The notes under the pieces are model-generated. The model was given only the letters and a program-made list of their open reading frames with translations, was not told where the DNA came from and did no database searches. Shown here in pieces: positions 1 through 64,000 of a stretch of DNA of 64,000 nucleotides; position 1 is the stretch's first letter, and every line of letters begins with the position of its first letter. Position numbers and translations under genes: made by a program. The DNA comes from an uncultured Lachnospiraceae bacterium (lineage in GTDB: Bacteria; Bacillota; Clostridia; Lachnospirales; Lachnospiraceae), in assembly GCA_947625775.1 (NCBI GenBank), contig CANQPM010000004.1:1-64000 (forward strand). The letters are read 5' to 3'.

Positions 1-350
1 TATTTCAACGGCGAGTTGTCAGATGAAGAGCTTTATGACGAGCTAAACGGTTTTGATGCACAGAGAAAATGCGATATCTGGAATACCTCCTCACCGCGCT
101 GATACACATCGGCGACCAACAGTGGACAGCGCTTTCAATTTTTGATGACGACACGCCAATGCTCATAGAACTTTTAAAACAGCTCGGTGTAGACACAAGC
201 AGGGAATTTAAAATAAACAATACTTTGTGCGAAATCAGGGACGGCAAACTACGCGAAGTCGGAAATACTCATGTCGTGCCATCTACAGTTTATAACACAG
301 CTTTGAAAAAGTATGAAGAATACCTTTATATGCCTTTATCTGAAAGATAA
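1..350 (+). pseudogene. 3' end of an unidentified gene, apparently frameshifted
   Basis: Reading from base 1 in frame 1 gives a coding-like acidic stretch that stops near base 102. From about base 67 frame 3 continues as a coherent 93-residue tail starting MRYLEYLLTALIHIGD and ending in SER at the stop before 350. The upstream part of frame 3 is full of stops and the tail has no ribosome-binding site. The simplest reading is one gene with a one-base frameshift near 66-72, its 5' end lying outside the window. I do not recognise the family. A strong terminator follows directly. Confidence 0.45.
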
Positions 351-368
351 AACCTCCAAAGCAATATT

Positions 369-417
369 GCCGCTTTACAAATGTTTATCTATTGTAAAGC
401 GGCAGATTTTCTTTTTT
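369..417 (+). terminator. Rho-independent terminator
   Basis: A perfect 12-bp stem (gccgctttacaa, 369-380, with ttgtaaagcggc, 392-403) is followed by a T-rich run to 417. It closes the partial gene at the window start. Confidence 0.85.
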
Positions 418-469
418 AATTGCGACATTTTCATCAGGATTATTATTATATCTCTTTTATTACATCCTC

Positions 470-952
470 TTTAGTATAGTACAGTTTAAAAATTATGTAA
501 AACGGAAATCAATCAGAAAATAAAGAAAATAAAGAACTTTTAAATAAGGAAACTTTAAAGATAAATTGATTTGTTTTATTTGAATGTATTAATGTAATAT
601 GTCTCCAATACTTAAATTTGACAATCCTTTTGACAAAATAATGTTTGAAATGTAAAAAATAGTACAAAAATAAGCAAAAAACAGATACAGAAACAGGCAC
701 TGGCATAATGTACGCGGGCGGCTGGGACAACGGTATTGTATTTGAGTGCTTAAATTCTGTACAATTTTTTACATTTCATGCGCTATTTTCGCCTAAAGGC
801 TTGCAAGCTTTAAGCATTAATGATATAGTACAGTCTGATGAAACAAATCAATTTATTCTTAAAGTATCTTTATTTTTAAATTTTTTTAAAGTTCTTTATT
901 TTCCGATTGATTTCCGTTTTACAAAATACCTAAACTATAATATACTAAAAGG
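470..952. repeat. Long imperfect inverted repeat upstream of the Rpn-family gene
   Basis: The right arm (about 745-952) carries the leader of the next gene up to its ribosome-binding site. The left arm (about 470-670) is its inverted, diverged copy. The best-matching blocks are around aaaacggaaatcaatc at 498-514 and its complement at 911-926, the aaacaaatcaattta block at 842-856 with its counterpart near 565-580, and the attttttacatttca block near 765-780 with its counterpart near 645-660. A spacer of about 75 bp lies between. No convincing gene is present; the small ORFs here are by-products of the repeat. It may be a duplicated promoter region or a MITE-like element. Confidence 0.7.
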
Positions 953-960
953 GAGAAAGC

Positions 961-1959
961 ATGAAAAAAGAAAAACTTAATATTGCCAAAATATTCAGAC
1001 GCTTTGCAGTAAACAGGGCACATAAGGACAGACTGTTCCAGAGGGTGTTTGCAGACAAGAGGGATTTGCTTGATTTGTACAACGCGGTAAACCGCACAAA
1101 TTACACAAACCCTGACGAGCTTGAAATTACTACGCTTGAAGACGTGATCTATATGTCGATGAAAAATGATATGTCCTTTATAATCTCGTCAACGCTGAAC
1201 CTTTATGAGCATCAGTCCACATTTAACCCGAATATGCCCGTGCGCGGACTGATGTATTTTTCAAGGCTGTATGAAGCTTATATTAAAAGGCACAGCCTTG
1301 ACATATACAGCAGCAGTCTGGTTAAGCTGCCAAGACCTCAGTTTATTATTTTTTACAACGGCAGGAACGAATACCCTGACGAAATGGTTTTGAAGCTGTC
1401 AGACGCGTTTACCCTAGAGTCAGCAGACGAGCCTGTACTTGAATGCCGCGCCACAATGCTGAACATCAATTATGGACATAATAATGCCTTGCTGAACAGC
1501 TGCCGCCGTCTTCACGATTACTCATATTTTATAGCTAAGGTGAACGAATATATCAATAGCCAGCATACAATAGAATGCGCGATAAGCAAGGCGATAGACT
1601 ATTGCATAGAAAATGATATTTTGGCGGATATTTTAATCAAATGCAAAAGCGAGGTGACAAATATGCTGCTTACAGAGTTTGATGAAAAACTATATAAAAA
1701 GACTGTCTATAGGGAGGGTTACGAAGACGGCGTAAATGAGGGCTTTGAGAATGGAATAAGTGAAGGCTTTGAGCGTGGAATCAGCGAGGCGCGAGAACAG
1801 GACATAAAAAACAGCATAACAATGTTGAGACGCTTAGGCTTGCCAGATGAGAAAATAGTCAGCCTAATTGCCGAAAACTATGCGATTCCAGAGGAAAATG
1901 TCATAAAAGAGATAAACAAAAATAGTCGTAATATATGGCATAGAAAGCATAAAAAATAA
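961..1959 (+). CDS. Rpn-family recombination-promoting nuclease / PD-(D/E)XK transposase-like protein
   Basis: The 332-residue product has the layout of the PDDEXK_2 (Rpn/YhgA-like) family: a short basic N-terminus, a nuclease-like core (FIIFYNGR near residue 125, an acidic LELE-type region before it), and a C-terminal half rich in repeated E-G-F/Y-E-x-G-I motifs (about 255-285). Family members are DNA endonucleases that promote RecA-independent recombination and are often multicopy in gut Clostridia. The start is well supported by the GGGAGA site just upstream. The gene sits behind the inverted repeat at 470-952, which contains its promoter region. Whether it is active cannot be seen from sequence. 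Confidence 0.8.
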   Translation: MKKEKLNIAKIFRRFAVNRAHKDRLFQRVFADKRDLLDLYNAVNRTNYTNPDELEITTLEDVIYMSMKNDMSFIISSTLNLYEHQSTFNPNMPVRGLMYFSRLYEAYIKRHSLDIYSSSLVKLPRPQFIIFYNGRNEYPDEMVLKLSDAFTLESADEPVLECRATMLNINYGHNNALLNSCRRLHDYSYFIAKVNEYINSQHTIECAISKAIDYCIENDILADILIKCKSEVTNMLLTEFDEKLYKKTVYREGYEDGVNEGFENGISEGFERGISEAREQDIKNSITMLRRLGLPDEKIVSLIAENYAIPEENVIKEINKNSRNIWHRKHKK

Positions 1960-1981
1960 ATACATTAAATATCGCGCGAAG

Positions 1982-2031
1982 GAAAAAAACTGCTGCTTTG
2001 CATATGATTAATCATTTGTAAAGCAGCAGCA
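1982..2031 (-). terminator. Terminator of the cheY-like gene
   Basis: A ctgctgcttt/aaagcagcag stem (1990-1999 with 2020-2029) extends inward through a G:U pair. Read on the minus strand it is followed by a run of seven T (plus-strand a's at 1983-1989), so it terminates transcription from the minus-strand gene at 2055-2417. Confidence 0.75.
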
Positions 2032-2054
2032 TTTATGAACTAAATCAAATATTC

Positions 2055-2417
2055 TTACCCAACTACTTTTTTGACAGCCTCTAAAACTCTTTCCGCCTGG
2101 AACGGTTTGACGATAAAGTCCCTTGCGCCAGACTGGATAGCCTCAATAACCATTGCCTGCTGTCCCATAGCAGAACACATGATTACGGCAGCATTCGGAT
2201 CATTGCCCTTTATTGCTTTTAATGCCTGTATGCCGTCCATCTCTGGCATCGTAATGTCCATCAGCACGAGATCGGGCTTAACCTCATTGTATTTGTCTAC
2301 GGCTATTTTGCCGTTTTCAGCTTCAGCCGCTATGTTATATCCATTTTTTGTCAAAATATCCTTAATCATCATTCTCATAAAAGCCGCATCATCGACAATT
2401 AATATATTTTTTGCCAT
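2055..2417 (-). CDS. cheY: Stand-alone CheY-like response regulator
   Basis: This 120-residue receiver-only protein carries all the canonical residues: acidic pair Asp9/Asp10, phospho-acceptor Asp54 (MDITMPEMDG), Ser82 in the switch position and Lys104 (IVKPF). No output domain follows, so it should act by protein contact, as chemotaxis CheY does on the flagellar switch. It is monocistronic here, with its own terminator, and no chemotaxis or flagellar genes are nearby, so a chemotaxis role is inferred from family similarity only. A good AGGAGG-type site precedes the ATG. Confidence 0.85.
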   Translation of the reverse strand: MAKNILIVDDAAFMRMMIKDILTKNGYNIAAEAENGKIAVDKYNEVKPDLVLMDITMPEMDGIQALKAIKGNDPNAAVIMCSAMGQQAMVIEAIQSGARDFIVKPFQAERVLEAVKKVVG

Positions 2418-2606
2418 TACTACTTCCTCCTCTGAAATAATCAGCTCCCTAACGTTAATCCTATTTTACAATTATTTTTCGGATTTGTCTATATAAGATT
2501 TGCTTGTTTTTATTTTTGTTACGCCGCTATTCGGGCATACTGTTGGCAGGGACTGATAATTTTAGGAGAAATATGCAAAAAATATCAGTAATTTAATTTG
2601 TATTTA

Positions 2607-2635
2607 TTGTAAATAATTGTAAAATGTAGTATAAA
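2607..2635 (+). promoter_or_regulatory. Predicted sigma-A promoter of the UDP-sugar pyrophosphorylase gene
   Basis: TTGTAA (2607-2612) and TATAAA (2630-2635) are separated by exactly 17 bp in the 306-bp gap between the divergent cheY-like and pyrophosphorylase genes. A short GCCTG/CAGGC hairpin (about 2655-2671) lies in the predicted 5' leader. The rest of this gap shows nothing else recognisable. Confidence 0.55.
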
Positions 2636-2723
2636 TAACACATAGCATTATATTGCCTGTTTTTGGCAGGCTGCGGGGATATGGGCAAGGAAAATGTATT
2701 TTTATTGAAAAGCGGAGGGTTAT

Positions 2724-3950
2724 ATGAAGGATAACGAGCTGTTGGAGATTTTGAAGGAGCACAATCAGGAGCATATTTATAAGGCATATCAGAAGCTTGA
2801 CGAGGCGGGCAAGGCTAAGCTTGGCGCGCAGATAGAGAGAATTGACTGGTCTATTGTCGATATGGCGAAAAAAGACGAGCTTGCGCAGGAGCGCGGAAAG
2901 CTTGAACCTCTTTCCGCGGTTGAGATATCCGAGATAAACGCGAAAAGGCCAGAGTATGAAAATGCAGGTCTTGACGCCATCAGGAAAAGTAAGGTCGGCG
3001 CTGTCCTTCTTGCGGGCGGACAGGGCACAAGACTTGGCTCAGACGGGCCAAAGGGCAAGTATAATATCGGCATCACAAAAGACGTGTTTATTTTTGAGAG
3101 GCTTATCGCAAATCTTTTTGAAGTCACTGACAAGGCGGGCTGTTTTGTGCCTTTGTATATAATGACGAGCGACAAAAATAACGACGAAACGATTGAATTT
3201 TTTGAGGAGAAAAATTACTTTGGCTATCCGAAGGATTTTGTGAAATTCTTTAAGCAGGAGATGGCGCCGTCGGTTGACTTTGACGGAAAGCTTTATATGG
3301 AAACGCCCGATTCGCTTTCACTTTCGCCCAATGGAAACGGCGGGTGGTTTTATTCCATGGTAAAGACGGGCATTATTGACGACGTGAAAAAGCGCGGTGT
3401 TGAGTGGCTTAATATTTTTGCCGTGGACAATGTGCTGCAGAGGATTGCGGATCCTGTATTTGTGGGGGCTACGATAAACTCAGGCTGCGTGAGCGGCGCA
3501 AAGGTCGTGAAGAAAGCCGATCCGCAGGAGAAAATCGGCGTGCTCTGCCTTGAAGACGGGAAGCCGTCAATAGTCGAGTATTATGAGATGACAGAGGAAA
3601 TAATCAATTCAAGGCAGCCAAATGGTGAGCTTTCATATAATTTCGGCGTTATACTCAATTATCTTTTCAGGGTTGATAAGCTTGAGGAGATTTTGAGCCG
3701 CCAGATGCCTGTGCATATAGTGGAGAAAAAAATTCCGTATATTGATGAAAACGGCGCGCTCATTAAACCCGAGGAGCCTAACGGATATAAATTTGAGCTT
3801 TTGGTGCTTGATATGATTCATTTGCTTGACAACTGCCTGTCGTTTGAAGTGGTGCGTGATTATGAATTTGCGCCGATTAAGAATAAGACGGGCGTGGATT
3901 CTGTGGAGAGCGCGAGGGAATTATTAAAGAAAAACGGGGTAGAGCTGTAG
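2724..3950 (+). CDS. UDPGP-family UTP:sugar-1-phosphate uridylyltransferase (UAP1-like)
   Basis: The 408-residue product belongs to the UDPGP family that makes UDP-sugars from UTP and a sugar 1-phosphate (UDP-GlcNAc pyrophosphorylase or UDP-glucose pyrophosphorylase type). It has the nucleotide-binding signature LAGGQGTRLG at residues 96-105 followed by GPKGKYNIG, and a conserved N-G-N-G-G-W substrate loop near 205. An upstream GGAGGG site supports the ATG. It is followed five bases later by a HAD phosphatase of the glucose-1-phosphatase type, suggesting a small sugar-phosphate operon. Which sugar is used cannot be told from sequence. Confidence 0.85.
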   Translation: MKDNELLEILKEHNQEHIYKAYQKLDEAGKAKLGAQIERIDWSIVDMAKKDELAQERGKLEPLSAVEISEINAKRPEYENAGLDAIRKSKVGAVLLAGGQGTRLGSDGPKGKYNIGITKDVFIFERLIANLFEVTDKAGCFVPLYIMTSDKNNDETIEFFEEKNYFGYPKDFVKFFKQEMAPSVDFDGKLYMETPDSLSLSPNGNGGWFYSMVKTGIIDDVKKRGVEWLNIFAVDNVLQRIADPVFVGATINSGCVSGAKVVKKADPQEKIGVLCLEDGKPSIVEYYEMTEEIINSRQPNGELSYNFGVILNYLFRVDKLEEILSRQMPVHIVEKKIPYIDENGALIKPEEPNGYKFELLVLDMIHLLDNCLSFEVVRDYEFAPIKNKTGVDSVESARELLKKNGVEL

Positions 3951-3954
3951 GCTT

Positions 3955-4557
3955 ATGGTTAAAAATATAATTTTTGATATTGGAAATGTGCTTGTATCGT
4001 TCCGCTGGCGCGAGCTTATGGGAGATTTAGGGATTTCGGAGGAGATACAGGAGATTTTTAAAAAGACGGTATTTGAAAGTCCGTGGTGGGGCGAGCTTGA
4101 CCACGGCTTAAAGGAGGAGTCAGAGGTGATTTCTCTTTTGAGGGAGGACAATAAGGGCTATTATGATGAGTTTGACCTTGTGTGGGAAAACAGGGGCAGG
4201 CTTGTAGAGCCGTACAGCTATGCCAAGCCGTGGATTGATGAGCTGAAAGCTAAAGGGTATAGGGTTTATCTGCTGTCAAATTATCCGCGCGATTTGTTTA
4301 AAATGCATGAGGAAAGCGGGTGTTTTCCGTTTGCTGACAGCGTTGACGGCAGAGTGGTATCGGGCTTTGTGAAAATGGTTAAGCCAAATGAGGATATTTA
4401 CGAGTATCTTGTGGATAAGTTTGCGCTTAAGGCTGATGAGTGTGTATTTATTGACGACAGGGAAGATAATGTGGAAACGGCAAGGCGGCTTGGCATGAAG
4501 GGGATTGTATTTGAGAGCTATGAGCAGGCGCGCGGGGAGCTGGAGAAACTGCTTTAA
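3955..4557 (+). CDS. HAD-superfamily hydrolase (HAD-IA, YihX-like)
   Basis: The 200-residue protein starts with motif I as F-D-I-G-N-V (residues 7-12). The second Asp of the classical DxD is replaced by Gly, as is usual in the YihX-like alpha-glucose-1-phosphatase subfamily. Motif II is in LLSNYP near residue 105 and motif III/IV in FIDDREDN near 160. It follows the pyrophosphorylase gene by only four bases and is probably co-transcribed with it, which fits a role on sugar phosphates. The exact substrate is inferred, not shown. Confidence 0.8.
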   Translation: MVKNIIFDIGNVLVSFRWRELMGDLGISEEIQEIFKKTVFESPWWGELDHGLKEESEVISLLREDNKGYYDEFDLVWENRGRLVEPYSYAKPWIDELKAKGYRVYLLSNYPRDLFKMHEESGCFPFADSVDGRVVSGFVKMVKPNEDIYEYLVDKFALKADECVFIDDREDNVETARRLGMKGIVFESYEQARGELEKLL

Positions 4558-4702
4558 CTTTTTGACCAGTGATTGTGAAGGAAGCTTTATCGAGTGTTTA
4601 TTTCCTGCAATTATTAAGCCAAATGCTGTATCTGCATGGGCATTCGGCGAATGATGCGGGAAATTTGATTGAATGATAAAAGTGATACGGGAGATTTAAT
4701 TA

Positions 4703-5158
4703 ATGAGATTTGTAATTCAGCGTGTGAAAGAGGCAGGCGTGACTGTGGATAATGCAATTATAGGGAAAATCGGTCATGGATTGCTTGTGTTTGTGGGCGT
4801 GAGTGATGCTGATGATACTAAGATTGCGGACAAGATGATTGATAAGCTGGTGAAGCTGCGTATTTTCGATGACGCGGAGGGAAAGACGAATCTGTCAATA
4901 TCAGATGTGGGCGGGGAGTTTCTTATTATTTCGCAATTTACGCTTTATGCTGACTGCAGGAAGGGTAATCGTCCGTCGTTTACTTCAGCGGGGAAGCCTG
5001 ATTTGGCAAATGAGCTGTATGAGTACATTATTTCACAAATAAGGGACAGGGGTTTTAAGGCAGAGCACGGCGAGTTTGGCGCGGATATGAAGGTATCACT
5101 CTTGAATGATGGGCCGTTTACGATATTGCTGGATTCTGATGAGATTGTGAAAAATTAA
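4703..5158 (+). CDS. dtd: D-aminoacyl-tRNA deacylase
   Basis: The 151-residue protein removes D-amino acids mis-loaded on tRNA. Both family signatures are intact: SQFTL at residues 77-81 with the following R-K-G-N-R-P-S-F loop, and N-D-G-P-F-T at 135-140, which line the chirality-checking pocket of the homodimer. Length matches the family. The preceding 145-bp gap holds no other gene. It converges on the restriction endonuclease gene, whose stop lies only ten bases beyond. Confidence 0.93.
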
Positions 5159-5168
5159 AAAGGCGACA

Positions 5169-6380
5169 TCATTGGCATATGCCGCCTCTTTTAAGTCTGT
5201 TCAATATATTGGCGTATGTCAGTTCTCTTTTGTATTTGGATGAGTTTTTATTATTGCTGTCAGTTGGTTTATTTCCTGCTTTTATGCGCTTAAACCGGAT
5301 TTGAATATTAAGGTCGATAAAATAATCGTCATTTTCCTTATATACATATGCATAGTCATATCTGGACGCAGAAGGTCGGTCTATGGTTGTATTTCTCAGC
5401 AGATATTCTTCAAAGAAGTTTCTGTTGTATATATGATAACATACTACATCACCGTCGCGCTTAACGATTACATATCCGCCGGTTGCTGATTCAATTCCGT
5501 TCCATTCAATTCCAGGTGTCATTCCAAGCGCTGATGCGCATAAAAGCTTTTTGATTTTATATGCATAAATATTGGGATTTCTGTATTTAAGCGGATTATT
5601 CTGCTCCAGCATTCTGCAAAGCATTTCACAGTCAATGCGCATGATGGGCATTGTCATATAGTGGTAAAGGATAAAAATGCCGTATATTTGGGGCAGCAGG
5701 CTGTCAATCATTACCAGGTTGTCTTCGTATATGTCATTTAACATACAGTAGTATTCTATATTGTCCGCACGTTTGAATAATTCGGCAATCCGCAGCTTCA
5801 TATATTCATTATCCGTTGATTTATCTATAGCGTTTATATCGTTCATATCTTTATCATCAATGCCAGATATTTTATATTTGAAACGCGTATTTTTTCCTGC
5901 ATTCAGCAGCGTTGGCGGACTGCCTAAATCTGATTTGATGGAAAAGCCTGCTACTGGGTCATAGCCGGTTTTTATATCATGTATCTGTATGCGTATATCC
6001 ACTTTATCTGCTGAAGACGCTTTTATCCGGTGTATTTTCATATCTTTAAGGAAAGAGTCTATCTCTGGGATTTCAAATGCCCCCTTTTCAGAATCCGTTC
6101 CGACAAATATGCGGTTAAAAAGTATAATGGCGTTTCTTGTAAGCTCATCTTCAGACACTTCCCCAATTAAATCGCCATTTTTGTAAATGCGGATTGGGTT
6201 TCCTGCAACATAATCAATGTCCTGATTTTTTTCGTCTTCTTTTATGATTTTTAATATTGGAAAATAGATATTCTCAAGCCGATTTACATATTCATCAGCC
6301 GCATACACTTTCCCTTCTTTGAGAAGCTTGATGAATGCATATAGCTCTGACCATTCTCCCTTGTTCTGCTTTGCGCTCAT
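5169..6380 (-). CDS. HpaII-family type II restriction endonuclease
   Basis: The 403-residue protein matches the HpaII restriction endonuclease family, whose members cut CCGG. Recognisable stretches are the N-terminal K-x-E-W-S-E-L-Y-A region, the GNPIRIYKNG segment and the central GYDPVAGFSIKSDLGSPPTLLNAG segment, where the acidic and lysine residues likely form the active site. It lies directly downstream of, and overlaps by 86 bp, the cytosine-5 methyltransferase on the same strand, the usual arrangement for a type II pair. CCGG specificity is inferred from the family, not shown here. Confidence 0.8.
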   Translation of the reverse strand: MSAKQNKGEWSELYAFIKLLKEGKVYAADEYVNRLENIYFPILKIIKEDEKNQDIDYVAGNPIRIYKNGDLIGEVSEDELTRNAIILFNRIFVGTDSEKGAFEIPEIDSFLKDMKIHRIKASSADKVDIRIQIHDIKTGYDPVAGFSIKSDLGSPPTLLNAGKNTRFKYKISGIDDKDMNDINAIDKSTDNEYMKLRIAELFKRADNIEYYCMLNDIYEDNLVMIDSLLPQIYGIFILYHYMTMPIMRIDCEMLCRMLEQNNPLKYRNPNIYAYKIKKLLCASALGMTPGIEWNGIESATGGYVIVKRDGDVVCYHIYNRNFFEEYLLRNTTIDRPSASRYDYAYVYKENDDYFIDLNIQIRFKRIKAGNKPTDSNNKNSSKYKRELTYANILNRLKRGGICQ

Positions 6381-7374
6381 TATCTTCTAATACCCTTTTG
6401 ATTTCCTCTGCTATAGCCTCGATAACGGTAACAGTGACGCTGTTGCCAAGCTGCTTATACAAATGGGTATCCGCCAGCTCCAGCTTGAAGTCATCTGGAA
6501 AGCCCTGTAGGCGCGCCCATTCCCTTGGCGTCATTTTTCTGATATTTTCCTTGTTGATTTCCCCTGTAATATGCGTTGTTGGTATCATTGAATGTTCGCG
6601 CTCATCAATAATGAGGTTTCTTTCCCTGCCCATTCCTCCGCAGACAATAGTGCCCGCTATTCCGTTAATGTCCTTAATTTCATATCCGAAACCGTGTCCT
6701 TTTGCCTCGTGCCTTGCTTTATGCCGCCGCAGGGTTTCCATATAGACATCAGATAAGTAATATTTTGACGGGATTGGGGCAGCCTCCATTATATCGCGGA
6801 TACAGGCATTTTGCCCTGAACCTGAAGGAAAAGTGAATTTTTCCGGCGCAATATCATTTTTGAAACAGACGATATATATCCTTTCCCTGTTTTGAGGTAC
6901 ACCAAAATCTTTGCTGTTGAGTATTTTAGGGAAAACTTTATAGCCTATCTGCTCAAATGCCTTTGTTATTACTGTGAAAGTCCTTCCTTTATCATGAATA
7001 GTAAGTCCTTTAACATTTTCGCAGAATATAACCTTTGGGTGATGATATTCACATATTCTGACTACGTCCTGGAATAAAGTCCCTCTGCATATTCCTTTAT
7101 AATCATCATAAAAGCCCATATGCCTGCCTGCCAGTGAAAATGCCTGGCATGGAAAGCCCGCAAGGCATATGTCGAATGCGGGAATTTCTTTTTCTGGTAT
7201 TTTGGTTATATCACCAGCTATTTTAAAATTATCGTGGTAGTTTGCCCTGTATGTTTTTTGCGCAAATTCGTCCCATTCGCTGACAAATACCGTTTCAATG
7301 GTATTTCCAAAAGCATTGTCAAAGCCTTTTCTAATTCCGCCTATTCCCGCGAACAAATCTATTGATTTATACAT
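6295..7374 (-). CDS. DNA cytosine-5 methyltransferase (cognate of the HpaII-type enzyme)
   Basis: The 359-residue enzyme has the C5-methyltransferase motifs in order: DLFAGIGG (6-13, AdoMet binding), GFPCQAFS (73-80) with catalytic Cys76, F-C-E-N-V (motif VI), QNRERIYIV (motif VIII), and motifs IX-X (RKMTPREWARLQGFP and GNSV). It protects host sites from the adjacent endonuclease. The last ~28 residues are encoded in the 86-bp overlap with the endonuclease gene and look less conserved. A GGAG site lies about seven bases before the ATG. Confidence 0.92.
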   Translation of the reverse strand: MYKSIDLFAGIGGIRKGFDNAFGNTIETVFVSEWDEFAQKTYRANYHDNFKIAGDITKIPEKEIPAFDICLAGFPCQAFSLAGRHMGFYDDYKGICRGTLFQDVVRICEYHHPKVIFCENVKGLTIHDKGRTFTVITKAFEQIGYKVFPKILNSKDFGVPQNRERIYIVCFKNDIAPEKFTFPSGSGQNACIRDIMEAAPIPSKYYLSDVYMETLRRHKARHEAKGHGFGYEIKDINGIAGTIVCGGMGRERNLIIDEREHSMIPTTHITGEINKENIRKMTPREWARLQGFPDDFKLELADTHLYKQLGNSVTVTVIEAIAEEIKRVLEDNERKAEQGRMVRAICIHQASQRRESVCG

Positions 7375-7614
7375 AGCTGCGCTCCAATCTAATTCATGGC
7401 ACGTTCAAACTTTCTTAACGGAAATCCTTTCTAGACATTATATTCCATAACTAAAGCAAATTCAAGAATTATTTATAAGACTGTATAAGAGCGGCTGAAA
7501 GACTGAATTTTAAAAATTATGCCAAAATCCAGCTTGTCTTCACCTTTTACATAGAATATAATAATTATTGCAACAGAAAGGATTGTGGATTGTTGAGCTA
7601 ATAAGGAGCCGGGC

Positions 7615-8052
7615 ATGGATAAGCTTACAAAGGAACAGCGCAGGAAAAATATGCAGAGCATAAAATCAAAGGATACGAGCATTGAGCTGAAATTGCGCAA
7701 GGCTTTGTGGGGCAGGGGCTTTCGTTACCGCAAAAATTATGATAAGCTTCCAGGGAAGCCCGACATTGCTATGACAAAGTATAAGCTTGCGATTTTCTGC
7801 GACAGCGAATTTTTTCATGGCAAGGATTGGGAGGTTTTAAAGCCAAGGCTGGAAAGGGGCGCAAACAGCCAGTTTTGGGTAAGTAAGATTACGAGAAACC
7901 GCGAGCGTGACGATGAAGTAAACAAGCGCCTGCTGTTTGAAGGGTGGACAGTAGTAAGGTTCTGGGGAAAGGATATTCTGCAGAATACAGATGAGTGTGT
8001 AAGGGTAATCGAAGAAGCGATATGGGACATAAAGATGCATATGGAGGAGTGA
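7615..8052 (+). CDS. vsr: Very short patch repair endonuclease
   Basis: The 145-residue protein is a Vsr homologue, which nicks beside T:G mismatches created when the methylated C deaminates. It has the conserved N-terminal R-R-x-N-M-x-x-I-K segment, metal-binding Asp50 in L-P-G-K-P-D, and the F-C-D-S-E-F-F-H-G segment with His68 where E. coli Vsr carries its catalytic residues. It is divergent from the methyltransferase across a 240-bp shared promoter region, forming a three-gene R-M/repair island. An AAGGAG site precedes the ATG. Confidence 0.88.
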   Translation: MDKLTKEQRRKNMQSIKSKDTSIELKLRKALWGRGFRYRKNYDKLPGKPDIAMTKYKLAIFCDSEFFHGKDWEVLKPRLERGANSQFWVSKITRNRERDDEVNKRLLFEGWTVVRFWGKDILQNTDECVRVIEEAIWDIKMHMEE

Positions 8053-8747
8053 AAAAAGTAGTTAAAAATACACGCCGTGCGTTGCGGGCTGCCATTTTGA
8101 CAGTAAGCGCACAGCCTGGCGAGTTTCAGAAATACATATATTATGGCGCGGACAGACCGAATGTGTATTGGATTCATTTTACGGGCGCTGGCGCGGAGGA
8201 GATTTTTAAGAAATTTGGAATTGATGTGCAGGGCAACATTATTTCGGCTGGCAATCATCCTGATTATTCGCAGGCATTTAGCAGGATAATATCAGAGCTG
8301 CAGCTGCAGAAGGAATTTTATGAGGAGTCGGCGGCTCTGATATTTATGCAGCTTATTATGGGGATAGGGCGCTGCATAAATGAGACGGATTTGTTTGACG
8401 GGAGCGCTTCTGCCGTGGAGATTGATTTGGCGTGTGAATATTTTCATGAGCATTATCAGGAAAATATAAATATTGAGGATTATATAGAAAACAGGGGAAT
8501 GAGCGCGAGCTGGTTTTTTAGGAAGTTTAAGGAAAAAATGGGGGTGAGCCCATTGCAGTATATATTGGAGATACGCCTTGACAATGCAAAGCAGCTGCTT
8601 AGGGCGGCTGATTACTCAATTAATGAGATTGCCGCGATTGTGGGGTATGATAATGCGCTGTATTTCAGCAGGCTGTTTCGTAAGCATGTGGGCGCGCCGC
8701 CTAGGGAGTATCGGCGGGCGGGGAAGACCTCACAAACACTAATTTAA
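8023..8747 (+). pseudogene. AraC-family regulator lacking its N-terminal sensor domain
   Basis: The C-terminal ~110 residues are a complete AraC-type double helix-turn-helix (two HTH units around D-Y-I-E-N-R-G-M-S and S-I-N-E-I-A-A-I-V-G-Y). Before it comes only the end of a cupin-like sensor domain (P-x-V-Y-W-I-H-F-T-G). Recognisable AraC homology begins around 8090, inside or just after the vsr stop, so roughly 60-70 N-terminal residues are missing. The open frame extends upstream only by overlapping vsr (possible start at 7995 within vsr). The island evidently replaced its 5' end. A short DNA-binding product remains possible. Confidence 0.65.
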
Positions 8748-9187
8748 TCCATTCCCTTCCAACAGAAAAAGCCCTCTGATAACGCTATTTTTTCCATTAT
8801 TTCTTTCATGCTTTCTGACAAATTATATACAGTGAAATTTAAACAGTCCCATTCAAAGACAAGCAGCGCATCTTCGTCTGGAAACAAAATATTTAGTGTC
8901 CCAGAATGATTTTCCATAATCTCACTGACAGCGGCTTCTATGTCTGCTGGTTTTGGATTATTATTCCATCCGTTCCAAAGAATAGAAGTGCGGTAGTAGC
9001 ACATCAGTTTTAGTATAATATTGACATATCTATTTTTCATTTCATGGCGCTTTTTGCTGCTGAGCAGATAATCTTCAACATCAAAAAAATGTCCGTTGCT
9101 AGTATTCGGAACTCTTTGCGGCAGAAAATCTATTACATGGCAAGGCTTTTCAAGCAGCTCATTTATTTTTTTGAACATATCATTCAT
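8744..9187 (-). CDS. Hypothetical protein (147 aa)
   Basis: I do not recognise this acidic cytoplasmic-looking protein. It has no signal peptide or membrane segment, a W-N-G-W-N-N-N-P-K-P segment near residue 73 and a C-terminal amphipathic helix. It converges on the araC remnant, overlapping its stop by four bases. The size and composition resemble orphan immunity proteins of polymorphic toxin systems, but there is no toxin beside it, so that is only a suggestion. Confidence 0.6.
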   Translation of the reverse strand: MNDMFKKINELLEKPCHVIDFLPQRVPNTSNGHFFDVEDYLLSSKKRHEMKNRYVNIILKLMCYYRTSILWNGWNNNPKPADIEAAVSEIMENHSGTLNILFPDEDALLVFEWDCLNFTVYNLSESMKEIMEKIALSEGFFCWKGMD

Positions 9188-9777
9188 TTATTTATTTGTC
9201 TCCTGCAAACTTTGGGTTGTTTCATTAACATAATACCACAATTATCATCGTTTTTCATATGCATTTTTATTAAATTTCTTCCTCTCTCTGTGTTTCCATA
9301 TTCAGTATTTTATTCTGATGTATGTTTTTGTTTTGAGTTATATTGTACTATGAGAAATTTTTATAAAGTGCTGTGATTTTCATAAATATAGAGAGTTCTA
9401 ACTTTCTCAAAAACGCCACTGTTTATGGGCTTTTAAGTATATTATTTTTCCTGTTCTTAACAGACTAATTTATTATCATGTATATTTGCGAATTGGATAA
9501 GCATTAGCAGGTATCTGTTTTTATAGGGAAAGATAATAGAGTACAAAAAGGCAGGTGTCCATTTTTTATAAGGAAAGATAATATTGGTACAAGAAATGAG
9601 GTAATGTTTATAAAATTTTAATAGTTGGCTTGAAATGGCATGAAAGGTATTTTAGTGAAGATAACTTATATTTTTATAGATAATTTTCATATAGTTACAC
9701 ATGAGATAAAATTGAAAAAAGAGTGTCTTTATGGTATTCTAATGGTAAAATAACAAGAGTTTGTGGAGGAAAGAGTT
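9188..9777. other. AT-rich intergenic region with a tandem imperfect repeat
   Basis: No gene is supported in this ~590-bp stretch. It contains two consecutive imperfect copies of a ~41-bp unit (9507-9546 and 9551-9592), both starting GCAGGT and containing GGAAAGATAATA, about 80% alike. The GGAGGA site for the next gene lies at 9765-9770. Confidence 0.5.
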
Positions 9778-10197
9778 ATGGCAGTTTCACGGATAAAAGC
9801 GGTGCTTCCGTCGGGCGTGCAAAAGGTTTGGAGCATTGTTACTTCTCTGGAAGATTATAAATGGAGAAGTGATTTAGACAGGATAGAGGTATTGAATGAA
9901 AATCAGTTTGTTGAATATACAAAGATAGGCTTTCCCACGACCTTTACCGTCACATTGTCAGAGCCATTCAAGAGATGGGAATTTGATATGGAAAACAGCA
10001 ATATGAGCGGACACTGGACTGGGATTTTTGCTGAAAAAGACGGGCAGACGGAAATTGAGTTTACGGAAAATGTAGTTCCCAAAAAGCTGATTATGAAGCC
10101 CTTTGTAAAGGCGTTTCTGAAAAAACAGCAGAAGCAGTATGTAGCTGACTTAGAGAAAGCATTGCAGAATAGCGGAATACAAAATGACAAAATATAA
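9778..10197 (+). CDS. SRPBCC-fold protein (START/polyketide-cyclase-like)
   Basis: The ~139-residue product has the SRPBCC layout: an opening strand (S-R-I-K-A-V-L-P), a V-W-S-I-V-T-S-L-E-D-Y-K-W-R helix, a W-T-G-I-F strand and a long C-terminal helix ending in L-E-K-A-L. Such proteins bind hydrophobic ligands in a deep pocket; the ligand here is unknown. I chose ATG 9778 because GGAGGA (9765-9770) is well spaced from it; the GTG at 9763 would overlap that site. Confidence 0.75.
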   Translation: MAVSRIKAVLPSGVQKVWSIVTSLEDYKWRSDLDRIEVLNENQFVEYTKIGFPTTFTVTLSEPFKRWEFDMENSNMSGHWTGIFAEKDGQTEIEFTENVVPKKLIMKPFVKAFLKKQQKQYVADLEKALQNSGIQNDKI

Positions 10198-10318
10198 TGA
10201 ACGGGTAGACATTTAAGCTGCGATTTTTAATGAGCGTGGAATACATTTCTAAAACTTTTTGATGGATTCGCGGCAGATATATATACAAGAAACGTCTTAT
10301 GAAGGGTGGAATGCATAT

Positions 10319-10873
10319 ATGTATGTTGACAATATTGTTATAAATGACAAAAAAGGCAGAGAAATAATTATTAGAAGCGCTGAAGAAAAAGATGCGCAGG
10401 ATTTAATAGATTTTTTGAAAATTGTATCATCTGAAACGCCTTTTTTAATACGTGATCCTGATGAGGTAACGCTGTCAGTGGAGCAGGAGAAAGATTTTAT
10501 AAATGCTAAAAAGGATAGTGAAAGTGAGCTGCTTATGGTTGCTGAGATTGATGGCAGGCATATAGGAACTTGTTCTCTAATGAGCCTTGGAGGTTTTAAA
10601 AGGCACAGGCATAGGTGTGATGTCGCTATTGCCTTATATAAAGAATATTGCGGCTGCGGGATTGGAAGGTTAGTGCTTGAGACAGTTTTGGATATTGCAA
10701 AAAAGACGGGATATGAGCAAGCAGAGCTTGAGGTAATCACCAGCAATAAATCTGCGGTAGCTTTATATGAAAAGCTTGGATTTAAAATATACGGTACCTT
10801 TCCAGACAATATGAAGTATGCTGACGGCACATATGCTGACGCATATTATATGATGAAAAAGCTGCAGGTTTAA
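10319..10873 (+). CDS. GNAT-family N-acetyltransferase
   Basis: This is a full GNAT domain: core strand E-I-I-I-R-S-A-E-E-K-D-A, then the acetyl-CoA loop (C-G-C-G-I-G-R, near residue 120) and a C-terminal S-A-V-A-L-Y-E-K-L-G-F motif typical of the RimI-like branch. Substrate unknown. The open frame extends to 10259, but AAGGGTGGA at 10302-10310 is placed eight bases before ATG 10319, so that start is preferred. A terminator follows. Confidence 0.85.
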   Translation: MYVDNIVINDKKGREIIIRSAEEKDAQDLIDFLKIVSSETPFLIRDPDEVTLSVEQEKDFINAKKDSESELLMVAEIDGRHIGTCSLMSLGGFKRHRHRCDVAIALYKEYCGCGIGRLVLETVLDIAKKTGYEQAELEVITSNKSAVALYEKLGFKIYGTFPDNMKYADGTYADAYYMMKKLQV

Positions 10874-10942
10874 GTTTGCTAAGAACAGTTTACGATTTGC
10901 TTGCAGGGCAGTCGCAACAAGGAACAAATAAACAAGATATAG

Positions 10943-10985
10943 TATAATGTCCAACAAATCATACATTTGCGACATTATATTTTTT
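10943..10985 (+). terminator. Terminator after the GNAT gene
   Basis: Stem tataatgtc (10943-10951) pairs with gacattata (10971-10979), with additional CAAAT/ATTTG pairing inside, followed by a T run to 10985. Confidence 0.75.
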
Positions 10986-11108
10986 AATCCTAAGCAAATC
11001 ATAAAAAGTCTGAAGAAGCCCAAAAAAGCCCCCCAAAAGCAAAAATGCGTGTAAAATATTAACATCTGTGGTATAATATAGCAAATTTAAAGAGAGAGGA
11101 AATGCAGT

Positions 11109-12152
11109 ATGGTTAGAATAGTACGGTATGATATTTTGCGTGTTGTTTCAAGCTTTGCCATAGTCCTTTTGCATGTTTCGGCAAGTTATTGGAGCGTAGT
11201 TGACGTGGGCGGAAATGCTTTTGTTGTTATGACGATTTACAACAGTTTTACGCGTTTTGCAGTGCCAGTCTTTTTTATGTTGAGCGGGCTTTTTCTTGTC
11301 AATCCGCAGCGGGAGAATGTTGCAGTCGGGAAGCGGTTTTTAAAATTACTGGTTTTATTTTACATATGGTCTGCATTCTACGCTTTTCAGGGAGTGGCTG
11401 TAGACGCGCTGCACGGTGAATTTGTGGAGCAGGCTTGGAAAGGCGCGGTAGAGAGATTTATATTTGGTCACATACATATGTGGTTTGTTCATATGCTTCT
11501 GGGATTTTACTTATTAATCCCAGTTGCAAGGCAGTTGTGCGCAAAGAAGGAGGCGGTGCAGTATTACCTGATATTGTGGGTTGTGTTCCAGTATTTGATT
11601 CCCTTTATAACAAAAATGTTTCATTTTACTACATTTCAGGCAAAAATTGACAGTATGGGAATGAACATTTTAGTCGGCAACTTTGGATATTTTATGCTGG
11701 GGTATTACCTGAGCGTTTTGGATATACGAAAGGAAATACGGACGATTATTTACGCAATGGGGATTATTTCAGTCGGACTGACGCCTTTTTTGACAATTCG
11801 TGAATGTCGGGCATCAGACCTTTATGTGGACACATGGTTTAGCCCAGCGTCAATCAATATTCTGATTATGAGCGTGGCGATTTTCGTGTTTTTCAAATAT
11901 AGCCCTATTTTTGATGGCAGCAGAATAAAAAATGCCGACGTATGGGCAAGGCTCTCCAGATACACATTTTTTATCTATATGTTCCATATGTTTGTGATTG
12001 AAAAGCTGAATTTAATCGGGATTACGACGGTTTCCTTTCCAGCCGTTATTTCCGTGCCTGTATTGACAGTGTTTACGTTTTCGGTCAGCCTGCTCGGGGC
12101 GTTTATAGTGGACCATATACCAGTGCTTAAAAAGATAATTATGCTTCATTAG
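11109..12152 (+). CDS. Membrane acyltransferase (acyltransferase-3 / OatA-like)
   Basis: The 347-residue integral membrane protein has about ten hydrophobic helices. It begins with the family hallmark Y-D-I-L-R-V-V-S-S-F-A-I-V-L-L-H (residues 7-22), including the conserved His, followed by R-F-A-V-P-V-F-F-M-L-S-G. Relatives O-acylate peptidoglycan, exopolysaccharide or macrolides across the membrane. No SGNH domain is fused and no glycan genes adjoin, so the acceptor is unknown. AGAGAGAGG lies about ten bases before the ATG, and a TATAAT at 11072-11077 may be its -10 box. Confidence 0.88.
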   Translation: MVRIVRYDILRVVSSFAIVLLHVSASYWSVVDVGGNAFVVMTIYNSFTRFAVPVFFMLSGLFLVNPQRENVAVGKRFLKLLVLFYIWSAFYAFQGVAVDALHGEFVEQAWKGAVERFIFGHIHMWFVHMLLGFYLLIPVARQLCAKKEAVQYYLILWVVFQYLIPFITKMFHFTTFQAKIDSMGMNILVGNFGYFMLGYYLSVLDIRKEIRTIIYAMGIISVGLTPFLTIRECRASDLYVDTWFSPASINILIMSVAIFVFFKYSPIFDGSRIKNADVWARLSRYTFFIYMFHMFVIEKLNLIGITTVSFPAVISVPVLTVFTFSVSLLGAFIVDHIPVLKKIIMLH

Positions 12153-12303
12153 AATATTTGCGCGCAGAGGATATTCCATTGCAGGATAAGTAAATTACAG
12201 AAAAAGAAGCATTGCTTTACATTTTTTGCCATGATATTATGAAGCAAAGCACGCAGAAAATGTTAGCGGATAAAAGCAGAATGGAGGATTTTGATATTTA
12301 AGC

Positions 12304-12495
12304 GGGGGCGGATATGCGAATCCGTTTGTAATGCTGAGGTTGGGGGAAAGCTGTCTGGAAATCGGCGATGAAAAAAATGCCACGGAATATCTGCTCAGGG
12401 CTTATATGATGGAAGGAAAAGAAATATTTGCAGGAGAAGGCGACAAGCAGAAATATTTTGAGTTTTTGAGAACACATGTTGATATTGGGGAATAA
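12304..12495 (+). pseudogene. C-terminal remnant of a tetratricopeptide-like protein
   Basis: Reading from 12304 to the TAA at 12493 gives about 63 residues beginning G-G-G-Y-A-N-P-F-V-M-L-R-L-G-E with E-Y-L-L-R-A-Y-M in the middle. This strongly resembles the C-terminal end of TPR-like proteins seen beside polymorphic toxin/immunity genes. There is no start codon or ribosome-binding site, and a stop lies just upstream at 12292. The flanking stretch 12153-12303 has nothing else recognisable. Confidence 0.6.
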
Positions 12496-12584
12496 GCTTA
12501 TCTTGAAGAAGGCAAAGGACAGGCAACGGCGATTGGCAGTGCGCAAGTATTAATGGCGAGTTTTTGGGGTGAAGATTATACATA

Positions 12585-13322
12585 ATGGAAAAGAATTATA
12601 AAATCTTAAACAGGGACCAGATAAAATATTTGGCAATCATTTTGATGACGTTTAACCACATTGCGCATATCCTAATGACGCCAGGAAGCACCGTTTATGA
12701 AATATTTGAGGATATAGGGTATTTTACTTCTATTACAATGTGCTATTTTTGCGTCGAAGGCTATTTCTATACCCGCTCAAGGAAAAATTATGCAAAGCGT
12801 CTGTTCATATTCGCTTTAATATCAGAAATACCGTATATTTTGGCTATGGGATATTTTCAGCTGAATGTTATGTTCACATTTTTAATCTGCTTTTATATTT
12901 TGGTAATATTGGACAGCAGGCTGAATAAAATCCAGAAAATATTGTCTGTCGCGGGATTAACCTTGCTCTCAATATTCTGCGATTGCGCCCTGATTCTGCC
13001 GATAGCCACATTATTATTCAGATTCAGCAAAGGCAGCAAAACAAGGCAAGTGCTGTCGTGGATAACAATGTGCGCTATTTTCTTCGCATTGAACGTGCCA
13101 GGCTACGCGCCCGCCGATGCGCCACACCCGTTTTTATCCCCATATGCCCTGTTACACAGCTTTTACGCAATAATCGCATGGATTACGGCAGGAATTATAA
13201 TCACAGTATTTTACAACGGAAAAAAGTCCGAAAAAAATAAAACCTTTAATAAGTGGGCATTTTACATATACTATCCGTTGCATTTAACAATATTATGGGG
13301 AATCAAATATTTTCTATTATAA
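12585..13322 (+). CDS. TraX-family membrane protein
   Basis: The 245-residue protein matches the TraX family: it opens with N-R-D-Q-I-K-Y-L-A-I-I-L-M-T-F-N-H-I-A-H, then about seven further membrane helices, and closes with the Y-Y-P-L-H-L motif near residue 235. In F plasmids TraX acetylates pilin, but chromosomal clostridial relatives are probably general membrane acetyltransferases. It is distant from the conjugation genes here, so a transfer role is not implied. Confidence 0.85.
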   Translation: MEKNYKILNRDQIKYLAIILMTFNHIAHILMTPGSTVYEIFEDIGYFTSITMCYFCVEGYFYTRSRKNYAKRLFIFALISEIPYILAMGYFQLNVMFTFLICFYILVILDSRLNKIQKILSVAGLTLLSIFCDCALILPIATLLFRFSKGSKTRQVLSWITMCAIFFALNVPGYAPADAPHPFLSPYALLHSFYAIIAWITAGIIITVFYNGKKSEKNKTFNKWAFYIYYPLHLTILWGIKYFLL

Positions 13323-13479
13323 GATCTCTTTTCAAGTAAAAGTGTGTTTGCATATTGATACATTATCATTCAGTGAATAATTAAGAATTATCAATATTGT
13401 AGCCCATTTATCAATATGATATACGGGATATGCATTACAGGCAAAATAGACAATGTAAATTTAATTGTAGGATAGAATT

Positions 13480-13707
13480 ATGGAATATAAGCCAGAAAAA
13501 TCAAATGAAGAATCTCATAATCATAATAATTGCTGGATAGCTGGGAGAATATATTTCAATAGGGAAGATAAAAGGATAATTGTTAAGCGTTCGCACAGCG
13601 GGTTTGGCTATACTATGAATCTGGGAAATAAATGGACATGGGTATTTAATATTATTGTTATTATTCTCGCCGTTCTTTTTGCGGTTATAGTGGCTCGTGT
13701 TTTTTAA
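13480..13707 (+). CDS. Small DUF5808-like membrane protein
   Basis: The 75-residue protein has a cytosolic N-terminus rich in Asn/His, a short conserved-looking stretch (Y-F-N-R-E-D-K-R-I-I-V-K ... G-F-G-Y-T-M-N-L-G-N) resembling DUF5808, and one C-terminal membrane helix (about 52-72). Function is unknown. No strong ribosome-binding site is visible. Confidence 0.6.
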   Translation: MEYKPEKSNEESHNHNNCWIAGRIYFNREDKRIIVKRSHSGFGYTMNLGNKWTWVFNIIVIILAVLFAVIVARVF

Positions 13708-13751
13708 TTTTGTACCATTTATGTGAACTGGGCGTTTGGGAGGAATGTGAT

Positions 13752-14294
13752 ATGGATAACCTTACAATCTCATTAACAATGTGGGGTAATTTGCGCGGCG
13801 ATTATAAATGGCTTGAATGGTATGCTGATATGAAAAAAATATTTCAGGTGTTTGAACTCAATATTACACATTTGGGAGCAACGGGTTCACAATATCCAAA
13901 GAAGGTAGTTACTGTTGCGCGTAAAGAAAAAGAAATATTAAAAAAAATTGAAGACGGAAATCCTCTAACTGATTTTAGCTGCTATTCCCTTCCAAAGGAT
14001 TATAAGGCAGCCGTTTTTGATTATAATCTTTTAATTTATAGAGAAAGCTCTTTGATAACGCTAATTGCAGGGAAGGAATATTATGAAGATAAAAAAATTG
14101 ATTCATGCATAGCAGTCTTCAATAAATATATTGACATGAACAGGGGACAAATATATGAGATGGACAGAAAAGACACTCCGTGGCTTTACGCTTTTGGAGA
14201 AAATGATATTTCTTTTTACAAATCATTGAGAGTAATTAAAGATAGCGCTTATGTTGGCTTACCGGATGGCGGAGGTTTTTGGTGTGAGCGTTGA
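13752..14294 (+). CDS. Orphan immunity-like protein with a displaced C-terminus
   Basis: The 180-residue soluble protein is of a kind common in immunity arrays, but I cannot name the family. ATG 13752 is chosen because GGGAGG lies eight bases upstream; a TTG-initiated extension to 13710 has none. The last ~17 residues are read out of frame through DNA that in another frame encodes the end of a helix-turn-helix regulator. The native C-terminus has therefore probably been replaced by recombination. Confidence 0.55.
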   Translation: MDNLTISLTMWGNLRGDYKWLEWYADMKKIFQVFELNITHLGATGSQYPKKVVTVARKEKEILKKIEDGNPLTDFSCYSLPKDYKAAVFDYNLLIYRESSLITLIAGKEYYEDKKIDSCIAVFNKYIDMNRGQIYEMDRKDTPWLYAFGENDISFYKSLRVIKDSAYVGLPDGGGFWCER

Positions 14295-14331
14295 GGAATT
14301 GCGTCGCTTAAAAGAGAACAAGGAGCCGATT
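14248..14331 (+). pseudogene. C-terminal scrap of an XRE-type transcription regulator
   Basis: In the frame of 14251 the sequence reads L-A-Y-R-M-A-E-V-F-G-V-S-V-E-E-L followed by K-E-N-K, the standard end of an XRE helix-turn-helix domain. The rest of the regulator is absent. It overlaps the end of the preceding gene in another frame and runs in frame into the next one. Confidence 0.6.
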
Positions 14332-15057
14332 ATGGAAAATAAAGTTAATGAGTATGCGTTGAAGACACGGGAATTTTTCGTGGACAAATTAGACTTTTTA
14401 GATGGTGAAGTCCAGGAATTTGAGCCTTCTGACAATGAAGGATATGGTGTTGCCGCTATGGATGTTAAATGGCGAAGCGGGATACATCTGATTATCTGGC
14501 AAAGTTTATGGCGTATAGATTATTATGTCGAGCGCAATGGAGAACAGATTTCCAACACTTTTGTCGTAGGAAAACCTAAAGCGGATTCATTCATTTATAT
14601 CCAACGGCTCATTAACGATATCAATAGCGGACGGTATGACAACAAAGCTACCCCTCTTGAAAAACATTTAAAATATGTGCAGGAAAGAGGGCTGACAAGC
14701 TGCATGAATAATACGAAGTGGGATAAGGTTTTCGGCATTATCCGCAGCATGGAAGAAGAAACAGGCTATGGAATCCCTATAATGTATAAGCACCTTTTTG
14801 ACACAGAAGTTCCGGTTCAATATTGGACTGTCGGCGGGGATGAATATTTGAATAAAGGTATGTACAAATATATTGAGTGGTTAAAGATTCGGCCGGTTGT
14901 CTGCAATTGTGAGTATCGGGGACGGTTGATTGAACCTGAATATAGATATTATGACTTTACTTCTTTGCTTTTGGAGAAAATGAAGGCAGCTCATCTGCGC
15001 TTTGAATATCTGCAGCAGGAGAAAGCCTGTATGATTTATGGATATAAGATTTCATAG
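14332..15057 (+). CDS. Two-domain orphan immunity-like protein (C-terminal DUF6678-like)
   Basis: The ~241-residue product seems to be two modules joined. Residues 1-120 are a beta-rich domain with an I-H-L-I-I-W-Q-S-L-W-R-I-D-Y-Y core. From residue 125 a new internal Met opens M-N-N-T-K-W-D-K-V, the usual N-terminus of DUF6678-type proteins, which recur in toxin/immunity loci. AAGGAG at 14320-14325 supports ATG 14332. The open frame continues upstream only through the HTH scrap. Immunity function is inferred from family context; no cognate toxin is present. Confidence 0.55.
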   Translation: MENKVNEYALKTREFFVDKLDFLDGEVQEFEPSDNEGYGVAAMDVKWRSGIHLIIWQSLWRIDYYVERNGEQISNTFVVGKPKADSFIYIQRLINDINSGRYDNKATPLEKHLKYVQERGLTSCMNNTKWDKVFGIIRSMEEETGYGIPIMYKHLFDTEVPVQYWTVGGDEYLNKGMYKYIEWLKIRPVVCNCEYRGRLIEPEYRYYDFTSLLLEKMKAAHLRFEYLQQEKACMIYGYKIS

Positions 15058-15059
15058 AC

Positions 15060-15281
15060 AGAGGCTCCTGCGAGATTGACTTTGTCGTTGATACAGGGGA
15101 GCGGGCTGTTCCCGTTGAAGTAAAGGCGGAGGTAAATTTGAAAGCCAAGAGCCTGAAAACTTATCGGGAAAAATTTTCACCTGAAATTTCTGTCCGCACA
15201 TCTATGGCGGACTACAAAAAAGAAGAAGGGCTGGTTAATCTGCCGTTATATGCGATAGACCAGATTGCTGAGATAAATTGA
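15060..15281 (+). pseudogene. C-terminal remnant of a DUF4143 AAA ATPase
   Basis: About 73 residues in frame (R-G-S-C-E-I-D-F-V-V-D ... V-P-V-E-V-K-A ... Y-A-I-D-Q-I) match the nuclease-like C-terminal domain of AAA/DUF4143 ATPases, ending at TGA 15279. The N-terminal ATPase half is missing. An intact paralogous type of gene lies downstream at 16046. Confidence 0.7.
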
Positions 15282-15283
15282 AA

Positions 15284-15739
15284 ATGGAAAGTAGAAAAAG
15301 TAAGATGGAACCAATTGCTCCTAACCATATAAAAAAATATTGCGTTAAAGATAATACTGATCCGTGGTACTTATACTTATACAAAAAATTTGCAAGTAAA
15401 ACCTCATTTGTATATAAGGTAAAGTGTACGTGCCATTGTGAAAGGTTTGAAGTTTGCCAAGATGCGCATCCAAGTATTTTTGCAAAATGTTGTAATTGTG
15501 GGAATATGATTACGGTGTATGATTTAAAGTTTTATCCAGCGGCTACTAAACTTAACAAACAATTTACTATTAGTAAGGTCGATGAAAGAACGGTCCAAGT
15601 TTATGTAAACTATGAATATGATGATGAATTTTTGTATGAGAATGATGTTGAGTTTGATGCAAATGACATTACTTGGGGTAAAGTATTTATTGCAAATAGT
15701 GATGAATTAAAAAAGATTCTAGACGATGAAACAGCGTAA
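15284..15739 (+). CDS. Hypothetical Cys-rich protein (about 151 aa)
   Basis: Not recognised. It contains a zinc-ribbon-like cluster (C-T-C-H-C-E-R ... C-C-N-C-G-N, about residues 48-76), then an acidic C-terminal half rich in Asp/Asn/Glu. ATG 15284 is taken, though no good ribosome-binding site precedes it and ATG 15305 is possible. The low-GC composition and its place among immunity relics suggest an acquired orphan immunity gene. This is unproven. Confidence 0.5.
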   Translation: MESRKSKMEPIAPNHIKKYCVKDNTDPWYLYLYKKFASKTSFVYKVKCTCHCERFEVCQDAHPSIFAKCCNCGNMITVYDLKFYPAATKLNKQFTISKVDERTVQVYVNYEYDDEFLYENDVEFDANDITWGKVFIANSDELKKILDDETA

Positions 15740-15861
15740 ATATTAATAGATAATAAAATTGCATGAGATTATGTAATATATATTGTGCATAGTTAACGTA
15801 CATTGAGTAAATTTCATAAGTAGAATAGCGTAAAAATGTCCTTGCTTTGGGAAATAAAGAT

Positions 15862-15902
15862 GCCGCCGTATGGGAATGGACTCCTGTACGGCGGTTCTCT
15901 TA
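15862..15902 (+). terminator. Terminator-like hairpin
   Basis: ccgccgta (15863-15870) pairs with tacggcgg (15887-15894) and is followed by ttctctt. It probably ends transcription from the preceding small gene. Confidence 0.5.
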
Positions 15903-15940
15903 TGCCCGAAGAAGTGAAGAGATTTGTGTATGCTCCTTAT

Positions 15941-16042
15941 AGTTGCAAAAATCTATTTCAAAAGATTGCTCTTTTGCGCAGTTTGTGATATCATATAATA
16001 GAAAAATACAAATAGTTGCAAAAATCTATTGTAAAGGATCGC
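15941..16042 (+). repeat. Two 29-bp direct repeats bracketing the promoter of the AAA/DUF4143 gene
   Basis: agttgcaaaaatctattt and related bases at 15941-15969 recur at 16014-16042, differing at about three positions over 29 bp. Between them lies TATAAT at 15994-15999. The second copy reaches the AAAGGA ribosome-binding site of the gene at 16046. The pair may be operator sites or a small duplication. Confidence 0.6.
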
Positions 16043-16045
16043 AAT

Positions 16046-17341
16046 ATGGAAATCAAACGTGACTTATATCTGAATAAACTGATTAAACGCAAAGGGAATG
16101 GGTTGATTAAAGTGATAACTGGAATCAGAAGGTGCGGCAAATCCTATCTTCTGAACACATTGTTTTACCGTCATCTTTTGGAAAAAGGCGTGCCGGAAGA
16201 TCATATCATCCGATTTGCTTTTGACTCGGCAGATGACCTATATCTGATCGGGGAGAATTTAATCGAACTTGAAAAGAGAAACAGAAGAGCCGATCCTGAA
16301 AAGTTTATGGCATATATACGCTCCAAAATAACAGACGCTCAGATTTACTATCTTCTTCTTGACGAAGTACAGATGCTTGACTGTTTTGAAACTGTTTTGA
16401 ACGGCTATCTTCGTAAAGATAACATGGATGTATATGTTACCGGGAGCAACGCGAAATTCCTTTCAAGTGACATCATAACAGAATTTGCCGGCAGGGGTGA
16501 TGAAATTCATATGTACCCTTTAAGTTTCGCTGAATTTATGTCTGTTTATCCGGGAGATAAATATGAAGGGCTTTCACAATATATGCTGTATGGCGGGATT
16601 CCGATGGTGGTGCTCAAAGAGGGAGATGCTGACAAAGCCGCCACGTTGAACAACCTGTTTGACGAAATATATATCCGGGATATTTTTAAGCGCAATAAGG
16701 TAAAAAATCAGGGAGAGTTGGAAGATCTGCTGAATATTTTGTCATCGGCTGTCGGCTCGTTGACGAATCCTGAAAAGCTGAAAAATACTTTCCGCACCGT
16801 CAAAAAATCCAAGATTACGGCAGCAACGATCAAACGGTATTTAGATTATTTTGAGGATTCTTTTTTAATGGAGTCTGCACAGAGATACGATATACGGGGA
16901 AAAGCATATATTGAGACTCCTAGAAAATATTATTTTTCGGATTTGGGGCTGCGAAATTCCCGTATTAATTTTCGGCAATTTGAACAGACGCATATAATGG
17001 AAAATGTACTTTATAATGAACTGCGGATGAGGGGCTACAACGTAGATGTGGGAGTCGTAACAATCGCACAAAAAGACGCTGGCGGAAAAGTGATCCGTAA
17101 ACAGCTTGAGGTTGATTTTGTCTGCAATGCCGGTTCAAACAGATTGTATATACAGTCAGCGTATTCGATTCCTGATGCTGGAAAACAGGAACAGGAAACC
17201 AGACCATTCCGAAAAATTGATGATTCCTTCAGGAAAATAGTGGTGACAAAAGATACTGTGCCTTTCCACTATGATGAGCATGGGATTCAGATAATGAATA
17301 TCTATGATTTCCTTCTTGATCCGTCAAGGCTTGAGTGCTGA
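16046..17341 (+). CDS. AAA ATPase with C-terminal DUF4143 domain
   Basis: The ~431-residue protein has an N-terminal ATPase domain with Walker A (T-G-I-R-R-C-G-K-S, about residues 25-33) and Walker B (Y-L-L-L-D-E-V-Q), and a C-terminal DUF4143 domain with a nuclease-like E-V-D-F-V motif. These proteins are frequent, often mobile, and of uncertain role. ATG 16046 is preferred over the upstream TTG at 16016 because AAAGGA lies just before it. It is a complete counterpart of the broken copy at 15060-15281. Confidence 0.85.
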   Translation: MEIKRDLYLNKLIKRKGNGLIKVITGIRRCGKSYLLNTLFYRHLLEKGVPEDHIIRFAFDSADDLYLIGENLIELEKRNRRADPEKFMAYIRSKITDAQIYYLLLDEVQMLDCFETVLNGYLRKDNMDVYVTGSNAKFLSSDIITEFAGRGDEIHMYPLSFAEFMSVYPGDKYEGLSQYMLYGGIPMVVLKEGDADKAATLNNLFDEIYIRDIFKRNKVKNQGELEDLLNILSSAVGSLTNPEKLKNTFRTVKKSKITAATIKRYLDYFEDSFLMESAQRYDIRGKAYIETPRKYYFSDLGLRNSRINFRQFEQTHIMENVLYNELRMRGYNVDVGVVTIAQKDAGGKVIRKQLEVDFVCNAGSNRLYIQSAYSIPDAGKQEQETRPFRKIDDSFRKIVVTKDTVPFHYDEHGIQIMNIYDFLLDPSRLEC

Positions 17342-17464
17342 ATAAAAATAATCAAATTCATTGTAGATAATACAAAACAATAGTGGTATAATGTAATCTA
17401 TAGATTTTTCAAACACTACACACATTAACAATACACCACCACCCACAAAGGAGACACAATCACC

Positions 17465-18223
17465 ATGGGCAGAGTAATAGCAATCGCCAACCAAAAAGGC
17501 GGCGTCGGCAAAACAACAACCGCAATCAACCTATCCTCATGCATAGCCGCCAAAGGCAAAAAAGTCCTTGTAGTAGACATAGACCCCCAAGGCAACACCA
17601 CCAGCGGCTACGGCATCGAAAAAAACGAGCTGGAAAACACCGTATATGAACTCATACTAGGCGACTGCACCATAGAAAGAAGCATACTAAAAGACGTGAT
17701 TCCAAACGTTTCAATCCTGCCGTCAAATGTCAACCTCGCCGCCGCGGAAATCGAGCTGATCGGAGTAGAAAAAAAAGAATACATACTAAAGGGCGAAATA
17801 GACTGGGTAAAGGACAAGTATGATTACATAATCATTGACTGTCCGCCCTCATTAAACCTGCTCACGGTAAACGCAATGACCACCGCCGACTCAGTCCTTG
17901 TCCCAATCCAGTGCGAATACTATGCGCTCGAAGGACTAAGCCAGCTCATACACACAATAAACCTCGTCAAGGAAAGATTAAACCCTGACTTGGAAATGGA
18001 GGGAGTATTGTTTACAATGTACGACTCCCGCACAAATCTTTCCGCACAGGTAGTTGAAGACGTAAAAAGCCACCTGAACCAGAAAATTTATAAGACAATA
18101 ATACCGAGAAACATCAGACTCGCCGAAGCGCCAAGCTACGGCAAGCCGATAAACATATACGAGCCAAAATCAGCGGGAGCGGAAAGCTATATGGCTCTTG
18201 CGGAGGAAGTAATAAATAGTTAA
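17465..18223 (+). CDS. parA: Chromosome-partitioning ATPase ParA/Soj
   Basis: The 252-residue MinD/ParA ATPase carries the deviant Walker A KGGVGKTT (11-18), the VDIDPQGN motif near residue 38, and the DCPPSLNLLT Walker B region. It drives segregation of the ParB-bound origin region. A G-rich AAAGGAG site precedes the ATG. It starts the operon parA-parB-DUF4446-HD-GYP, with only 17 bases to parB. No consensus parS (TGTTTCACGTGAAACA) was noticed nearby. Confidence 0.93.
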   Translation: MGRVIAIANQKGGVGKTTTAINLSSCIAAKGKKVLVVDIDPQGNTTSGYGIEKNELENTVYELILGDCTIERSILKDVIPNVSILPSNVNLAAAEIELIGVEKKEYILKGEIDWVKDKYDYIIIDCPPSLNLLTVNAMTTADSVLVPIQCEYYALEGLSQLIHTINLVKERLNPDLEMEGVLFTMYDSRTNLSAQVVEDVKSHLNQKIYKTIIPRNIRLAEAPSYGKPINIYEPKSAGAESYMALAEEVINS

Positions 18224-18240
18224 AAGGAGAAATTTTTACA

Positions 18241-19146
18241 ATGCCGACAAAAGGAAAGGGACTCGGAAAAGGCTTGGACAGCCTGATACCGATGCCGCAG
18301 ACAGCGCCAAATAAAGCAAAAAGCGAAAACGCCGCTCTGACAGGCAAAGCGGAAACAATGGTAAAGATAACCAAAGTCGAGCCAAACAGGGATCAGCCCC
18401 GAAAACATTTTGATGAAGATGCTCTGCAAGAGCTTGCCGATTCAATCAGACAGTTCGGACTTTTGCAGCCGATACTCGTGCAGGACAGAAAAGATTACTA
18501 TGAGATAATCGCGGGAGAGCGCAGATGGCGCGCCGCCAAGCTCGCAGGCTTAAAGGAAGTTCCCGTAATAATCAAAAATTACACCGACCGCGAAATAGTA
18601 GAGATTTCCCTCATCGAAAACATACAGAGGGAAGACCTTAATCCGATAGAGGAGGCGCTCGCCTATAAGCGGCTTTTGGAGGAATTTGACTTAAAGCAGG
18701 ACGAGGTAGCCGAAAGAGTGTCAAAAAGCAGAACCGCGGTCACGAACAGCATACGCCTTTTAAAGCTCTGCGACGGAGTGCAGCAGATGATAATAGACGA
18801 TATGCTTTCCACAGGACACGCAAGGGCGCTCATTCCAATAGAAGACAAGGAACAGCAGCTTTTGCTCGCACAGAGGATTTTTGATGAAAAGCTAAGCGTG
18901 CGCGAGGTAGAAAAGCTTGTCAAGGGCATACTCAATCCCAAGGAGGAAAAGCCCAAAAAAGATGAGCCCCCGCAGGCAGTCCAATACATATATGAAGATA
19001 TCGAAAACCGCCTAAAGGAAAAACTCAGCCGAAAGGTAGAGATAACAGCAAAGGGCAGCAGCGGCTCGGGCAAGATAGAGCTGGAGTTCTATTCAAATGA
19101 TGACCTTGACAGACTTATAGAGGCGCTTTCAGGCATAAATTTATAG
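18241..19146 (+). CDS. parB: Chromosome-partitioning protein ParB/Spo0J
   Basis: The 301-residue protein begins with the typical K-G-L-G-K-G-L-D-S-L-I segment (residues 6-16, ParA-contacting N-terminus). The CTP-binding ParB/Srx domain follows with G-E-R-R-W-R-A near residue 95, then the HTH (D-E-V-A-E-R-V-S-K-S-R) and a C-terminal dimerisation domain. It binds parS and loads SMC. Confidence 0.93.
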   Translation: MPTKGKGLGKGLDSLIPMPQTAPNKAKSENAALTGKAETMVKITKVEPNRDQPRKHFDEDALQELADSIRQFGLLQPILVQDRKDYYEIIAGERRWRAAKLAGLKEVPVIIKNYTDREIVEISLIENIQREDLNPIEEALAYKRLLEEFDLKQDEVAERVSKSRTAVTNSIRLLKLCDGVQQMIIDDMLSTGHARALIPIEDKEQQLLLAQRIFDEKLSVREVEKLVKGILNPKEEKPKKDEPPQAVQYIYEDIENRLKEKLSRKVEITAKGSSGSGKIELEFYSNDDLDRLIEALSGINL

Positions 19147-19157
19147 GAGGAATACCA

Positions 19158-19694
19158 ATGAACAGCAATTTTTTTAACAGCATAGGCATCGGCGGGATAG
19201 ATGCAGGATATATTTTTCTTGGATTAATCATTGTGCTTGTTATCCTGCTGGTTCTTATAATAGCAGCGTTTGTGCAGATAAACAAATTCAAAAAGAAATA
19301 CGAAAAATTTATGCTCGGCAAAAATGCCTCCAGCCTTGAGGAGGACATAATCACGCTTTACGAGGACAATAAGTTTATAAAATCAAGCGTCGAGACAAAC
19401 AGGGAGGACATAAAGAAGCTTTTTGAAAAGCATGAGACGACATTCCAAAAGCTCGGTCTTGTCAAATACGACGCGTTTAAGGAGATGGGCGGCAAACTCA
19501 GCTTTGCGCTCGCCCTGCTCGATGAGAATAACAGCGGATTTCTGATAAATTCAGTCCACAGCTCGGAGGGCTGCTATTCATACTCCAAGCGCATTAAAAA
19601 CGGCGATTCGGAAATCCCGCTGAGCAATGAGGAAAAGGTTGCCGTCGAGCGGGCGGTAAGCGGTCCAATAAATGATGCAGAATATCTTGATTGA
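19158..19694 (+). CDS. DUF4446-family membrane-anchored protein
   Basis: The 178-residue protein has one N-terminal membrane helix (about 17-42), a coiled-coil-like linker and a conserved C-terminal domain with F-Q-K-L-G-L-V-K-Y-D-A-F-K-E-M-G-G, diagnostic for DUF4446. The family regularly follows parB in Clostridia, as here, with an AGGAGG site and 11-base spacing. Its function is unknown. Confidence 0.85.
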   Translation: MNSNFFNSIGIGGIDAGYIFLGLIIVLVILLVLIIAAFVQINKFKKKYEKFMLGKNASSLEEDIITLYEDNKFIKSSVETNREDIKKLFEKHETTFQKLGLVKYDAFKEMGGKLSFALALLDENNSGFLINSVHSSEGCYSYSKRIKNGDSEIPLSNEEKVAVERAVSGPINDAEYLD

Positions 19695-19714
19695 GAAAGG
19701 TTAGGACTTTACAT

Positions 19715-20941
19715 ATGAGATTAGTTACAGTAGAAGATTTAAAGGACGGAGATGTCCTTGCCAATGATGTCCTGCTTGAAGATTACACAGTTGTGCTTGG
19801 CAAAGGCACAGTGATAAAAGAGCCCTACATTGAAAAGCTCAGGGAAATGAGCATTTTTACGGTGTATATTGAGGACGAGCCTGCAAAAAGCGAGCCAAAG
19901 GAGGAGCAAAAGACTCCGCCCAAAAAAGAGGAGCCAAAGAAAACGCCTGCGCCCGCAAAAACACAGGCGCAAGCTCCCGCGCCCGCAAAGACGCAGACGC
20001 CAAAAGCTTCCGCGCCGCAGAATAAAAAAGCGCCTGAAAAGCAGCCAAAGCCAAGGATTGAAATGCAGGCGGTGACTATCCTGCGCGATGATGTTGAAAA
20101 ACAGGTAAGCGACAAGGTAAAGGATATACTTGAGCTTCACGTGTACCAGAGGACAGAGACCTTAAAGCGGATTGCTGAGACAGCGCAGAATATCATATCT
20201 GACATTCTGGAGGAAGACGAGGTAGTCGAGAAGGTTTATGACGTGAAGGAGAGAAGCGCCGATATTTACGAGCACTCCGTACAGGTCTGCACGATTGCCA
20301 CGCTGATTGCATTGAAATTAGGGCTTGCGGAGAGGGAGGTTTATGACATTGGTGTCGCTTCTTTGATGCATGATTTGGGGTTAAGGTATTTGGTGGTGCG
20401 CTACGAGGATCAGGATATAAACCTTCTGCCCGCCAAAGACCAGGAGGAGTACAAAAAACATTCCATTTACGGATATACGGCAATCAAAAATGAGGACTGG
20501 CTTTCTGAAAACGCCAAGAACATAGTGCTCAACCACCATGAGCACAAAGACGGCTCAGGCTATCCGCTCGGCACGGATTTAGTGTCGAGAATGGTGCAGA
20601 TAGTAGGCGTGTGTGATGAGTTTGACGAGCTTATCTGCGGCATAGGGAAAGCGCGTGTGCGCGTACATGAAGCGATTAACCTTATCAGAAATTACAGCGG
20701 AATATGGTACGCTGATGATATAGTTGAGGCGTTTCTGCAGCTTATAGCCGTTTATCCTGTCGGCTCGCGCGTCAAGACAAATCAGGGAGAAGTGGGCATT
20801 GTAATGCGCCAGAACCTGCATTTTCCTGAAAGGCCTGTGCTGCGTATAGTTGAAGATAAGTTTGGACAAGTTATGATGAAGGAAAAATTTGTAGACCTTA
20901 TTAAAGATACGACAGTCGTAATCCAGACGGTTATCAAATAA
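19715..20941 (+). CDS. HD-GYP domain protein with an Ala/Pro/Lys-rich linker
   Basis: The ~408-residue protein has an N-terminal DUF3391-like module (about 1-55) and a low-complexity linker of Ala, Pro, Lys and Gln (about 60-115). An HD-GYP domain follows, with H-D-L-G and N-H-H-E-H-K-D-G-S-G-Y-P, i.e. the metal-binding His/Asp set and a recognisable HHExxDGxGYP motif. Such domains hydrolyse cyclic di-GMP. ATG 19715 is preferred to the TTG at 19691 that overlaps the preceding gene. Activity is inferred. Confidence 0.8.
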   Translation: MRLVTVEDLKDGDVLANDVLLEDYTVVLGKGTVIKEPYIEKLREMSIFTVYIEDEPAKSEPKEEQKTPPKKEEPKKTPAPAKTQAQAPAPAKTQTPKASAPQNKKAPEKQPKPRIEMQAVTILRDDVEKQVSDKVKDILELHVYQRTETLKRIAETAQNIISDILEEDEVVEKVYDVKERSADIYEHSVQVCTIATLIALKLGLAEREVYDIGVASLMHDLGLRYLVVRYEDQDINLLPAKDQEEYKKHSIYGYTAIKNEDWLSENAKNIVLNHHEHKDGSGYPLGTDLVSRMVQIVGVCDEFDELICGIGKARVRVHEAINLIRNYSGIWYADDIVEAFLQLIAVYPVGSRVKTNQGEVGIVMRQNLHFPERPVLRIVEDKFGQVMMKEKFVDLIKDTTVVIQTVIK

Positions 20942-21011
20942 TTGCGGCAGGCGGCGGTATCTGCCATCTGCCATAGTGTAAAATATATTTTAATAAAGGA
21001 GCATAATCGAA

Positions 21012-22295
21012 ATGATAGACATTAAATTTTTAAGGGAAAATCCTGACGCTGTGAAGGAGAATATCAAAAAGAAATTTCAGGATCATAAGCTGCCGCTGGT
21101 TGACGAGGTAATCGAGCTTGACGCGCAGGCTCGGAAAACACAGCAGGAGGCGGACAATCTCAGGGCGGAGAGGAACAAGCTTTCAAAGCAGATAGGCGCT
21201 CTGATGGGACAGGGCAAAAAAGATGAGGCTGAGGAGGTCAAAAAGCAGGTAAACGCGCAGGCAAAGCGTCTTGAGGAGCTTGCCGAGGCGGAGAAGGAAT
21301 TAAACGATAAAGTGACAAAGATAATGATGACTATACCAAACATCATTGATCCGAGCGTGCCTATCGGCAGGAGCGACGCGGAAAATGTCGAGGTTCAGAA
21401 GTATGGCGAGCCTGTAGTGCCTGACTTTGAGATACCGTACCACACGGAAATCATGGAGCGCTTTAATGGCATTGACCTTGACAGCGCGAGGAAAGTAGCG
21501 GGCAACGGCTTTTATTATCTGATGGGTGATATTGCGCGCCTTCATTCCGCGGTAATCGCTTACGCAAGGGATTTTATGATTGACAGGGGCTTTACCTACT
21601 GCGTGCCGCCGTTTATGATTAGGAGCAACGTGGTGACGGGCGTTATGAGTTTTGATGAGATGGACGCTATGATGTACAAGATTGAGGGCGAGGATTTATA
21701 CCTTATCGGCACAAGCGAGCATTCAATGATTGGCAAGTTTATAGATACCATCATTCCAGAGGCGGAGCTGCCAAAGACGCTCACAAGCTATTCGCCCTGC
21801 TTTAGAAAGGAAAAGGGCGCCCACGGCGTCGAGGAGAGGGGCGTATATAGAATACACCAGTTTGAAAAGCAGGAGATGATTGTCGTGTGCAAGCCTGAGG
21901 AGTCGCCTATGTGGTTTGATAAGCTCTGGCAGAATACGGTTGATTTGTTCAGGTCGCTTGATATTCCTGTCCGCACTCTGGAGTGCTGCTCTGGTGATTT
22001 GGCTGATTTAAAGGTGAAGTCTGTAGACGTGGAGGCTTGGTCGCCCAGACAGAAGAAATATTTTGAGGTCGGAAGCTGTTCAAATTTAGGCGACGCACAG
22101 GCGAGAAGATTGAAAATCAGGGTAAACGGTGAGAACGGAAAGTATTTTGCGCATACATTAAATAATACGGTAGTCGCGCCGCCGAGAATGCTGATTGCAT
22201 TCCTCGAAAATAATCTGCAGGCGGACGGCTCAGTAAAGATTCCCCAGGTTTTGCAGCCGTACATGGGCGGAAAGACCGAACTAAGGAGCTGTTAG
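21012..22295 (+). CDS. serS: Seryl-tRNA synthetase
   Basis: The 427-residue class II synthetase charges tRNA-Ser. The N-terminal tRNA-binding coiled coil (about 30-105) is followed by the catalytic domain, with motif 2 as F-R-K-E-K-G-A-H-G-V-E-E-R-G and motif 3 near N-N-T-V-V-A-P-P-R (class II Arg). AAAGGAGC lies upstream of the ATG. It may be transcribed from the HD-GYP gene or from its own promoter in the 70-bp gap. Confidence 0.95.
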   Translation: MIDIKFLRENPDAVKENIKKKFQDHKLPLVDEVIELDAQARKTQQEADNLRAERNKLSKQIGALMGQGKKDEAEEVKKQVNAQAKRLEELAEAEKELNDKVTKIMMTIPNIIDPSVPIGRSDAENVEVQKYGEPVVPDFEIPYHTEIMERFNGIDLDSARKVAGNGFYYLMGDIARLHSAVIAYARDFMIDRGFTYCVPPFMIRSNVVTGVMSFDEMDAMMYKIEGEDLYLIGTSEHSMIGKFIDTIIPEAELPKTLTSYSPCFRKEKGAHGVEERGVYRIHQFEKQEMIVVCKPEESPMWFDKLWQNTVDLFRSLDIPVRTLECCSGDLADLKVKSVDVEAWSPRQKKYFEVGSCSNLGDAQARRLKIRVNGENGKYFAHTLNNTVVAPPRMLIAFLENNLQADGSVKIPQVLQPYMGGKTELRSC

Positions 22296-22368
22296 GAAAT
22301 AAATCAGGACAGGTAATTTTATGAGCAGTTCCTTTGATAAATATTGACGCGAAGGGACATGGTTTTTA

Positions 22369-23289
22369 GTGCATAAATATTTAAGAGCGGTTGGCTTTAG
22401 CAAGGTTAAAAAGAGAGAAGAATTACAGGATATTATTAATAAGGTAGTAGAGAGCACGATTTTAAGGGCAGATGAAAATGCAGGCTGTTCGTATGCCTGC
22501 GGGAAGGATATTGCCGCAGACGATGAGGACAGGGTGTATGCTGAGCTTTATGTCGATTTTGCGCCGAATGCGGGAGTGTGCGTGCGGGGCGAGTTTGACG
22601 ACGAGGGCAGCTTTCTGTATGAGTATTATTTCCCGTATCTGCGCGGCTCGCATATAAGCTCATACGAAGATGTCACGATAGAGCGACATATGGAAAAGGA
22701 GTCGTATGCGGGAGTGTGCGATGATTTGAAGGTTGGCGTGTCGCTTATATTTTATCTACAGAATATGATACCATACAAACGCCTGCAGAGTTTAGGCAGG
22801 CTTCCTGTAAGGGGTACGTCGCTGATTTTAAGCTCCCTCTGCACTGACGGCATGATTATGATGCCGATTATTAAAAATGAGCACGAAAAGGAGCGCATAA
22901 AAAAAGCGTCTTACGAGAGGAACCAGCTGCTCAATCAGGCAAGAAACGGCGACGAGGAGGCAATCGAGAGCCTCACGCTTGACGATATGGACACATATAC
23001 GATTATTTCGCGCAAAATCCATGATGAAGACGTGTTCAGCCTTGTGGATACGTATTTTATGCCGTATGGAGTGGAGTGCGATTTGTATTCGATACTCGGC
23101 GAGATTACAGAGGTGGGCAGCGGAGAAAACCGCGTTACAGGCGAGGAGCTGTTTTTTATGACAGTGGAGTGCAATGAGCTTACCATTGAAGTCTGCGTGA
23201 ACAAAGAGGATTTGTTCGGCGAGCCCGCGGTGGGCAGGCGCTTTAAGGGCGTGGTGTGGCTGCAGGGGTATATAAACTTTCCAGAATGA
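22369..23289 (+). CDS. DUF3881-family protein
   Basis: The 306-residue cytosolic protein matches DUF3881, found in Lachnospiraceae and relatives, beginning with H-K-Y-L-R-A-V-G-F and ending with the W-L-Q-G-Y-I tail. Its function is unknown. GTG 22369 is the only start that keeps the conserved N-terminus; the ribosome-binding site is weak. It is usually a core-genome gene and marks host sequence just left of the tRNA. Confidence 0.8.
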   Translation: MHKYLRAVGFSKVKKREELQDIINKVVESTILRADENAGCSYACGKDIAADDEDRVYAELYVDFAPNAGVCVRGEFDDEGSFLYEYYFPYLRGSHISSYEDVTIERHMEKESYAGVCDDLKVGVSLIFYLQNMIPYKRLQSLGRLPVRGTSLILSSLCTDGMIMMPIIKNEHEKERIKKASYERNQLLNQARNGDEEAIESLTLDDMDTYTIISRKIHDEDVFSLVDTYFMPYGVECDLYSILGEITEVGSGENRVTGEELFFMTVECNELTIEVCVNKEDLFGEPAVGRRFKGVVWLQGYINFPE

Positions 23290-23407
23290 GCTGATTGACG
23301 CTGGCTGGAGAGAAATACTGATTTAGCTATTGGAAAATAAATTTCCTAAAAAACAGTTGCAATATTTCTATCTTCTGCTATAATAAAATAGCACGGTAAA
23401 TTTATAA

Positions 23408-23450
23408 GTCCTCGTAGCTCAGTTGGATAGAGCGATCGCCTCCTAAGCGA
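23408..23450 (+). pseudogene. 5' half of a tRNA-Arg(CCT)-like gene
   Basis: Starting at 23408 the acceptor strand (gtcctcg), D-arm (gctcagttggatagagc) and anticodon loop CTCCTAA are tRNA-Arg-like. The sequence loses tRNA structure after the anticodon stem: no variable loop, T-arm or 3' acceptor follows. Instead CCTAAGC (23443-23449) is mirrored by GCTTAGG at 23471-23477, forming an inverted repeat with inner GAAC/GTTC. Confidence 0.7.
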
Positions 23451-23499
23451 ACTTAGATCGTTCTAATTTTGCTTAGGAACTTTTAAAACTCAATAACAC

Positions 23500-23573
23500 G
23501 TCTCAGTAGCTCAGCAGGATAGAGCACCGCCCTCCTAAGGCGGGTGTCGGAGGTTCGAATCCTCTCTGGGACG
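23500..23573 (+). tRNA. tRNA-Arg (anticodon CCT)
   Basis: A complete cloverleaf: acceptor gtctcag/ctgggac with one T:G wobble, D-arm gctc...gagc, anticodon stem ccgcc/ggcgg around loop CTCCTAA, and T-arm with TTCGAAT. The discriminator is G 23573 and no CCA is encoded. It lies next to the integrase gene and array at 23616-23796, so its 3' end is the likely integration site. Confidence 0.95.
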
Positions 23574-23615
23574 CTCTGAAACCTTGATAAACAGTGGGTT
23601 TCCCGAAGAATGGCT

Positions 23616-23796
23616 TGCTAATGCAGAAAATGTATGGCAAGCCATTTTGGATTCTGCGTTTCCCTGCCCATTAGCAAAAATCTGCTAATATTTTTTAAAA
23701 ATCCTGCTGTTTTTTTCAATTTTGCTAATTCCTTTTGCTAATACGATTTTTTAACCTGCAATTTTTTCTGCTAATAAGGATTATGTCATATTAGCA
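23616..23796. repeat. Seven-copy TGCTAAT array (putative integrase arm sites)
   Basis: TGCTAAT occurs at 23616, 23683, 23723, 23736 and 23769, and its complement ATTAGCA at 23670 and 23790, between the tRNA and the 3' end of the integrase (the last copy lies within the coding end). Tyrosine integrases and their excision factors bind such short repeats beside the core site. A 10-bp-stem hairpin (23609-23618 with 23637-23646) overlaps the first copy. Confidence 0.6.
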
Positions 23797-24656
23797 GATT
23801 GGACGGACTGTGCGATTTTGATTAGCAGTTCCGGATTCGCTTGCGCCAATGCCCTGAGTGCTTCCTCGGCATCTGCGGGCGAGGGCGGCGCCTGCTGGGG
23901 CGCGGTTCCCGGCTTGGCAGTCAGGAAATCATCCATCTTCTGCGCCAGCCGTTCCCTGTCACTCTCAAAGGAATGAGAGCCATACCGCCTTGTCAGCATT
24001 TCGAGGTTGGCCCAGCCGCCGGCGTGCTTTACGGAGTTATAATCTCCATTAGAAAGCGTCAGCTTTGTGGATGCGCTGGTATGCCGCAGGCTATGGAAAA
24101 CAATTTCTTCCGGGTTGATGTTCGGATCGTCAATCTCCCGCAGGATTTCCTTAAACCGTTTGTTCAGGTGTTCCGTCATAAGGGGACGCCCGTTTGCCTG
24201 GCAGATTACGAGGTTATAATCCATGTAGCCGTCTGAGCCCAGGTCTGCCTTCATCTGATCTTGCATATGTTTAAGGACAGCCAATGCGTCCATGACGGAA
24301 GACGGTACTTCCACATCCCGAACACTCCCCCTTGTCTTCGGCTGTTTCAGGACGATCACCGTCCGGGTGCCGGGGAAGAGGTTAGGGAACTGATACAGGA
24401 TTTCCAGCTTGGATAATTTCCTGATACTGTCCTTGCTGATGCGGTCGATCACCCTGTCTATGCAGAAGGTTTTCTTCTCAAAGTCAACCCTGTCCCACTG
24501 TAACCCTGCAATCTCACCTCCCCGGAATGTACAGCCTATGGCGATAAGTACCGCACAGTGGATCATGAAATAGTCGTAGTTGTTCGGCTTGCAGGTAAAA
24601 TCCAGCACCTTCAGCACCTGTTCAGGGGATAATGTCTCGCGCTCTGAATTTAAGGC
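23781..24656 (-). pseudogene. Tyrosine site-specific integrase, 5'-truncated
   Basis: About 290 residues of the catalytic domain remain: the first Arg in T-F-R-G-G-E-I-A-G-L-Q-W, the H-S-L-R-H-T box, G-G-W and the R-R-Y-G-S-H nucleophile region. The N-terminal arm-binding and core-binding domains are missing. Integrase homology ends near 24650, around S-E-R-E-T-L-S-P-E-Q, and an opposite-strand gene begins at 24670. The open frame continues to 24776 only as antisense of that gene. It is therefore a deletion derivative, probably inactive unless a short form is made. Confidence 0.7.
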
Positions 24657-24669
24657 GGGTCTACTGAGT

Positions 24670-25869
24670 ATGGGAGATGATGGGGAACTGAAAATACTGG
24701 AGATGAAACAGGAGGAGAGTACCCAGCTTGCCGTTGTGGATGACAAGATCAATACCAGCCTGATGGAGACATTCAAAGAGGATTATGACGCCTTGAATGA
24801 AAATCAGTCAGATTATGTACGGGATCTGGTGGTACGGACATTCTGCCCTTTAAGCTCCACTATGGAGAGCCGCATCGACAGAGAACTGGAGGTGCGCAAT
24901 TATAACAGCTATCTGGAATTCTATAAAAAGAGCAAGGACGACTTTGTGAAGGTAGTTAAGCCTTTGATGGAAAGGATGCTGGGTGTTAAAACCTTTTTCG
25001 ACCAGTATCAGGTTAAGGAAAAGGGGATGCAGCCTAAGCTTCTGGTTACCAATCTGCCGCTGGAAATGATGGTAAAGGCGAGCAATCTGCCGAGGCTGAT
25101 TGCTTATCTGAACACGACCAACGATAAAAATGAGTTTGACAATACGATCTGGTTTGGAATTGTGCCGGACGTGGAGCTGAACCAGACAGAGGGCGGAAAG
25201 CTGCAGCGGATACGTTTTGCAGGAAACCGTCAGGAAGAGAAACGCGGAAATAATTCCATGGAGAATGTGGCGACTCTGCTGAATGCCATAGAGCCCTATC
25301 GGATTACTACCTTTTTCAGCTTCTGTTCCGGAGAGGAATCTACATTCAATTATGTCGCCACAGAGGGCATCAATATTTATAAGGAAAAGTGTGCGCCGCT
25401 TATGAAAAAGGCGTACAGCGAATTTGCCGTGCCCTGTATCCCGAATGCGACGATTATCCCCAAAGACAAGTCGGGACTGGTGCTGGATAAGAGAATGGTG
25501 TTGGACGAGGAAGGCAATGTAGCTCTCTCCGCAGAGAAGGACGATGTGATGAAGATGTGGCTGGAGGGCATTTATGTGGGAGCAGCATATGAAGCTGCAG
25601 GAATTGTGGCTGCATGGCAGTGTCCGGAATACTTAAAACAGCGGTTTCGAAACACCAGCATGGAGTATCCCGGCGTGCGGTTTGATGTAGAGGCTAATGA
25701 TAATGCGCTGCTGGCAGCTACCAGCATGACGAAGGAAATTTCCGGTTTTACCAACGCCATCAAGAATTCCATCAACCGCACAGGGTTTGGCTTTGTGTTT
25801 TCATCGGATAATGCGCAGTACAAAGGTCAGAACATCAAAAACATCACGGTGTACAAGGCCCGCAAGTGA
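24670..25869 (+). CDS. Sheath-like (TssC/VipB-type) contractile injection system protein, tentative
   Basis: The ~400-residue soluble protein resembles the TssC-like sheath component of Firmicutes injection-system clusters. The C-terminal third (residues about 295-400: G-A-A-Y-E-A-A-G-I-V-A-A-W, then a Y-P-G-V-R-F-D stretch) has the feel of TssC family ends. The context (Vgr-like spikes, Rhs effectors) agrees. The likely start is ATG 24670, which has only a weak ribosome-binding site and sits at the junction with the truncated integrase, so the N-terminus may have been lost. An HHpred-type comparison with TssC would settle it. Confidence 0.45.
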   Translation: MGDDGELKILEMKQEESTQLAVVDDKINTSLMETFKEDYDALNENQSDYVRDLVVRTFCPLSSTMESRIDRELEVRNYNSYLEFYKKSKDDFVKVVKPLMERMLGVKTFFDQYQVKEKGMQPKLLVTNLPLEMMVKASNLPRLIAYLNTTNDKNEFDNTIWFGIVPDVELNQTEGGKLQRIRFAGNRQEEKRGNNSMENVATLLNAIEPYRITTFFSFCSGEESTFNYVATEGINIYKEKCAPLMKKAYSEFAVPCIPNATIIPKDKSGLVLDKRMVLDEEGNVALSAEKDDVMKMWLEGIYVGAAYEAAGIVAAWQCPEYLKQRFRNTSMEYPGVRFDVEANDNALLAATSMTKEISGFTNAIKNSINRTGFGFVFSSDNAQYKGQNIKNITVYKARK

Positions 25870-25904
25870 GACTGTGCGGCAGAGTGCACGGAGGATAAAA
25901 AGAA

Positions 25905-27056
25905 ATGGGCCAGTATACCTATACCCTGAATCCCCACAGGGAGATAGAAGAAACGCATACATACAAGCAGAGCGATCTGGAAAAAATGACGACATTTCAC
26001 CTGCGGGAAATATGCAGAAAAGAGCGTTTAGTGGTATCTTCTGCCAAAAATGAGGACAAGGACGGGCTGATCCGCTTGATTATGCGTTTTCGGGGACAGA
26101 AGGAATACAGGCATATCGGAGAATTCTGTGAAGGTGGTCTTGAGCGGATTCAGGAATTTTTGGATCAGCAGAAAATCTGGTTTTTGGAAGAGCCGGAGGT
26201 GAACATTCCGGGAACGCTGACGATTTTCCATGACACGGAGATGAATGAGCTGGATGATTATCAGGTAAAGTCAGAGAAAAAACTTTACTGCGGGAATCTG
26301 CTGTTGGTGGATGAGGCACTAAGAGTCTATACCTGTTTTTACATTGAGGAAAGGGGGGATACTGCCTATCTCTTTAAGGGAAAGAGTATGCCGGTACATC
26401 CGCTGGAAAAGCATCAGTATTCCATCCTGTATTTCCCTAATGAGGCAGTATCTGAGTTTCTGTATGACTGTTATTATGGAAATCCTGTTTCCGTGCCCGG
26501 TCACACGGAGGCAGTCCGTATTCCCCTTTTAGATGTTTTGGAAAGGCAGATTCCTGAGGCGGACCTGCCGCTTGTGATAGATTTTGGAAGTTCCAACACC
26601 ACCATGGGAATCTGTCTGCCGGACGGGAGCATCCAGATTGCGACGGCAAAAGGGAAGACAATCATTCCCAGTGTGATTGGTGTTCGGGAAAAGGCAGGAG
26701 GAGAAACGGAGTTTCTGTTTGGTTATGAGGCGCAGGAAATGAACAGACAGAATTACCGGGATGAAGATGTTGCAGTTTTTTATGACATTAAACGCTGGAT
26801 TAGCGATGCAGATCGGGTGGAGAGTGTCATCCTGAAAAGCGGGTACAAATATCAGTATCCCAGAAAAGAGATGCTCAGGGCTTATTTTGACAGTCTGTTT
26901 GAGATGGCGCGCCAGCAATTCAAGTGTAGCTTTACGAATATCCAGCTTTTGGCGCCTATCCGCCAGAAGGAGAAATTCCGCAGATTGTTTACGGAACTGC
27001 TTCCGGAGTATGCCGTAAAAGCTTATGCAAAAGGGCATTTCGCTGAGAATTGCTAA
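25905..27056 (+). CDS. Actin/Hsp70-fold ATPase-like protein, apparently C-terminally truncated
   Basis: The 383-residue protein has an N-terminal ~215-residue unknown domain, then the phosphate-1 loop of the actin/Hsp70 fold, V-I-D-F-G-S-S-N-T-T-M-G-I (about 226-238). The ATPase domain breaks off after K-A-Y-A-K-G-H-F-A-E-N-C, long before the second phosphate loop and adenosine motif. Full-length relatives in such clusters are, to my knowledge, much longer, so a deletion is likely. It follows the sheath-like gene by 35 bases. ATPase activity is improbable in this form. Confidence 0.55.
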   Translation: MGQYTYTLNPHREIEETHTYKQSDLEKMTTFHLREICRKERLVVSSAKNEDKDGLIRLIMRFRGQKEYRHIGEFCEGGLERIQEFLDQQKIWFLEEPEVNIPGTLTIFHDTEMNELDDYQVKSEKKLYCGNLLLVDEALRVYTCFYIEERGDTAYLFKGKSMPVHPLEKHQYSILYFPNEAVSEFLYDCYYGNPVSVPGHTEAVRIPLLDVLERQIPEADLPLVIDFGSSNTTMGICLPDGSIQIATAKGKTIIPSVIGVREKAGGETEFLFGYEAQEMNRQNYRDEDVAVFYDIKRWISDADRVESVILKSGYKYQYPRKEMLRAYFDSLFEMARQQFKCSFTNIQLLAPIRQKEKFRRLFTELLPEYAVKAYAKGHFAENC

Positions 27057-27089
27057 ATCTCACATGGATAAAAGAAGGAGGCGGCAGGT

Positions 27090-27704
27090 ATGGAAAAAGA
27101 GATGGATTTGTCCATAGCACGGTTCATAAAGGAGTATTGGGAACGGGAAGAAGCGGAAGAACGGGAACGTCTGCGAAAGCAGTATGATCCCAAGGAGCGG
27201 ATTACTTATACCTTGGAGGAGCTGATAGAAGGGGTAAAGAGTGGACACCAGATGCTGTATACCCTGCCTTTGGAGTTTGAACCGAGGAAGCTGTTAGACG
27301 GAAAAATCGTGATTCCATACATTAAAAATTTCTTTGAGGTGGAAAGCAGCGAACCAGAGGCGGTGCTTTTTGCCGGAAATAAGAGAAAAGCTGCCTTCTC
27401 CCTGTCGGGCGCACCCTGTAAGAAGATGGCGCAGTCTATGGATCAGTGGATTGCTGAGACAAGGGCGCGGTTTAAGGAAATGCATTGGATCATGAAACCT
27501 GAACGTAAAAAAAGCATGGGAAACATGGAGTACTTCTGCTTCGCAATGCCCACCTCAGAGGGAAGGCTGTACAATGTTATGTTCCGTTTTCATAAAGATG
27601 GATGGTTATATGCGGGAGTGCTGAATTGCCCGGAGGAAGAGCGAAAAGGTATGGGACTTCTTTTGGAAGCCATGGTTTATGTGATACAGGAAATGAATGG
27701 CTAG
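27090..27704 (+). CDS. Injection-cluster protein of unknown function (204 aa)
   Basis: A charged N-terminal helix (about 5-35, rich in Glu/Arg) precedes a beta-rich C-terminal domain ending G-L-L-L-E-A-M-V-Y-V-I-Q-E-M. That domain vaguely recalls the PsbP/DcrB fold seen in some injection accessory proteins. I cannot assign a family. AGGAGGCGG is positioned before the ATG. It stands between the ATPase-like gene and the first spike gene in one operon. Confidence 0.55.
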   Translation: MEKEMDLSIARFIKEYWEREEAEERERLRKQYDPKERITYTLEELIEGVKSGHQMLYTLPLEFEPRKLLDGKIVIPYIKNFFEVESSEPEAVLFAGNKRKAAFSLSGAPCKKMAQSMDQWIAETRARFKEMHWIMKPERKKSMGNMEYFCFAMPTSEGRLYNVMFRFHKDGWLYAGVLNCPEEERKGMGLLLEAMVYVIQEMNG

Positions 27705-27718
27705 GAGGTGGTTTAAGT

Positions 27719-29116
27719 ATGGATGCGATTGCTTATGGACAGCTTATGCTGATGCTGGGCGATACAGCAATGACGGTATTCCAGCTTGTAATCAGGGAAA
27801 ATCCAGGGAGTCATGGTACTTTGTCTGCAACTCTGGCAGTGGAAGAGGGGGCGAAGGACTATCTCTTATATGAGGAAAATTCCAGCGTAGCATTATTTGT
27901 CATACAGGGTAAAGAACTAAAACCGCTGTTTTTCGGCATTGTCACTGACATGAGTGTGAAGACCAGCGGAAAACAGTGCACCGTATACCTGAAGGCAGTA
28001 ACGGGAAGCTGCCAAATGGATTTTTTTGCACAGAACCGCTCTTTTCAGGATACGGCATTAACTTCCCATCAGCTGGTGGAAAAAGTGATGGAACCGTATA
28101 AAGAACAAAGCAAAGTCTTATTTTCCATTCCGGATGAGGAACTGGGCCAGATTATGGTTCAGTACCAGGAGACGGATTGGGCGTTCTTAAACCGTATTTT
28201 ATCGAGATATGGCATCCGGGCTTATATTGACAGTGCAAAGCTCGGTATCTGTCTGCGGGCGGGGCTTATGGATACGGAGGAGGATGCGGATTGGGATCGT
28301 CTCCCCTATAAAGTGACGCGGGATACGGCGCCTGCAGATGCAGAAAGGACGCTGAAGGGGCAGTTATGCTATGAGGTGGAGGCATATGACATCTTCCCAT
28401 TGGGCGAAAAGGTACGCTTCCACGATCAGGAGCTTTATATCGGAAAAATAACCAGAAGCATCCGACAGGGACTTTTGGTCAGCAGCTACAGCCTGTACTT
28501 TCAGGAGGGGCTTACTGTTCCTGTACAGGAGAATCCATATCTCAGCGGAGTATCGATCAATGGAACGGTGGCGGGCGTAAAGAGAAATACAGTTCAGGTA
28601 AAGCTGGAAACAGATGTATTGGAGAAGTGCAAAAAACAGTATTTTTTCCCGTTTTCCACAGTAGCGGCATCCCCGGACGGAAGCGGGTGGTATTGTATGC
28701 CAAAAGCAGGCGACCGCGTTCGTATTTTTTTCCCGACAGATGACGAGAGCGAAGGGTATGCGATTGCCAATATTATGGGGGAATCTGCGCCGGCGCAGGG
28801 AAGCTCCATGGAAAATCCTGATGCAAAGGACATTACAATGCCGGACGGCAAGGCCGTCAGATTCGTTTCAGGAGGAATTCAGCTTGCGGTAGGAGAAGAT
28901 AAAGGAACAGTTACCCTGACAAATGACGGAAAAGCAGAAATCCGGACAGACGAGGAGATTGTAATCAGCGCGGCAGAAACAGTGTACTTCACAACGGAAG
29001 GGACAATGGAAATGACAGCAGGGACACAGATACAGATTATCAGTGATGCAGGAGGCAGTATGTGCATGACCGGAGACACAGTGCAGATTCAGGCGTCTTC
29101 CATTGAGAATAATTAA
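27719..29116 (+). CDS. VgrG/gpD-like spike protein 1
   Basis: The ~465-residue product has the two-part plan of a VgrG/Pvc8 spike. Residues 1-250 form a gp27-like base with the Q-E-T-D-W-A-F-L-N-R-I-L-S-R-Y-G motif (about 150-165). An OB-like stretch with S-P-D-G-S-G-W-Y-C-M-P (about 315-330) follows, and then a beta-helical needle of short repeats (about 400-460). Such trimers cap contractile injection tubes and carry effectors such as Rhs. AGGAGGTGG (27703-27711) fixes ATG 27719. Confidence 0.75.
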   Translation: MDAIAYGQLMLMLGDTAMTVFQLVIRENPGSHGTLSATLAVEEGAKDYLLYEENSSVALFVIQGKELKPLFFGIVTDMSVKTSGKQCTVYLKAVTGSCQMDFFAQNRSFQDTALTSHQLVEKVMEPYKEQSKVLFSIPDEELGQIMVQYQETDWAFLNRILSRYGIRAYIDSAKLGICLRAGLMDTEEDADWDRLPYKVTRDTAPADAERTLKGQLCYEVEAYDIFPLGEKVRFHDQELYIGKITRSIRQGLLVSSYSLYFQEGLTVPVQENPYLSGVSINGTVAGVKRNTVQVKLETDVLEKCKKQYFFPFSTVAASPDGSGWYCMPKAGDRVRIFFPTDDESEGYAIANIMGESAPAQGSSMENPDAKDITMPDGKAVRFVSGGIQLAVGEDKGTVTLTNDGKAEIRTDEEIVISAAETVYFTTEGTMEMTAGTQIQIISDAGGSMCMTGDTVQIQASSIENN

Positions 29117-29128
29117 CGGAGGTGTGCG

Positions 29129-30553
29129 GTGTACAGCTTACACGATATTAATGTAACAGGATTCCCTATAAACGAATTGCTGGAATGTGAGATTGAATCC
29201 CGGATAGGTGAGCACAGTACGCTTTCGCTGCTTGCTTATGCAGAGGGGGAGGATGTGCTTTATGAACTGCCAGACTGCCAGGAGATAACCATATGCCTGG
29301 GGAAAGAAGCGGAAAGGAGAATCCTTTTTTCCGGTATCGTGACGAATGTGCAGATGTCAGAGCAGGGGCAGATGAAAACAGTTCAGGTCAAGGCAAAAAG
29401 CCGGAGCTGGCTTATGGACCGGACGAAATATTCCCGCTCTTTTCAGGATACGAAAATGACATACAGGGCTCTGGTAAAAGAAGTGCTTGATTATTATAAA
29501 GAGGAAGGCAGTGAAGAAGAGCAATGTGACATAATCTGCCAGGGAGCGGATCAGGAGACAGGAAGCCTGTACATCCAATATGAAGAGACGGATTGGGAAT
29601 TCCTGAAAAGGGTGCTTTCCGTGGCAGGGTTGGCTGTTACACCGGACAGCCGGCAGGATAAGCTAAAGCTGTATGTCGGCGTGCCGGAACTTGCGGAGGA
29701 GGAAATGTCCTGCCATGTATTGGAAATAGACAAGGATATGGGGTCTTACTATCTTTTGAAGGCAAACGGGCGGGATGTCCGCGCGGCAGATTTTACCCGC
29801 TACCGGATTGCATCCGGACAGACGCTGGGGGTATTTGAGACCGTTTCCATACAGGGAAGAAAGCTGACGGTATTTTCCAGCAGATATATTTTTAAGAATC
29901 AGGAGATGCTGGGCATTTATGGCCTGCAAAGTCCTCTGGGACTGAAACGGGCTGCCTCCTATCCCATGCATCTGATCGGCGTGGCCCTGACGGGAAAGGT
30001 GCTCCATGTGTCTGGCACAAAAATACAGGCTGCGCTTGAAATTGACAAGAGCCATGTGGAGAGGGCAGTATTCTGGTTTCCTTTCTCAACCCTGTCAGCT
30101 TCCCCGGATGGGAGCGGGTGGTATTGTATGCCGGAAGAAGGGGACGACGTGCGCATTTATTTTCCTTCCAAGCAGGAAAAGGAGGCTGTGGCGCTCAGCG
30201 CTGTCAGCAGCTATGATGCTTCCCAGGCAGGCGGAGAGGACAGGATGAGTGACCCAAACAGCCGGTATCTGAGGACAAAAGCGGGGCAGGAACTGGCACT
30301 GGCGCCGGATCATATCAAGCTTTCCTGCGGGAAAAAGGCATCCTCGGTAATGATTGATACAGATGGAAAGGTTACGGTACAGGCGCAGACTATGGTACAG
30401 GCAACTGCAGAAACCAGCGTGACCCTTTATGCTGAGGAAGAAATCAATATTCATGTAAAAGAGCAGTTTGTCGCCCAGAGTACAGATGGCGGACAGATTA
30501 TCTTTGACAGCGGAAATATCTATATCAGAGGCACACAGGTTAACTTTGATTAA
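29129..30553 (+). CDS. VgrG/gpD-like spike protein 2
   Basis: The 474-residue protein is paralogous to the preceding one: Y-E-E-T-D-W-E-F-L-K-R-V-L-S near 148-162, the same S-P-D-G-S-G-W-Y-C-M-P block near 325, and a repetitive beta-helical C-terminus. It starts at GTG 29129 with GGAGGTG seven bases upstream. Two adjacent spike genes suggest a heteromeric or alternative-cargo spike. The pair is translationally close (12-base gap). Confidence 0.75.
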   Translation: MYSLHDINVTGFPINELLECEIESRIGEHSTLSLLAYAEGEDVLYELPDCQEITICLGKEAERRILFSGIVTNVQMSEQGQMKTVQVKAKSRSWLMDRTKYSRSFQDTKMTYRALVKEVLDYYKEEGSEEEQCDIICQGADQETGSLYIQYEETDWEFLKRVLSVAGLAVTPDSRQDKLKLYVGVPELAEEEMSCHVLEIDKDMGSYYLLKANGRDVRAADFTRYRIASGQTLGVFETVSIQGRKLTVFSSRYIFKNQEMLGIYGLQSPLGLKRAASYPMHLIGVALTGKVLHVSGTKIQAALEIDKSHVERAVFWFPFSTLSASPDGSGWYCMPEEGDDVRIYFPSKQEKEAVALSAVSSYDASQAGGEDRMSDPNSRYLRTKAGQELALAPDHIKLSCGKKASSVMIDTDGKVTVQAQTMVQATAETSVTLYAEEEINIHVKEQFVAQSTDGGQIIFDSGNIYIRGTQVNFD

Positions 30554-30575
30554 TTAGTATTGGAGGCGGACGCAG

Positions 30576-31547
30576 ATGGAAAGAGAGACGGCTTTGCAAA
30601 GCTACCGGGAGGCGGTATCCGGGAAGATAGAGGATTTTCGCAGCAATATGGAAAAACATCTTCTGGAGCATGCCGAATATCTGGAAAATATGGTGAAATC
30701 AGGCATGGATCTTTTGGGGGAACAGATGAAAAAGCAGGAAAAAGAGTATGTCTGCTTTTTGTATAGTTCTGTGCTGAAGACAGACCTGATTGCTGGTAAG
30801 TATCGCATTTTCTTCCATGGTCTTGACATGCGATGGTATCTGGATGAGGAGCCCGCGGAGGTGTATGTGGATGCGGCAGAATTATTTGAGCCGCTTGACC
30901 GTCTGCGTAATGCGCTGGAAGAGGCAGACAGCGGTTATGGGGGAGCCGTAAGCAGCTATGATATTCAAAACCTGCTCTTTGAAGAGCTGCCGCTCATGGA
31001 CAGCATGATCTGTCAGATCCTCCGTTACCGTCTGCGTGACTGGGAAACAAAGGGGATTTTTGATAAAGTGGCCCACTCGCCCTATTGGCTCTTAAAGTGG
31101 GGGGAATACCGTGACAGGGCGGAATTCCTGCTCCAGACAGACCGTGTGGAAAAGCCTGACTCGGCATGGAAGGAAGAATTGAAGAAAGCAGCGCACGATC
31201 CCGAAAAGATGGTGTTCAGCTATTGGTACAAAGGGAAATGCCAGGGGAAAAATCCACAGAATCTGGATATGCGGTTTATTACCTTCGAGGACTGCAAGGT
31301 GCAGGATGTAAAGTTTGAAAACTGTAACATGGAAGGAAGCCGGTTTCCCCAAAGCAGGATCAGCGGGTGCAGTTTTGAAGGCTGCAATTTAAGCGGTGCG
31401 GACTTCAGAAACTGTAGTTTTGAAAATACATCCTTTGCGGGAGCGGAGCTTACAGCAGCTGTTTTTCCGGCAGAGAGCATTCCTTTTCTGGAGATCAGCG
31501 CACAGCAGCTCCAGTCGGTTCAGATATACAGGGAGGAACAGGCATGA
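30576..31547 (+). CDS. Pentapeptide-repeat protein of the injection operon
   Basis: The 323-residue protein has an N-terminal helical part (residues 1-60) and a mixed middle domain. About a dozen pentapeptide-type repeats follow (around 232-300: F-E-D-C-K, F-E-N-C-N, F-E-G-C-N, L-S-G-A-D-F, F-E-N-T-S-F), which fold into a right-handed quadrilateral helix. It overlaps the next gene by four bases (ATGA), so the two are translationally coupled. An adaptor or chaperone role for an effector is inferred from position. Confidence 0.65.
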   Translation: MERETALQSYREAVSGKIEDFRSNMEKHLLEHAEYLENMVKSGMDLLGEQMKKQEKEYVCFLYSSVLKTDLIAGKYRIFFHGLDMRWYLDEEPAEVYVDAAELFEPLDRLRNALEEADSGYGGAVSSYDIQNLLFEELPLMDSMICQILRYRLRDWETKGIFDKVAHSPYWLLKWGEYRDRAEFLLQTDRVEKPDSAWKEELKKAAHDPEKMVFSYWYKGKCQGKNPQNLDMRFITFEDCKVQDVKFENCNMEGSRFPQSRISGCSFEGCNLSGADFRNCSFENTSFAGAELTAAVFPAESIPFLEISAQQLQSVQIYREEQA

Positions 31548-33706
31548 GATATTTTTTCATCCAGCAGGACAAGGAACTGCCCTGTGCGATCCAGTACCGG
31601 GATTTTGACATCAACGGAGGGCGTCATGTGTTCTCAAAACAAGATGCAGGGCGGCTGAACGACAGCGTCGTTTTGTACCTGAAAGGAAGCGGAAGAGAAG
31701 CCAGATGGGATTTCCTGCAGTGTCCGGTGACAATGTTTGACGAGCGGTTCAGGGATATTCTGGAGGCGTATGAGCCGGGGCTCTTTTTTCAGGAGGTAGT
31801 CCTGATCCACAAGGAAAATGCCCTGCAGTATCAATATGTACATACCCTCATGGAGCAGGTGGATGCCGTCTCGGATAAAACCGAATATTATCCGAACGGA
31901 ACTGTGAAACGGCTGGTTTTGGATTCTTCCAAGATTGGCAGGCATAATCTGTTCCTGCTGGGAGGGAGCCACAGAAAAGATCCGATTGTCAGTCTCGCAC
32001 TGGCGGAAAGCCTGCTGCGCCGGCAGTCGATCGGGATCTGCCTTGAAGAAGTGGAGGTGGATTATAAAAATGAAACGGAGATCAAAGACCCTGCAGGAGT
32101 ATGCACCCGTTACGAGTATGACATCTTAGGCAGGCGGAGCCGTATTTATAACGATGAGGGGCTGGAAGTGCGCTACGGCTATGACGCACTGAACCGTATC
32201 AGCAGAATCCATTATGGCAACGGCGTGGAAACTGCCTATGCCTATGATGGCGACGGCAATATCAGCAGGTTAGAAACCAAGGCAGGAGAAAAAGTTCTGC
32301 TCTCCTTTGCATACCAGTATGACGGCAACGGGAACCGTACAGCGAAGGCAGGTACACAGGCAGGACTTGGTGGCATTACTGTTGGGAATAATACCTTGGA
32401 TATTTCCTATAGCTATGACATTCGGGGACAGCTTTTGGAAGAACGCAGGAACGGCGGTTCTGTTTCTTATGCCTATGACAAGGCGGGAAACAGGATCAGG
32501 AAGACAGACGCCAAAGGCGCAACCCTATACCGGTTTAACGGGAAAAATCAGCTGATTGAAACAGAAAATAATAATAGCAAAAATCAGTTTACATATGACA
32601 GACAGGGCGGTATAGTAGAAGAGAAGAACGTTGCGGGTATTCGGCTGTTCTCCTATAACAGCCGCCACCAGCAGACAAAAGTGGAGACTGAGAACGGCAG
32701 TGTGCAGGAGAACCTTTATGATGTAGCGAATCTGCGCTTTGAACTGTTGGAGAACGGCAGGCGCACAGGGTTTGTATATCACAACGGCGAGCTTCTGCAT
32801 GAGGAAGGAGGGGATGAAAGCCAGACAAGCTATCATTTAGGGGCAGGGATTGATGCACTGCAAAGAGGGCAGGATCTGTCTTATTACCACCGTGATGAGC
32901 AGTTTAGCACGGCATTCATTACAGGTGCAGACAGGGAAATCCAAAACAGCTACCTTTATGATGCCTTTGGCGATGAATTAGAGGTAAAGGAACAACTCCA
33001 AAACCGAATCCGTTATACAGGGCAGCAGTATGATGACCTGACAGTGCAGTATTATCTGCGTGCAAGGTACTATAATCCTGTGCTTGGGCGGTTTATGCAG
33101 GAGGATGTGTACCAGGGTGATGGACTGAATCTGTATGCGTACTGTGGGAATAATCCAGTAGTGTATTATGATCCGAGCGGATATGCAAAAGCACCACAAC
33201 AGTCAGGAGATGGATGTCCACCAAATGGAAAAGTTGCAGAGAACGAAAACGATAAGGGGGATTATTATCAAGATAGCAATGGAGATTGGCATAGACCAAA
33301 CGGCGAATATGCATCAAATGCAGAAGTAGGTCTACCAGAACCGCAAAGTCATACAGGAGGAGAGAGAGGAGGAAGATTAGGAAGTCCAGAAACGAGGGCG
33401 CAGAATGGTGAAATAGCCACATATTTAGAAGAAAATGGATATACAATTACAGGCGGTGGAAATAGATTGCCAGAAGAATATTTACCTGGTGTAGATGGTG
33501 GAAATAAAGGAAGCAATTATATAGATGTCACAGCACAGAAAGGAGATGAAACCATTAGAATTAACACAGTAGATACATATGCCGATGGAACGCCTACTGC
33601 TCGAGAATTGAATGCTGCAAACTCGATAATGGAAAAAATAGATGGGGTACTTATTTTGATTCCTAAAGGTGCGGGCACAGGAGATTTGCCTAATAGGATT
33701 AACTGA
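31544..33706 (+). CDS. Chimera: immunity-like (DUF1629-like) domain fused to Rhs core and a nuclease-like toxin tip (module 1)
   Basis: Residues 1-185 form a globular domain resembling DUF1629/Imm11-type proteins. At residue ~186 (T-E-I-K-D-P-A-G) the sequence switches in frame to Rhs/YD repeats. The standard Rhs boundary (R-Y-Y-N-P-V-L-G-R-F ... D-P-S-G-Y) is near residue 540. The tip (about 548-720) ends in a domain with Y-I-D-V-T-A-Q-K and I-R-I-N-T-V-D-T-Y-A-D-G, reminiscent of PD-(D/E)XK-type nuclease toxins. The Rhs N-terminal export region is missing. This is the only Rhs copy still joined to the injection operon. Confidence 0.7.
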   Translation: MRYFFIQQDKELPCAIQYRDFDINGGRHVFSKQDAGRLNDSVVLYLKGSGREARWDFLQCPVTMFDERFRDILEAYEPGLFFQEVVLIHKENALQYQYVHTLMEQVDAVSDKTEYYPNGTVKRLVLDSSKIGRHNLFLLGGSHRKDPIVSLALAESLLRRQSIGICLEEVEVDYKNETEIKDPAGVCTRYEYDILGRRSRIYNDEGLEVRYGYDALNRISRIHYGNGVETAYAYDGDGNISRLETKAGEKVLLSFAYQYDGNGNRTAKAGTQAGLGGITVGNNTLDISYSYDIRGQLLEERRNGGSVSYAYDKAGNRIRKTDAKGATLYRFNGKNQLIETENNNSKNQFTYDRQGGIVEEKNVAGIRLFSYNSRHQQTKVETENGSVQENLYDVANLRFELLENGRRTGFVYHNGELLHEEGGDESQTSYHLGAGIDALQRGQDLSYYHRDEQFSTAFITGADREIQNSYLYDAFGDELEVKEQLQNRIRYTGQQYDDLTVQYYLRARYYNPVLGRFMQEDVYQGDGLNLYAYCGNNPVVYYDPSGYAKAPQQSGDGCPPNGKVAENENDKGDYYQDSNGDWHRPNGEYASNAEVGLPEPQSHTGGERGGRLGSPETRAQNGEIATYLEENGYTITGGGNRLPEEYLPGVDGGNKGSNYIDVTAQKGDETIRINTVDTYADGTPTARELNAANSIMEKIDGVLILIPKGAGTGDLPNRIN

Positions 33707-33805
33707 TTTGCAAAAGGCATAATCTTTTAGTAGCTCAAGATAAAATGTGTCTCAAGATACGTGTTGAACGTTCGCCATTTTTCGTGAAATAAATGGTTGT
33801 GAAAA

Positions 33806-33839
33806 GAGTTTTTGGGGGGATTCCCCCCCCCCCCAACTC
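33806..33839 (+). repeat. G6/C12 homopolymer hairpin
   Basis: GAGTT, TTT, six G (33814-33819), ATT, twelve C (33823-33834), AACTC: a near-perfect palindrome built of homopolymers. It lies in the 334-bp gap between the first toxin and its putative immunity gene; nothing else is recognisable in that gap. Confidence 0.7.
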
Positions 33840-34040
33840 TTGGAAATCTTGTCAGAAGCTAAATTAAATGGATAATTCACTTTCTAACAAAGCCTACATG
33901 GCGGATATTTCAATGTGTAAAATTTCTGCAAATTGAGGTTTTAATAAAAATCTGCAGATACGAAATAAAATGTAACTATTTGAAATTTGTTCTACATAAA
34001 GTTTTCATATAAAAATAGGAGGAGAGTATAGAGAAAAGAC

Positions 34041-34577
34041 ATGAGTAAAACTTTGTATTTTTTTATGAATAAAGATGATTTAATGAATATGTCAGGTATA
34101 ATAGAAAAGCAAATAGATGTGGCCTATATAAGAAATAAAGCATATCATCAAACAAGCATCAAAGGATTTGGATCGATAACAGATTTTCCTGACTTAGGGT
34201 TAAATATTTCTGGAAATCAGCAGAATGAAAGTTATATTGTTATTGAAAAAAAATGTAATATTAATTGGAGAAAAGTAAAACAAAAAAATAATGATTATAG
34301 GTATTTTGTGGATCAAGCTGAGAATCCTGATTCAATTGTATTCTGGCCAGGAGGATTTTATAATAAGGAGAATTTAATATGTGGTCATATAGGTACTATA
34401 AGCGATACTGATGAATCGAAAAAGATATTTAAGTGTTTTGAAAAAAGCATTAAAAAAATATGTAGTGAAAAGCAAGGAAGATATTATTATAGTGAAAATG
34501 TAAAAGCAATGAAAAATGTTAGACTTATAACAATGAATATTAGAGAACCATTAATTTATGATATATGTATTAAGTAA
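34041..34577 (+). CDS. Putative immunity protein for module 1
   Basis: The 178-residue, lysine-rich protein of low GC sits directly after the first Rhs toxin, on the same strand, with AGGAGGAGAG upstream. It matches no family I can name. Position and base composition, sharply lower in GC than the Rhs core, are those of an immunity gene acquired with its toxin tip. It has no signal peptide, as expected for protection in the cytosol. Confidence 0.6.
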   Translation: MSKTLYFFMNKDDLMNMSGIIEKQIDVAYIRNKAYHQTSIKGFGSITDFPDLGLNISGNQQNESYIVIEKKCNINWRKVKQKNNDYRYFVDQAENPDSIVFWPGGFYNKENLICGHIGTISDTDESKKIFKCFEKSIKKICSEKQGRYYYSENVKAMKNVRLITMNIREPLIYDICIK

Positions 34578-34616
34578 TATTTTAAAGATGGCATGTTGAC
34601 TTGTGTAAAATATCAA

Positions 34617-35549
34617 TTAGGGTGCTGGGATTGACGCATTCCAAAGGGGGCAGGATTTGTCTTATTACCACCGTGATGAGCAGTTTAGCACGGCATTTAT
34701 TACAGGCAGGGATGGGAAATCCAGAACAACTACATTTATGCTGCCTTTGGCGCTGAGTCAGAGACAAATGAACAATTCTCGAACCGTATCCGTTATACAG
34801 GTCAGCAATATGATGAACTGACTGAACAGTACTATCTACGTGCAAGGTACTATAATCCTGTACTTGGGCGGTTTATGCAGGAGGATGTATACCAAGGTGA
34901 CGGATTGAATCTGTATGCATACTGTGAGAATAATCCAGTGGTGTATTATGATTCAAGTGGATATACAACACAAGCTGCGCAGCCAACATGCCCACCTACG
35001 TCTAATGTTGCCAATGGCAATGAGGAAAATAAGTATCCAGAAAGGACGCCCGAGGCACAGGCAGAGGCGCAAAAAGTAATAGATGCGAGAAATGAAATTG
35101 TGGCATCTGGAGAGAGTACAGTTAGTGCCCGTGCAGCAGCGGTATTTACTCATGAAGACGGTACAGTATCTGTTGGAGTAAGTGGTTCTCCAAATGGGCG
35201 AGGAGGTCTAGTGGACTTTGCTGAGACATTGCAAGATACATTAAACGAGGATGCAGGATATGATAAATATACAGTTTCAGGAATAGTAGATAAGGAATTA
35301 TATTCACAAATAGAGGTTCCACCACAGGGTGGAGGATGTCCTCGAGGAGTATGCGCTGAGCCCAAAGCGGCTACGGCGGCACATTATAACGATAGCCCTA
35401 TAACGGGAATGGATGTAAGGTATTTTGATGAAACAAGTAACCCATATCCACTTATAAATGCAAATTCTCCTAATCAGATGGAGTTTTGTAATACATGCAA
35501 AAGCAACGAAGAGGTGATTATGAATTATGCCAATAACAATCAACAATAA
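34617..35549 (+). pseudogene. Orphan Rhs C-terminus with deaminase-type toxin tip (module 2)
   Basis: Rhs homology starts abruptly at L-G-A-G-I-D-A (34617) with no start codon. One base is missing near 34711-34716 relative to the other copies (gggaaatcc for ggggaaatcc), shifting the frame. From about 34720 the frame is open to 35549. The tip contains C-P-R-G-V-C-A-E-P-K-A (35341 region) and C-N-T-C, the C-A-E ... C-x-x-C zinc site of YwqJ/BURPS-type nucleic-acid deaminase toxins. It is a silent cassette unless recombined onto a full Rhs. Confidence 0.7.
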
Positions 35550-36348
35550 ATCAATACCATTACAGGGAGATGAAAAAACACTTATACAAAGATTAAGAAA
35601 TTATATTGATCCAGTTGATAAAGGCTGGTTTAATAGATTGCAGCCAGCCAATGAAGGACAGATTGATGAATTAAAACAACAACTGGAACTAAATAAGGCA
35701 GGAATAGAGTTGCCGTTGGTATATACAGAATTCTTGCGTCATGCAGGAGAAGGTGCTGGAGGATTATTTCTTCCAACTCTTCGTGCCGAAATGTCTGTTT
35801 CCTCTTTGATTTCTTGTAGAGTAAAACTACAAATCAATCAGGAGGAACGTAATGCACCCTATTATTTTACTTTTTTGATGGACGATTTGGGTATCTGCTA
35901 TACAATGGATCTTGATTATCAATTTCCTAAAATATCTTTGGAGGAAGACTATCCTGTTAGTGCGAATTTTGAAAATTTTGTTCTGCAAAGTGCTGTAAAA
36001 TGTTATGAGAACAAATATTATACACAGAGAATAAATTTTAGTGCAAGTATTAATGCTCTTAGTAATTCAGAGGTAGGAAAAAAAGGCCTTGATTTATTTG
36101 AATTTGTAAATGATGCATTAGAAATGTATCATTTACAAAAGGCATGGTTTAACGATGAATATTTTTATTTTGCTTACTCAAATAAATGGTCGATTTTCTT
36201 GGATCGTAGCGGTGGAGGTTTTTGGGGAGGTGTTTTTTTAGATGAATTACAAATTGGAAAGGATATAGGAAGAGTACTATCATCTAAAGCAGGTGCTCAT
36301 ATCTATATAAATGGGAATACTAATCCTACAGCTTTACAGGGAGATTAA
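35527..36348 (+). CDS. SUKH (SMI1/KNR4)-like immunity protein for module 2
   Basis: The 273-residue protein overlaps the deaminase tip by 23 bases. It has a SUKH-type opening (L-Q-P-A-N-E-G-Q-I-D-E-L ... L-P-L-V-Y-T-E-F-L-R-H-A-G-E-G, about 38-78), the hallmark of SMI1/KNR4-like immunity proteins, which commonly guard against deaminase and nuclease toxins. The C-terminal half is a second beta-rich region. An AAGAGGTG site precedes ATG 35527. Confidence 0.7.
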   Translation: MPITINNKSIPLQGDEKTLIQRLRNYIDPVDKGWFNRLQPANEGQIDELKQQLELNKAGIELPLVYTEFLRHAGEGAGGLFLPTLRAEMSVSSLISCRVKLQINQEERNAPYYFTFLMDDLGICYTMDLDYQFPKISLEEDYPVSANFENFVLQSAVKCYENKYYTQRINFSASINALSNSEVGKKGLDLFEFVNDALEMYHLQKAWFNDEYFYFAYSNKWSIFLDRSGGGFWGGVFLDELQIGKDIGRVLSSKAGAHIYINGNTNPTALQGD

Positions 36349-36433
36349 TATTATTAGAATGTTGTGTTTTATAATGTAGAAATAATAACTGTACATATCA
36401 TGTTTTGCCAGTAGAAAATAGAGTAAATAAGCA

Positions 36434-36574
36434 TGAGCACAATTAAAAAATATCAGAATACAATGGAAGAAATAATGCTTGATTTGCGTTTTCTGCGTGG
36501 ATTAGATGAAAAAATGTTTGTTTATGTCGGGATCTTTTAAAAGAAATAATTGATGAACTGAAAGACAGTGAATG
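36434..36574 (+). pseudogene. Small frameshifted ORF (about 46 aa)
   Basis: ATG 36434 opens M-S-T-I-K-K-Y-Q-N-T-M-E-E-I and reads coherently to about 36520. The sequence then makes sense in another frame (C-R-D-L-L-K-E-I-I-D-E-L-K-D-S-E, stop 36572), implying one missing base. The family is unknown. Nearby, ccccagc/gctgggg (36591-36607) forms a short hairpin. Confidence 0.35.
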
Positions 36575-36644
36575 AAAACCCTAATCCCCCCCAGCTATGC
36601 TGGGGAGAATAGAGTAAGCGGGGGCGTAGAAGATGGTATAATAA

Positions 36645-39299
36645 AGCCTCCACAGCTATGACGCAAACGGCAACCTGACCAGGATCACCACGCCGAAAGG
36701 CTTTGTGATCCACAGAAGTTATGATGCGGACGACCGCCTGACGGAAGAATGGGTCACGGTCAGAAGGAGCGGCATTGACAGGCGGGTGCAGTATGCATAT
36801 GACGAGGCCGGAAACATCCTGAAGAGCACAATCCTAGGCACAGACGGGGAGCGTCTGGAAACAGGTTTCTGCTATGACCTGAAAGACCGCCTGACCCACA
36901 GGACAAATCCCAGCGGCGCCGTCCTGCGCTATCTCTATGACCGGAATGATGAGCTTTCCAAAGCAGTCAGCCCATATGCCTATGAGCAGGACGGCAATAA
37001 CGGAGCGGGAACGGCCTATGCCTATGACAGCCGAGGCAACCGAATCCGCGTCACGAACGCTTTGGGAGAAACCGTACAGGAACTGTCCTACAACCTGCAG
37101 AATCAGCCTGTCATGCAGAGAGACGCCTTTGGAAACGAGACAGAGTATTCCTATGGTCTGGATGGAAAGATTAATGATGTACGGCGCGGAAATGTAAATG
37201 AAACAGAACGTCGCACGCTTCAGCAATATGAGTACAACGCCAGAGGGCAGATCATCGGCATCGTGGACGGTAACCGGAATCCCATTTCCTATGACGTGGA
37301 CAGCTGGGGGCGTATCACTGGCGTTGGATTTGCAGACGGCGTAAAGGAAGGCTATGAGTATACCCCCGCTGGGCAGGTCAGCAGAACCACAGACGGAAAT
37401 GGCAATACAGTACAGTACCGTTATAACAGTTTCGGCAGGGTAAGCGAGCGAATAGACCAGCTCGGATACACAGAGACATTCCAGTATGACGAGGAAGGCA
37501 ACCTGTCCCTGCACATTGACAGGGATGGCAGGCGGCTGCAGCGTGAATGCAACGTATTCGGTAAGCCGGTATATGAGAAAGCCACGGATGCAGAAGGTAA
37601 CAATCCCAATATCAGTACATGGCATTATGACAGCCTCGGGAGGGTTACCCATGCCATCTGTGACGGCCACTCGTATGAATACATATATGACGAATACGGA
37701 AACCTGAAAGAAAAGCGTTCCAGCGGGAGACGCTTGGTTTCCTATGCCTATGACAAAGCGGGGCAGATTATGGAGATTATAGACCCTGCAGGGGTATGCA
37801 CCCGCTATGAGTATGACATCTTAGGGCGCAGAAGTCGTATCTATAATGATGATGGACTGGAAGTATGCTACGGATATGATGTCCTAAACCGTATCAGCCA
37901 TATCCGCTATGGCAACGGCGTGGAAACGGTCTATACCTATGATGGGGACGGAAATCTCAGCAGCCTGGAGACGAAAGCAGGGGAAAACATCCTGCTCTCC
38001 TTTGCGTACCAATATGACGGCAATGGAAATCGGACGGTGAAGACAGGCATACAGGCAGGCGCGGCATTAGGTGGCATCACTTCCGAAATCACCGCAGGGA
38101 ATAATGCGCTGGACATCTCCTACCGCTATGATGTCAGGGGGCAACTTCTGGAAGAGAAGCGGAATGGTGCTTCTGTTTCTTATGCCTATGACAAGGCGGG
38201 AAACCGAATCAGGAAGACAGATGCCAAGGGCGCGACCCTATATCGGTTTAATGGGAAAAACCAGCTTATCGAAACAGAAGATAGTGAGGGCAAATATCAG
38301 TTTACATATGACAGGCAGGGTGGTATAGTAGAAGAGAAGAACGCTGCGGGTATTCGGCTGTTCTCTTATAACAGCCGTCACCAGCAGACAAAGGTAGAAA
38401 CTGAGAACGGCAGTGTGCAGGAGAACCGTTATGACGTGGAAAGCCTGCGGTTTGAACTGCTGGAGAACGGCAGGCGCACAGGGTTTGTATACCACAACGG
38501 CGAACTTCTGCATGAGGAAGGGAGGACTGGACAAGAATCAAACCAACAGACCAGTTACCATTTAGGTGCAGGGATTGACGCACTTCAAAGAGGGCAGGAC
38601 CTGTCTTACTACCACAGGGATGAGCAGCTCAGCACCGCATTCATTACAAGCACAGAAGGGGAAATTCAGAACAGCTACCTTTATGATGCCTTTGGCGCGG
38701 GGTTAGAGACAGATGAACAATTCCAGAACCGTATCCGTTATACGGGTCAGCAGTATGATGAGCTGACAGGGCAGTATTATCTGCGGGCAAGGTATTATAA
38801 TCCTGTGCTTGGACGGTTTATGCAGGAGGATGCGTATCAGGGCGACGGGCTGAATCTGTATGCGTACTGTGGGAATAATCCAGTGATGTATAGTGACCCT
38901 AGTGGATATGCCAAAAAGAAAAAATGTGTAGAGGAAAACCATGGAGAAAATGAACATGATGGAGAATCACCAGCTTTAACAACTAGTCCATATAATCCTG
39001 ATGCTGTCGAACAAAGAATCAAGCCAGACTACAAACCCAATCCGGCACATGATTCACATTCTAGCAATTATAACACACACAAAACACCAGAACCATTAGA
39101 TGCATCCAGCGTATATGGTGATGCGGTTAGAGGAGGTATGGGTGAATGGTATGGAGTCAATGAGAAAGGAGAAATTTATCAGTTCTTTTATGACAATGAT
39201 GACGGTGTACATTTTGCCGGTATAATTACAAAGTCAGATTTACTAAATAAAAATTCTTCAATATTAAGTTTATTAGGTTTATCTCCGAAAGGGAAATAA
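36645..39299 (+). CDS. 5'-truncated Rhs protein with unknown toxin tip (module 3)
   Basis: YD-repeat sequence begins immediately after an in-frame TAA at 36642, with no convincing start (GTG 36705 is the first candidate and has no ribosome-binding site). It runs through about 750 residues of Rhs core, the longest core in the window, to D-P-S-G-Y near 38900. The ~130-residue tip contains P-N-P-A-H-D, K-T-P-E-P-L-D-A-S-S-V-Y and W-Y-G-V-N-E-K-G-E-I-Y, a pattern seen in many Rhs and colicin-like tips that I cannot name securely. It probably serves as a donor cassette. Confidence 0.7.
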   Translation, partial: SLHSYDANGNLTRITTPKGFVIHRSYDADDRLTEEWVTVRRSGIDRRVQYAYDEAGNILKSTILGTDGERLETGFCYDLKDRLTHRTNPSGAVLRYLYDRNDELSKAVSPYAYEQDGNNGAGTAYAYDSRGNRIRVTNALGETVQELSYNLQNQPVMQRDAFGNETEYSYGLDGKINDVRRGNVNETERRTLQQYEYNARGQIIGIVDGNRNPISYDVDSWGRITGVGFADGVKEGYEYTPAGQVSRTTDGNGNTVQYRYNSFGRVSERIDQLGYTETFQYDEEGNLSLHIDRDGRRLQRECNVFGKPVYEKATDAEGNNPNISTWHYDSLGRVTHAICDGHSYEYIYDEYGNLKEKRSSGRRLVSYAYDKAGQIMEIIDPAGVCTRYEYDILGRRSRIYNDDGLEVCYGYDVLNRISHIRYGNGVETVYTYDGDGNLSSLETKAGENILLSFAYQYDGNGNRTVKTGIQAGAALGGITSEITAGNNALDISYRYDVRGQLLEEKRNGASVSYAYDKAGNRIRKTDAKGATLYRFNGKNQLIETEDSEGKYQFTYDRQGGIVEEKNAAGIRLFSYNSRHQQTKVETENGSVQENRYDVESLRFELLENGRRTGFVYHNGELLHEEGRTGQESNQQTSYHLGAGIDALQRGQDLSYYHRDEQLSTAFITSTEGEIQNSYLYDAFGAGLETDEQFQNRIRYTGQQYDELTGQYYLRARYYNPVLGRFMQEDAYQGDGLNLYAYCGNNPVMYSDPSGYAKKKKCVEENHGENEHDGESPALTTSPYNPDAVEQRIKPDYKPNPAHDSHSSNYNTHKTPEPLDASSVYGDAVRGGMGEWYGVNEKGEIYQFFYDNDDGVHFAGIITKSDLLNKNSSILSLLGLSPKGK

Positions 39300-39301
39300 A
39301 A

Positions 39302-39814
39302 ATGAAACACAATAATATTATTATAGGTAAAAAGAATCAATTTGCTATTCAATATAGCATCGAGCAAACAAAAAAACCATATATTTGGGGGCATATATGT
39401 TATTGGATACAGGGGATGATGATAGGCGATATCACGCATACAACAATATTAAGCGATGTTTTTGTGTTTTTGCCTAGAATTGTTCATGATAATGGAAATA
39501 GATTTCATGAGTTGTTTTATAAAATGAATAAAGATAAAGCATTCTATTTCTTAAGTGGTCAAGCATTTGTAGACAACCCCAAATATGAGGAGCAAGCTAT
39601 AGCTGAAACATGGGCTAGATTCAGTATTGAAATTGGTCTCGATGTTTTTTCAGGTACTATAGTGAAACTTATAGAAAATGAATCTGAAGCAAGAATAATA
39701 TATTCTTTTGATGGAAAAAAAGTATATGATTTATTTTTGAAAAAAGGAATTGTGGACGATGTTTTTGAACAATTTTTAGAGCAATTTAATTGTATTAGTA
39801 GAAATTTTAATTAA
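39302..39814 (+). CDS. Imm42-like immunity protein for module 3
   Basis: The 170-residue protein starts two bases after the toxin stop. The N-terminus (K-K-N-Q-F-A-I-Q-Y ... W-G-H-I-C-Y-W-I-Q-G-x-x-I-G-D) resembles the Imm42 family. Low GC and tight coupling to the tip support an immunity role. Confidence 0.65.
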   Translation: MKHNNIIIGKKNQFAIQYSIEQTKKPYIWGHICYWIQGMMIGDITHTTILSDVFVFLPRIVHDNGNRFHELFYKMNKDKAFYFLSGQAFVDNPKYEEQAIAETWARFSIEIGLDVFSGTIVKLIENESEARIIYSFDGKKVYDLFLKKGIVDDVFEQFLEQFNCISRNFN

Positions 39815-39904
39815 TTGTGTGATTAGTTTGGTTTATCTGTAGGGGACGATCAGCGTACCGTTCAGTAATATGAGTACAACGCCAGAGGGCAGATCATCGG
39901 CATC

Positions 39905-42052
39905 ATGGACGGCTGCCAAAATCCCATTTCCTATGATGTGGACAGCTGGAGCCGCATCACCTGCGTAAGCTTTGCGGACGGCGTAAAGGAAGGGTATGAA
40001 TATACCCCTGCCGGCCAGGTCAGCAGGACCATAGACGGAAACGGCAATTCGGTACAGTACCGCTACAACAGCTTGGGTAAGGTCAGCGAGCGAATTGACC
40101 AGCTCGGGTACAGCGAGACCTTCCAGTATGATGAGGAGGGCAATCTGTCCCTGCATATTGACAGGGACGGCAGAAGGCTGCAGCGTGACTGCAATGTTTT
40201 CGGAAAGCCTGTGTATGAGAAAGCAACGGATGCGGAAGGGAACAACCCCAACATCAGCACCTGGCACTATGACAGTCTGGGAAGGGTCATCCGTGCAGTC
40301 TGCGACGGGCATTCCTATGAGTATGTTTATGATGCACAGGGAAATCTGAAAGAGAAGCGTTCCAGCGGGAGACGCTTAGTTTCCTATGCCTATGACAGGA
40401 TGGGACAGGTAACGGAGATAAAAGACCCGGCCGGGGTATGCACACGTTACGAGTATGACATCCTGGGCAGACGGAGCCGTATTTACAACGATGAGGGGCT
40501 GGAAGTGTGTTACGGATATGATGCCTTAAACCGCATCAGCCATATCCGCTATGGAAACGGTGTAGAGACGGCCTATGCCTATGACGGGGACGGAAATATC
40601 AGCAGTTTGGAGACAAAAGCAGGAGAAAACATACTGCTCTCCTTTGCGTACCAGTATGATGGCAATGGGAACCGGACGGTGAAGACAGGTACACAGGCAG
40701 GAGAGGCATTAGGTGGCATCACATCTGGAATCACTGTGGGAAATAACGCACTGGATATCTCCTACCGCTATGACATCAGGGGGCAGCTTTTAGAGGAGCG
40801 GAGAAATGGCACTTCTGCTTCCTATGCCTATGACAAGGCAGGAAATAGGATCAGGAAGACAGATTCCAAAGGAACGATACTGTACCGATTTAATAGCAAA
40901 AACCAGCTGACCGAGACAGAAAATAATGAGAGCAAAAATCAGTTTACATATGACAGGCAGGGCGGTATAGTAGAAGAAAAGAACGCTAGTGGTATCCGAC
41001 TATTCGCTTATAACAGCCGCCACCAGCAGACAAAGGTGGAGACTGAGAACGGTAATGTGCAGGAGAACCTTTATGATGTGGAAAATCTGCGTTTTGAACT
41101 GCTGGAGAACGGCAGGCGTACCAGCTTTGTCTACCACAATGGCGAACTTTTGCATGAGGAAGGAGGAATTGAACAAGATTTAAGCGGGCAGACCAGTTAC
41201 CACTTGGGGGCAGGGATTGACGCGCTCCAGAGGGGGCATGAACTGTCCTACTACCACAGGGTCGAGCAGCTCAGTACTGCATTTATTACGGGCAGCGATG
41301 GAGAAACCCAAAACAGCTACTTGTATGATGCCTTTGGCGCGGAGTTAGAGGCAGATGAACAATTCCAGAACCGAATCCGTTATACGGGTCAGCAGTATGA
41401 TGACCTGACAGGGCAGTATTATCTGCGTGCAAGGTACTATAATCCTGTGCTTGGGCGATTTATGCAGGAGGATGTGTACCAGGGTGATGGCCTGAATTTG
41501 TATGCATACTGTGGGAATAATCCGATGGTGTACCATGATCCGAGTGGATATGCGAACGCTTCGCAACAGTCAGGAAATACTTGTCCGCCAGATGCTCAGT
41601 TTGGCAAGGCTGATAATACAGACAATGTCGATGAACCAGCTACTCATACTTACTATACAGTTCAAAACGAGTCAGATGCAGAAAGACTACGCGGAGATGG
41701 TACGCCATGGCCGACAGAGGGAACTAGAGCAAATCTGGGAGAAGGTGTCTATGCATGGGGCAATATGGATGATGCACAAAACTACTTAGAAAGAAAGCAG
41801 GGAAGAACCTCCGAACCTTTGTCAATATTACAATTTAATGTAAATGATAATGATTTAAGTAATATGAAAACTTTAGATACTAGGAATATGAGTGATGCCC
41901 AACGTGAGAGTTTCTTTGGTCAATATGGGGTACTCTATGGAGGGGAACCGAATCATGGGTATGATTATATTATTAATAATACGAACCTAGGTGTAGAACA
42001 CTATTTTAACATAACAGTATTTGATAAACTTCATTTTGAAGGAGGCAAATAA
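39905..42052 (+). CDS. 5'-truncated Rhs protein with possible ADP-ribosyltransferase-like tip (module 4)
   Basis: Rhs homology starts near 39860 but is interrupted by a TAA where other copies have CAA (39868 region). The open frame runs from ATG 39905 for 715 residues. The core ends at D-P-S-G-Y near 41540. The ~165-residue tip (Y-Y-T-V-Q-N-E-S-D-A-E-R-L ... G-E-G-V-Y-A-W-G-N-M-D-D-A) has a G-x-G-V-Y-A-W plus A-x-x-Y arrangement reminiscent of DUF3990/ART folds, but this is only a guess. TAA and the immunity ATG abut at 42052/42053. Confidence 0.65.
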   Translation: MDGCQNPISYDVDSWSRITCVSFADGVKEGYEYTPAGQVSRTIDGNGNSVQYRYNSLGKVSERIDQLGYSETFQYDEEGNLSLHIDRDGRRLQRDCNVFGKPVYEKATDAEGNNPNISTWHYDSLGRVIRAVCDGHSYEYVYDAQGNLKEKRSSGRRLVSYAYDRMGQVTEIKDPAGVCTRYEYDILGRRSRIYNDEGLEVCYGYDALNRISHIRYGNGVETAYAYDGDGNISSLETKAGENILLSFAYQYDGNGNRTVKTGTQAGEALGGITSGITVGNNALDISYRYDIRGQLLEERRNGTSASYAYDKAGNRIRKTDSKGTILYRFNSKNQLTETENNESKNQFTYDRQGGIVEEKNASGIRLFAYNSRHQQTKVETENGNVQENLYDVENLRFELLENGRRTSFVYHNGELLHEEGGIEQDLSGQTSYHLGAGIDALQRGHELSYYHRVEQLSTAFITGSDGETQNSYLYDAFGAELEADEQFQNRIRYTGQQYDDLTGQYYLRARYYNPVLGRFMQEDVYQGDGLNLYAYCGNNPMVYHDPSGYANASQQSGNTCPPDAQFGKADNTDNVDEPATHTYYTVQNESDAERLRGDGTPWPTEGTRANLGEGVYAWGNMDDAQNYLERKQGRTSEPLSILQFNVNDNDLSNMKTLDTRNMSDAQRESFFGQYGVLYGGEPNHGYDYIINNTNLGVEHYFNITVFDKLHFEGGK

Positions 42053-42481
42053 ATGGAAAAATATGTATATATATTGATGAAAGGTAGTTGGGGGATAAGT
42101 ATTGCTATATATGGACAGGTTTTTGATAAAGCATTCTTTACGGATGATATGAGTACTGTATGTGATGGAGTATGTCTTTCATTTTGCAAAGAACCTTTAA
42201 TCAAAAATGAAGTATTTTGTAAAGAAGATAGAGAATCAATTTTTAAGGCTATTAAAATGGTGGGAGGTAACATAATTTCTAACAGCCCCTTTCACAATAA
42301 TACTGTTATTCAAATATGTAGTTTGCAATATAGTTTATGCTATTATCAAGAAGAGGCTATGGTGGTAGCGATGCTTAATTGGTGTTCTAAAACCTTTAAT
42401 TTTGAACTTAGAAACATAGAAAGTAGGTTTGATTATGAAAATAACAAATATATTTTCGATTTAAAAGAATATATTGTCTAG
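42053..42481 (+). CDS. Putative immunity protein for module 4
   Basis: The 142-residue soluble protein begins on the base after the toxin stop. It matches no family I recognise. The IS630-family element is inserted exactly at its TAG: the stop's TA belongs to the duplicated target and its G to the element's terminal repeat, so the reading frame is preserved. Confidence 0.6.
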   Translation: MEKYVYILMKGSWGISIAIYGQVFDKAFFTDDMSTVCDGVCLSFCKEPLIKNEVFCKEDRESIFKAIKMVGGNIISNSPFHNNTVIQICSLQYSLCYYQEEAMVVAMLNWCSKTFNFELRNIESRFDYENNKYIFDLKEYIV

Positions 42482-42520
42482 TGTAATGACCTGCTGATAT
42501 TTAGCATTACTACTACCTCA

Positions 42521-43153
42521 TTAAGAGGCAGTAGTAAATGTAGGATACAGGGAACTGAGCTTTATTCTGGCATCACTGGTTCTAAAATGCCAGTTGACCT
42601 TTGCTGCCAGTGTATTTCGTTCCACTTCCCATGCGGACAGCTCACTGCGTAACAGTCCTATTTCTGCGATGCGGCGGCTGAGGCATTGTCTGGTCATGAC
42701 ATTAAGCTCTATTTCGGCGATGTCCAGCCAGCTCCCATGCTTTGGGGTATAATGTATCTCCAGTTTTTTTATAATGCGTCTTGCTTCCTCTGCTGGATAT
42801 CGTTTATACAGAGAAGCAGGCTTATGGGTGTTGAGATTGTCCATCACAAGGATAATTTTCTCGGCATCCGGATACATGGTGTCTACCAAATACCTGATTT
42901 CCTCTGCCCAGTCAACTGCTGTACGGTGTTCACGCACGCTGACATGATGGGTTCCTCCAAGCGGCTCCACGAAAGCAAATATGCTGGCTGTACCATTACG
43001 AACATATTCAGGATCTGTTTTCCAGTCACTTCCGGGTATCATTGGCATAGGATCTCTCGTTTCCCCCAAAAGCTGGTATGGCTTTTCGTCCATGCATACG
43101 ATCGGACGCTTTTCGTCATAGGGAAGTTCGTAAACATCAAGAACATCCTCCAT
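42521..43153 (-). CDS. IS630-family transposase, C-terminal part (DDE domain)
   Basis: This frame carries the catalytic triad of the IS630/Tc1 DDE domain: Asp in V-C-M-D-E-K, Asp in I-L-V-M-D-N-L-N-T-H, and Glu in D-I-A-E-I-E-L-N. The protein frame actually opens upstream of the first ATG, reading back to the A8 run at 43224-43231 (plus strand T8) where it meets the N-terminal frame. It is expected to be made as a -1 frameshift fusion with the upstream ORF. Confidence 0.85.
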   Translation of the reverse strand: MEDVLDVYELPYDEKRPIVCMDEKPYQLLGETRDPMPMIPGSDWKTDPEYVRNGTASIFAFVEPLGGTHHVSVREHRTAVDWAEEIRYLVDTMYPDAEKIILVMDNLNTHKPASLYKRYPAEEARRIIKKLEIHYTPKHGSWLDIAEIELNVMTRQCLSRRIAEIGLLRSELSAWEVERNTLAAKVNWHFRTSDARIKLSSLYPTFTTAS

Positions 43154-43158
43154 ACATG

Positions 43159-43677
43159 CTATGAATTCCGGGTCTTCTTTTGCCGGGATGCACCAGTAGT
43201 CGTTTTTGTGAGGTCGAAGTTTGTTTTTTTTAAGGCTTTGCGGATTGCCTCCCTGCCTACAGGGGTTTCCAGAATCACTTTGGATTCTTCCTCAAGCAGA
43301 CGGATTGTCCACCGGGAACGCCCTTCTGGAACAGGGCCGCAGGCAAGTTCAATCAGTCGGGCTTCTGTACGCCCGTCAACCTTGCGTCTTGCATTATCTG
43401 AATTTACGCTCCTCTTAAATTCAGTAACGGCATCAATGCCGCCATTCATATATTTCGTCACAGTATTGGTGACAGTTGCCATGCAAACGCCATTGGATTT
43501 CGCGCTTTGCTCATGGGTTAAAACTTTTCCATGTGCTTCGTCCAGATCAAGGATAATCTGGCATCTGCTGCGGATAGTTTTTGAAGTTTCTTTCTTACAG
43601 ATAACAGATTTCAGCTTTTTTAATTCTTTTTCTGTAAGATGGATGCTGTACCTTTTTGGTCTTGCCATAGGAATCAC
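43159..43677 (-). CDS. IS630-family transposase, N-terminal part (HTH domain)
   Basis: The 172-residue ORF encodes the helix-turn-helix DNA-binding part (T-H-E-Q-S-A-K-S-N-G-V-C-M-A-T-V-T-N-T-V) and a winged linker. Its sense reading ends at the tta-aaa-aaa-aca stretch (plus strand 43222-43233). A -1 slip there enters the DDE frame; without slippage it ends with an out-of-frame tail. Confidence 0.85.
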   Translation of the reverse strand: MIPMARPKRYSIHLTEKELKKLKSVICKKETSKTIRSRCQIILDLDEAHGKVLTHEQSAKSNGVCMATVTNTVTKYMNGGIDAVTEFKRSVNSDNARRKVDGRTEARLIELACGPVPEGRSRWTIRLLEEESKVILETPVGREAIRKALKKTNFDLTKTTTGASRQKKTRNS

Positions 43678-43804
43678 CGCCGTTTCTTTTATTATACATC
43701 AAAACAGCTGTGATTACCAGAATTATTTGATTAAATATCAGCAGGTCATTACACTAGTATAGCGTTTTTTAATTTACTCGACCTTTTGGGTGATAATGTA
43801 TCAC

Positions 43805-45700
43805 GGAGGGCTATGAGTATACTTCTGCTGGGCAGGTCAGCAGGACCACAGACGGAAACGGCAATTCGGTACAGTACCGCTACAACAGCCTGGGTAAGGT
43901 CAGCGAGCGGATTGACCAGCTCGGGTACAGCGAGACCTTCCAGTATGATGAGGAAGGCAACCTGTCCCTGCATATCGACAGGGACGGCAGAAGGTTGCAG
44001 CGGGATTGCAACGTGTTCGGCAAGCCGGTATATGAGAAAGCCACAGATGCGGAAGGGAACCATCCCAACATCAGCACCTGGCACTATGACAGTCTGGGAA
44101 GGGTCATCCGTGCAGTCTGCGACGGGCATTCCTATGAGTATATTTATGACGCACAGGGCAACCTGAAAGAAAAGCGTTCCAGCGGAAGACGCTTAGTTTC
44201 CTATGCCTATGACAGGATGGGACAGGTAACGGAGATCATAGACCCTGCAGGGGTATGCACCCGCTACGAATATGACATCCTGGGCAGACGGAGCCGCATT
44301 TATAACGATGAAGGGCTGGAGGTGCGCTATGGCTATGATGCCTTAAACCGCATCAGCAGAATCCATTATGGCAATGGCGTAGAGACCTCCTATGCCTATG
44401 ACGGGGACGGAAATATCAGCAGACTGGAGACCAAAGCAGGGGAAACCATCCTGCTCTCCTTTGCGTACCAGTATGATGGCAACGGGAACCGCACAGTGAA
44501 GACAGGTACACAGGTAAATGCGGCTATAGGTGGCATTACTTCTGAAATCACTGTGGGGAATAACGCACTGGATATTTCTTACAGTTATGACATTAGGGGA
44601 CAGCTTTTGGAAGAGCGGCGGAATGGCGTTTCTGTTTCTTATGCCTATGACAAGGCAGGGAACAGGGTAAGAAAGACAGACGCCAAAGGCGCAACCCTAT
44701 ATCGGTTTAATGGGAAAAATCAGCTCATCGAGACAGAAAATAATGAGAGCAAAAATCAGTTTACATATGACAGGCAGGGCGGTATAGTAGAAGAGAAGAA
44801 CGCTGTGGGTATCTGGCTGTTCTCTTATAACAGCCGCCACCAGCAGACAAAAGTGGAGACTGAGAACGGCAATGTGCAGGAGAACCTTTATGATGTAGAG
44901 AATCTGCGCTTTGAACTGCTGGAGAACGGCAGGCGTATCGGCTTTGTCTACCACAATGGAGAACTGCTGCATGAGGAAGGAGGAATTAGACAAGCTTTAA
45001 GTGGGCAGACCAGTTATCATTTGGGTGCAGGGATCGAAGCACTGCAAAGAGGGCAGGACCTGTCCTATTACCACAGGGACGAGCAGCTCAGCACCGCATT
45101 CATTACCGGCAGAGACGGGGAAATCCAGAACAGCTATCAGTATGATGCCTTTGGTGCCAAAATAGAGACAAATGAACAAGTCCAGAACCGAATCCGCTAT
45201 ACGGGTCAGCAGTATGATGAGCTGACAGGGCAGTATTATCTGCGGGCAAGGTATTATAATCCTGTGCTTGGACGGCTTATGCAGGAGGATGTGTACCATG
45301 GTGATGGATTGAATTTGTATGCGTACTGTCATAATAATCCGGTGACATATTATGATCCGAGCGGGTATGCAAGAAAAAAACATTACAGTGTTCAAATACA
45401 CAGGATGCAGACCCTACAGGTACAGATACTGCCCCTGAAAATAGTAGAGGTGTTGGCGGAAAAGGTTGGCGCGGAGATAAAAATTGGAGAGATGATGTAA
45501 ATACTATAGGAGAAGGCGGAACGATAGAATCACTCCGTGGATTAGTGCCTACAGAACAAGAAGCAATTAGCTTAATAAATGAGTCGGGTGGAATCGTAAA
45601 TAGAATAGAAGGTCCACATAATCCACATAATCCACATAATTATAATCATATTAATTATACCACTCCAAGTGGTGGAAAGGGAACAATACAAATTCAATGA
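43805..45700 (+). pseudogene. 5'-truncated Rhs with toxin tip in the -1 frame (module 5)
   Basis: Rhs core starts at E-G-Y-E-Y-T-S-A-G (43805) without a start codon and runs to D-P-S-G-Y-A-R-K-K near 45375. In the core frame it then stops at 45500 with a meaningless tail. In the -1 frame after seven A (45374-45380) a coherent ~106-residue tip reads to TGA 45698. It is rich in Gly/Asn, with three copies of a P-H-N unit (ccacataat, 45614-45640) and ends H-I-N-Y-T-T-P-S-G-G-K-G-T-I. That stop overlaps the immunity ATG (ATGA), showing it is the native toxin end. Confidence 0.7.
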
Positions 45701-46185
45701 ATGTGAATGAAACGGAAACAATGGAATTTAAGAGTTTTAAGACGCAGGTTAGTATATTAGACAAATTGGAGGGTATTAGGGAAAGATATATTGAAAAATT
45801 TGTGAATAGTACTCATTCGCAATATCAAGAACAAATTCAAAAAAAATACAAATTTCGAGACGGATATTGCTATTTGGGATACTTGTGGGACTATATGAAG
45901 GAACCTACGGTTATTGATGAAAACTATATTAAATCAAAGGAAAAAGACATTGGTGATGTATATGTTTTTTGGGATATACATTCATGCGAGAGAATCTTGA
46001 TCAAAAATTATTGGAAATTTGGGAAAAGAGATATAATAGAACTAAATTTTGATGTCCTGCTAAAAGGAACAATGTATTTACCAGAGGATATTTATATTTT
46101 TGATGCTAGCTATATGTGGACAATGGTAATGACACACGAGATTATTAGCGGAAAACGGTATTGTGTAAAATGCGGAAATATTTAG
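45697..46185 (+). CDS. Putative immunity protein for module 5
   Basis: The 162-residue protein begins at the ATGA overlap with the toxin tip. A conserved-looking C-terminal half (V-Y-V-F-W-D-I-H-S-C-E-R ... Y-L-P-E-D-I-Y-I-F-D) recalls a widespread immunity-type family, possibly related to DUF4275, but I am not certain. No membrane or secretion signals. Confidence 0.6.
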   Translation: MNVNETETMEFKSFKTQVSILDKLEGIRERYIEKFVNSTHSQYQEQIQKKYKFRDGYCYLGYLWDYMKEPTVIDENYIKSKEKDIGDVYVFWDIHSCERILIKNYWKFGKRDIIELNFDVLLKGTMYLPEDIYIFDASYMWTMVMTHEIISGKRYCVKCGNI

Positions 46186-46339
46186 TGTAAATAATTGAAC
46201 GTAAACGGCAGGACGTTCGTAATTGAACTGTTAAAAAATCACGAAAGTGATATGTTTTCACATATTGTTTAGAATTATAGGCAGTTGTATTGTAAAGAAG
46301 TGTTGCATGGGAGGAATAAAAATCACACAGACCACAACG

Positions 46340-46604
46340 TATTTTGCATCAGTACGAGTATAACGCCAGAGGCCAGATCATCGGCATTGCGGACGGCAAC
46401 AGAAACCCCGTTTCCTATGATGTGGACAGCTGGGGACGGATCACCGGTGTCAGCTATGTGGACGGCGTAAAGGAGGGCTATGAGTACACCCCTGCCAATC
46501 GGATCAGCAGGACAGTGGACAGTAATGGTAGTTCCTGCAGTACCGATACAACGGCTTTGTTAAAGTCTGTGAGTGCGCCGATTAGACAGGCTACGAAGAA
46601 ATAA
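46340..46604 (+). pseudogene. Rhs core remnant at the end of the array
   Basis: Rhs repeats (Y-E-Y-N-A-R-G-Q-I-I-G ... V-D-S-W-G-R-I-T-G-V ... G-Y-E-Y-T-P-A) are readable from 46344 to about 46520, then a one-base change throws the frame out. There is no toxin tip. It marks the downstream limit of the Rhs array. Confidence 0.75.
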
Positions 46605-46651
46605 TTTGATATGCTGCACAAGAAAAACTATATATTAGAACAAATGTAGGA

Positions 46652-46698
46652 TAAAACTTCTCCAGACAGCACATCCTGAACGGAGAAGTTTTATTTTG
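46652..46698 (+). terminator. Terminator closing the Rhs array
   Basis: A perfect 12-bp stem, taaaacttctcc (46652-46663) with ggagaagtttta (46682-46693), is followed by ttttgtcc. Confidence 0.8.
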
Positions 46699-46756
46699 TC
46701 CATGATAATTTCAGATTCCATGTAAAATAAATTACATGAAAGATTCGGAGGTCAGA

Positions 46757-47095
46757 ATGATTATACTGCACTGCGCTACAGCAGAGGAAACAAGTCAAAA
46801 AGTGTACGGATATGCCCTCCGAGAAGATGGAAGAGTTTTTATTGTCCAGGAAGATGGGGTAAAAGTTCCGGTAAGGGCAGAAACGGTTATGCCATATCAG
46901 GCGTGCCATCGGCTGGAAGATCATATCTCTCTGACAAAGAGGACATTAACGGCATTTCATGAGAAAAAAATATATTATCTGGAGGACATTGAGGAAAGGG
47001 GCAGGTCTGTGCTTAAAAGTATCAAGGGGATAGGACCGACAAGACAGAAAGCAATCATGGAAATCATGAATGATGTGTTAAATAGTGAAAAATAG
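46757..47095 (+). CDS. Small protein with a helix-hairpin-helix-like motif
   Basis: The ~112-residue protein has a beta-rich N-terminus and a C-terminal HhH-type motif (L-K-S-I-K-G-I-G-P-T-R-Q-K-A-I, about 88-102), which usually binds DNA backbone. The family is unknown. ATG 46757 is chosen because GGAGGT (46748-46752 region) lies just upstream; ATG 46736 is in frame but has no such site. It precedes the GGTTATAA array and may be part of element control. Confidence 0.6.
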   Translation: MIILHCATAEETSQKVYGYALREDGRVFIVQEDGVKVPVRAETVMPYQACHRLEDHISLTKRTLTAFHEKKIYYLEDIEERGRSVLKSIKGIGPTRQKAIMEIMNDVLNSEK

Positions 47096-47138
47096 CGAAA
47101 AAAAGATATAAAATCGACAAACATAATATGACAAATAA

Positions 47139-47219
47139 GGTTATAAAAGTGGTTATAAATAAAGGTATAAATGCGGTTATATACGAGTTACTATGAAACG
47201 GTTATAATTATGGTTAATA
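47139..47219 (+). promoter_or_regulatory. Phased GGTTATAA array (putative operator)
   Basis: Copies or near-copies of GGTTATAA start at 47139, 47151, 47164 (ggtataa), 47175, 47200 and 47212. The steps are 12, 13, 11, 25 and 12 bp, about one turn each. The array ends 22 bp before a ribbon-helix-helix-like gene, and TATAAT (47202-47207 region) inside it could be a -10 box. An autoregulatory operator is the obvious reading. Confidence 0.6.
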
Positions 47220-47241
47220 GACAGGAATCGGAGGTCATATT

Positions 47242-47487
47242 ATGGGAATGCATTTTGATAAAGAGATGGTGAATCCTAATATCCCAAGAACCATACGTTT
47301 TACGCAACCTCTGTATGATTGGCTGATGCAGGTAAAAGAAAGGGAGAATCTGTCTTTTAATCAGGTAGTTTTACAGTGCTGTAAAAACAGTATGATGGAA
47401 GACACTAACGGGGAATTAGCAGGGAATACGGAAGGTAAGCAGGGGAGAACGGATGGACAAGAGGAAATGCAGGGTAGGGATATGTGA
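47242..47487 (+). CDS. Ribbon-helix-helix-like small protein
   Basis: The 81-residue protein has a short strand-like start (I-P-R-T-I-R-F-T-Q-P-L-Y-D-W-L) followed by two helices (M-Q-V-K-E-R-E-N and S-F-N-Q-V-V-L-Q-C-C), the pattern of MetJ/Arc-type regulators, and a disordered tail. CGGAGGTC precedes ATG 47242. It overlaps the response-regulator gene by 35 bases, so the three genes are probably one operon under the upstream array. Confidence 0.6.
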   Translation: MGMHFDKEMVNPNIPRTIRFTQPLYDWLMQVKERENLSFNQVVLQCCKNSMMEDTNGELAGNTEGKQGRTDGQEEMQGRDM

Positions 47488-48190
47488 CGACAGACAGGAA
47501 GACATCAGGTTGATTGAAGATGCGTTGAGGAAGGGGATAAAGCGGATAGGGCAGGCGGTCAGTCTGCTTGTCAGTTCTTTTCAAAATGGTGAAGATTTGT
47601 ATGCGGCTGTCTGCAAGGCGGAGTTTGACTTAATCTTTCTCGATATTGAGATGCCGGGGATGGACGGGTTTGAATTGGCGGAAAAACTCTGCATGGATTG
47701 TCCGCAAATATGTCTTGTCTTCGTATCTGTTCATGAGAGTTTTGTTTTTGATGCACAGGAATATTCCCCTCTGTGGTTTGTACGTAAAGGAAATCTGGAA
47801 TGGGACATGTTCAAGGTTCTGAAAAAGTATTTGCAGATGACAGCGTTTATGGGAGTCAGCTATCGGCTGAAGGAGGGGTTTGGTTTTCGGGAGATTCCGA
47901 TCAGGGATATTGTATATATTGAAGGCAGCGGTCACAGTTTGGCAATAAAGAAAACGGACGGTGGCTGGCTGAGAAAATACGGCAGCCTGAAATCCATGGA
48001 AGAGGAGTTGGAGGGCTGTTATTTTTTGCGTATCCATAAGAACTACCTGGTTAATCAGAAATATGTTAGGGAAGTTGGAAACCGTGAGATATATATGCTG
48101 GACGGGAGTGTTCTTGAAATGGGCAGAGACAGGAAGAATGCAGTACGTGAGGCAATGCGGCAGTATGACAGGGAAAGGCGCAGAATGTAA
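47453..48190 (+). CDS. LytTR-family response regulator (AgrA/ComE type)
   Basis: The 245-residue protein has a receiver domain (Asp12/13, phospho-acceptor Asp64 in I-F-L-D-I-E-M-P-G-M-D-G) and a C-terminal LytTR DNA-binding domain (about 140-240: I-V-Y-I-E-G-S-G-H ... F-L-R-I-H-K-N-Y-L-V-N). It pairs with the kinase 17 bases downstream. No AgrB/AgrD-like peptide genes are visible nearby, so the stimulus is unknown. It probably controls the element. Confidence 0.88.
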   Translation: MDKRKCRVGICDDRQEDIRLIEDALRKGIKRIGQAVSLLVSSFQNGEDLYAAVCKAEFDLIFLDIEMPGMDGFELAEKLCMDCPQICLVFVSVHESFVFDAQEYSPLWFVRKGNLEWDMFKVLKKYLQMTAFMGVSYRLKEGFGFREIPIRDIVYIEGSGHSLAIKKTDGGWLRKYGSLKSMEEELEGCYFLRIHKNYLVNQKYVREVGNREIYMLDGSVLEMGRDRKNAVREAMRQYDRERRRM

Positions 48191-48207
48191 CGGACGGAGG
48201 GGAAAAT

Positions 48208-49524
48208 ATGGATTTCAGTGTATATGTAATCAATGTCATATCTGCAGTCATAGCAGTGGAATACATAGATTACGGGTTTCCGAAGAAATATAGCGGGTTC
48301 AGGCGATGGGGAATTTTTGCCGCAGGCTGTGTTGTCTACTTTCTGGTGGTTACGGCACTGAACAGAATCATTGATTTTGAAGGTGTGCTGGGATTTTTCT
48401 ATGGAGCAGTCCTGGTTGCATATGGCATGAGTGCACTAAAAGGAAGATGGCAGGATTTTGTTGTAGCCGGACTTCTGTGGGTACTTATCGCTATTATAGG
48501 CACCTATGGTATTTTCAGTATCATGGGAATCCTTACAGAGAACAGTTTGGCAGAGATGCTGCAGCTGCAGGGGGAACGGCGCATTTATGCGTCGGTGGTC
48601 GCTGTAGTGGTGAAGTTTTCCATGGGAAAAATTGCAGCGATATTTTTTAGGAGACGTGACGGCATCTATAAAGAGGAAAACAGGATTGTAGCAAGTGCAT
48701 TTGTATTTATGACGCTGCTTGCGATGGGGTTGTTCTGGCTGGAGGCAGGAAATCCGGAAAGTTCAGTAAGGTATGTACTGACAATCGGAATACTGTTGGA
48801 TGAGGTGGGTATTGTCGTATTTTTGGTTCAGCTCTACCAGCGTCTGGGCAGGTATCAGAAAGAAAAAATGGAGGCACAGTATCAGAGGGAGAGAGAGCAG
48901 GAAAGATTAGAGGGTCTCATGGACATATACAGAGTCGGCAGGGAGATTAACCACTGGCGCCATGATATGCAGGGAGAATTGGATGTCTTGTACCGTATGC
49001 AGAAAAATGGAAAATATGAGGAAGTGGAAACGCATATGGAAAGGCTGTGCAGCGGATTAAAGGATTATCCCGAGCTGCCGCAGCCTACTGGAAACGAAGG
49101 ATTGGACGCGGCACTAATCAAAATGATTCCCAAATGTAAAGAAAGGGGAATCCGTTTCTGCTATGTAATAATGGGGAAACCGAAGCAAATCGACAGTATT
49201 GTATTGGGAAATATTCTGGACAATCTGCTGTGCAATGGGATGGAGGCCTGTCAGGACCTGGAAGGACCAAGGGAAATAGAGCTTGTAATACGGGGCCGCA
49301 TAGATGGGCTGGAAATCTATCTGGAAAACAGCATTGGGGAGTCTGTATTGGAGAAGAATCCCCGCTTTGCTAGCCGTAAGCAGGAGAAAGAACGGCATGG
49401 ATTTGGGATGGAAAGCATCTGCCGTATAGTTGAAGAGTGTAAGGGCACTTACGAGTATTGGGAGGAAAAGAAAGAGGACAGGCGGTTCTGCCAGCGCATA
49501 TATTTGAATTATATACAATCGTAA
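48208..49524 (+). CDS. Sensor histidine kinase, GHKL type (AgrC-like)
   Basis: The 438-residue kinase has about six N-terminal membrane helices (residues 5-205) and a coiled-coil linker with the phospho-acceptor box (I-N-H-W-R-H-D-M-Q-G-E-L, His near 252). A GHKL ATPase follows with N-box N-I-L-D-N-L-L-C-N-G-M-E-A and G-box G-F-G-M-E-S-I. This matches peptide-sensing AgrC/ComD kinases. It lies in one operon with the LytTR regulator. A terminator follows. Confidence 0.88.
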   Translation: MDFSVYVINVISAVIAVEYIDYGFPKKYSGFRRWGIFAAGCVVYFLVVTALNRIIDFEGVLGFFYGAVLVAYGMSALKGRWQDFVVAGLLWVLIAIIGTYGIFSIMGILTENSLAEMLQLQGERRIYASVVAVVVKFSMGKIAAIFFRRRDGIYKEENRIVASAFVFMTLLAMGLFWLEAGNPESSVRYVLTIGILLDEVGIVVFLVQLYQRLGRYQKEKMEAQYQREREQERLEGLMDIYRVGREINHWRHDMQGELDVLYRMQKNGKYEEVETHMERLCSGLKDYPELPQPTGNEGLDAALIKMIPKCKERGIRFCYVIMGKPKQIDSIVLGNILDNLLCNGMEACQDLEGPREIELVIRGRIDGLEIYLENSIGESVLEKNPRFASRKQEKERHGFGMESICRIVEECKGTYEYWEEKKEDRRFCQRIYLNYIQS

Positions 49525-49533
49525 AAACAGGAC

Positions 49534-49805
49534 AGCCGCCATTTTGTGCGGCTCCTTTTCCGTGTGGGAGACATTTTACGTTGTTTTATGACGGATTATG
49601 ATAAAATAATTGTTTTTCTGATTCTGGTTGATAAAATTGAGATGAAGATATAACATACGAAAGTTGTTTTACAAAACAAGAGATGTTGGTAGTCGTGTAT
49701 AGCTTCTGAAAAGGAAGCTTTTTTTCATAGCAGCACAGTTTTATAACAGGGAGCCAAACTACGGACATTAAAAAAAACAGGCAAGTAGTTTTGGCTCTTT
49801 TTGTG
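49534..49805 (+). terminator. Three successive terminator-like hairpins before the sigma factor gene
   Basis: Hairpin 1: agccgc/gcggct (49534-49553) then ccttttcc. Hairpin 2: agcttc/gaagct (49701-49719) then T7. Hairpin 3: gagccaaactac/gtagttttggctc (49751-49797) then TTTTTG. The first ends the kinase operon. The other two lie in the leader of the sigma-factor gene and could act as an attenuator. No gene is seen in 49525-49885. Confidence 0.65.
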
Positions 49806-49885
49806 TTGCATTAAAAAATTTCTGCAGAGGGCCTCCGCTGCACGGATCTGATACCGTAAACAGATTCAATCAGTGGAGAGAAACT

Positions 49886-50296
49886 ATGTGGAAACGAAAT
49901 GATGGAAAAAGCGAGCCGGATGTTCTTCAGAATCAATTTACTGCATATCTGGCAACAGCAGTCCAACACCGCCGTAATGATTACATACAGCAGATAACCA
50001 GACTGCAGCAGACAGAGTATGTGACGGATATGATTGAAGACAGCCAAAAGTATGGTATGGAGAAAGATATATTGTCTGGACTGCCTTTGTCCATGCAGCT
50101 GGAGGACAGCGCCCTTATCCATGCACTGAAAGAGGTTAATGAACGGGAACGCCATATATTTTTGGCAAGGGTGCTGGATGAGAGGAGCTTTGAATCGCTT
50201 GCAGAGGAAACGGGGCTGGGATATAAGGGGGTTGCGGCAATTTATTACCGGACAATCCAAAAGATCAAAAAGAAGATGAAGGAGATGAAGAAGTGA
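49886..50296 (+). CDS. Sigma-70-like factor (region 4 only)
   Basis: The 136-residue protein contains a region-4-like HTH near the C-terminus (R-S-F-E-S-L-A-E-E-T-G-L-G-Y-K-G-V) preceded by an E-R-E-R-H-I-F-L-A-R-V segment. It resembles the Orf7-type regulators of Tn916-like elements that switch on excision and transfer genes. The next gene starts inside its stop (GTGA overlap). Confidence 0.75.
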   Translation: MWKRNDGKSEPDVLQNQFTAYLATAVQHRRNDYIQQITRLQQTEYVTDMIEDSQKYGMEKDILSGLPLSMQLEDSALIHALKEVNERERHIFLARVLDERSFESLAEETGLGYKGVAAIYYRTIQKIKKKMKEMKK

Positions 50297-50475
50297 ATTT
50301 TAAGGAAATATTGTTACAGGCAAAAGCGGGGCAGGAATCGGCAGTCATTGCCCTTCTGGAGATGTACAAGCCCCTTTTGATAAAGGGGGCAATCGTTGGC
50401 GGCAGGTTTGATGAAGACTTGTACCAGGAACTATGTATTACGCTAATCAGGTGTATCAGAATGTTCCGTTTCTAA
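50293..50475 (+). CDS. Orf8-like helix-turn-helix small protein
   Basis: The 60-residue protein begins F-K-E-I-L-L-Q-A-K-A-G-Q-E-S-A-V and continues into F-D-E-D-L-Y-Q-E-L-C, the start of a sigma-region-2-like domain typical of Tn916 Orf8 relatives. It starts at GTG 50293, overlapping the previous stop by one codon, so the pair is translationally coupled. A strong terminator follows at once. Confidence 0.7.
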   Translation: MNFKEILLQAKAGQESAVIALLEMYKPLLIKGAIVGGRFDEDLYQELCITLIRCIRMFRF

Positions 50476-50487
50476 CAAAGCAGAAAA

Positions 50488-50520
50488 GCGCCGGAGTCAC
50501 ATGCCGGCGCTTTTCTCTTT
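50488..50520. terminator. Bidirectional terminator between converging operons
   Basis: gcgccgg/ccggcgc (50488-50494 with 50504-50510) is flanked by AAAA on the left and TTTTCTCTTTT on the right. It therefore ends both the plus-strand sigma/Orf8 operon and the minus-strand transfer operon. Confidence 0.85.
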
Positions 50521-51015
50521 TATTTTAAGCAATCCTTCTATAGGTGCCGCAATGGTCTTTGCTCTTGATGCGGGGCGGGGCGTAGATGCAGGCTGATCCT
50601 CTGTGGAAATTACAGGTTCAGGGGCAGTATCTTCTGATGATGCAGTGGAATCAATGTCAGGAGCTGCATCATTGCCTGCTTCTTCGGTCAGGGGAGCCGT
50701 TTCGGCATCTTCAGAAATAGTAGAGACAGGCTCCTCCGTTTCAGGAGGCGTTTCTGCGGTTTCAGTTTTCTTTTTCCTGCCGGAAGTCCGTTTGGGTTTC
50801 GTGGGCGGTTCCTCCTCCGCAGAGGCAGGTTCTGCCGGAGCTGTTTCTGATGTGTCAGCGGTTTCCATAGGCTGATCCATGTTGCTGAGAAGTTCATTCA
50901 GATCCATGTCATCTGCAGGCTGTGGTGTCTCAGCAGTCTCCGAAAGTGCCGGTTCCTGATCCGTGGTGGTCTCCAGAGCGGAGTCCTGTTCTAATAATTC
51001 TTCGTTCTTTGTCAT
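50497..51015 (-). CDS. Acidic low-complexity protein at the end of the transfer operon
   Basis: The ~172-residue protein is almost all Glu, Ala, Thr, Pro and Asp, with one basic patch (K-P-K-R-T-S-G-R-K-K-K, about 78-88). It is likely disordered. ATG 51015 is chosen for its GAAGGAGA site; the longer frame to 51075 has none. The preceding VirD4 protein has a similarly biased C-terminal tail. Function unknown. Confidence 0.6.
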   Translation of the reverse strand: MTKNEELLEQDSALETTTDQEPALSETAETPQPADDMDLNELLSNMDQPMETADTSETAPAEPASAEEEPPTKPKRTSGRKKKTETAETPPETEEPVSTISEDAETAPLTEEAGNDAAPDIDSTASSEDTAPEPVISTEDQPASTPRPASRAKTIAAPIEGLLKIKEKSAGM

Positions 51016-51039
51016 GATTTTCTCCTTCTGCGCACGTCG

Positions 51040-51110
51040 GTTGTGTATTGGGAAAGTTTGGGCGTGCGCATACAAACTTCCCCTGTGAAAAGCTTATTTT
51101 TCCCACTTTA
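51040..51110 (-). repeat. Double hairpin, copy 1
   Basis: Two hairpins lie between the VirD4 gene and the acidic protein gene: aagtttg/caaactt (51054-51079) and a gtg.gaaaa/tttttc.cac hairpin (51083-51106). A closely similar pair occurs at 60152-60205 in another gap of the same operon. Confidence 0.65.
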
Positions 51111-51137
51111 GTCTCACTTGTGATAAAGAGTTTATGT

Positions 51138-53099
51138 TTAAGACATAATGGAGTCTTTGTCTGTAAGGACAATGCCGGCAGGAGCAGCAGTGTTTTCTGG
51201 CGTTGGTGCTGTCGGCACAGACGCCGCTTTTTCTGCCGGTGTAGGACTTGTCTTTTTTGCAGCCGCAGGTTTGGGTTTCCGCCCGCCCGTTTTCTTTGCC
51301 GGGGGTTCAGCGGCTTCCGTATTCCTGTCTGGCGGATTGCTTTTTGCCTCATTTTCCGCCTTTCTCCATTCAGGGATATGTGCGGATGCCTTGCAGGAAT
51401 GCAGTTTTTGGTATTCGGGATGCTTGGAATAGTCCAGCTTATCCACCTTGAGTATCTTTTTGCCGCGGATGATTACCAGCGCCTTATCAATGGGCAGACG
51501 CAGTACTTCGTCCGGGGTCAGCACAGGTCGTTTCCCCACGCCGCTGGTCTCCCTGAATTCAGGGGTGTAGTTGGAAATCCGCCATGTGCCTAACTGTTTG
51601 GATTTGCTGGATACAGCTACGCTGGCAAGCCCCGTTCTGGAACTGACAAATTCCGCGGTGAGCTGGTCGGTACAGCCTAAGAAAAGCTGGACATCACAAT
51701 TTCCCAGTATTTCCTGCCAGAGATTTTGCGGGTAACGGTTCTGCAGTCCCGCCAGATTTTGGAACACGCAGGACATGGAGATATTCCGGGAGCGGATCAC
51801 GCTCAGACGCCGTGACAGGTCAGGGATAGTGCCGCAGGCGGTCAGTTCCTCGCCAAGCACATGAACAGGCACAGGCAGCTTCCCGCCCTCACAGTGTTTG
51901 TCAGCATAACGTACCAGCTTGATAAACACAAAGGAAAGGAACAGGGATGCCAGGAAATCAAAGGTGCTGTCCTGGTCGCTGGTGACAAGGAAATAGGCGC
52001 AGGGGGCAGTGCCCGGCAGTTCTAGGTCAATCTCATTATGGGCGGTGATCTTTTTTATCAGTTCAGCCTGAAATACCTGCAGGCGACTGCCTAATCCGAT
52101 AACCACGCCGCTCCGCACGGTATCCGAAGCCTGCTTGAAAAGACTGTAAGGCGCTTTTGCCGGATGCGTGTTGGGCAGGACTTCAAAGAGGCTGTCCAGG
52201 GCGGTTTCGGAATTTAAGGTAAGCAGGCGGTACATCTGCCCGATATTGCGGTTGGCAGGGGGATAGCTTAAATCTACATACAAAGTCAGTGCCTTCAGCA
52301 GGTTCATTTCACAGGAATCCCAGAAGTGGTCGCCCTTGCCGTTGCTGTTGGTGTTCTTGATAATGACATCAACAAAGAGCTGGGCCATCAGTTCCTGTCC
52401 GCCGATTTCCGCAAGGCAATTCCATGAATCGGAATTTTCAGGCTCCACCAGATTAAATACTTTGACACAGTAATCCTGTTCACGCAGGTATTCGCTGGTC
52501 TTCTCATAAAGCTCGGATTTGGGATCGCAGATAATCAGGGATTCCCTGCGTACAACACCCTGCAGGATACGGTTCAGGCAGAAAGAGCGTGTTTTCATGG
52601 AGCCGCTGGCACCGTAGACAGCAAGGTTGCTGTTAAGCAGGGTTTTCTCAGGAACGCAGACCGCTTTTCCGTCCAACAATCCTAAAACCGTACCATGGTG
52701 GCAGTGCAGGTCACGTATGGGGACAAGTTCCAGAACCTGCGACAGTTCCTTTTGGTCCATCCAGCCTGATGTGCCGTAGGTGCCTTTGGCAGAATAAGTA
52801 AAATTCCTGTCCTCGTCATATTCCCCGGTATCGCTGTAGCCCATCCGCATTACCATGACGAGCAGGATACCCAGCAGTCCTATGCAGATAAAAATTCCGT
52901 AAATGCCGTAAGGCGGATGGAACACCGCAGAAAGGCAGGCAAGGAAAGAGGGCGACGCCATAACCGGAGAAGTACCGTCACCGGGAAAGCCGCCGCCCTG
53001 CTGCCAGAGAGCATAATTGCCGATAAGCTGTGCCAGATACCCGCCCGCATACAGGACAGCGAGAAGGGCAGCAGGAACAGAAACCAGCGTCAGGATCAA
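51138..53099 (-). CDS. VirD4/TraG-type conjugative coupling protein
   Basis: The 653-residue protein couples DNA to the transfer channel. It has N-terminal membrane helices (about 1-20 and 55-75), the Firmicutes Walker A variant G-A-S-G-S-M-K-T-R-S (about 163-172), the S-D-Q-D-S-T-F-D stretch, and a Pro/Ala/Lys-rich C-terminal tail (about 575-650). The first conventional start is TTG 53099, but AAAGGAGG is spaced eight bases from an in-frame ATC at 53114 that would add I-K-K-R-K. It overlaps the upstream gene. Confidence 0.88.
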   Translation of the reverse strand: MILTLVSVPAALLAVLYAGGYLAQLIGNYALWQQGGGFPGDGTSPVMASPSFLACLSAVFHPPYGIYGIFICIGLLGILLVMVMRMGYSDTGEYDEDRNFTYSAKGTYGTSGWMDQKELSQVLELVPIRDLHCHHGTVLGLLDGKAVCVPEKTLLNSNLAVYGASGSMKTRSFCLNRILQGVVRRESLIICDPKSELYEKTSEYLREQDYCVKVFNLVEPENSDSWNCLAEIGGQELMAQLFVDVIIKNTNSNGKGDHFWDSCEMNLLKALTLYVDLSYPPANRNIGQMYRLLTLNSETALDSLFEVLPNTHPAKAPYSLFKQASDTVRSGVVIGLGSRLQVFQAELIKKITAHNEIDLELPGTAPCAYFLVTSDQDSTFDFLASLFLSFVFIKLVRYADKHCEGGKLPVPVHVLGEELTACGTIPDLSRRLSVIRSRNISMSCVFQNLAGLQNRYPQNLWQEILGNCDVQLFLGCTDQLTAEFVSSRTGLASVAVSSKSKQLGTWRISNYTPEFRETSGVGKRPVLTPDEVLRLPIDKALVIIRGKKILKVDKLDYSKHPEYQKLHSCKASAHIPEWRKAENEAKSNPPDRNTEAAEPPAKKTGGRKPKPAAAKKTSPTPAEKAASVPTAPTPENTAAPAGIVLTDKDSIMS

Positions 53100-54232
53100 T
53101 TTTCTTTTTTTGATGGGTAAAACCTCCTTTCAAATTTTTCAAAACTTATGGTCTGGAGACGGAGCAGCCCGCCGGCATATTGTGCGTAAGCCTCGGCCTG
53201 AAAATCAAAACATATCAGGGTTCCGGTCCTTTCCCTGAGCTGCAGTGCCATAAGAAACCGGTTGACCCGCGGGATGTCAGGCAGGTATCCGAAAAGTACG
53301 GGGTTGCCCTCCCTGTCGAGGGCATCATTCTCTATGGAAAAGTCAGGAATCCCTGTTTTCAGGTCCAGTGCGAGAATACGGTCAAGCTCCGCTCTCCGTT
53401 TCGTGTCATATAGTAATTTCAGCATCACCTCCCCATGAAAATCATTTGTCAGGTAATAAAAGTGTTCATAATTCCCATCCAAAAGGAAAAAGCACCGGGT
53501 ATTGCTGTCGGCGCTGGACAGGATCTGATAAAAGGGCTCCATCCCGTTGCCGAAAAGAAGCCCTGATACCTTATCAGTGACAGGCAGGCCGGTGGTCTGT
53601 CTGGTGCAGAGTGTCATCTGCAGTAATGCCTGTGCCCGCTGTTCTGCCCGGTAATCCCATTTTGCGCTCTGGGTTCCTATGTTGTAGACAAGGAAGTTGC
53701 CAGCAGGAGAAGTCATCACACCTGCCATGCGGGAACCGCGGATTTTGACGGTTTCTATGCCAAGTTCCTTGACTTCCCTGGAGTTATAAAAGGCGGGCGG
53801 ATGTATGGGCAGAAGTTCAGACACTCCGGGGCTGAATAAATCGGGTTTTTCATCCCGGAATACGGTTACGCCGGCATTTATCATCATTATGTAAATCTCC
53901 GCAATCCTGTGGAGCCGCAGCCGGCGGGTAATCTCGCTTTTTAGCATATTGGTGTCGGCATTTCCTGTCAGGTAAAAGGAGAAACGCTCAGGGTTCTCAC
54001 GCAGCAGGAAAGCCTTGCCTTTTGTTCCAAGCCGGTATCCCCGCAGTTTATCACGGTAGTAGGTTTTCAAGAGCCGTTCCTTTTTTAAGGACCAGATCAG
54101 GACATCTTTATAGCTGGCACTGCCGGGAATGCGGTGGAGCAGACAGGCGGGCAGTTCACCACAGATAGCGGTCAGCTCTAACAGCCGGTAGGCTTGTGTG
54201 TCCTTTTGCGGATAGAAAGAAATGTCCGCCAC
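53096..54232 (-). CDS. Conjugation-operon protein with winged-helix-like N-terminus
   Basis: The ~378-residue protein has an N-terminal helical/winged-helix segment (Y-R-L-L-E-L-T-A-I-C-G-E-L-P), a long mixed domain, and a C-terminal region (Q-T-I-S-F-E-K-F-E). This recalls replication-relaxation (PF13814-like) proteins of mobile elements, but not convincingly. GTG 54232 is preferred because AAGGAGG lies seven bases before it; the frame's earlier GTG at 54241 is part of that site. It overlaps virD4 by four bases. Confidence 0.55.
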   Translation of the reverse strand: MADISFYPQKDTQAYRLLELTAICGELPACLLHRIPGSASYKDVLIWSLKKERLLKTYYRDKLRGYRLGTKGKAFLLRENPERFSFYLTGNADTNMLKSEITRRLRLHRIAEIYIMMINAGVTVFRDEKPDLFSPGVSELLPIHPPAFYNSREVKELGIETVKIRGSRMAGVMTSPAGNFLVYNIGTQSAKWDYRAEQRAQALLQMTLCTRQTTGLPVTDKVSGLLFGNGMEPFYQILSSADSNTRCFFLLDGNYEHFYYLTNDFHGEVMLKLLYDTKRRAELDRILALDLKTGIPDFSIENDALDREGNPVLFGYLPDIPRVNRFLMALQLRERTGTLICFDFQAEAYAQYAGGLLRLQTISFEKFERRFYPSKKEN

Positions 54233-54256
54233 AGGTATCACCTCCTTACGTCGGTT

Positions 54257-54286
54257 TTTACCGAGGCGGCTAAAGACCTCGGTAAA
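54257..54286 (-). repeat. Perfect 10-bp-stem hairpin in the transfer operon
   Basis: tttaccgagg (54257-54266) is complementary to cctcggtaaa (54277-54286) with a 10-base loop. It lies between the DUF6100-like gene and the next gene downstream. There is no T-run directly after it, so an RNA-processing or stability role is more likely than termination. Confidence 0.6.
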
Positions 54287-54375
54287 TCAGGCAGGTTGCC
54301 GCAAAGAAAAAATGTTGTATATATGCGCTTTTTCTGCCGTATTTTCCATATCAGGGAAAAAGGGCCTGCAAAACC

Positions 54376-55038
54376 CTAAAAATCTGATATGGATTTCAGC
54401 TTGTTTTTCCGTTCCGTGAGCCAGTCTGCAAAGTGGTCTTTTCCCATGATATAGATATGGGTGCAGTCCCTATCCCCAAGTTCTGTTGTATTGTAGGCAT
54501 CACAGAGCAGTCCGCTGTCATCCACCATAACATGAAGAGCAATGGTGTCTAAAAGTTGTTTCTGCTGGAGGTTGTCATAATCCAAAAGGCACCAGTCAGG
54601 CATTTCGTGACTATACACATGGGAAATGCAGACCACGCATTCCCGGAAATGCGGCAGGGGCGTATGGGATGCATATTGTTCCAGGGCGGTATGGAGTGGG
54701 TCTAATAGGAACAGGCTGCTCTGTTTCGCTTTCTTTTTGGGCAGCAGACGGGGGAGCGTGATCTCCACAATGCCGTTTTCATAGAGAATGTCAATGCCGT
54801 GGACCTCCCCAGCCTGTAACAGATATTCCGTTTTTGAAATATCTGTGGTGGCATAGAGGAGATTCCTGAGCTGGCAGGCAATCTTTTCCGCCCGCAGCGC
54901 CGCCTCGGTTGACATTGTTTCATAGTTATCCGGATAGCGTTGAATATCGAGGGAATCCATGGCGCAGATATGGTTATTCAGCCGCATGAGGTTTTCCCTG
55001 ACATCCGCAATCCGGTGTGATATTAGTTTTCGGTCCAA
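54376..55038 (-). CDS. DUF6100-like conjugation-associated protein
   Basis: The 220-residue soluble protein resembles DUF6100 proteins of clostridial conjugative elements (helical N-terminus, then I-E-I-T-L-P-R-L-L-P-K-K and a W-L-T-E-R-K-N-K-L tail). Its function is unknown. Its start abuts the end of the DUF5697-like gene (stop 55039), so they are coupled. Confidence 0.55.
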   Translation of the reverse strand: MDRKLISHRIADVRENLMRLNNHICAMDSLDIQRYPDNYETMSTEAALRAEKIACQLRNLLYATTDISKTEYLLQAGEVHGIDILYENGIVEITLPRLLPKKKAKQSSLFLLDPLHTALEQYASHTPLPHFRECVVCISHVYSHEMPDWCLLDYDNLQQKQLLDTIALHVMVDDSGLLCDAYNTTELGDRDCTHIYIMGKDHFADWLTERKNKLKSISDF

Positions 55039-55575
55039 TTACAACCCTCCATTCGATTTCTGATAATAATGTATCTGTCCGTCTGTCCCCACGGTGCAGT
55101 AACCGGATACGTCAGGAAAGTCCAGTTCTGCAATCTGTGCAGGTTCATCCACCACCATAATGCGGCGGCTGTCATCCGTCCGGGTATGCTGCAGGACACT
55201 GGCGACCAGAGCTTCCTGTCCTATGGGAACAGGGATGATTTCATACAGTTCGCCTGCAGCAAAGAAAAGGATGGCGGAGGGGAATTCACTGCAGGAATGA
55301 TATTCCGCCCTGTCAAGGAAATCCAAAAGTACCCAGACCGCCTGCAGCAGTCCGGGATCCGGTGTCGGACTTTCGTGTCCGGCAGGGAAGTAGTTTCCCG
55401 TGTCCGTAGAAAAAATACGCCCCTGCTTTGTCAGGTGGGAGAGCAGGTTTTTAATCTTTTCAGCCTTGCCAAAGAAAAAGCGGAGGAGCTGTCCGCCTGT
55501 AATGCCCGGATACATGGATACCAGACGCAGCAGTTCCGCCGCTTCGTTTCCGTAAATGTATGCCCTTGTTTTCAA
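55039..55575 (-). CDS. DUF5697-like conjugation-associated protein
   Basis: The 178-residue protein has a winged-helix-like N-terminal half (L-L-R-L-V-S-M-Y-P-G-I-T-G-G-Q-L-L-R-F) and a C-terminal beta-rich domain, as in DUF5697 of mobile elements. AAGGAGGTGACC precedes its ATG. The short gap to virB4 (55576-55671) contains an attgcgt/acgcaat hairpin. Confidence 0.6.
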   Translation of the reverse strand: MKTRAYIYGNEAAELLRLVSMYPGITGGQLLRFFFGKAEKIKNLLSHLTKQGRIFSTDTGNYFPAGHESPTPDPGLLQAVWVLLDFLDRAEYHSCSEFPSAILFFAAGELYEIIPVPIGQEALVASVLQHTRTDDSRRIMVVDEPAQIAELDFPDVSGYCTVGTDGQIHYYQKSNGGL

Positions 55576-55671
55576 TTAGGTCACCTCCTTGTGTTGATTG
55601 CGTAATCTCTACGCAATCCAAACGTATTGCATAAAAAAATACGCGTTGTATGCGTAATCTGTGCGTATATA

Positions 55672-58600
55672 TTATCCGGTGGCTTCCTGTTCGCGCAGGC
55701 GGTTCACCAGATTTTTCAATTCACGCCGGTCTGTGGTTATCAGATCCTTTTCCAGAGGGCTTGCCTTAAATTCCACCATGATATTGTTGTTATTGGTGCT
55801 GATAAGTCCGCTGCCCCGCTCAAAGTGTGTTACTTCCATGATCTCGGCATCGGACAGGTGCAGGGTGTCCTGTACCCGCGCCGCCTCGTCATCCTCCAGG
55901 TTCAGGATGATCTTTGTCTTGGAATTGTTGATGATGCCTTTTCCGAACCGTCCCTCGTCCAGATTGAAAAAGTCGTTTAAGTCTTGGCTGGCACAGATGG
56001 CAGAGCCTCCGTAGCCCCGTATGGTCTTAAATATCTCCAGCACAAAATCCCCCGCCAGACGGGTGCCGGTAGTGCCTGCGCCGGATAAAAGCTGCCAGCA
56101 TTCGTCAATGAATATGGCTTTCTCCTCGGTCCGGTCTTCCTTTGCCCGGTCCCAGACAAAATCAAGGGCAACGAACATTCCCACCGTAAGCAGGTCACCC
56201 GTAAGGGAAGAAATGTCGAGCACGGTATATTTATTCTGCAAGGATACATTCGTCTGCTGGTTAAAAGTGCTTGCGGAGCCGTTTACAAGGCGGTTCAGGA
56301 TATTTGCCAGCCGTTTTGTCTGGGGGTCCTTTTTCAAAATCCCATAAAGGTCTCCAAGGACAGGCATCCTGCGGTACTGCCCCGGTGTTTCAGGGTCTTC
56401 CAGACTCTGGTTGTCGTGGGTGATCCCTTTTTCGTTGTAAGTGCGTATGAGGGCTTCATCAAGGAGCTGCCGTTCCTCATGGGTCATATCCGGGATCAGC
56501 AGGCTGAAAAAGATATGGAGCCGCTGGATTTTTGCCGCCAGCTCGGATAACTGGATGCCTGGCCCGTCTAACAGTTCATCTATGGTGTGGTCTACACGGC
56601 GGATCTCCATGACATTGATGCAGTGGGGGCTTGCAGGGGAAACCTGAATGAATTCCCCGCCCACGTTGGCACAGGCCCGGTGGAACTCATGCCCTTTTAA
56701 GGGGGCAATGATAAATATGGGAATCCCTTTCCGACGCATCCGGAGTGCCATAAGCTGCATGGTAAAAGTCTTTCCTGCGCCGCTGGTGCCTAAGATAGCC
56801 ATATTTGCATTCTTGTATATGGCGGAATCAAAGATGTCCACAATGATGAGGGAACTGTTATATTTGTTCACACCAAGCAGGATTCCGTTATCATCGCACA
56901 TTTCATAGCTGGTAAAGGGATAGCAGCTTGCGGCGCCGCCTGTCAGGAGATTCCGCCTGCTGCGCTTATAGAGCTTTTTCTCCATGGATACCAGCGGCAG
57001 GGAGGACAGGAAAGCTTGCTCTTCCCTGAAGTGGCAGGAGGATGCCTGCATATCCTGGGATAAAAGCAGTTTCTTCATCTCGTTCACTTTCCATTCAAGG
57101 TCTTCCACGCTTGCGGCGGTAATGGTAATCAGCAGGTTCAGGAAATAAAAGTCCTCATTGTCCGCCAGGCCCTCCTTTAAGAAATACCCGCTGCGGATAG
57201 CGCTGTCTATATCGTCAAAATCGGTGTTCGTGTCGCTGGTATCCTTGATCCTGGAGCGGTTGATGCGGAGCTGCTGTCCTACTTTCTGTATGATCCGCTC
57301 TTTCGGTTCCCGCGAGAGGAACATATCCATGTCAATGCCGTCACCGGCGTTTACCAGCAGGCTGAGCCATCCGGCGGGCACCTGCGTTTTATAGCCGTCA
57401 GAGGGTATCAGCAGGTAATCGTAATACAGCCCGTCAATGCAGAGGTAGCCGCCATGGGTAAAGTCAATGCTTGCAGGGGCGATAAATTCATTTGTGGGGA
57501 TGTGGTTCGCATCGGCAGTCCTGCCGGTGGCAGCATATTTTTCCACAATTTCCCTGGCACGCATTGGCAATGGCTTTACGGAGCTTTCGTTACGGCACAG
57601 CAGGCTGTAAAGTATCCCGATGGTATGTTCATCTTCCTGATCCGGAATGACAAGTTCATTGCCGCACTGTCTGAGATAGTTTGCCGCAGTGTGGACAGCT
57701 CCCTCCAGGGCGGTAACAGCCTCGTTTTCCTCGTCTGAGCGTTTGGTGCTGCTCCAGGGTTCATACTCGAAAATCAGGAAAAAACGTCTGGTTACTGCCT
57801 CCCTGGAGCTGATCTGCTGTACGAATTGCAGGTAATCTTCCTGCATGAGTCTGCATTGTTCGTTGGTTTCCTCTGACATTTCCCGCCGCACGGTATCCAG
57901 ATGGCGGTTGATGTCGGCACGCCTTGTCAATACCTTAAACTGCAGCTTTACGGGGCTTACCTTCAGGTAGGAGATAAAGGAATAGATGATGCTCCTCTGT
58001 TCATTCCCGCTGCGCAGCAGGAAGTTGATAGGTATGACTTCCACAATTTTTACAAAACGGTGGTCTTTGGTATAGATGATGCCGTTTGCAATCCTGGTGA
58101 TGGGCAGGTAATCAGCCACCGGATTTAAGTATTGGAACGCCGGTTCCGGGGAATGCAGGGGCAGACGGGTCTTTTCCCTTGCGTCTTTCAGGGGAGTGCC
58201 CCGTTTGCCGGAAGGCTGCTTTTTCCTGGCAGGGTGCAGCTTCTGGCGTATCTCGTAGCCCCTTACTTCATCAAACTCTGCCGGGAAATCGCCTTTTCCA
58301 CGGCGCTGCTGTTTTGTCTTCCGTGGTTTTGCCGTATGGTCTGCTGCCGGTTTTTCCACGGTCTTTTCACAGGTGGTTCCCTCTGTGCCAAGGACACGGC
58401 GGTTCTTCAGGTATTTCAAAAATATGAATAAAAAGGATGAAAGGCTTTCCCCTGAAATACCGATCAGTGCCACCAGTGCGGCAGGCAGTGCCGTAAGGCA
58501 CAGGATGACAATGCGGGCAGTCAGGCCAAGGGGCAGGCATAAAAGAACCGGCAGTCCGATGGCAGACGCCAGAATGCCGGCCTCGATCACATTTCTTGCC

Positions 58601-58683
58601 TTGAACAACCCGCCGAAAAAGGTTCCGGTATCTATAAAATTAGGTGGGATGATATAGGTATCGCGCTCACGTTGATGGTTCAT
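55672..58683 (-). CDS. PrgI-VirB4 fusion, transfer ATPase
   Basis: The 1,003-residue protein joins an N-terminal PrgI-like membrane module (about 15-95, two hydrophobic helices) to a VirB4 ATPase. The linker (about 100-170) is basic and low-complexity. Walker A is G-T-S-G-A-G-K-T near residue 632 and Walker B A-I-F-I-D-E-C-W near 860. It energises the type IV secretion channel. ATG 58683 is supported by the N-terminal homology. Confidence 0.93.
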   Translation of the reverse strand: MNHQRERDTYIIPPNFIDTGTFFGGLFKARNVIEAGILASAIGLPVLLCLPLGLTARIVILCLTALPAALVALIGISGESLSSFLFIFLKYLKNRRVLGTEGTTCEKTVEKPAADHTAKPRKTKQQRRGKGDFPAEFDEVRGYEIRQKLHPARKKQPSGKRGTPLKDAREKTRLPLHSPEPAFQYLNPVADYLPITRIANGIIYTKDHRFVKIVEVIPINFLLRSGNEQRSIIYSFISYLKVSPVKLQFKVLTRRADINRHLDTVRREMSEETNEQCRLMQEDYLQFVQQISSREAVTRRFFLIFEYEPWSSTKRSDEENEAVTALEGAVHTAANYLRQCGNELVIPDQEDEHTIGILYSLLCRNESSVKPLPMRAREIVEKYAATGRTADANHIPTNEFIAPASIDFTHGGYLCIDGLYYDYLLIPSDGYKTQVPAGWLSLLVNAGDGIDMDMFLSREPKERIIQKVGQQLRINRSRIKDTSDTNTDFDDIDSAIRSGYFLKEGLADNEDFYFLNLLITITAASVEDLEWKVNEMKKLLLSQDMQASSCHFREEQAFLSSLPLVSMEKKLYKRSRRNLLTGGAASCYPFTSYEMCDDNGILLGVNKYNSSLIIVDIFDSAIYKNANMAILGTSGAGKTFTMQLMALRMRRKGIPIFIIAPLKGHEFHRACANVGGEFIQVSPASPHCINVMEIRRVDHTIDELLDGPGIQLSELAAKIQRLHIFFSLLIPDMTHEERQLLDEALIRTYNEKGITHDNQSLEDPETPGQYRRMPVLGDLYGILKKDPQTKRLANILNRLVNGSASTFNQQTNVSLQNKYTVLDISSLTGDLLTVGMFVALDFVWDRAKEDRTEEKAIFIDECWQLLSGAGTTGTRLAGDFVLEIFKTIRGYGGSAICASQDLNDFFNLDEGRFGKGIINNSKTKIILNLEDDEAARVQDTLHLSDAEIMEVTHFERGSGLISTNNNNIMVEFKASPLEKDLITTDRRELKNLVNRLREQEATG

Positions 58684-58714
58684 GGATAAAATAACCTCGC
58701 TTTCATTGCAATTT

Positions 58715-58734
58715 TATACTGCACATGCAGTATA
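58715..58734. promoter_or_regulatory. Perfect palindrome upstream of virB4
   Basis: TATACTGCA-CA-TGCAGTATA (58715-58734) lies 32 bp upstream of the virB4 start, between it and the C39 peptidase gene. It could be an operator or a short RNA hairpin. Confidence 0.5.
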
Positions 58735-58748
58735 GCTGTGGTGCGTCA

Positions 58749-60128
58749 TCAGCCGATAATCCAGAAAGGACCTCCGGCGGCGGCACCACGGCTTGCCTCC
58801 CTTAAAATCAGGGATAAATCCCAGAGCTGTCCGCTCCTGCTATAGCTGGCGGGGTCAGCCACCAGTATCTTCCCGTTCTGGATACCCCGCAGCACGATAA
58901 AATGTCCTGACTTTGTAAAATGCCCCCTGGACATGATCGCCACGACCAGCTTGCCATCTGCCAGAGCATCCAGAATCCTTTGCGGTTCTGAAACGGAACA
59001 GCCGGACACGTTCAATCCCCAGTTCCTTGCGGCGGCAGGGATCAGCGCATGGTAAGAGCCGCTGTCCTTGCACCAGTAGCCGTTCCGATAAGACCATTCC
59101 GCCATAGCTACAGGGTCAACAGTCTGCCCTGAGAGGGAGGATACGATGATTGCCATGGACGTTGGGCCACATCCGTGGCTCCCGATATGGTCGGTGCCGT
59201 AGGGTTTGCCCGCATAACGCTCATCCAACTGGTTATAATAGACCACTTCTGTCACGCCGTCTGTAAAGCGAACATCACCCAGGGAGAGAATGGAGTTTCC
59301 ATCCCATTCTGTAAGCCCCTGCATCATGCCGTCTTCCAGAAAAAGGCTCAGGTTTTGGGCGTAGGCATCCGCAAGGGCTGCCTGTTCCTCATTTAACATA
59401 AAGACCTGCTCCGAGAAATAGGTTTCCCCATTATAGACAAGGGTGTATACCCTCCATTTTTCTGTGACGGACACTTCTTTCCCGGTAGCCGGGTCGGTTT
59501 TGATCATTGTCCGTGATTCTTCCGTCTGGGTGTAGGAGTACAGGCGGCTCTGGCCGGTGCGCAGTATGCCTGCCATATCGGAAATGGAAATGCTGGCGTA
59601 ATCCTCGTTTTTGTAGGCGCAGTACATGGCAATGAACTGGTTGACATTATAAAGAGGATGGTCTGCATAAGGGTTGACGACCTCCATTTCATCGGCATCT
59701 GAGGCCGCAAAGTCCGTTTCTATCTGTTTCATGGTATCCTCCAGCCCTCCAGCCATGATCTCGTCTATGATGGAGGTGATCTCTGTCACATTTTCAACAA
59801 TGGCTGTGTTGTTGTTCAGAATTGGTATATCGAATGTAGCCGTGGAAGAAAAGGCATTCAGTAGTCCGCCAAAGATTACCGCCGGGAGGGATACTACGAA
59901 TACAACAGGAATCAGCAGCAGGGCAATGATTGCGATTATGATTTTGCCGACCAGCCTGCGGTTTTCCCAGACGGCGCCGGCAACAGCACCATAAGGCCCC
60001 CCTGCAGCAGCGCCTTTGGCAGCTCCCGATACGGTTTTGCCTGTTTTTATGGCACCGTGTACCATGTGTGCGGCAGTCCGCCCCGTTTCAAGGGTTTCGG
60101 ACAGGCCGCTTTTCTGTTCGTTTTCCAT
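58749..60128 (-). CDS. Membrane-anchored C39-type peptidase of the transfer system
   Basis: The 459-residue protein has a Gly-rich N-terminus, one membrane helix (about 58-85) and an outside domain ending in a papain-like C39 peptidase: Cys in S-H-G-C-G-P-T-S-M (about 318), His in S-G-H-F-I-V-L-R-G (about 416) and Asp in V-A-D-P-A-S. In Gram-positive conjugation such enzymes open the cell wall or process components. ATG 60128 is preceded by GGAAAGGA. Confidence 0.8.
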   Translation of the reverse strand: MENEQKSGLSETLETGRTAAHMVHGAIKTGKTVSGAAKGAAAGGPYGAVAGAVWENRRLVGKIIIAIIALLLIPVVFVVSLPAVIFGGLLNAFSSTATFDIPILNNNTAIVENVTEITSIIDEIMAGGLEDTMKQIETDFAASDADEMEVVNPYADHPLYNVNQFIAMYCAYKNEDYASISISDMAGILRTGQSRLYSYTQTEESRTMIKTDPATGKEVSVTEKWRVYTLVYNGETYFSEQVFMLNEEQAALADAYAQNLSLFLEDGMMQGLTEWDGNSILSLGDVRFTDGVTEVVYYNQLDERYAGKPYGTDHIGSHGCGPTSMAIIVSSLSGQTVDPVAMAEWSYRNGYWCKDSGSYHALIPAAARNWGLNVSGCSVSEPQRILDALADGKLVVAIMSRGHFTKSGHFIVLRGIQNGKILVADPASYSRSGQLWDLSLILREASRGAAAGGPFWIIG

Positions 60129-60151
60129 AATGATTATCCTTTCCTATACCT

Positions 60152-60205
60152 GCAAACTTTGGGCCGCAGGCACAAATTTGTGTGTGAAAAATTTATTTTT
60201 CACAC
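60152..60205 (-). repeat. Double hairpin, copy 2
   Basis: caaa.ttg/caaa.tttg (60152-60180) and gtgtgaaaa/ttttcacac (60182-60205) repeat the structure found at 51054-51106. The second hairpin overlaps the stop codon of the gene at 60200. Confidence 0.65.
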
Positions 60206-61165
60206 TCGCTCCCTTCTCTTTGGCGGCTGTGGCAGTTTCTTTACAATGGACTCTTTGTAGGCGATAGAGCCGTCAGGAGCCATGTAAGGAGTCTTGTCCA
60301 CGGCATCCTGTGCGTACTGCTTGTACCAGGAACTGCCGTCTGCCGCCTGTACGGTGGTATAATTGCCTTCTGGGGCGGCATACTGGGCAGCATGGTACAT
60401 ACCAAAGGCGATCCCCTGGGGATGCTCCTCTGAGGTTTCCGTACCGGTGATGCGCCCGCCGCCAATCTCCACATCCGAAAAGCTGGGAACCTGCAGGGCA
60501 TTTTCACCCAGAGCGGCATACCCAAGGTAGGACTGGAGCGCTTGGGATGCCTCCAGCCCGCTCATAAAGCCGAGTTCCGCAAGGTTTCCCGTAGCCACGG
60601 TTCCTATGACGTTGTTGGCAAAATTACCACCTTTGCTGACAGAGGAAGCATAGATGTGGCTCCCAATCCCACCGCCGGACTTTCCGGAAGAGTGGCTGAC
60701 ATTGGTTTTTGACGAGGCAGTTGCCGACTTTACGGCACTGTTTGTAATGCGGCTGCCCACGATACCGGCAAGACCGCCGGACATAAATCCTTTGGAACCT
60801 GTGTTAGTATGGGAGGAAACCTTGCTGTGCCCACCGCCGAAATAATGGCTGGAGAAGTTTTTCAACCCGCCTACACCTCTGGCGGCGATCATGGCCTCCG
60901 CCAGCATGGAGCTGCCCGTATGCCCCACGTTGATACCGAGACTCGACATAAAGGAGTCTATTTTCTGGGATACCTTCAGGAATGCAATGGCACAGAGAAA
61001 CCAGATCAGGACATTACCGGATGCGGTTTCCTTGCCTATGGTATTTATCTGGTTCTGTATCTCACTTTCCGTCATGGCAAAAACGGGCTGGCTGAAAGCG
61101 AAACAGAAGACCGCAGCCATGCAGACGGAAAGCATAATCTGCTTGAATCGTTTTGTTTTTTGCAT
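60200..61165 (-). CDS. Secreted or membrane conjugation protein (Gly/Ser-rich)
   Basis: The ~321-residue protein has a cleavable-looking signal (K-R-F-K-Q-I-M-L-S-V-C-M-A-A-V ... A-M-T), a second hydrophobic segment (N-V-L-I-W-F-L-C-A-I-A-F-L, about 50-62) and a long Gly/Ser-rich region (about 95-200), the plan of conjugal TrbL/VirB6-neighbour proteins. ATG 61165 is preferred over the upstream frame start at 61201 because TTGGAG precedes it. Function is inferred from position only. Confidence 0.65.
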   Translation of the reverse strand: MQKTKRFKQIMLSVCMAAVFCFAFSQPVFAMTESEIQNQINTIGKETASGNVLIWFLCAIAFLKVSQKIDSFMSSLGINVGHTGSSMLAEAMIAARGVGGLKNFSSHYFGGGHSKVSSHTNTGSKGFMSGGLAGIVGSRITNSAVKSATASSKTNVSHSSGKSGGGIGSHIYASSVSKGGNFANNVIGTVATGNLAELGFMSGLEASQALQSYLGYAALGENALQVPSFSDVEIGGGRITGTETSEEHPQGIAFGMYHAAQYAAPEGNYTTVQAADGSSWYKQYAQDAVDKTPYMAPDGSIAYKESIVKKLPQPPKRRERV

Positions 61166-61267
61166 AAATACTCCAATCCGTGCGCTGTGGCGCACCATCA
61201 TACACCGGAACTTATTCCGTTGTCATAAATCAATCGTTGAATACACATATCTGGTGGGCAGCACCTC

Positions 61268-61978
61268 TTACAGGGAGAGAGGATTAGCTAAAAAGGCTCC
61301 CACCATTGACGTAAACAGCCGCAGGCACCAGGCATTCATAATCAGCAGAAAGACCTGACCGCCGAACATCCTGCACCATGATCTGAAAATATTGGAGGTG
61401 GTCTGGGAGGCGCCCATGGAAAAGGCAATCGGTGCAGTGTAAACCAGCACTCCCAGCAGTACATACCTTTCAGCAGCCTCAAAGAGCAGTTTCAGGTAGT
61501 TCCATGCCAGTATCAGCACAAGAACCAGTGCAATCAGGGCAACGGCACCATTGGCGCAGACACCTATGATCGTCAGCAGGACAGAATTGAAGCTGGCAAA
61601 GTTCAATGCCGGCAGTTCGGAGTCCATGATCCAGTGGTAGGGGGTGCCCCCAATGGCGAGCACCGTGTTGATGATGTCATCGGAAAAGTACGCAAGCAGG
61701 ATGAAGAGCAGGGAGCGGATACTGAGCTTTACTGGGTCTTCCGCCTCAACACCTGCGCCTAGACCGAAGTTTTTGAACAACTGCCATATCCAGTTCAAAA
61801 GGATTAGGCCAATGGCGAGCGCAACAAAAATCTTGTACATGGTCTCTGCTGCAGGGAAATATCGCAGGAAAACAGTCATGTCACAGCCAAGAGCGCCCAA
61901 AACAGAAGTAGATACCAAATCAAGGCCATGCATTACCTGTTCTGCAATCCATTCCACAATACCGTCTAATATACCCAC
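61268..61978 (-). CDS. VirB6/TrbL-like conjugal membrane protein
   Basis: The 236-residue protein has about five membrane helices (around 45-65, 90-110, 132-160, 167-185, 205-225), with the L-L-F-E-A-A-E-R-Y-V-L-L-G-V-L-V-Y motif typical of Firmicutes VirB6-like channel proteins. It follows the pilin-like gene by 30 bases. AGGAGTG lies before ATG 61978. Confidence 0.75.
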   Translation of the reverse strand: MGILDGIVEWIAEQVMHGLDLVSTSVLGALGCDMTVFLRYFPAAETMYKIFVALAIGLILLNWIWQLFKNFGLGAGVEAEDPVKLSIRSLLFILLAYFSDDIINTVLAIGGTPYHWIMDSELPALNFASFNSVLLTIIGVCANGAVALIALVLVLILAWNYLKLLFEAAERYVLLGVLVYTAPIAFSMGASQTTSNIFRSWCRMFGGQVFLLIMNAWCLRLFTSMVGAFLANPLSL

Positions 61979-62008
61979 ACAATCACTCCTTTCTCAGACT
62001 TTTTAAGG

Positions 62009-62413
62009 TCAGGGTGTCGGTGTCCATTTGCCGCCTGAAAAGAACGGTGTGACATAAGCCATGATGAATCCAAGTCCGTTCAGGATTGCCCAGGTGATGC
62101 AGATACGCTTCAGCCAGGCGCGGCTTTCGTCAACCGTCCTGCCGCTGCGGGAAAAATTCATCATCAAAAGGGCGACGGAGGCGGTGACAATCGCTGCCAC
62201 AGTGGAAATCAGGACGATCTGGTTATATACATCCTTCATAATCTCATTGGCCTTCGTCCATACATCCGTAGCAGCATGAGCAGGCGGGCAGTACGCAAGG
62301 AGCATGATCGCGGTCAGGACTGCGCAGTAGGCAGCCTTTCCGAAAGGAAAACGGCGGCGCTTTTTCAAAGCCTTACCGCCGTCAGGGTTGTGGGAAACAT
62401 TCATTTTTTTCAA
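62009..62413 (-). CDS. DUF3852/VirB2-like small membrane protein (pilin-like)
   Basis: The 134-residue protein has a basic start, a signal-like helix (about 27-48) ending A-H-A-A-T-D-V-W, and two further hydrophobic helices (about 67-87 and 108-124), the VirB2 plan. It is the first gene of the transfer operon, with an AGGAGG site before ATG 62413. Confidence 0.7.
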   Translation of the reverse strand: MKKMNVSHNPDGGKALKKRRRFPFGKAAYCAVLTAIMLLAYCPPAHAATDVWTKANEIMKDVYNQIVLISTVAAIVTASVALLMMNFSRSGRTVDESRAWLKRICITWAILNGLGFIMAYVTPFFSGGKWTPTP

Positions 62414-62451
62414 TTTTTTGACCTCCTGTAATTAGTTTTTAAAAAAAACCG

Positions 62452-62529
62452 CATCCGTGGGGACAGATGTGGCAATGTCCGGCACAGAGCCGGAGGGCAT
62501 AAAAAAACACCAGCCGGAAAGGGTGGTGT
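62452..62529 (-). terminator. Three-hairpin attenuator-like leader of the transfer operon
   Basis: On the minus strand, in order of transcription: acacca/tggtgt with inner CC/GG (62507-62529) followed by T7; ccggc/gccgg (62479-62493); then catctgt/acggatg (62452-62469) followed by T8. Two of the three have full T-runs, so most transcripts should stop before the pilin gene unless antiterminated. No protein-coding gene is seen in 62414-62745. Confidence 0.7.
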
Positions 62530-62609
62530 AACGGCCCAAAATGGTTTTGGGTGCATTTTTGAGCATATTCAGTTTAACATACCCGTATTTGCGCGAAAAG
62601 AGCAAAACT

Positions 62610-62650
62610 GTGCCAATTTCGTGCGGAAGTGTGCCAATTATGTGCCAGAT
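62610..62650 (-). promoter_or_regulatory. Four phased GTGC repeats upstream of the transfer operon (putative operator)
   Basis: GTGCCAATT at 62610, GTGCGGAAG at 62621, GTGCCAATT at 62631 and GTGCCAGAT at 62642 are spaced 11, 10 and 11 bp, one helical turn apart. They lie between the divergent AAA promoter and the transfer leader. A weak minus-strand promoter (TTGCTC ... TATGTT) could start just inside. Confidence 0.6.
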
Positions 62651-62722
62651 AGGAAAGAAATTATGGTAATGACGAAGATGAGCAAAAAACAACAGAAAAT
62701 GTGGAGAAAAACATGCATTTGA

Positions 62723-62751
62723 TTGACGGTACGGCATAAAAATAGTATGAT
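62723..62751 (+). promoter_or_regulatory. Predicted sigma-A promoter of the AAA/S8 pair
   Basis: TTGACG (62723-62728) and TATGAT (62746-62751) are separated by 17 bp, 38 bp before the AAA gene's ATG. Confidence 0.7.
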
Positions 62752-62788
62752 ATAAGTTAAAGAAGTATGATTATGGGAGGTGGATGGA

Positions 62789-63748
62789 ATGGCTACTGCG
62801 GAGCAGATTAAAAGTCTGGTAAAAGCTTATGCCGACTGTAATGATGAAAAGTTTAAAACCGTTGTTTTGCAGATTGCGGCGCATGAAGCTAGACTTGGAC
62901 ACGATAATTTAGCGCGTGACTTGAAAAAGCAGATTGACAGGGTTGGAAACAAGAGAGCAAATATTGTACAACTTACTTCTACCAATCCCATGCTTTCATT
63001 ATCAATGCCCTCTCATGATTTGTCAGAATTAATTGTTTCAGAAGATATCAGTGATAAGATTCAAAGAATTCTGAATGAATATAGGAATAGGAATAGACTT
63101 ATATCTTACGGATTGACAAATAGAAGAAAGATATTGATAGAAGGAAATCCAGGAACAGGGAAAACCTTAACGGCCTCAATTATTGCATCTGAGCTATCTT
63201 TGCCTTTATATACAGTACAAATGGATAAACTTGTCACAAAGTTTATGGGAGAAACAAGCGCAAAGCTTAGGCAGGTATTTGAGAGCATAGAATCAACAAT
63301 AGGTGTATATCTTTTTGATGAATTTGACGCTATAGGTGCAGACCGAAGCCTTGATAATGAAGTAGGCGAAATGCGGAGAATCCTTAATTCGTTTCTACAG
63401 TTTATAGAACAAGATAATTCCGAAAGTATTATTGTAGCAGCGACAAACAGTCAAAAACTTTTGGATCAAGCTTTGTTCAGAAGATTTGATGATGTATTGC
63501 ACTATACGCTACCTACATCTGTAGAGATTAAGCGTTTATTTGAATATAAGTTAGAATCATATGATAATCACGTTTCAATTTCAAAGAATATGGTGAATGC
63601 AGCAGAGGGGCTAAGCCACGCAGAAATTGCAAGAGTCTGTGATGATGCGATAAAGAATTCCATATTAGATGATGAGCCTATTACAAGTAAAGCAGTGATT
63701 GCATTATTGAGTGAGAGGCACGACGTATATTCGTGTAAGGAGGCATAA
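62789..63748 (+). CDS. AAA-family ATPase of a putative ATPase/subtilisin pair
   Basis: The 319-residue cytosolic ATPase has a short N-terminal domain, then an AAA module with Walker A G-N-P-G-T-G-K-T (about 117-124), Walker B Y-L-F-D-E-F-D-A-I (about 172-180), sensor A-A-T-N-S and the R-R-F-D arginine motif. ATG 62789 is used because GGGAGG lies eight bases upstream; GTG 62780 overlaps that site. It is followed six bases later by a subtilisin-type gene start, an arrangement that recurs in mobile elements and is suspected to act in defence. Confidence 0.85.
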   Translation: MATAEQIKSLVKAYADCNDEKFKTVVLQIAAHEARLGHDNLARDLKKQIDRVGNKRANIVQLTSTNPMLSLSMPSHDLSELIVSEDISDKIQRILNEYRNRNRLISYGLTNRRKILIEGNPGTGKTLTASIIASELSLPLYTVQMDKLVTKFMGETSAKLRQVFESIESTIGVYLFDEFDAIGADRSLDNEVGEMRRILNSFLQFIEQDNSESIIVAATNSQKLLDQALFRRFDDVLHYTLPTSVEIKRLFEYKLESYDNHVSISKNMVNAAEGLSHAEIARVCDDAIKNSILDDEPITSKAVIALLSERHDVYSCKEA

Positions 63749-63754
63749 ATATAG

Positions 63755-64000
63755 ATGGCAGTAGAAAAAAGGAACATTTTTCTGACACATACAGTTGAAA
63801 CTATGCCTTATATATCAACATCAAAGCCAATAGGAACAAATTATCCGAAACGTACTGTTGCAGAACATGCGGCATTTATAGAGAAAAAATTGCAAAAATG
63901 TTATGCAGATTCATTATCACAGAAGCAGGTGGCAGCAATTCGTTACAAGGAAGGTACTTATCTTGAATTTTCAAGTGCCAAGGGACATGATTTGGCTATC
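63755..64000 (+). CDS. N-terminus of S8 (subtilisin)-type partner protein, cut by window end
   Basis: 82 residues are visible from ATG 63755 (AAGGAGG upstream). They contain the stretch E-H-A-A-F-I-E-K-K-L-Q-K-C-Y and Q-V-A-A-I-R-Y-K-E-G-T-Y-L-E-F-S, which in my experience heads the subtilisin-like proteases paired with this ATPase type. The catalytic domain lies beyond 64000, so the assignment rests on the N-terminus and context. Confidence 0.55.
   Translation, partial: MAVEKRNIFLTHTVETMPYISTSKPIGTNYPKRTVAEHAAFIEKKLQKCYADSLSQKQVAAIRYKEGTYLEFSSAKGHDLAI

What the first reader, a model, noticed from the sequence alone, without database searches (positions are those of the whole stretch)
31544..46604. 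Archive of five Rhs toxin/immunity cassettes
Five different tips, each with its own low-GC immunity gene, are attached to Rhs cores that start at five different points of the same repeat sequence. Core segments are nearly identical at DNA level, offering long recombination tracts to swap tips onto the single expressed copy. This is a toxin-switching store carried on a conjugative element.
Basis: partly seen in the sequence, partly recalled or inferred. Interest (0 to 1): 0.75.

Follow-up and report, generated by a model that had tools for sequence, protein, structure and literature searches.

The report
Orphan Rhs cassettes beside broken injector
A gut bacterium carries a row of five different toxin-tip and antidote gene pairs left over from swapping the ends of one big Rhs toxin, but in this genome much of the injection machine and of the full-length toxin gene that would use them is missing, so the row looks like a relic that may still serve as a set of antidotes.

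Summary
The five Rhs tips, their low-GC partner genes and the five different core starts are real. Three claims fail. (1) The cores are not near-identical: 81-86%, dS 0.57-0.88 and dN/dS 0.08-0.12 among the four long copies, which suggests several donor lineages rather than local copying. (2) There is no working "expressed copy". Copy 1 is an in-frame fusion of an Imm11-like gene to the last ~390 core residues; in relatives that gene stands alone, followed by a PAAR gene and a ~2,500-aa Rhs. Tube genes, parts of two other machine genes, PAAR and the Rhs N-terminus are missing from the window; own-genome searches with three of these found no second copy. (3) T4SS genes are adjacent, but none was found in the stretches fetched around relatives' loci. 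Tip exchange itself is supported: two relatives, 95.4% identical over 13 kb, become unrelated exactly at the tip. Best reading: a known kind of array (C-terminal displacement, orphan Rhs-CT/immunity modules), here stranded by loss of its injector and kept, if at all, mainly as antidotes.

The parts
31544..32062 (+). Imm11-like segment, a separate gene in relatives, here fused in frame to Rhs core
   Evidence: Weak Pfam Imm11 match, E 0.0024, below cut-off; separate 173-178 aa gene in G037 and G001
32075..33184 (+). Rhs core remnant of copy 1 (G037 residues 1986-2374)
33185..33706 (+). tip 1, no Pfam family; 30% identical over 82 aligned positions to a tip on contig C15 of the same genome
34041..34577 (+). 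putative immunity gene 1 (25.5% GC), 334 nt after tip 1; its N-terminus resembles the gene that follows the related C15 tip
34621..34964 (+). short core remnant of copy 2, split between frames
34965..35549 (+). tip 2; conserved CAE and CxxC motifs suggest a deaminase (motif recalled); 63% homologue on an orphan cassette in L114
   Evidence: no Pfam match
35527..36348 (+). putative immunity gene 2, SUKH-like (sub-threshold)
   Evidence: relatives in L114 and C15
36651..38909 (+). core of copy 3 (G037 from residue 1613), longest core
38910..39299 (+). tip 3, no family; no match in the other 37 genus genomes
39302..39814 (+). immunity gene 3, Imm42 family
   Evidence: Pfam PF15593 E 7.5e-17
39842..41551 (+). 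core of copy 4 (G037 from residue 1796), stop codon near its 5' end
41552..42052 (+). tip 4, no family; one weak match among 298 other family genomes
42053..42481 (+). putative immunity gene 4; its last 109 residues have a 94% relative on contig C38
42479..43756 (-). IS630-like insertion sequence (two ORFs, terminal inverted repeats, TA on both sides), its left end at the stop codon of immunity gene 4
   Evidence: ends read by eye; DDE_3 and HTH_29; IS630 name recalled
43800..45368 (+). core of copy 5 (G037 1843-2365)
45369..45697 (+). tip 5, reading frame broken just after the core
45697..46185 (+). putative immunity gene 5, DUF4275-like; second copy on contig C15, dN/dS 0.065
46335..46645 (+). 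sixth core fragment (G037 1799-1902), truncated at both ends
24625..25866 (+). remnant of a large putative injector protein (residues 205-621 of 726), abutting a truncated integrase
   Evidence: 'sheath' is a guess from size and position
25902..27023 (+). truncated actin/Hsp70-like gene (first ~376 of 827 residues)
   Evidence: name from a weak, sub-threshold Actin match in the relative
27602..30553 (+). two VgrG-like (Phage_GPD) genes
30576..31547 (+). pentapeptide-repeat gene of the injector locus
46736..49524 (+). HHH-like gene (weak match) and LytTR/GHKL two-component pair; homologues lie beside the locus in L110, L114 and G037 and mark the array's right border

Best explanation
This is an array of orphan Rhs-tip/immunity cassettes built by serial C-terminal displacement at one Rhs locus of a Gram-positive, Phage_GPD/PAAR(DUF4280)-type injection system. 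Each time an incoming cassette, carrying its own piece of core, recombined into the main rhs gene, the older tip and its immunity gene were pushed downstream with a core stub (0.3-2.3 kb here). That gives five (plus one fragment) different core start points between the main locus and the HHH-like/LytTR/HK genes. Shown: the anatomy, the divergence of the cores, and tip replacement at this locus in close relatives. Inferred: the order of events and the donors. In this genome deletions removed both tube genes, parts of the large 'candidate sheath' and actin-like genes, several others, PAAR and the first ~1,985 residues of Rhs, fusing the Imm11-like gene to core 1. Toxin delivery from this locus is therefore most likely dead. 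What can still act is the set of five open immunity reading frames, most plausibly kept as a store of antidotes against relatives' Rhs toxins (inferred, about 40%).
For: Tips and partner genes. Core starts on an intact Rhs. Missing genes relative to G001 and G037. In the own genome (98.77% complete) 1 match (the truncated one) to the candidate sheath, 0 to the tube, no main-Rhs N-terminus. Core dS 0.57-0.88 and dN/dS 0.075-0.118 among copies 1, 3, 4 and 5, close to dS of flanking genes against L110 (VgrG1 0.81, pentapeptide 0.76, Imm11-like 0.85). This suggests the cores diverged while parts of functional proteins. Same-locus tip replacement L110/L114. L114's main core is 96% identical to its own orphan's core, against 90% to L110's main core. 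Array size at the same site: no orphan core between main rhs and the HHH-like gene in L110, one orphan before LytTR in L114, four orphans plus a fragment here. Immunity gene 5 is duplicated as a gene-sized unit on C15 with dN/dS 0.065; the last part of gene 4 on C38, 0.033.
Against: Tip frames 1-4 are also open, so the array does not clearly favour antidotes over toxins. dN/dS of immunity genes may reflect selection in donors before arrival, and only two pairs could be measured closely. Cores are closer to each other (dS 0.57-0.88) than to the main cores of L110 and L114 (0.90-1.22) and group with L111's orphan core, so old paralogy within one clade is not excluded. The loss of the injector rests on one draft assembly of 42 contigs; PAAR was not sought outside the window, and the empty tube search carried no positive control of its own. 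No immunity protein was tested, and only 2 of 5 partner genes reach a Pfam cut-off. Two short tracts (c3-c5, c4-c5) suggest that cassettes did exchange core DNA. L110 also has a 110-nt core-like piece just past its HHH-like gene, so the border is not perfectly clean.
Confidence: 0.7

Rival explanations
1. Active toxin-switching archive: recombination between cores moves a stored tip onto the expressed Rhs.
For: Shown experimentally for Salmonella, 522 bp at 95% identity (PMC3967940, passages). Tip replacement at the same locus in relatives. Short tracts shared between copies. Part of tip 1 (44% over residues 15-70) lies in a long Rhs frame of G149.
Against: No full-length acceptor or PAAR in the window, machine genes cut or absent, and no second copy of the three pieces searched for. 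Cores only 81-86% identical. No whole window tip found on a full-length Rhs.
Confidence: 0.1
2. Internal toxin-antitoxin modules: tip and immunity are co-expressed inside the cell and maintained as such.
For: Tip and immunity genes overlap or abut in cassettes 2, 3 and 4. [quoted passage not shown]
Against: Promoter-like matches in the array (41) equal the shuffled expectation (37.2, sd 5.7), which neither shows nor excludes promoters. Tip 5 is broken while its immunity frame is open.
Confidence: 0.15
3. Neutral debris: the array is decaying along with the injector and has no present function.
For: Broken copy 2 core, broken tip 5, an insertion sequence, a doubly truncated core fragment and multiple missing genes.
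Against: Five of five partner reading frames are open, and two duplicated immunity genes show low dN/dS.
Confidence: 0.3
4. The deletions are assembly errors and the strain has an intact locus.
For: Draft assembly, and repeated cores invite misjoins; one 12-base homopolymer lies in the array.
Against: By eye the copy 1 junction joins unrelated sequences with few shared bases. No N in the window. The other deletions lie in genes that are not repeated in the window. Three of the missing pieces were not found elsewhere.
Confidence: 0.07

Closest known systems
Orphan rhs-CT/rhsI modules of Enterobacteriaceae (PMC3150448, PMC3967940; passages read)
   Same: [quoted passage not shown] tips differ between strains with near-identical loci
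   Different: Lachnospiraceae-type Gram-positive genome, five cassettes, and here the main rhs gene and several injector genes are missing or cut
Immunity-gene arrays by sequential effector displacement in Vibrio cholerae T6SS (PMC5361080; passages read)
   Same: Serial displacement at the 3' end of a secretion locus, leaving older immunity genes downstream
   Different: There the ancestral effectors are replaced and mainly immunity genes stay; here four of five tips still have open frames and keep core stubs
rAID orphan-immunity arrays of gut Bacteroidales (PMC12247911; abstract and outline only)
   Same: Gut bacteria holding orphan immunity genes, including SUKH-type
   Different: No recombinase-linked cluster was looked for here, and tips remain beside the immunity genes
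PAAR_H2 (DUF4280) with Phage_GPD in Firmicutes, a speculated 'unknown phage-like translocation system' (PMC8651086; passages)
   Same: Relatives' locus pairs Phage_GPD VgrGs with DUF4280 PAAR and a polymorphic toxin
   Different: That survey reports no eCIS or T6SS genes beside it; a relative here has a weak Hcp/TssD-like match (E 1.9e-4, below cut-off) in the same cluster

Membership tests
Orphan Rhs-CT/immunity array (C-terminal displacement) | Rhs core remnants ending in a conserved DPxG-type boundary followed by unrelated tips | tested here: met
   (copy 2 ends in DSSGY)
Orphan Rhs-CT/immunity array (C-terminal displacement) | A small partner gene directly after each tip | tested here: met
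   Five of five have an ORF (cassette 1 after a 334-nt gap); two reach a Pfam cut-off (Imm42, DUF4275). Function not tested
Orphan Rhs-CT/immunity array (C-terminal displacement) | Orphans lie downstream of a full-length main rhs gene | tested here: not met
   Main gene reduced to an Imm11-like fusion; met in relatives L114, L111 and G037
Orphan Rhs-CT/immunity array (C-terminal displacement) | Tips at the main locus differ between strains with near-identical flanks | tested here: met
   L110 against L114, 95.4% over 13,023 nt, tips unrelated
Recombination-switchable store (Salmonella type) | High-identity core overlap between orphan and a functional main gene | tested here: not met
   81-86% identity and no functional main gene
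Type II toxin-antitoxin module | Internal expression of toxin and neutralisation by partner | not testable with these tools
   Only a consensus promoter scan, at chance level
Cargo of a conjugative element | Element borders enclosing both T4SS and array, or conserved linkage | tested here: inconclusive
   Integrase beside tRNA-Arg at 23500 and T4SS ATPases at 51-59 kb, but no attachment repeat of 15 nt or more up to C4:144000; T4SS queries matched none of 20 fetched stretches, 19 of them from relatives

The most novel reading that the evidence does not exclude
A Gram-positive gut commensal that lost a phage-like Rhs injector but kept the displaced tip/immunity array, together with a second, immunity-rich array on contig C15, as a disarmed defence bank: a Gram-positive counterpart of the orphan-immunity arrays of Bacteroidales, grown from Rhs displacement debris.
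Probability: 0.3. Interest if true: 0.55.

Novelty: new member of a known kind. Interest (0 to 1): 0.38.

Why it matters
It documents Rhs tip displacement, described in the papers seen here for Gram-negative loci, in a Lachnospiraceae-type injector locus, with a clean natural experiment (L110/L114). It also shows what happens to a cassette array once the weapon is gone. If the immunity genes still protect, it would suggest that gut Firmicutes keep antidotes against their relatives after disarming themselves, which is directly testable.

Tried and rejected
Near-identical cores: rejected by alignment and dS. Local tandem duplication of one cassette: tips are unrelated and core dS is near species level. 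However, the five cores and L111's orphan core form one group (support 0.981) in the core tree, so donors were close kin, and old paralogy is not fully excluded.

Window tips on full-length Rhs elsewhere. Tip 1: in a draw of 299 family genomes (own included), 4 other genomes and C15 gave weak partial matches. On checking, the G149 match covers residues 15-70 at 44%, lies past a core-like stretch, and is inside an open frame reported as 2,064 aa: a partial exception. Tip 4: 1 other genome of 299, weak, in a 210-aa frame. Tip 3: 0 of 37 other genus genomes. Tip 2: 0 of 37, but one orphan homologue in L114. Immunity 1: 0 of 37. Immunity 5: 1 of 37, plus C15. Tip 5 and immunity genes 2, 3 and 4 were compared only with 21 fetched loci, not with whole genomes. 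The family draw took about one genome per genus, so it could miss close relatives. The tip-by-tip comparison rests on a motif pattern that missed some cores, such as the main ones of L111 and L070.

Toxin activities: Pfam gave nothing for five tip stretches; phmmer against the PDB gave nothing useful for tips 2, 3 and 4. Structure models were too poor to search (mean pLDDT 36 and 45), so no fold search was run. 'Sheath' identity of the 726-aa protein: no support from Pfam, NCBIfam, PHROGs or PDB; the tube profile found nothing in the PDB either. Attachment-site search: nothing of 15 nt or more. A first dN/dS run on cores used wrong frames (core rows) and is replaced. The PAAR gene of G001 was dropped by my overlap filter; its absence from the window rests on the DNA comparison with G037.
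Full report
WHAT IS THERE. The window is the first 64 kb of contig C4 of a 3.75 Mb, 42-contig genome, 98.77% complete. Between 31.5 and 46.6 kb lie five Rhs core segments, each ending in DPSGY/DSSGY, each followed by a different tip and then a low-GC gene. Among the partner genes, gene 3 is Imm42 (E 7.5e-17) and gene 5 is DUF4275-like (E 2.6e-6), both above Pfam's cut-off. Gene 2 resembles SUKH below cut-off, and genes 1 and 4 have no credible match. The tips match no Pfam family. Tip 2 carries CAE and CxxC motifs conserved with its L114 relative, which I recall as typical of deaminases. Pairing of tip 1 with gene 1, 334 nt apart, is supported by a related tip on contig C15 followed by a gene with a related N-terminus.

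CORE STARTS AND DIVERGENCE. Against the 2,506-aa Rhs of relative G037 the cores begin at residues 1986, 2248, 1613, 1796 and 1843, and a sixth fragment covers 1799-1902. The five cores are 80.9-86.4% identical, with longest identical runs of 16-78 nt. Among the four long cores dS is 0.57-0.88 with dN/dS 0.075-0.118; against the main cores of L110 and L114 their dS is 0.90-1.22. For flanking genes, window against L110 gives dS 0.81 for VgrG1, 0.76 for the pentapeptide gene and 0.85 for the Imm11-like gene. So the cores differ from each other about as much as flanking genes of two species do, while keeping the constraint of working proteins. I read this as import of cassettes from several donors within a close clade (inference). 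In a permutation test of 28 pairs among eight cores, two pairs passed a Bonferroni limit of 0.0018, both within the window: c3-c5 (0 of 2000) and c4-c5 (P 0.001), each over a tract of about 70 nt. Several between-genome pairs had P between 0.0075 and 0.05, and the test ignores uneven conservation along the core, so this is a hint of exchange, not proof.

THE MAIN GENE IS BROKEN. In relatives G037 and G001 the order is VgrG, VgrG, pentapeptide gene, Imm11-like gene (173-178 aa), a ~270-aa gene, full-length Rhs (2,506 and 2,950 aa); in G037 an orphan core follows. The ~270-aa gene of G037 is a DUF4280/PAAR protein. In the window the Imm11-like gene runs in frame into core residue 1986; PAAR and the first 1,985 Rhs residues are absent. 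The upstream cluster is also cut: the large 'candidate sheath' protein keeps residues 205-620 of 726, both ~142-aa tube-like genes are gone, the actin/Hsp70-like gene keeps the first ~376 of 827 residues, and further genes are missing. Three own-genome searches found only the truncated candidate sheath, no tube, and no main-Rhs N-terminus (residues 31-1600) beyond the two VgrGs and YD-repeat similarity. The empty tube answer had no positive control in that call; the same query does match G037 at 80% by tblastn. PAAR was not searched for outside the window.

TIP EXCHANGE IN RELATIVES. The genome-contig scan gave six loci, all titled MAG: two Acetatifactor, three Lachnospiraceae bacterium, and one (L115) titled Gastranaerophilales. 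L110 and L114 are 95.4% identical over 13,023 nt, from VgrG to the last bases of the Rhs core, and lose similarity right at the tip. In 500-nt windows identity is 90% at the very start, 95-99% up to 10 kb, and 87-95% over the last ~3 kb of core, as expected if tips arrive with a piece of core, or if that part evolves faster. In L114 the main core is 96% identical to its own orphan's core but 90% to L110's main core. A core of L112 is 98.4% identical over 910 nt to an orphan core on contig C15 of the window's genome, with a different tip. No orphan core separates the main gene from the HHH-like gene in L110, though a 110-nt core-like piece lies just past that gene; one orphan lies before LytTR in L114; here there are four plus a fragment.

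IMMUNITY GENES TRAVEL ALONE. Immunity gene 5 has a copy on C15 whose DNA similarity (93.8% over 518 nt) begins 11 nt before and ends 12 nt after the gene; dN/dS is 0.065. The last 107 codons of gene 4 have a relative on C38 with dN/dS 0.033. C15 holds two tips next to core pieces and several further small genes that may be immunity genes. This supports, but does not prove, a second, immunity-rich array.

CONJUGATIVE ELEMENT. A truncated tyrosine integrase lies beside tRNA-Arg, and T4SS coupling and VirB4-like ATPases lie at 51-59 kb on the other strand. No repeat of 15 nt or more links the tRNA/integrase region with the rest of C4 up to 144 kb. T4SS, integrase and serS/parA queries matched none of 20 fetched stretches (19 from relatives, one from C15 of the own genome), while the HHH-like (L110), LytTR (L114, G037) and HK (L114) genes right of the array did match next to the locus. 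The fetched stretches are limited and partly masked, so linkage elsewhere is not excluded.

COMPARISON. Orphan Rhs modules and their recombination onto the main gene are known in Salmonella, where the shared stretch is 522 bp at 95% identity (PMC3967940, passages), and orphan modules in other Gram-negative bacteria (PMC3150448, passages). Serial displacement leaving immunity arrays is known in V. cholerae, whose authors cite Jackson et al. 2009 for Rhs (PMC5361080, passages; Jackson itself not read). Orphan Rhs pairs as toxin-antitoxin modules: PMC7043789 (passages). Orphan immunity arrays in gut Bacteroidales: PMC12247911 (abstract and outline). A speculated phage-like translocation system with DUF4280 PAAR and Phage_GPD in Firmicutes: PMC8651086 (passages). 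In the rows shown by four searches for a Lachnospiraceae or Firmicutes contractile system (20 of 41, 1 of 1, 12 of 54 and 12 of 124 papers) I saw no title on this locus; only open-licence papers are held.

VERDICT. Origin by serial C-terminal displacement is well supported (about 85%). That this array is now stranded by loss of its injector and main gene is well supported for this assembly (about 80%). A present role as antidote store is my best guess (about 40%), against plain debris (30%), toxin-antitoxin use (15%) and active switching (10%).

Noticed in passing
L085:10062-19497 with L070 (G001:C7), L068 (G037:C12): Relatives carry a cluster with two ~142-aa proteins (one tested, with weak Hcp/TssD and gp19 matches), a 726-aa protein without any credible family match, a DnaJ-like protein, a weakly PP2C-like protein and an actin/Hsp70-like protein upstream of VgrG/PAAR/Rhs: a candidate machine for the 'unknown phage-like translocation system' speculated for Gram-positives in PMC8651086.
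   Followed up: partly
L077 (G000:C15:67700-83700): Second array in the same genome: core fragments, two tips, a copy of immunity gene 5, a SUKH-like relative of immunity gene 2, a DUF4275-like gene (below cut-off), two DUF6756-like genes (one above cut-off) and other small genes.
   Followed up: partly
window 31544-32062: An Imm11-like gene lies between the pentapeptide and PAAR genes in G037 and G001; 24 of 38 genus genomes (own included) have some match to it, many weak and their places not examined. Its place suggests an adaptor or chaperone rather than an immunity protein.
   Followed up: no
L112:11579-13144 against G000:C15:78003-82524: Core DNA 96-98% identical between two genomes whose other compared cores are about 78-79% identical, with different tips: probably recent horizontal transfer of core segments.
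   Followed up: partly
window 23500-24776: tRNA-Arg followed by a tyrosine integrase gene whose start is replaced by reverse-strand sequence of the truncated injector gene.
   Followed up: partly
window 36593-36625: Short hairpin-like sequence just before the start of core 3, seen by eye; not tested for recurrence at other junctions.
   Followed up: no
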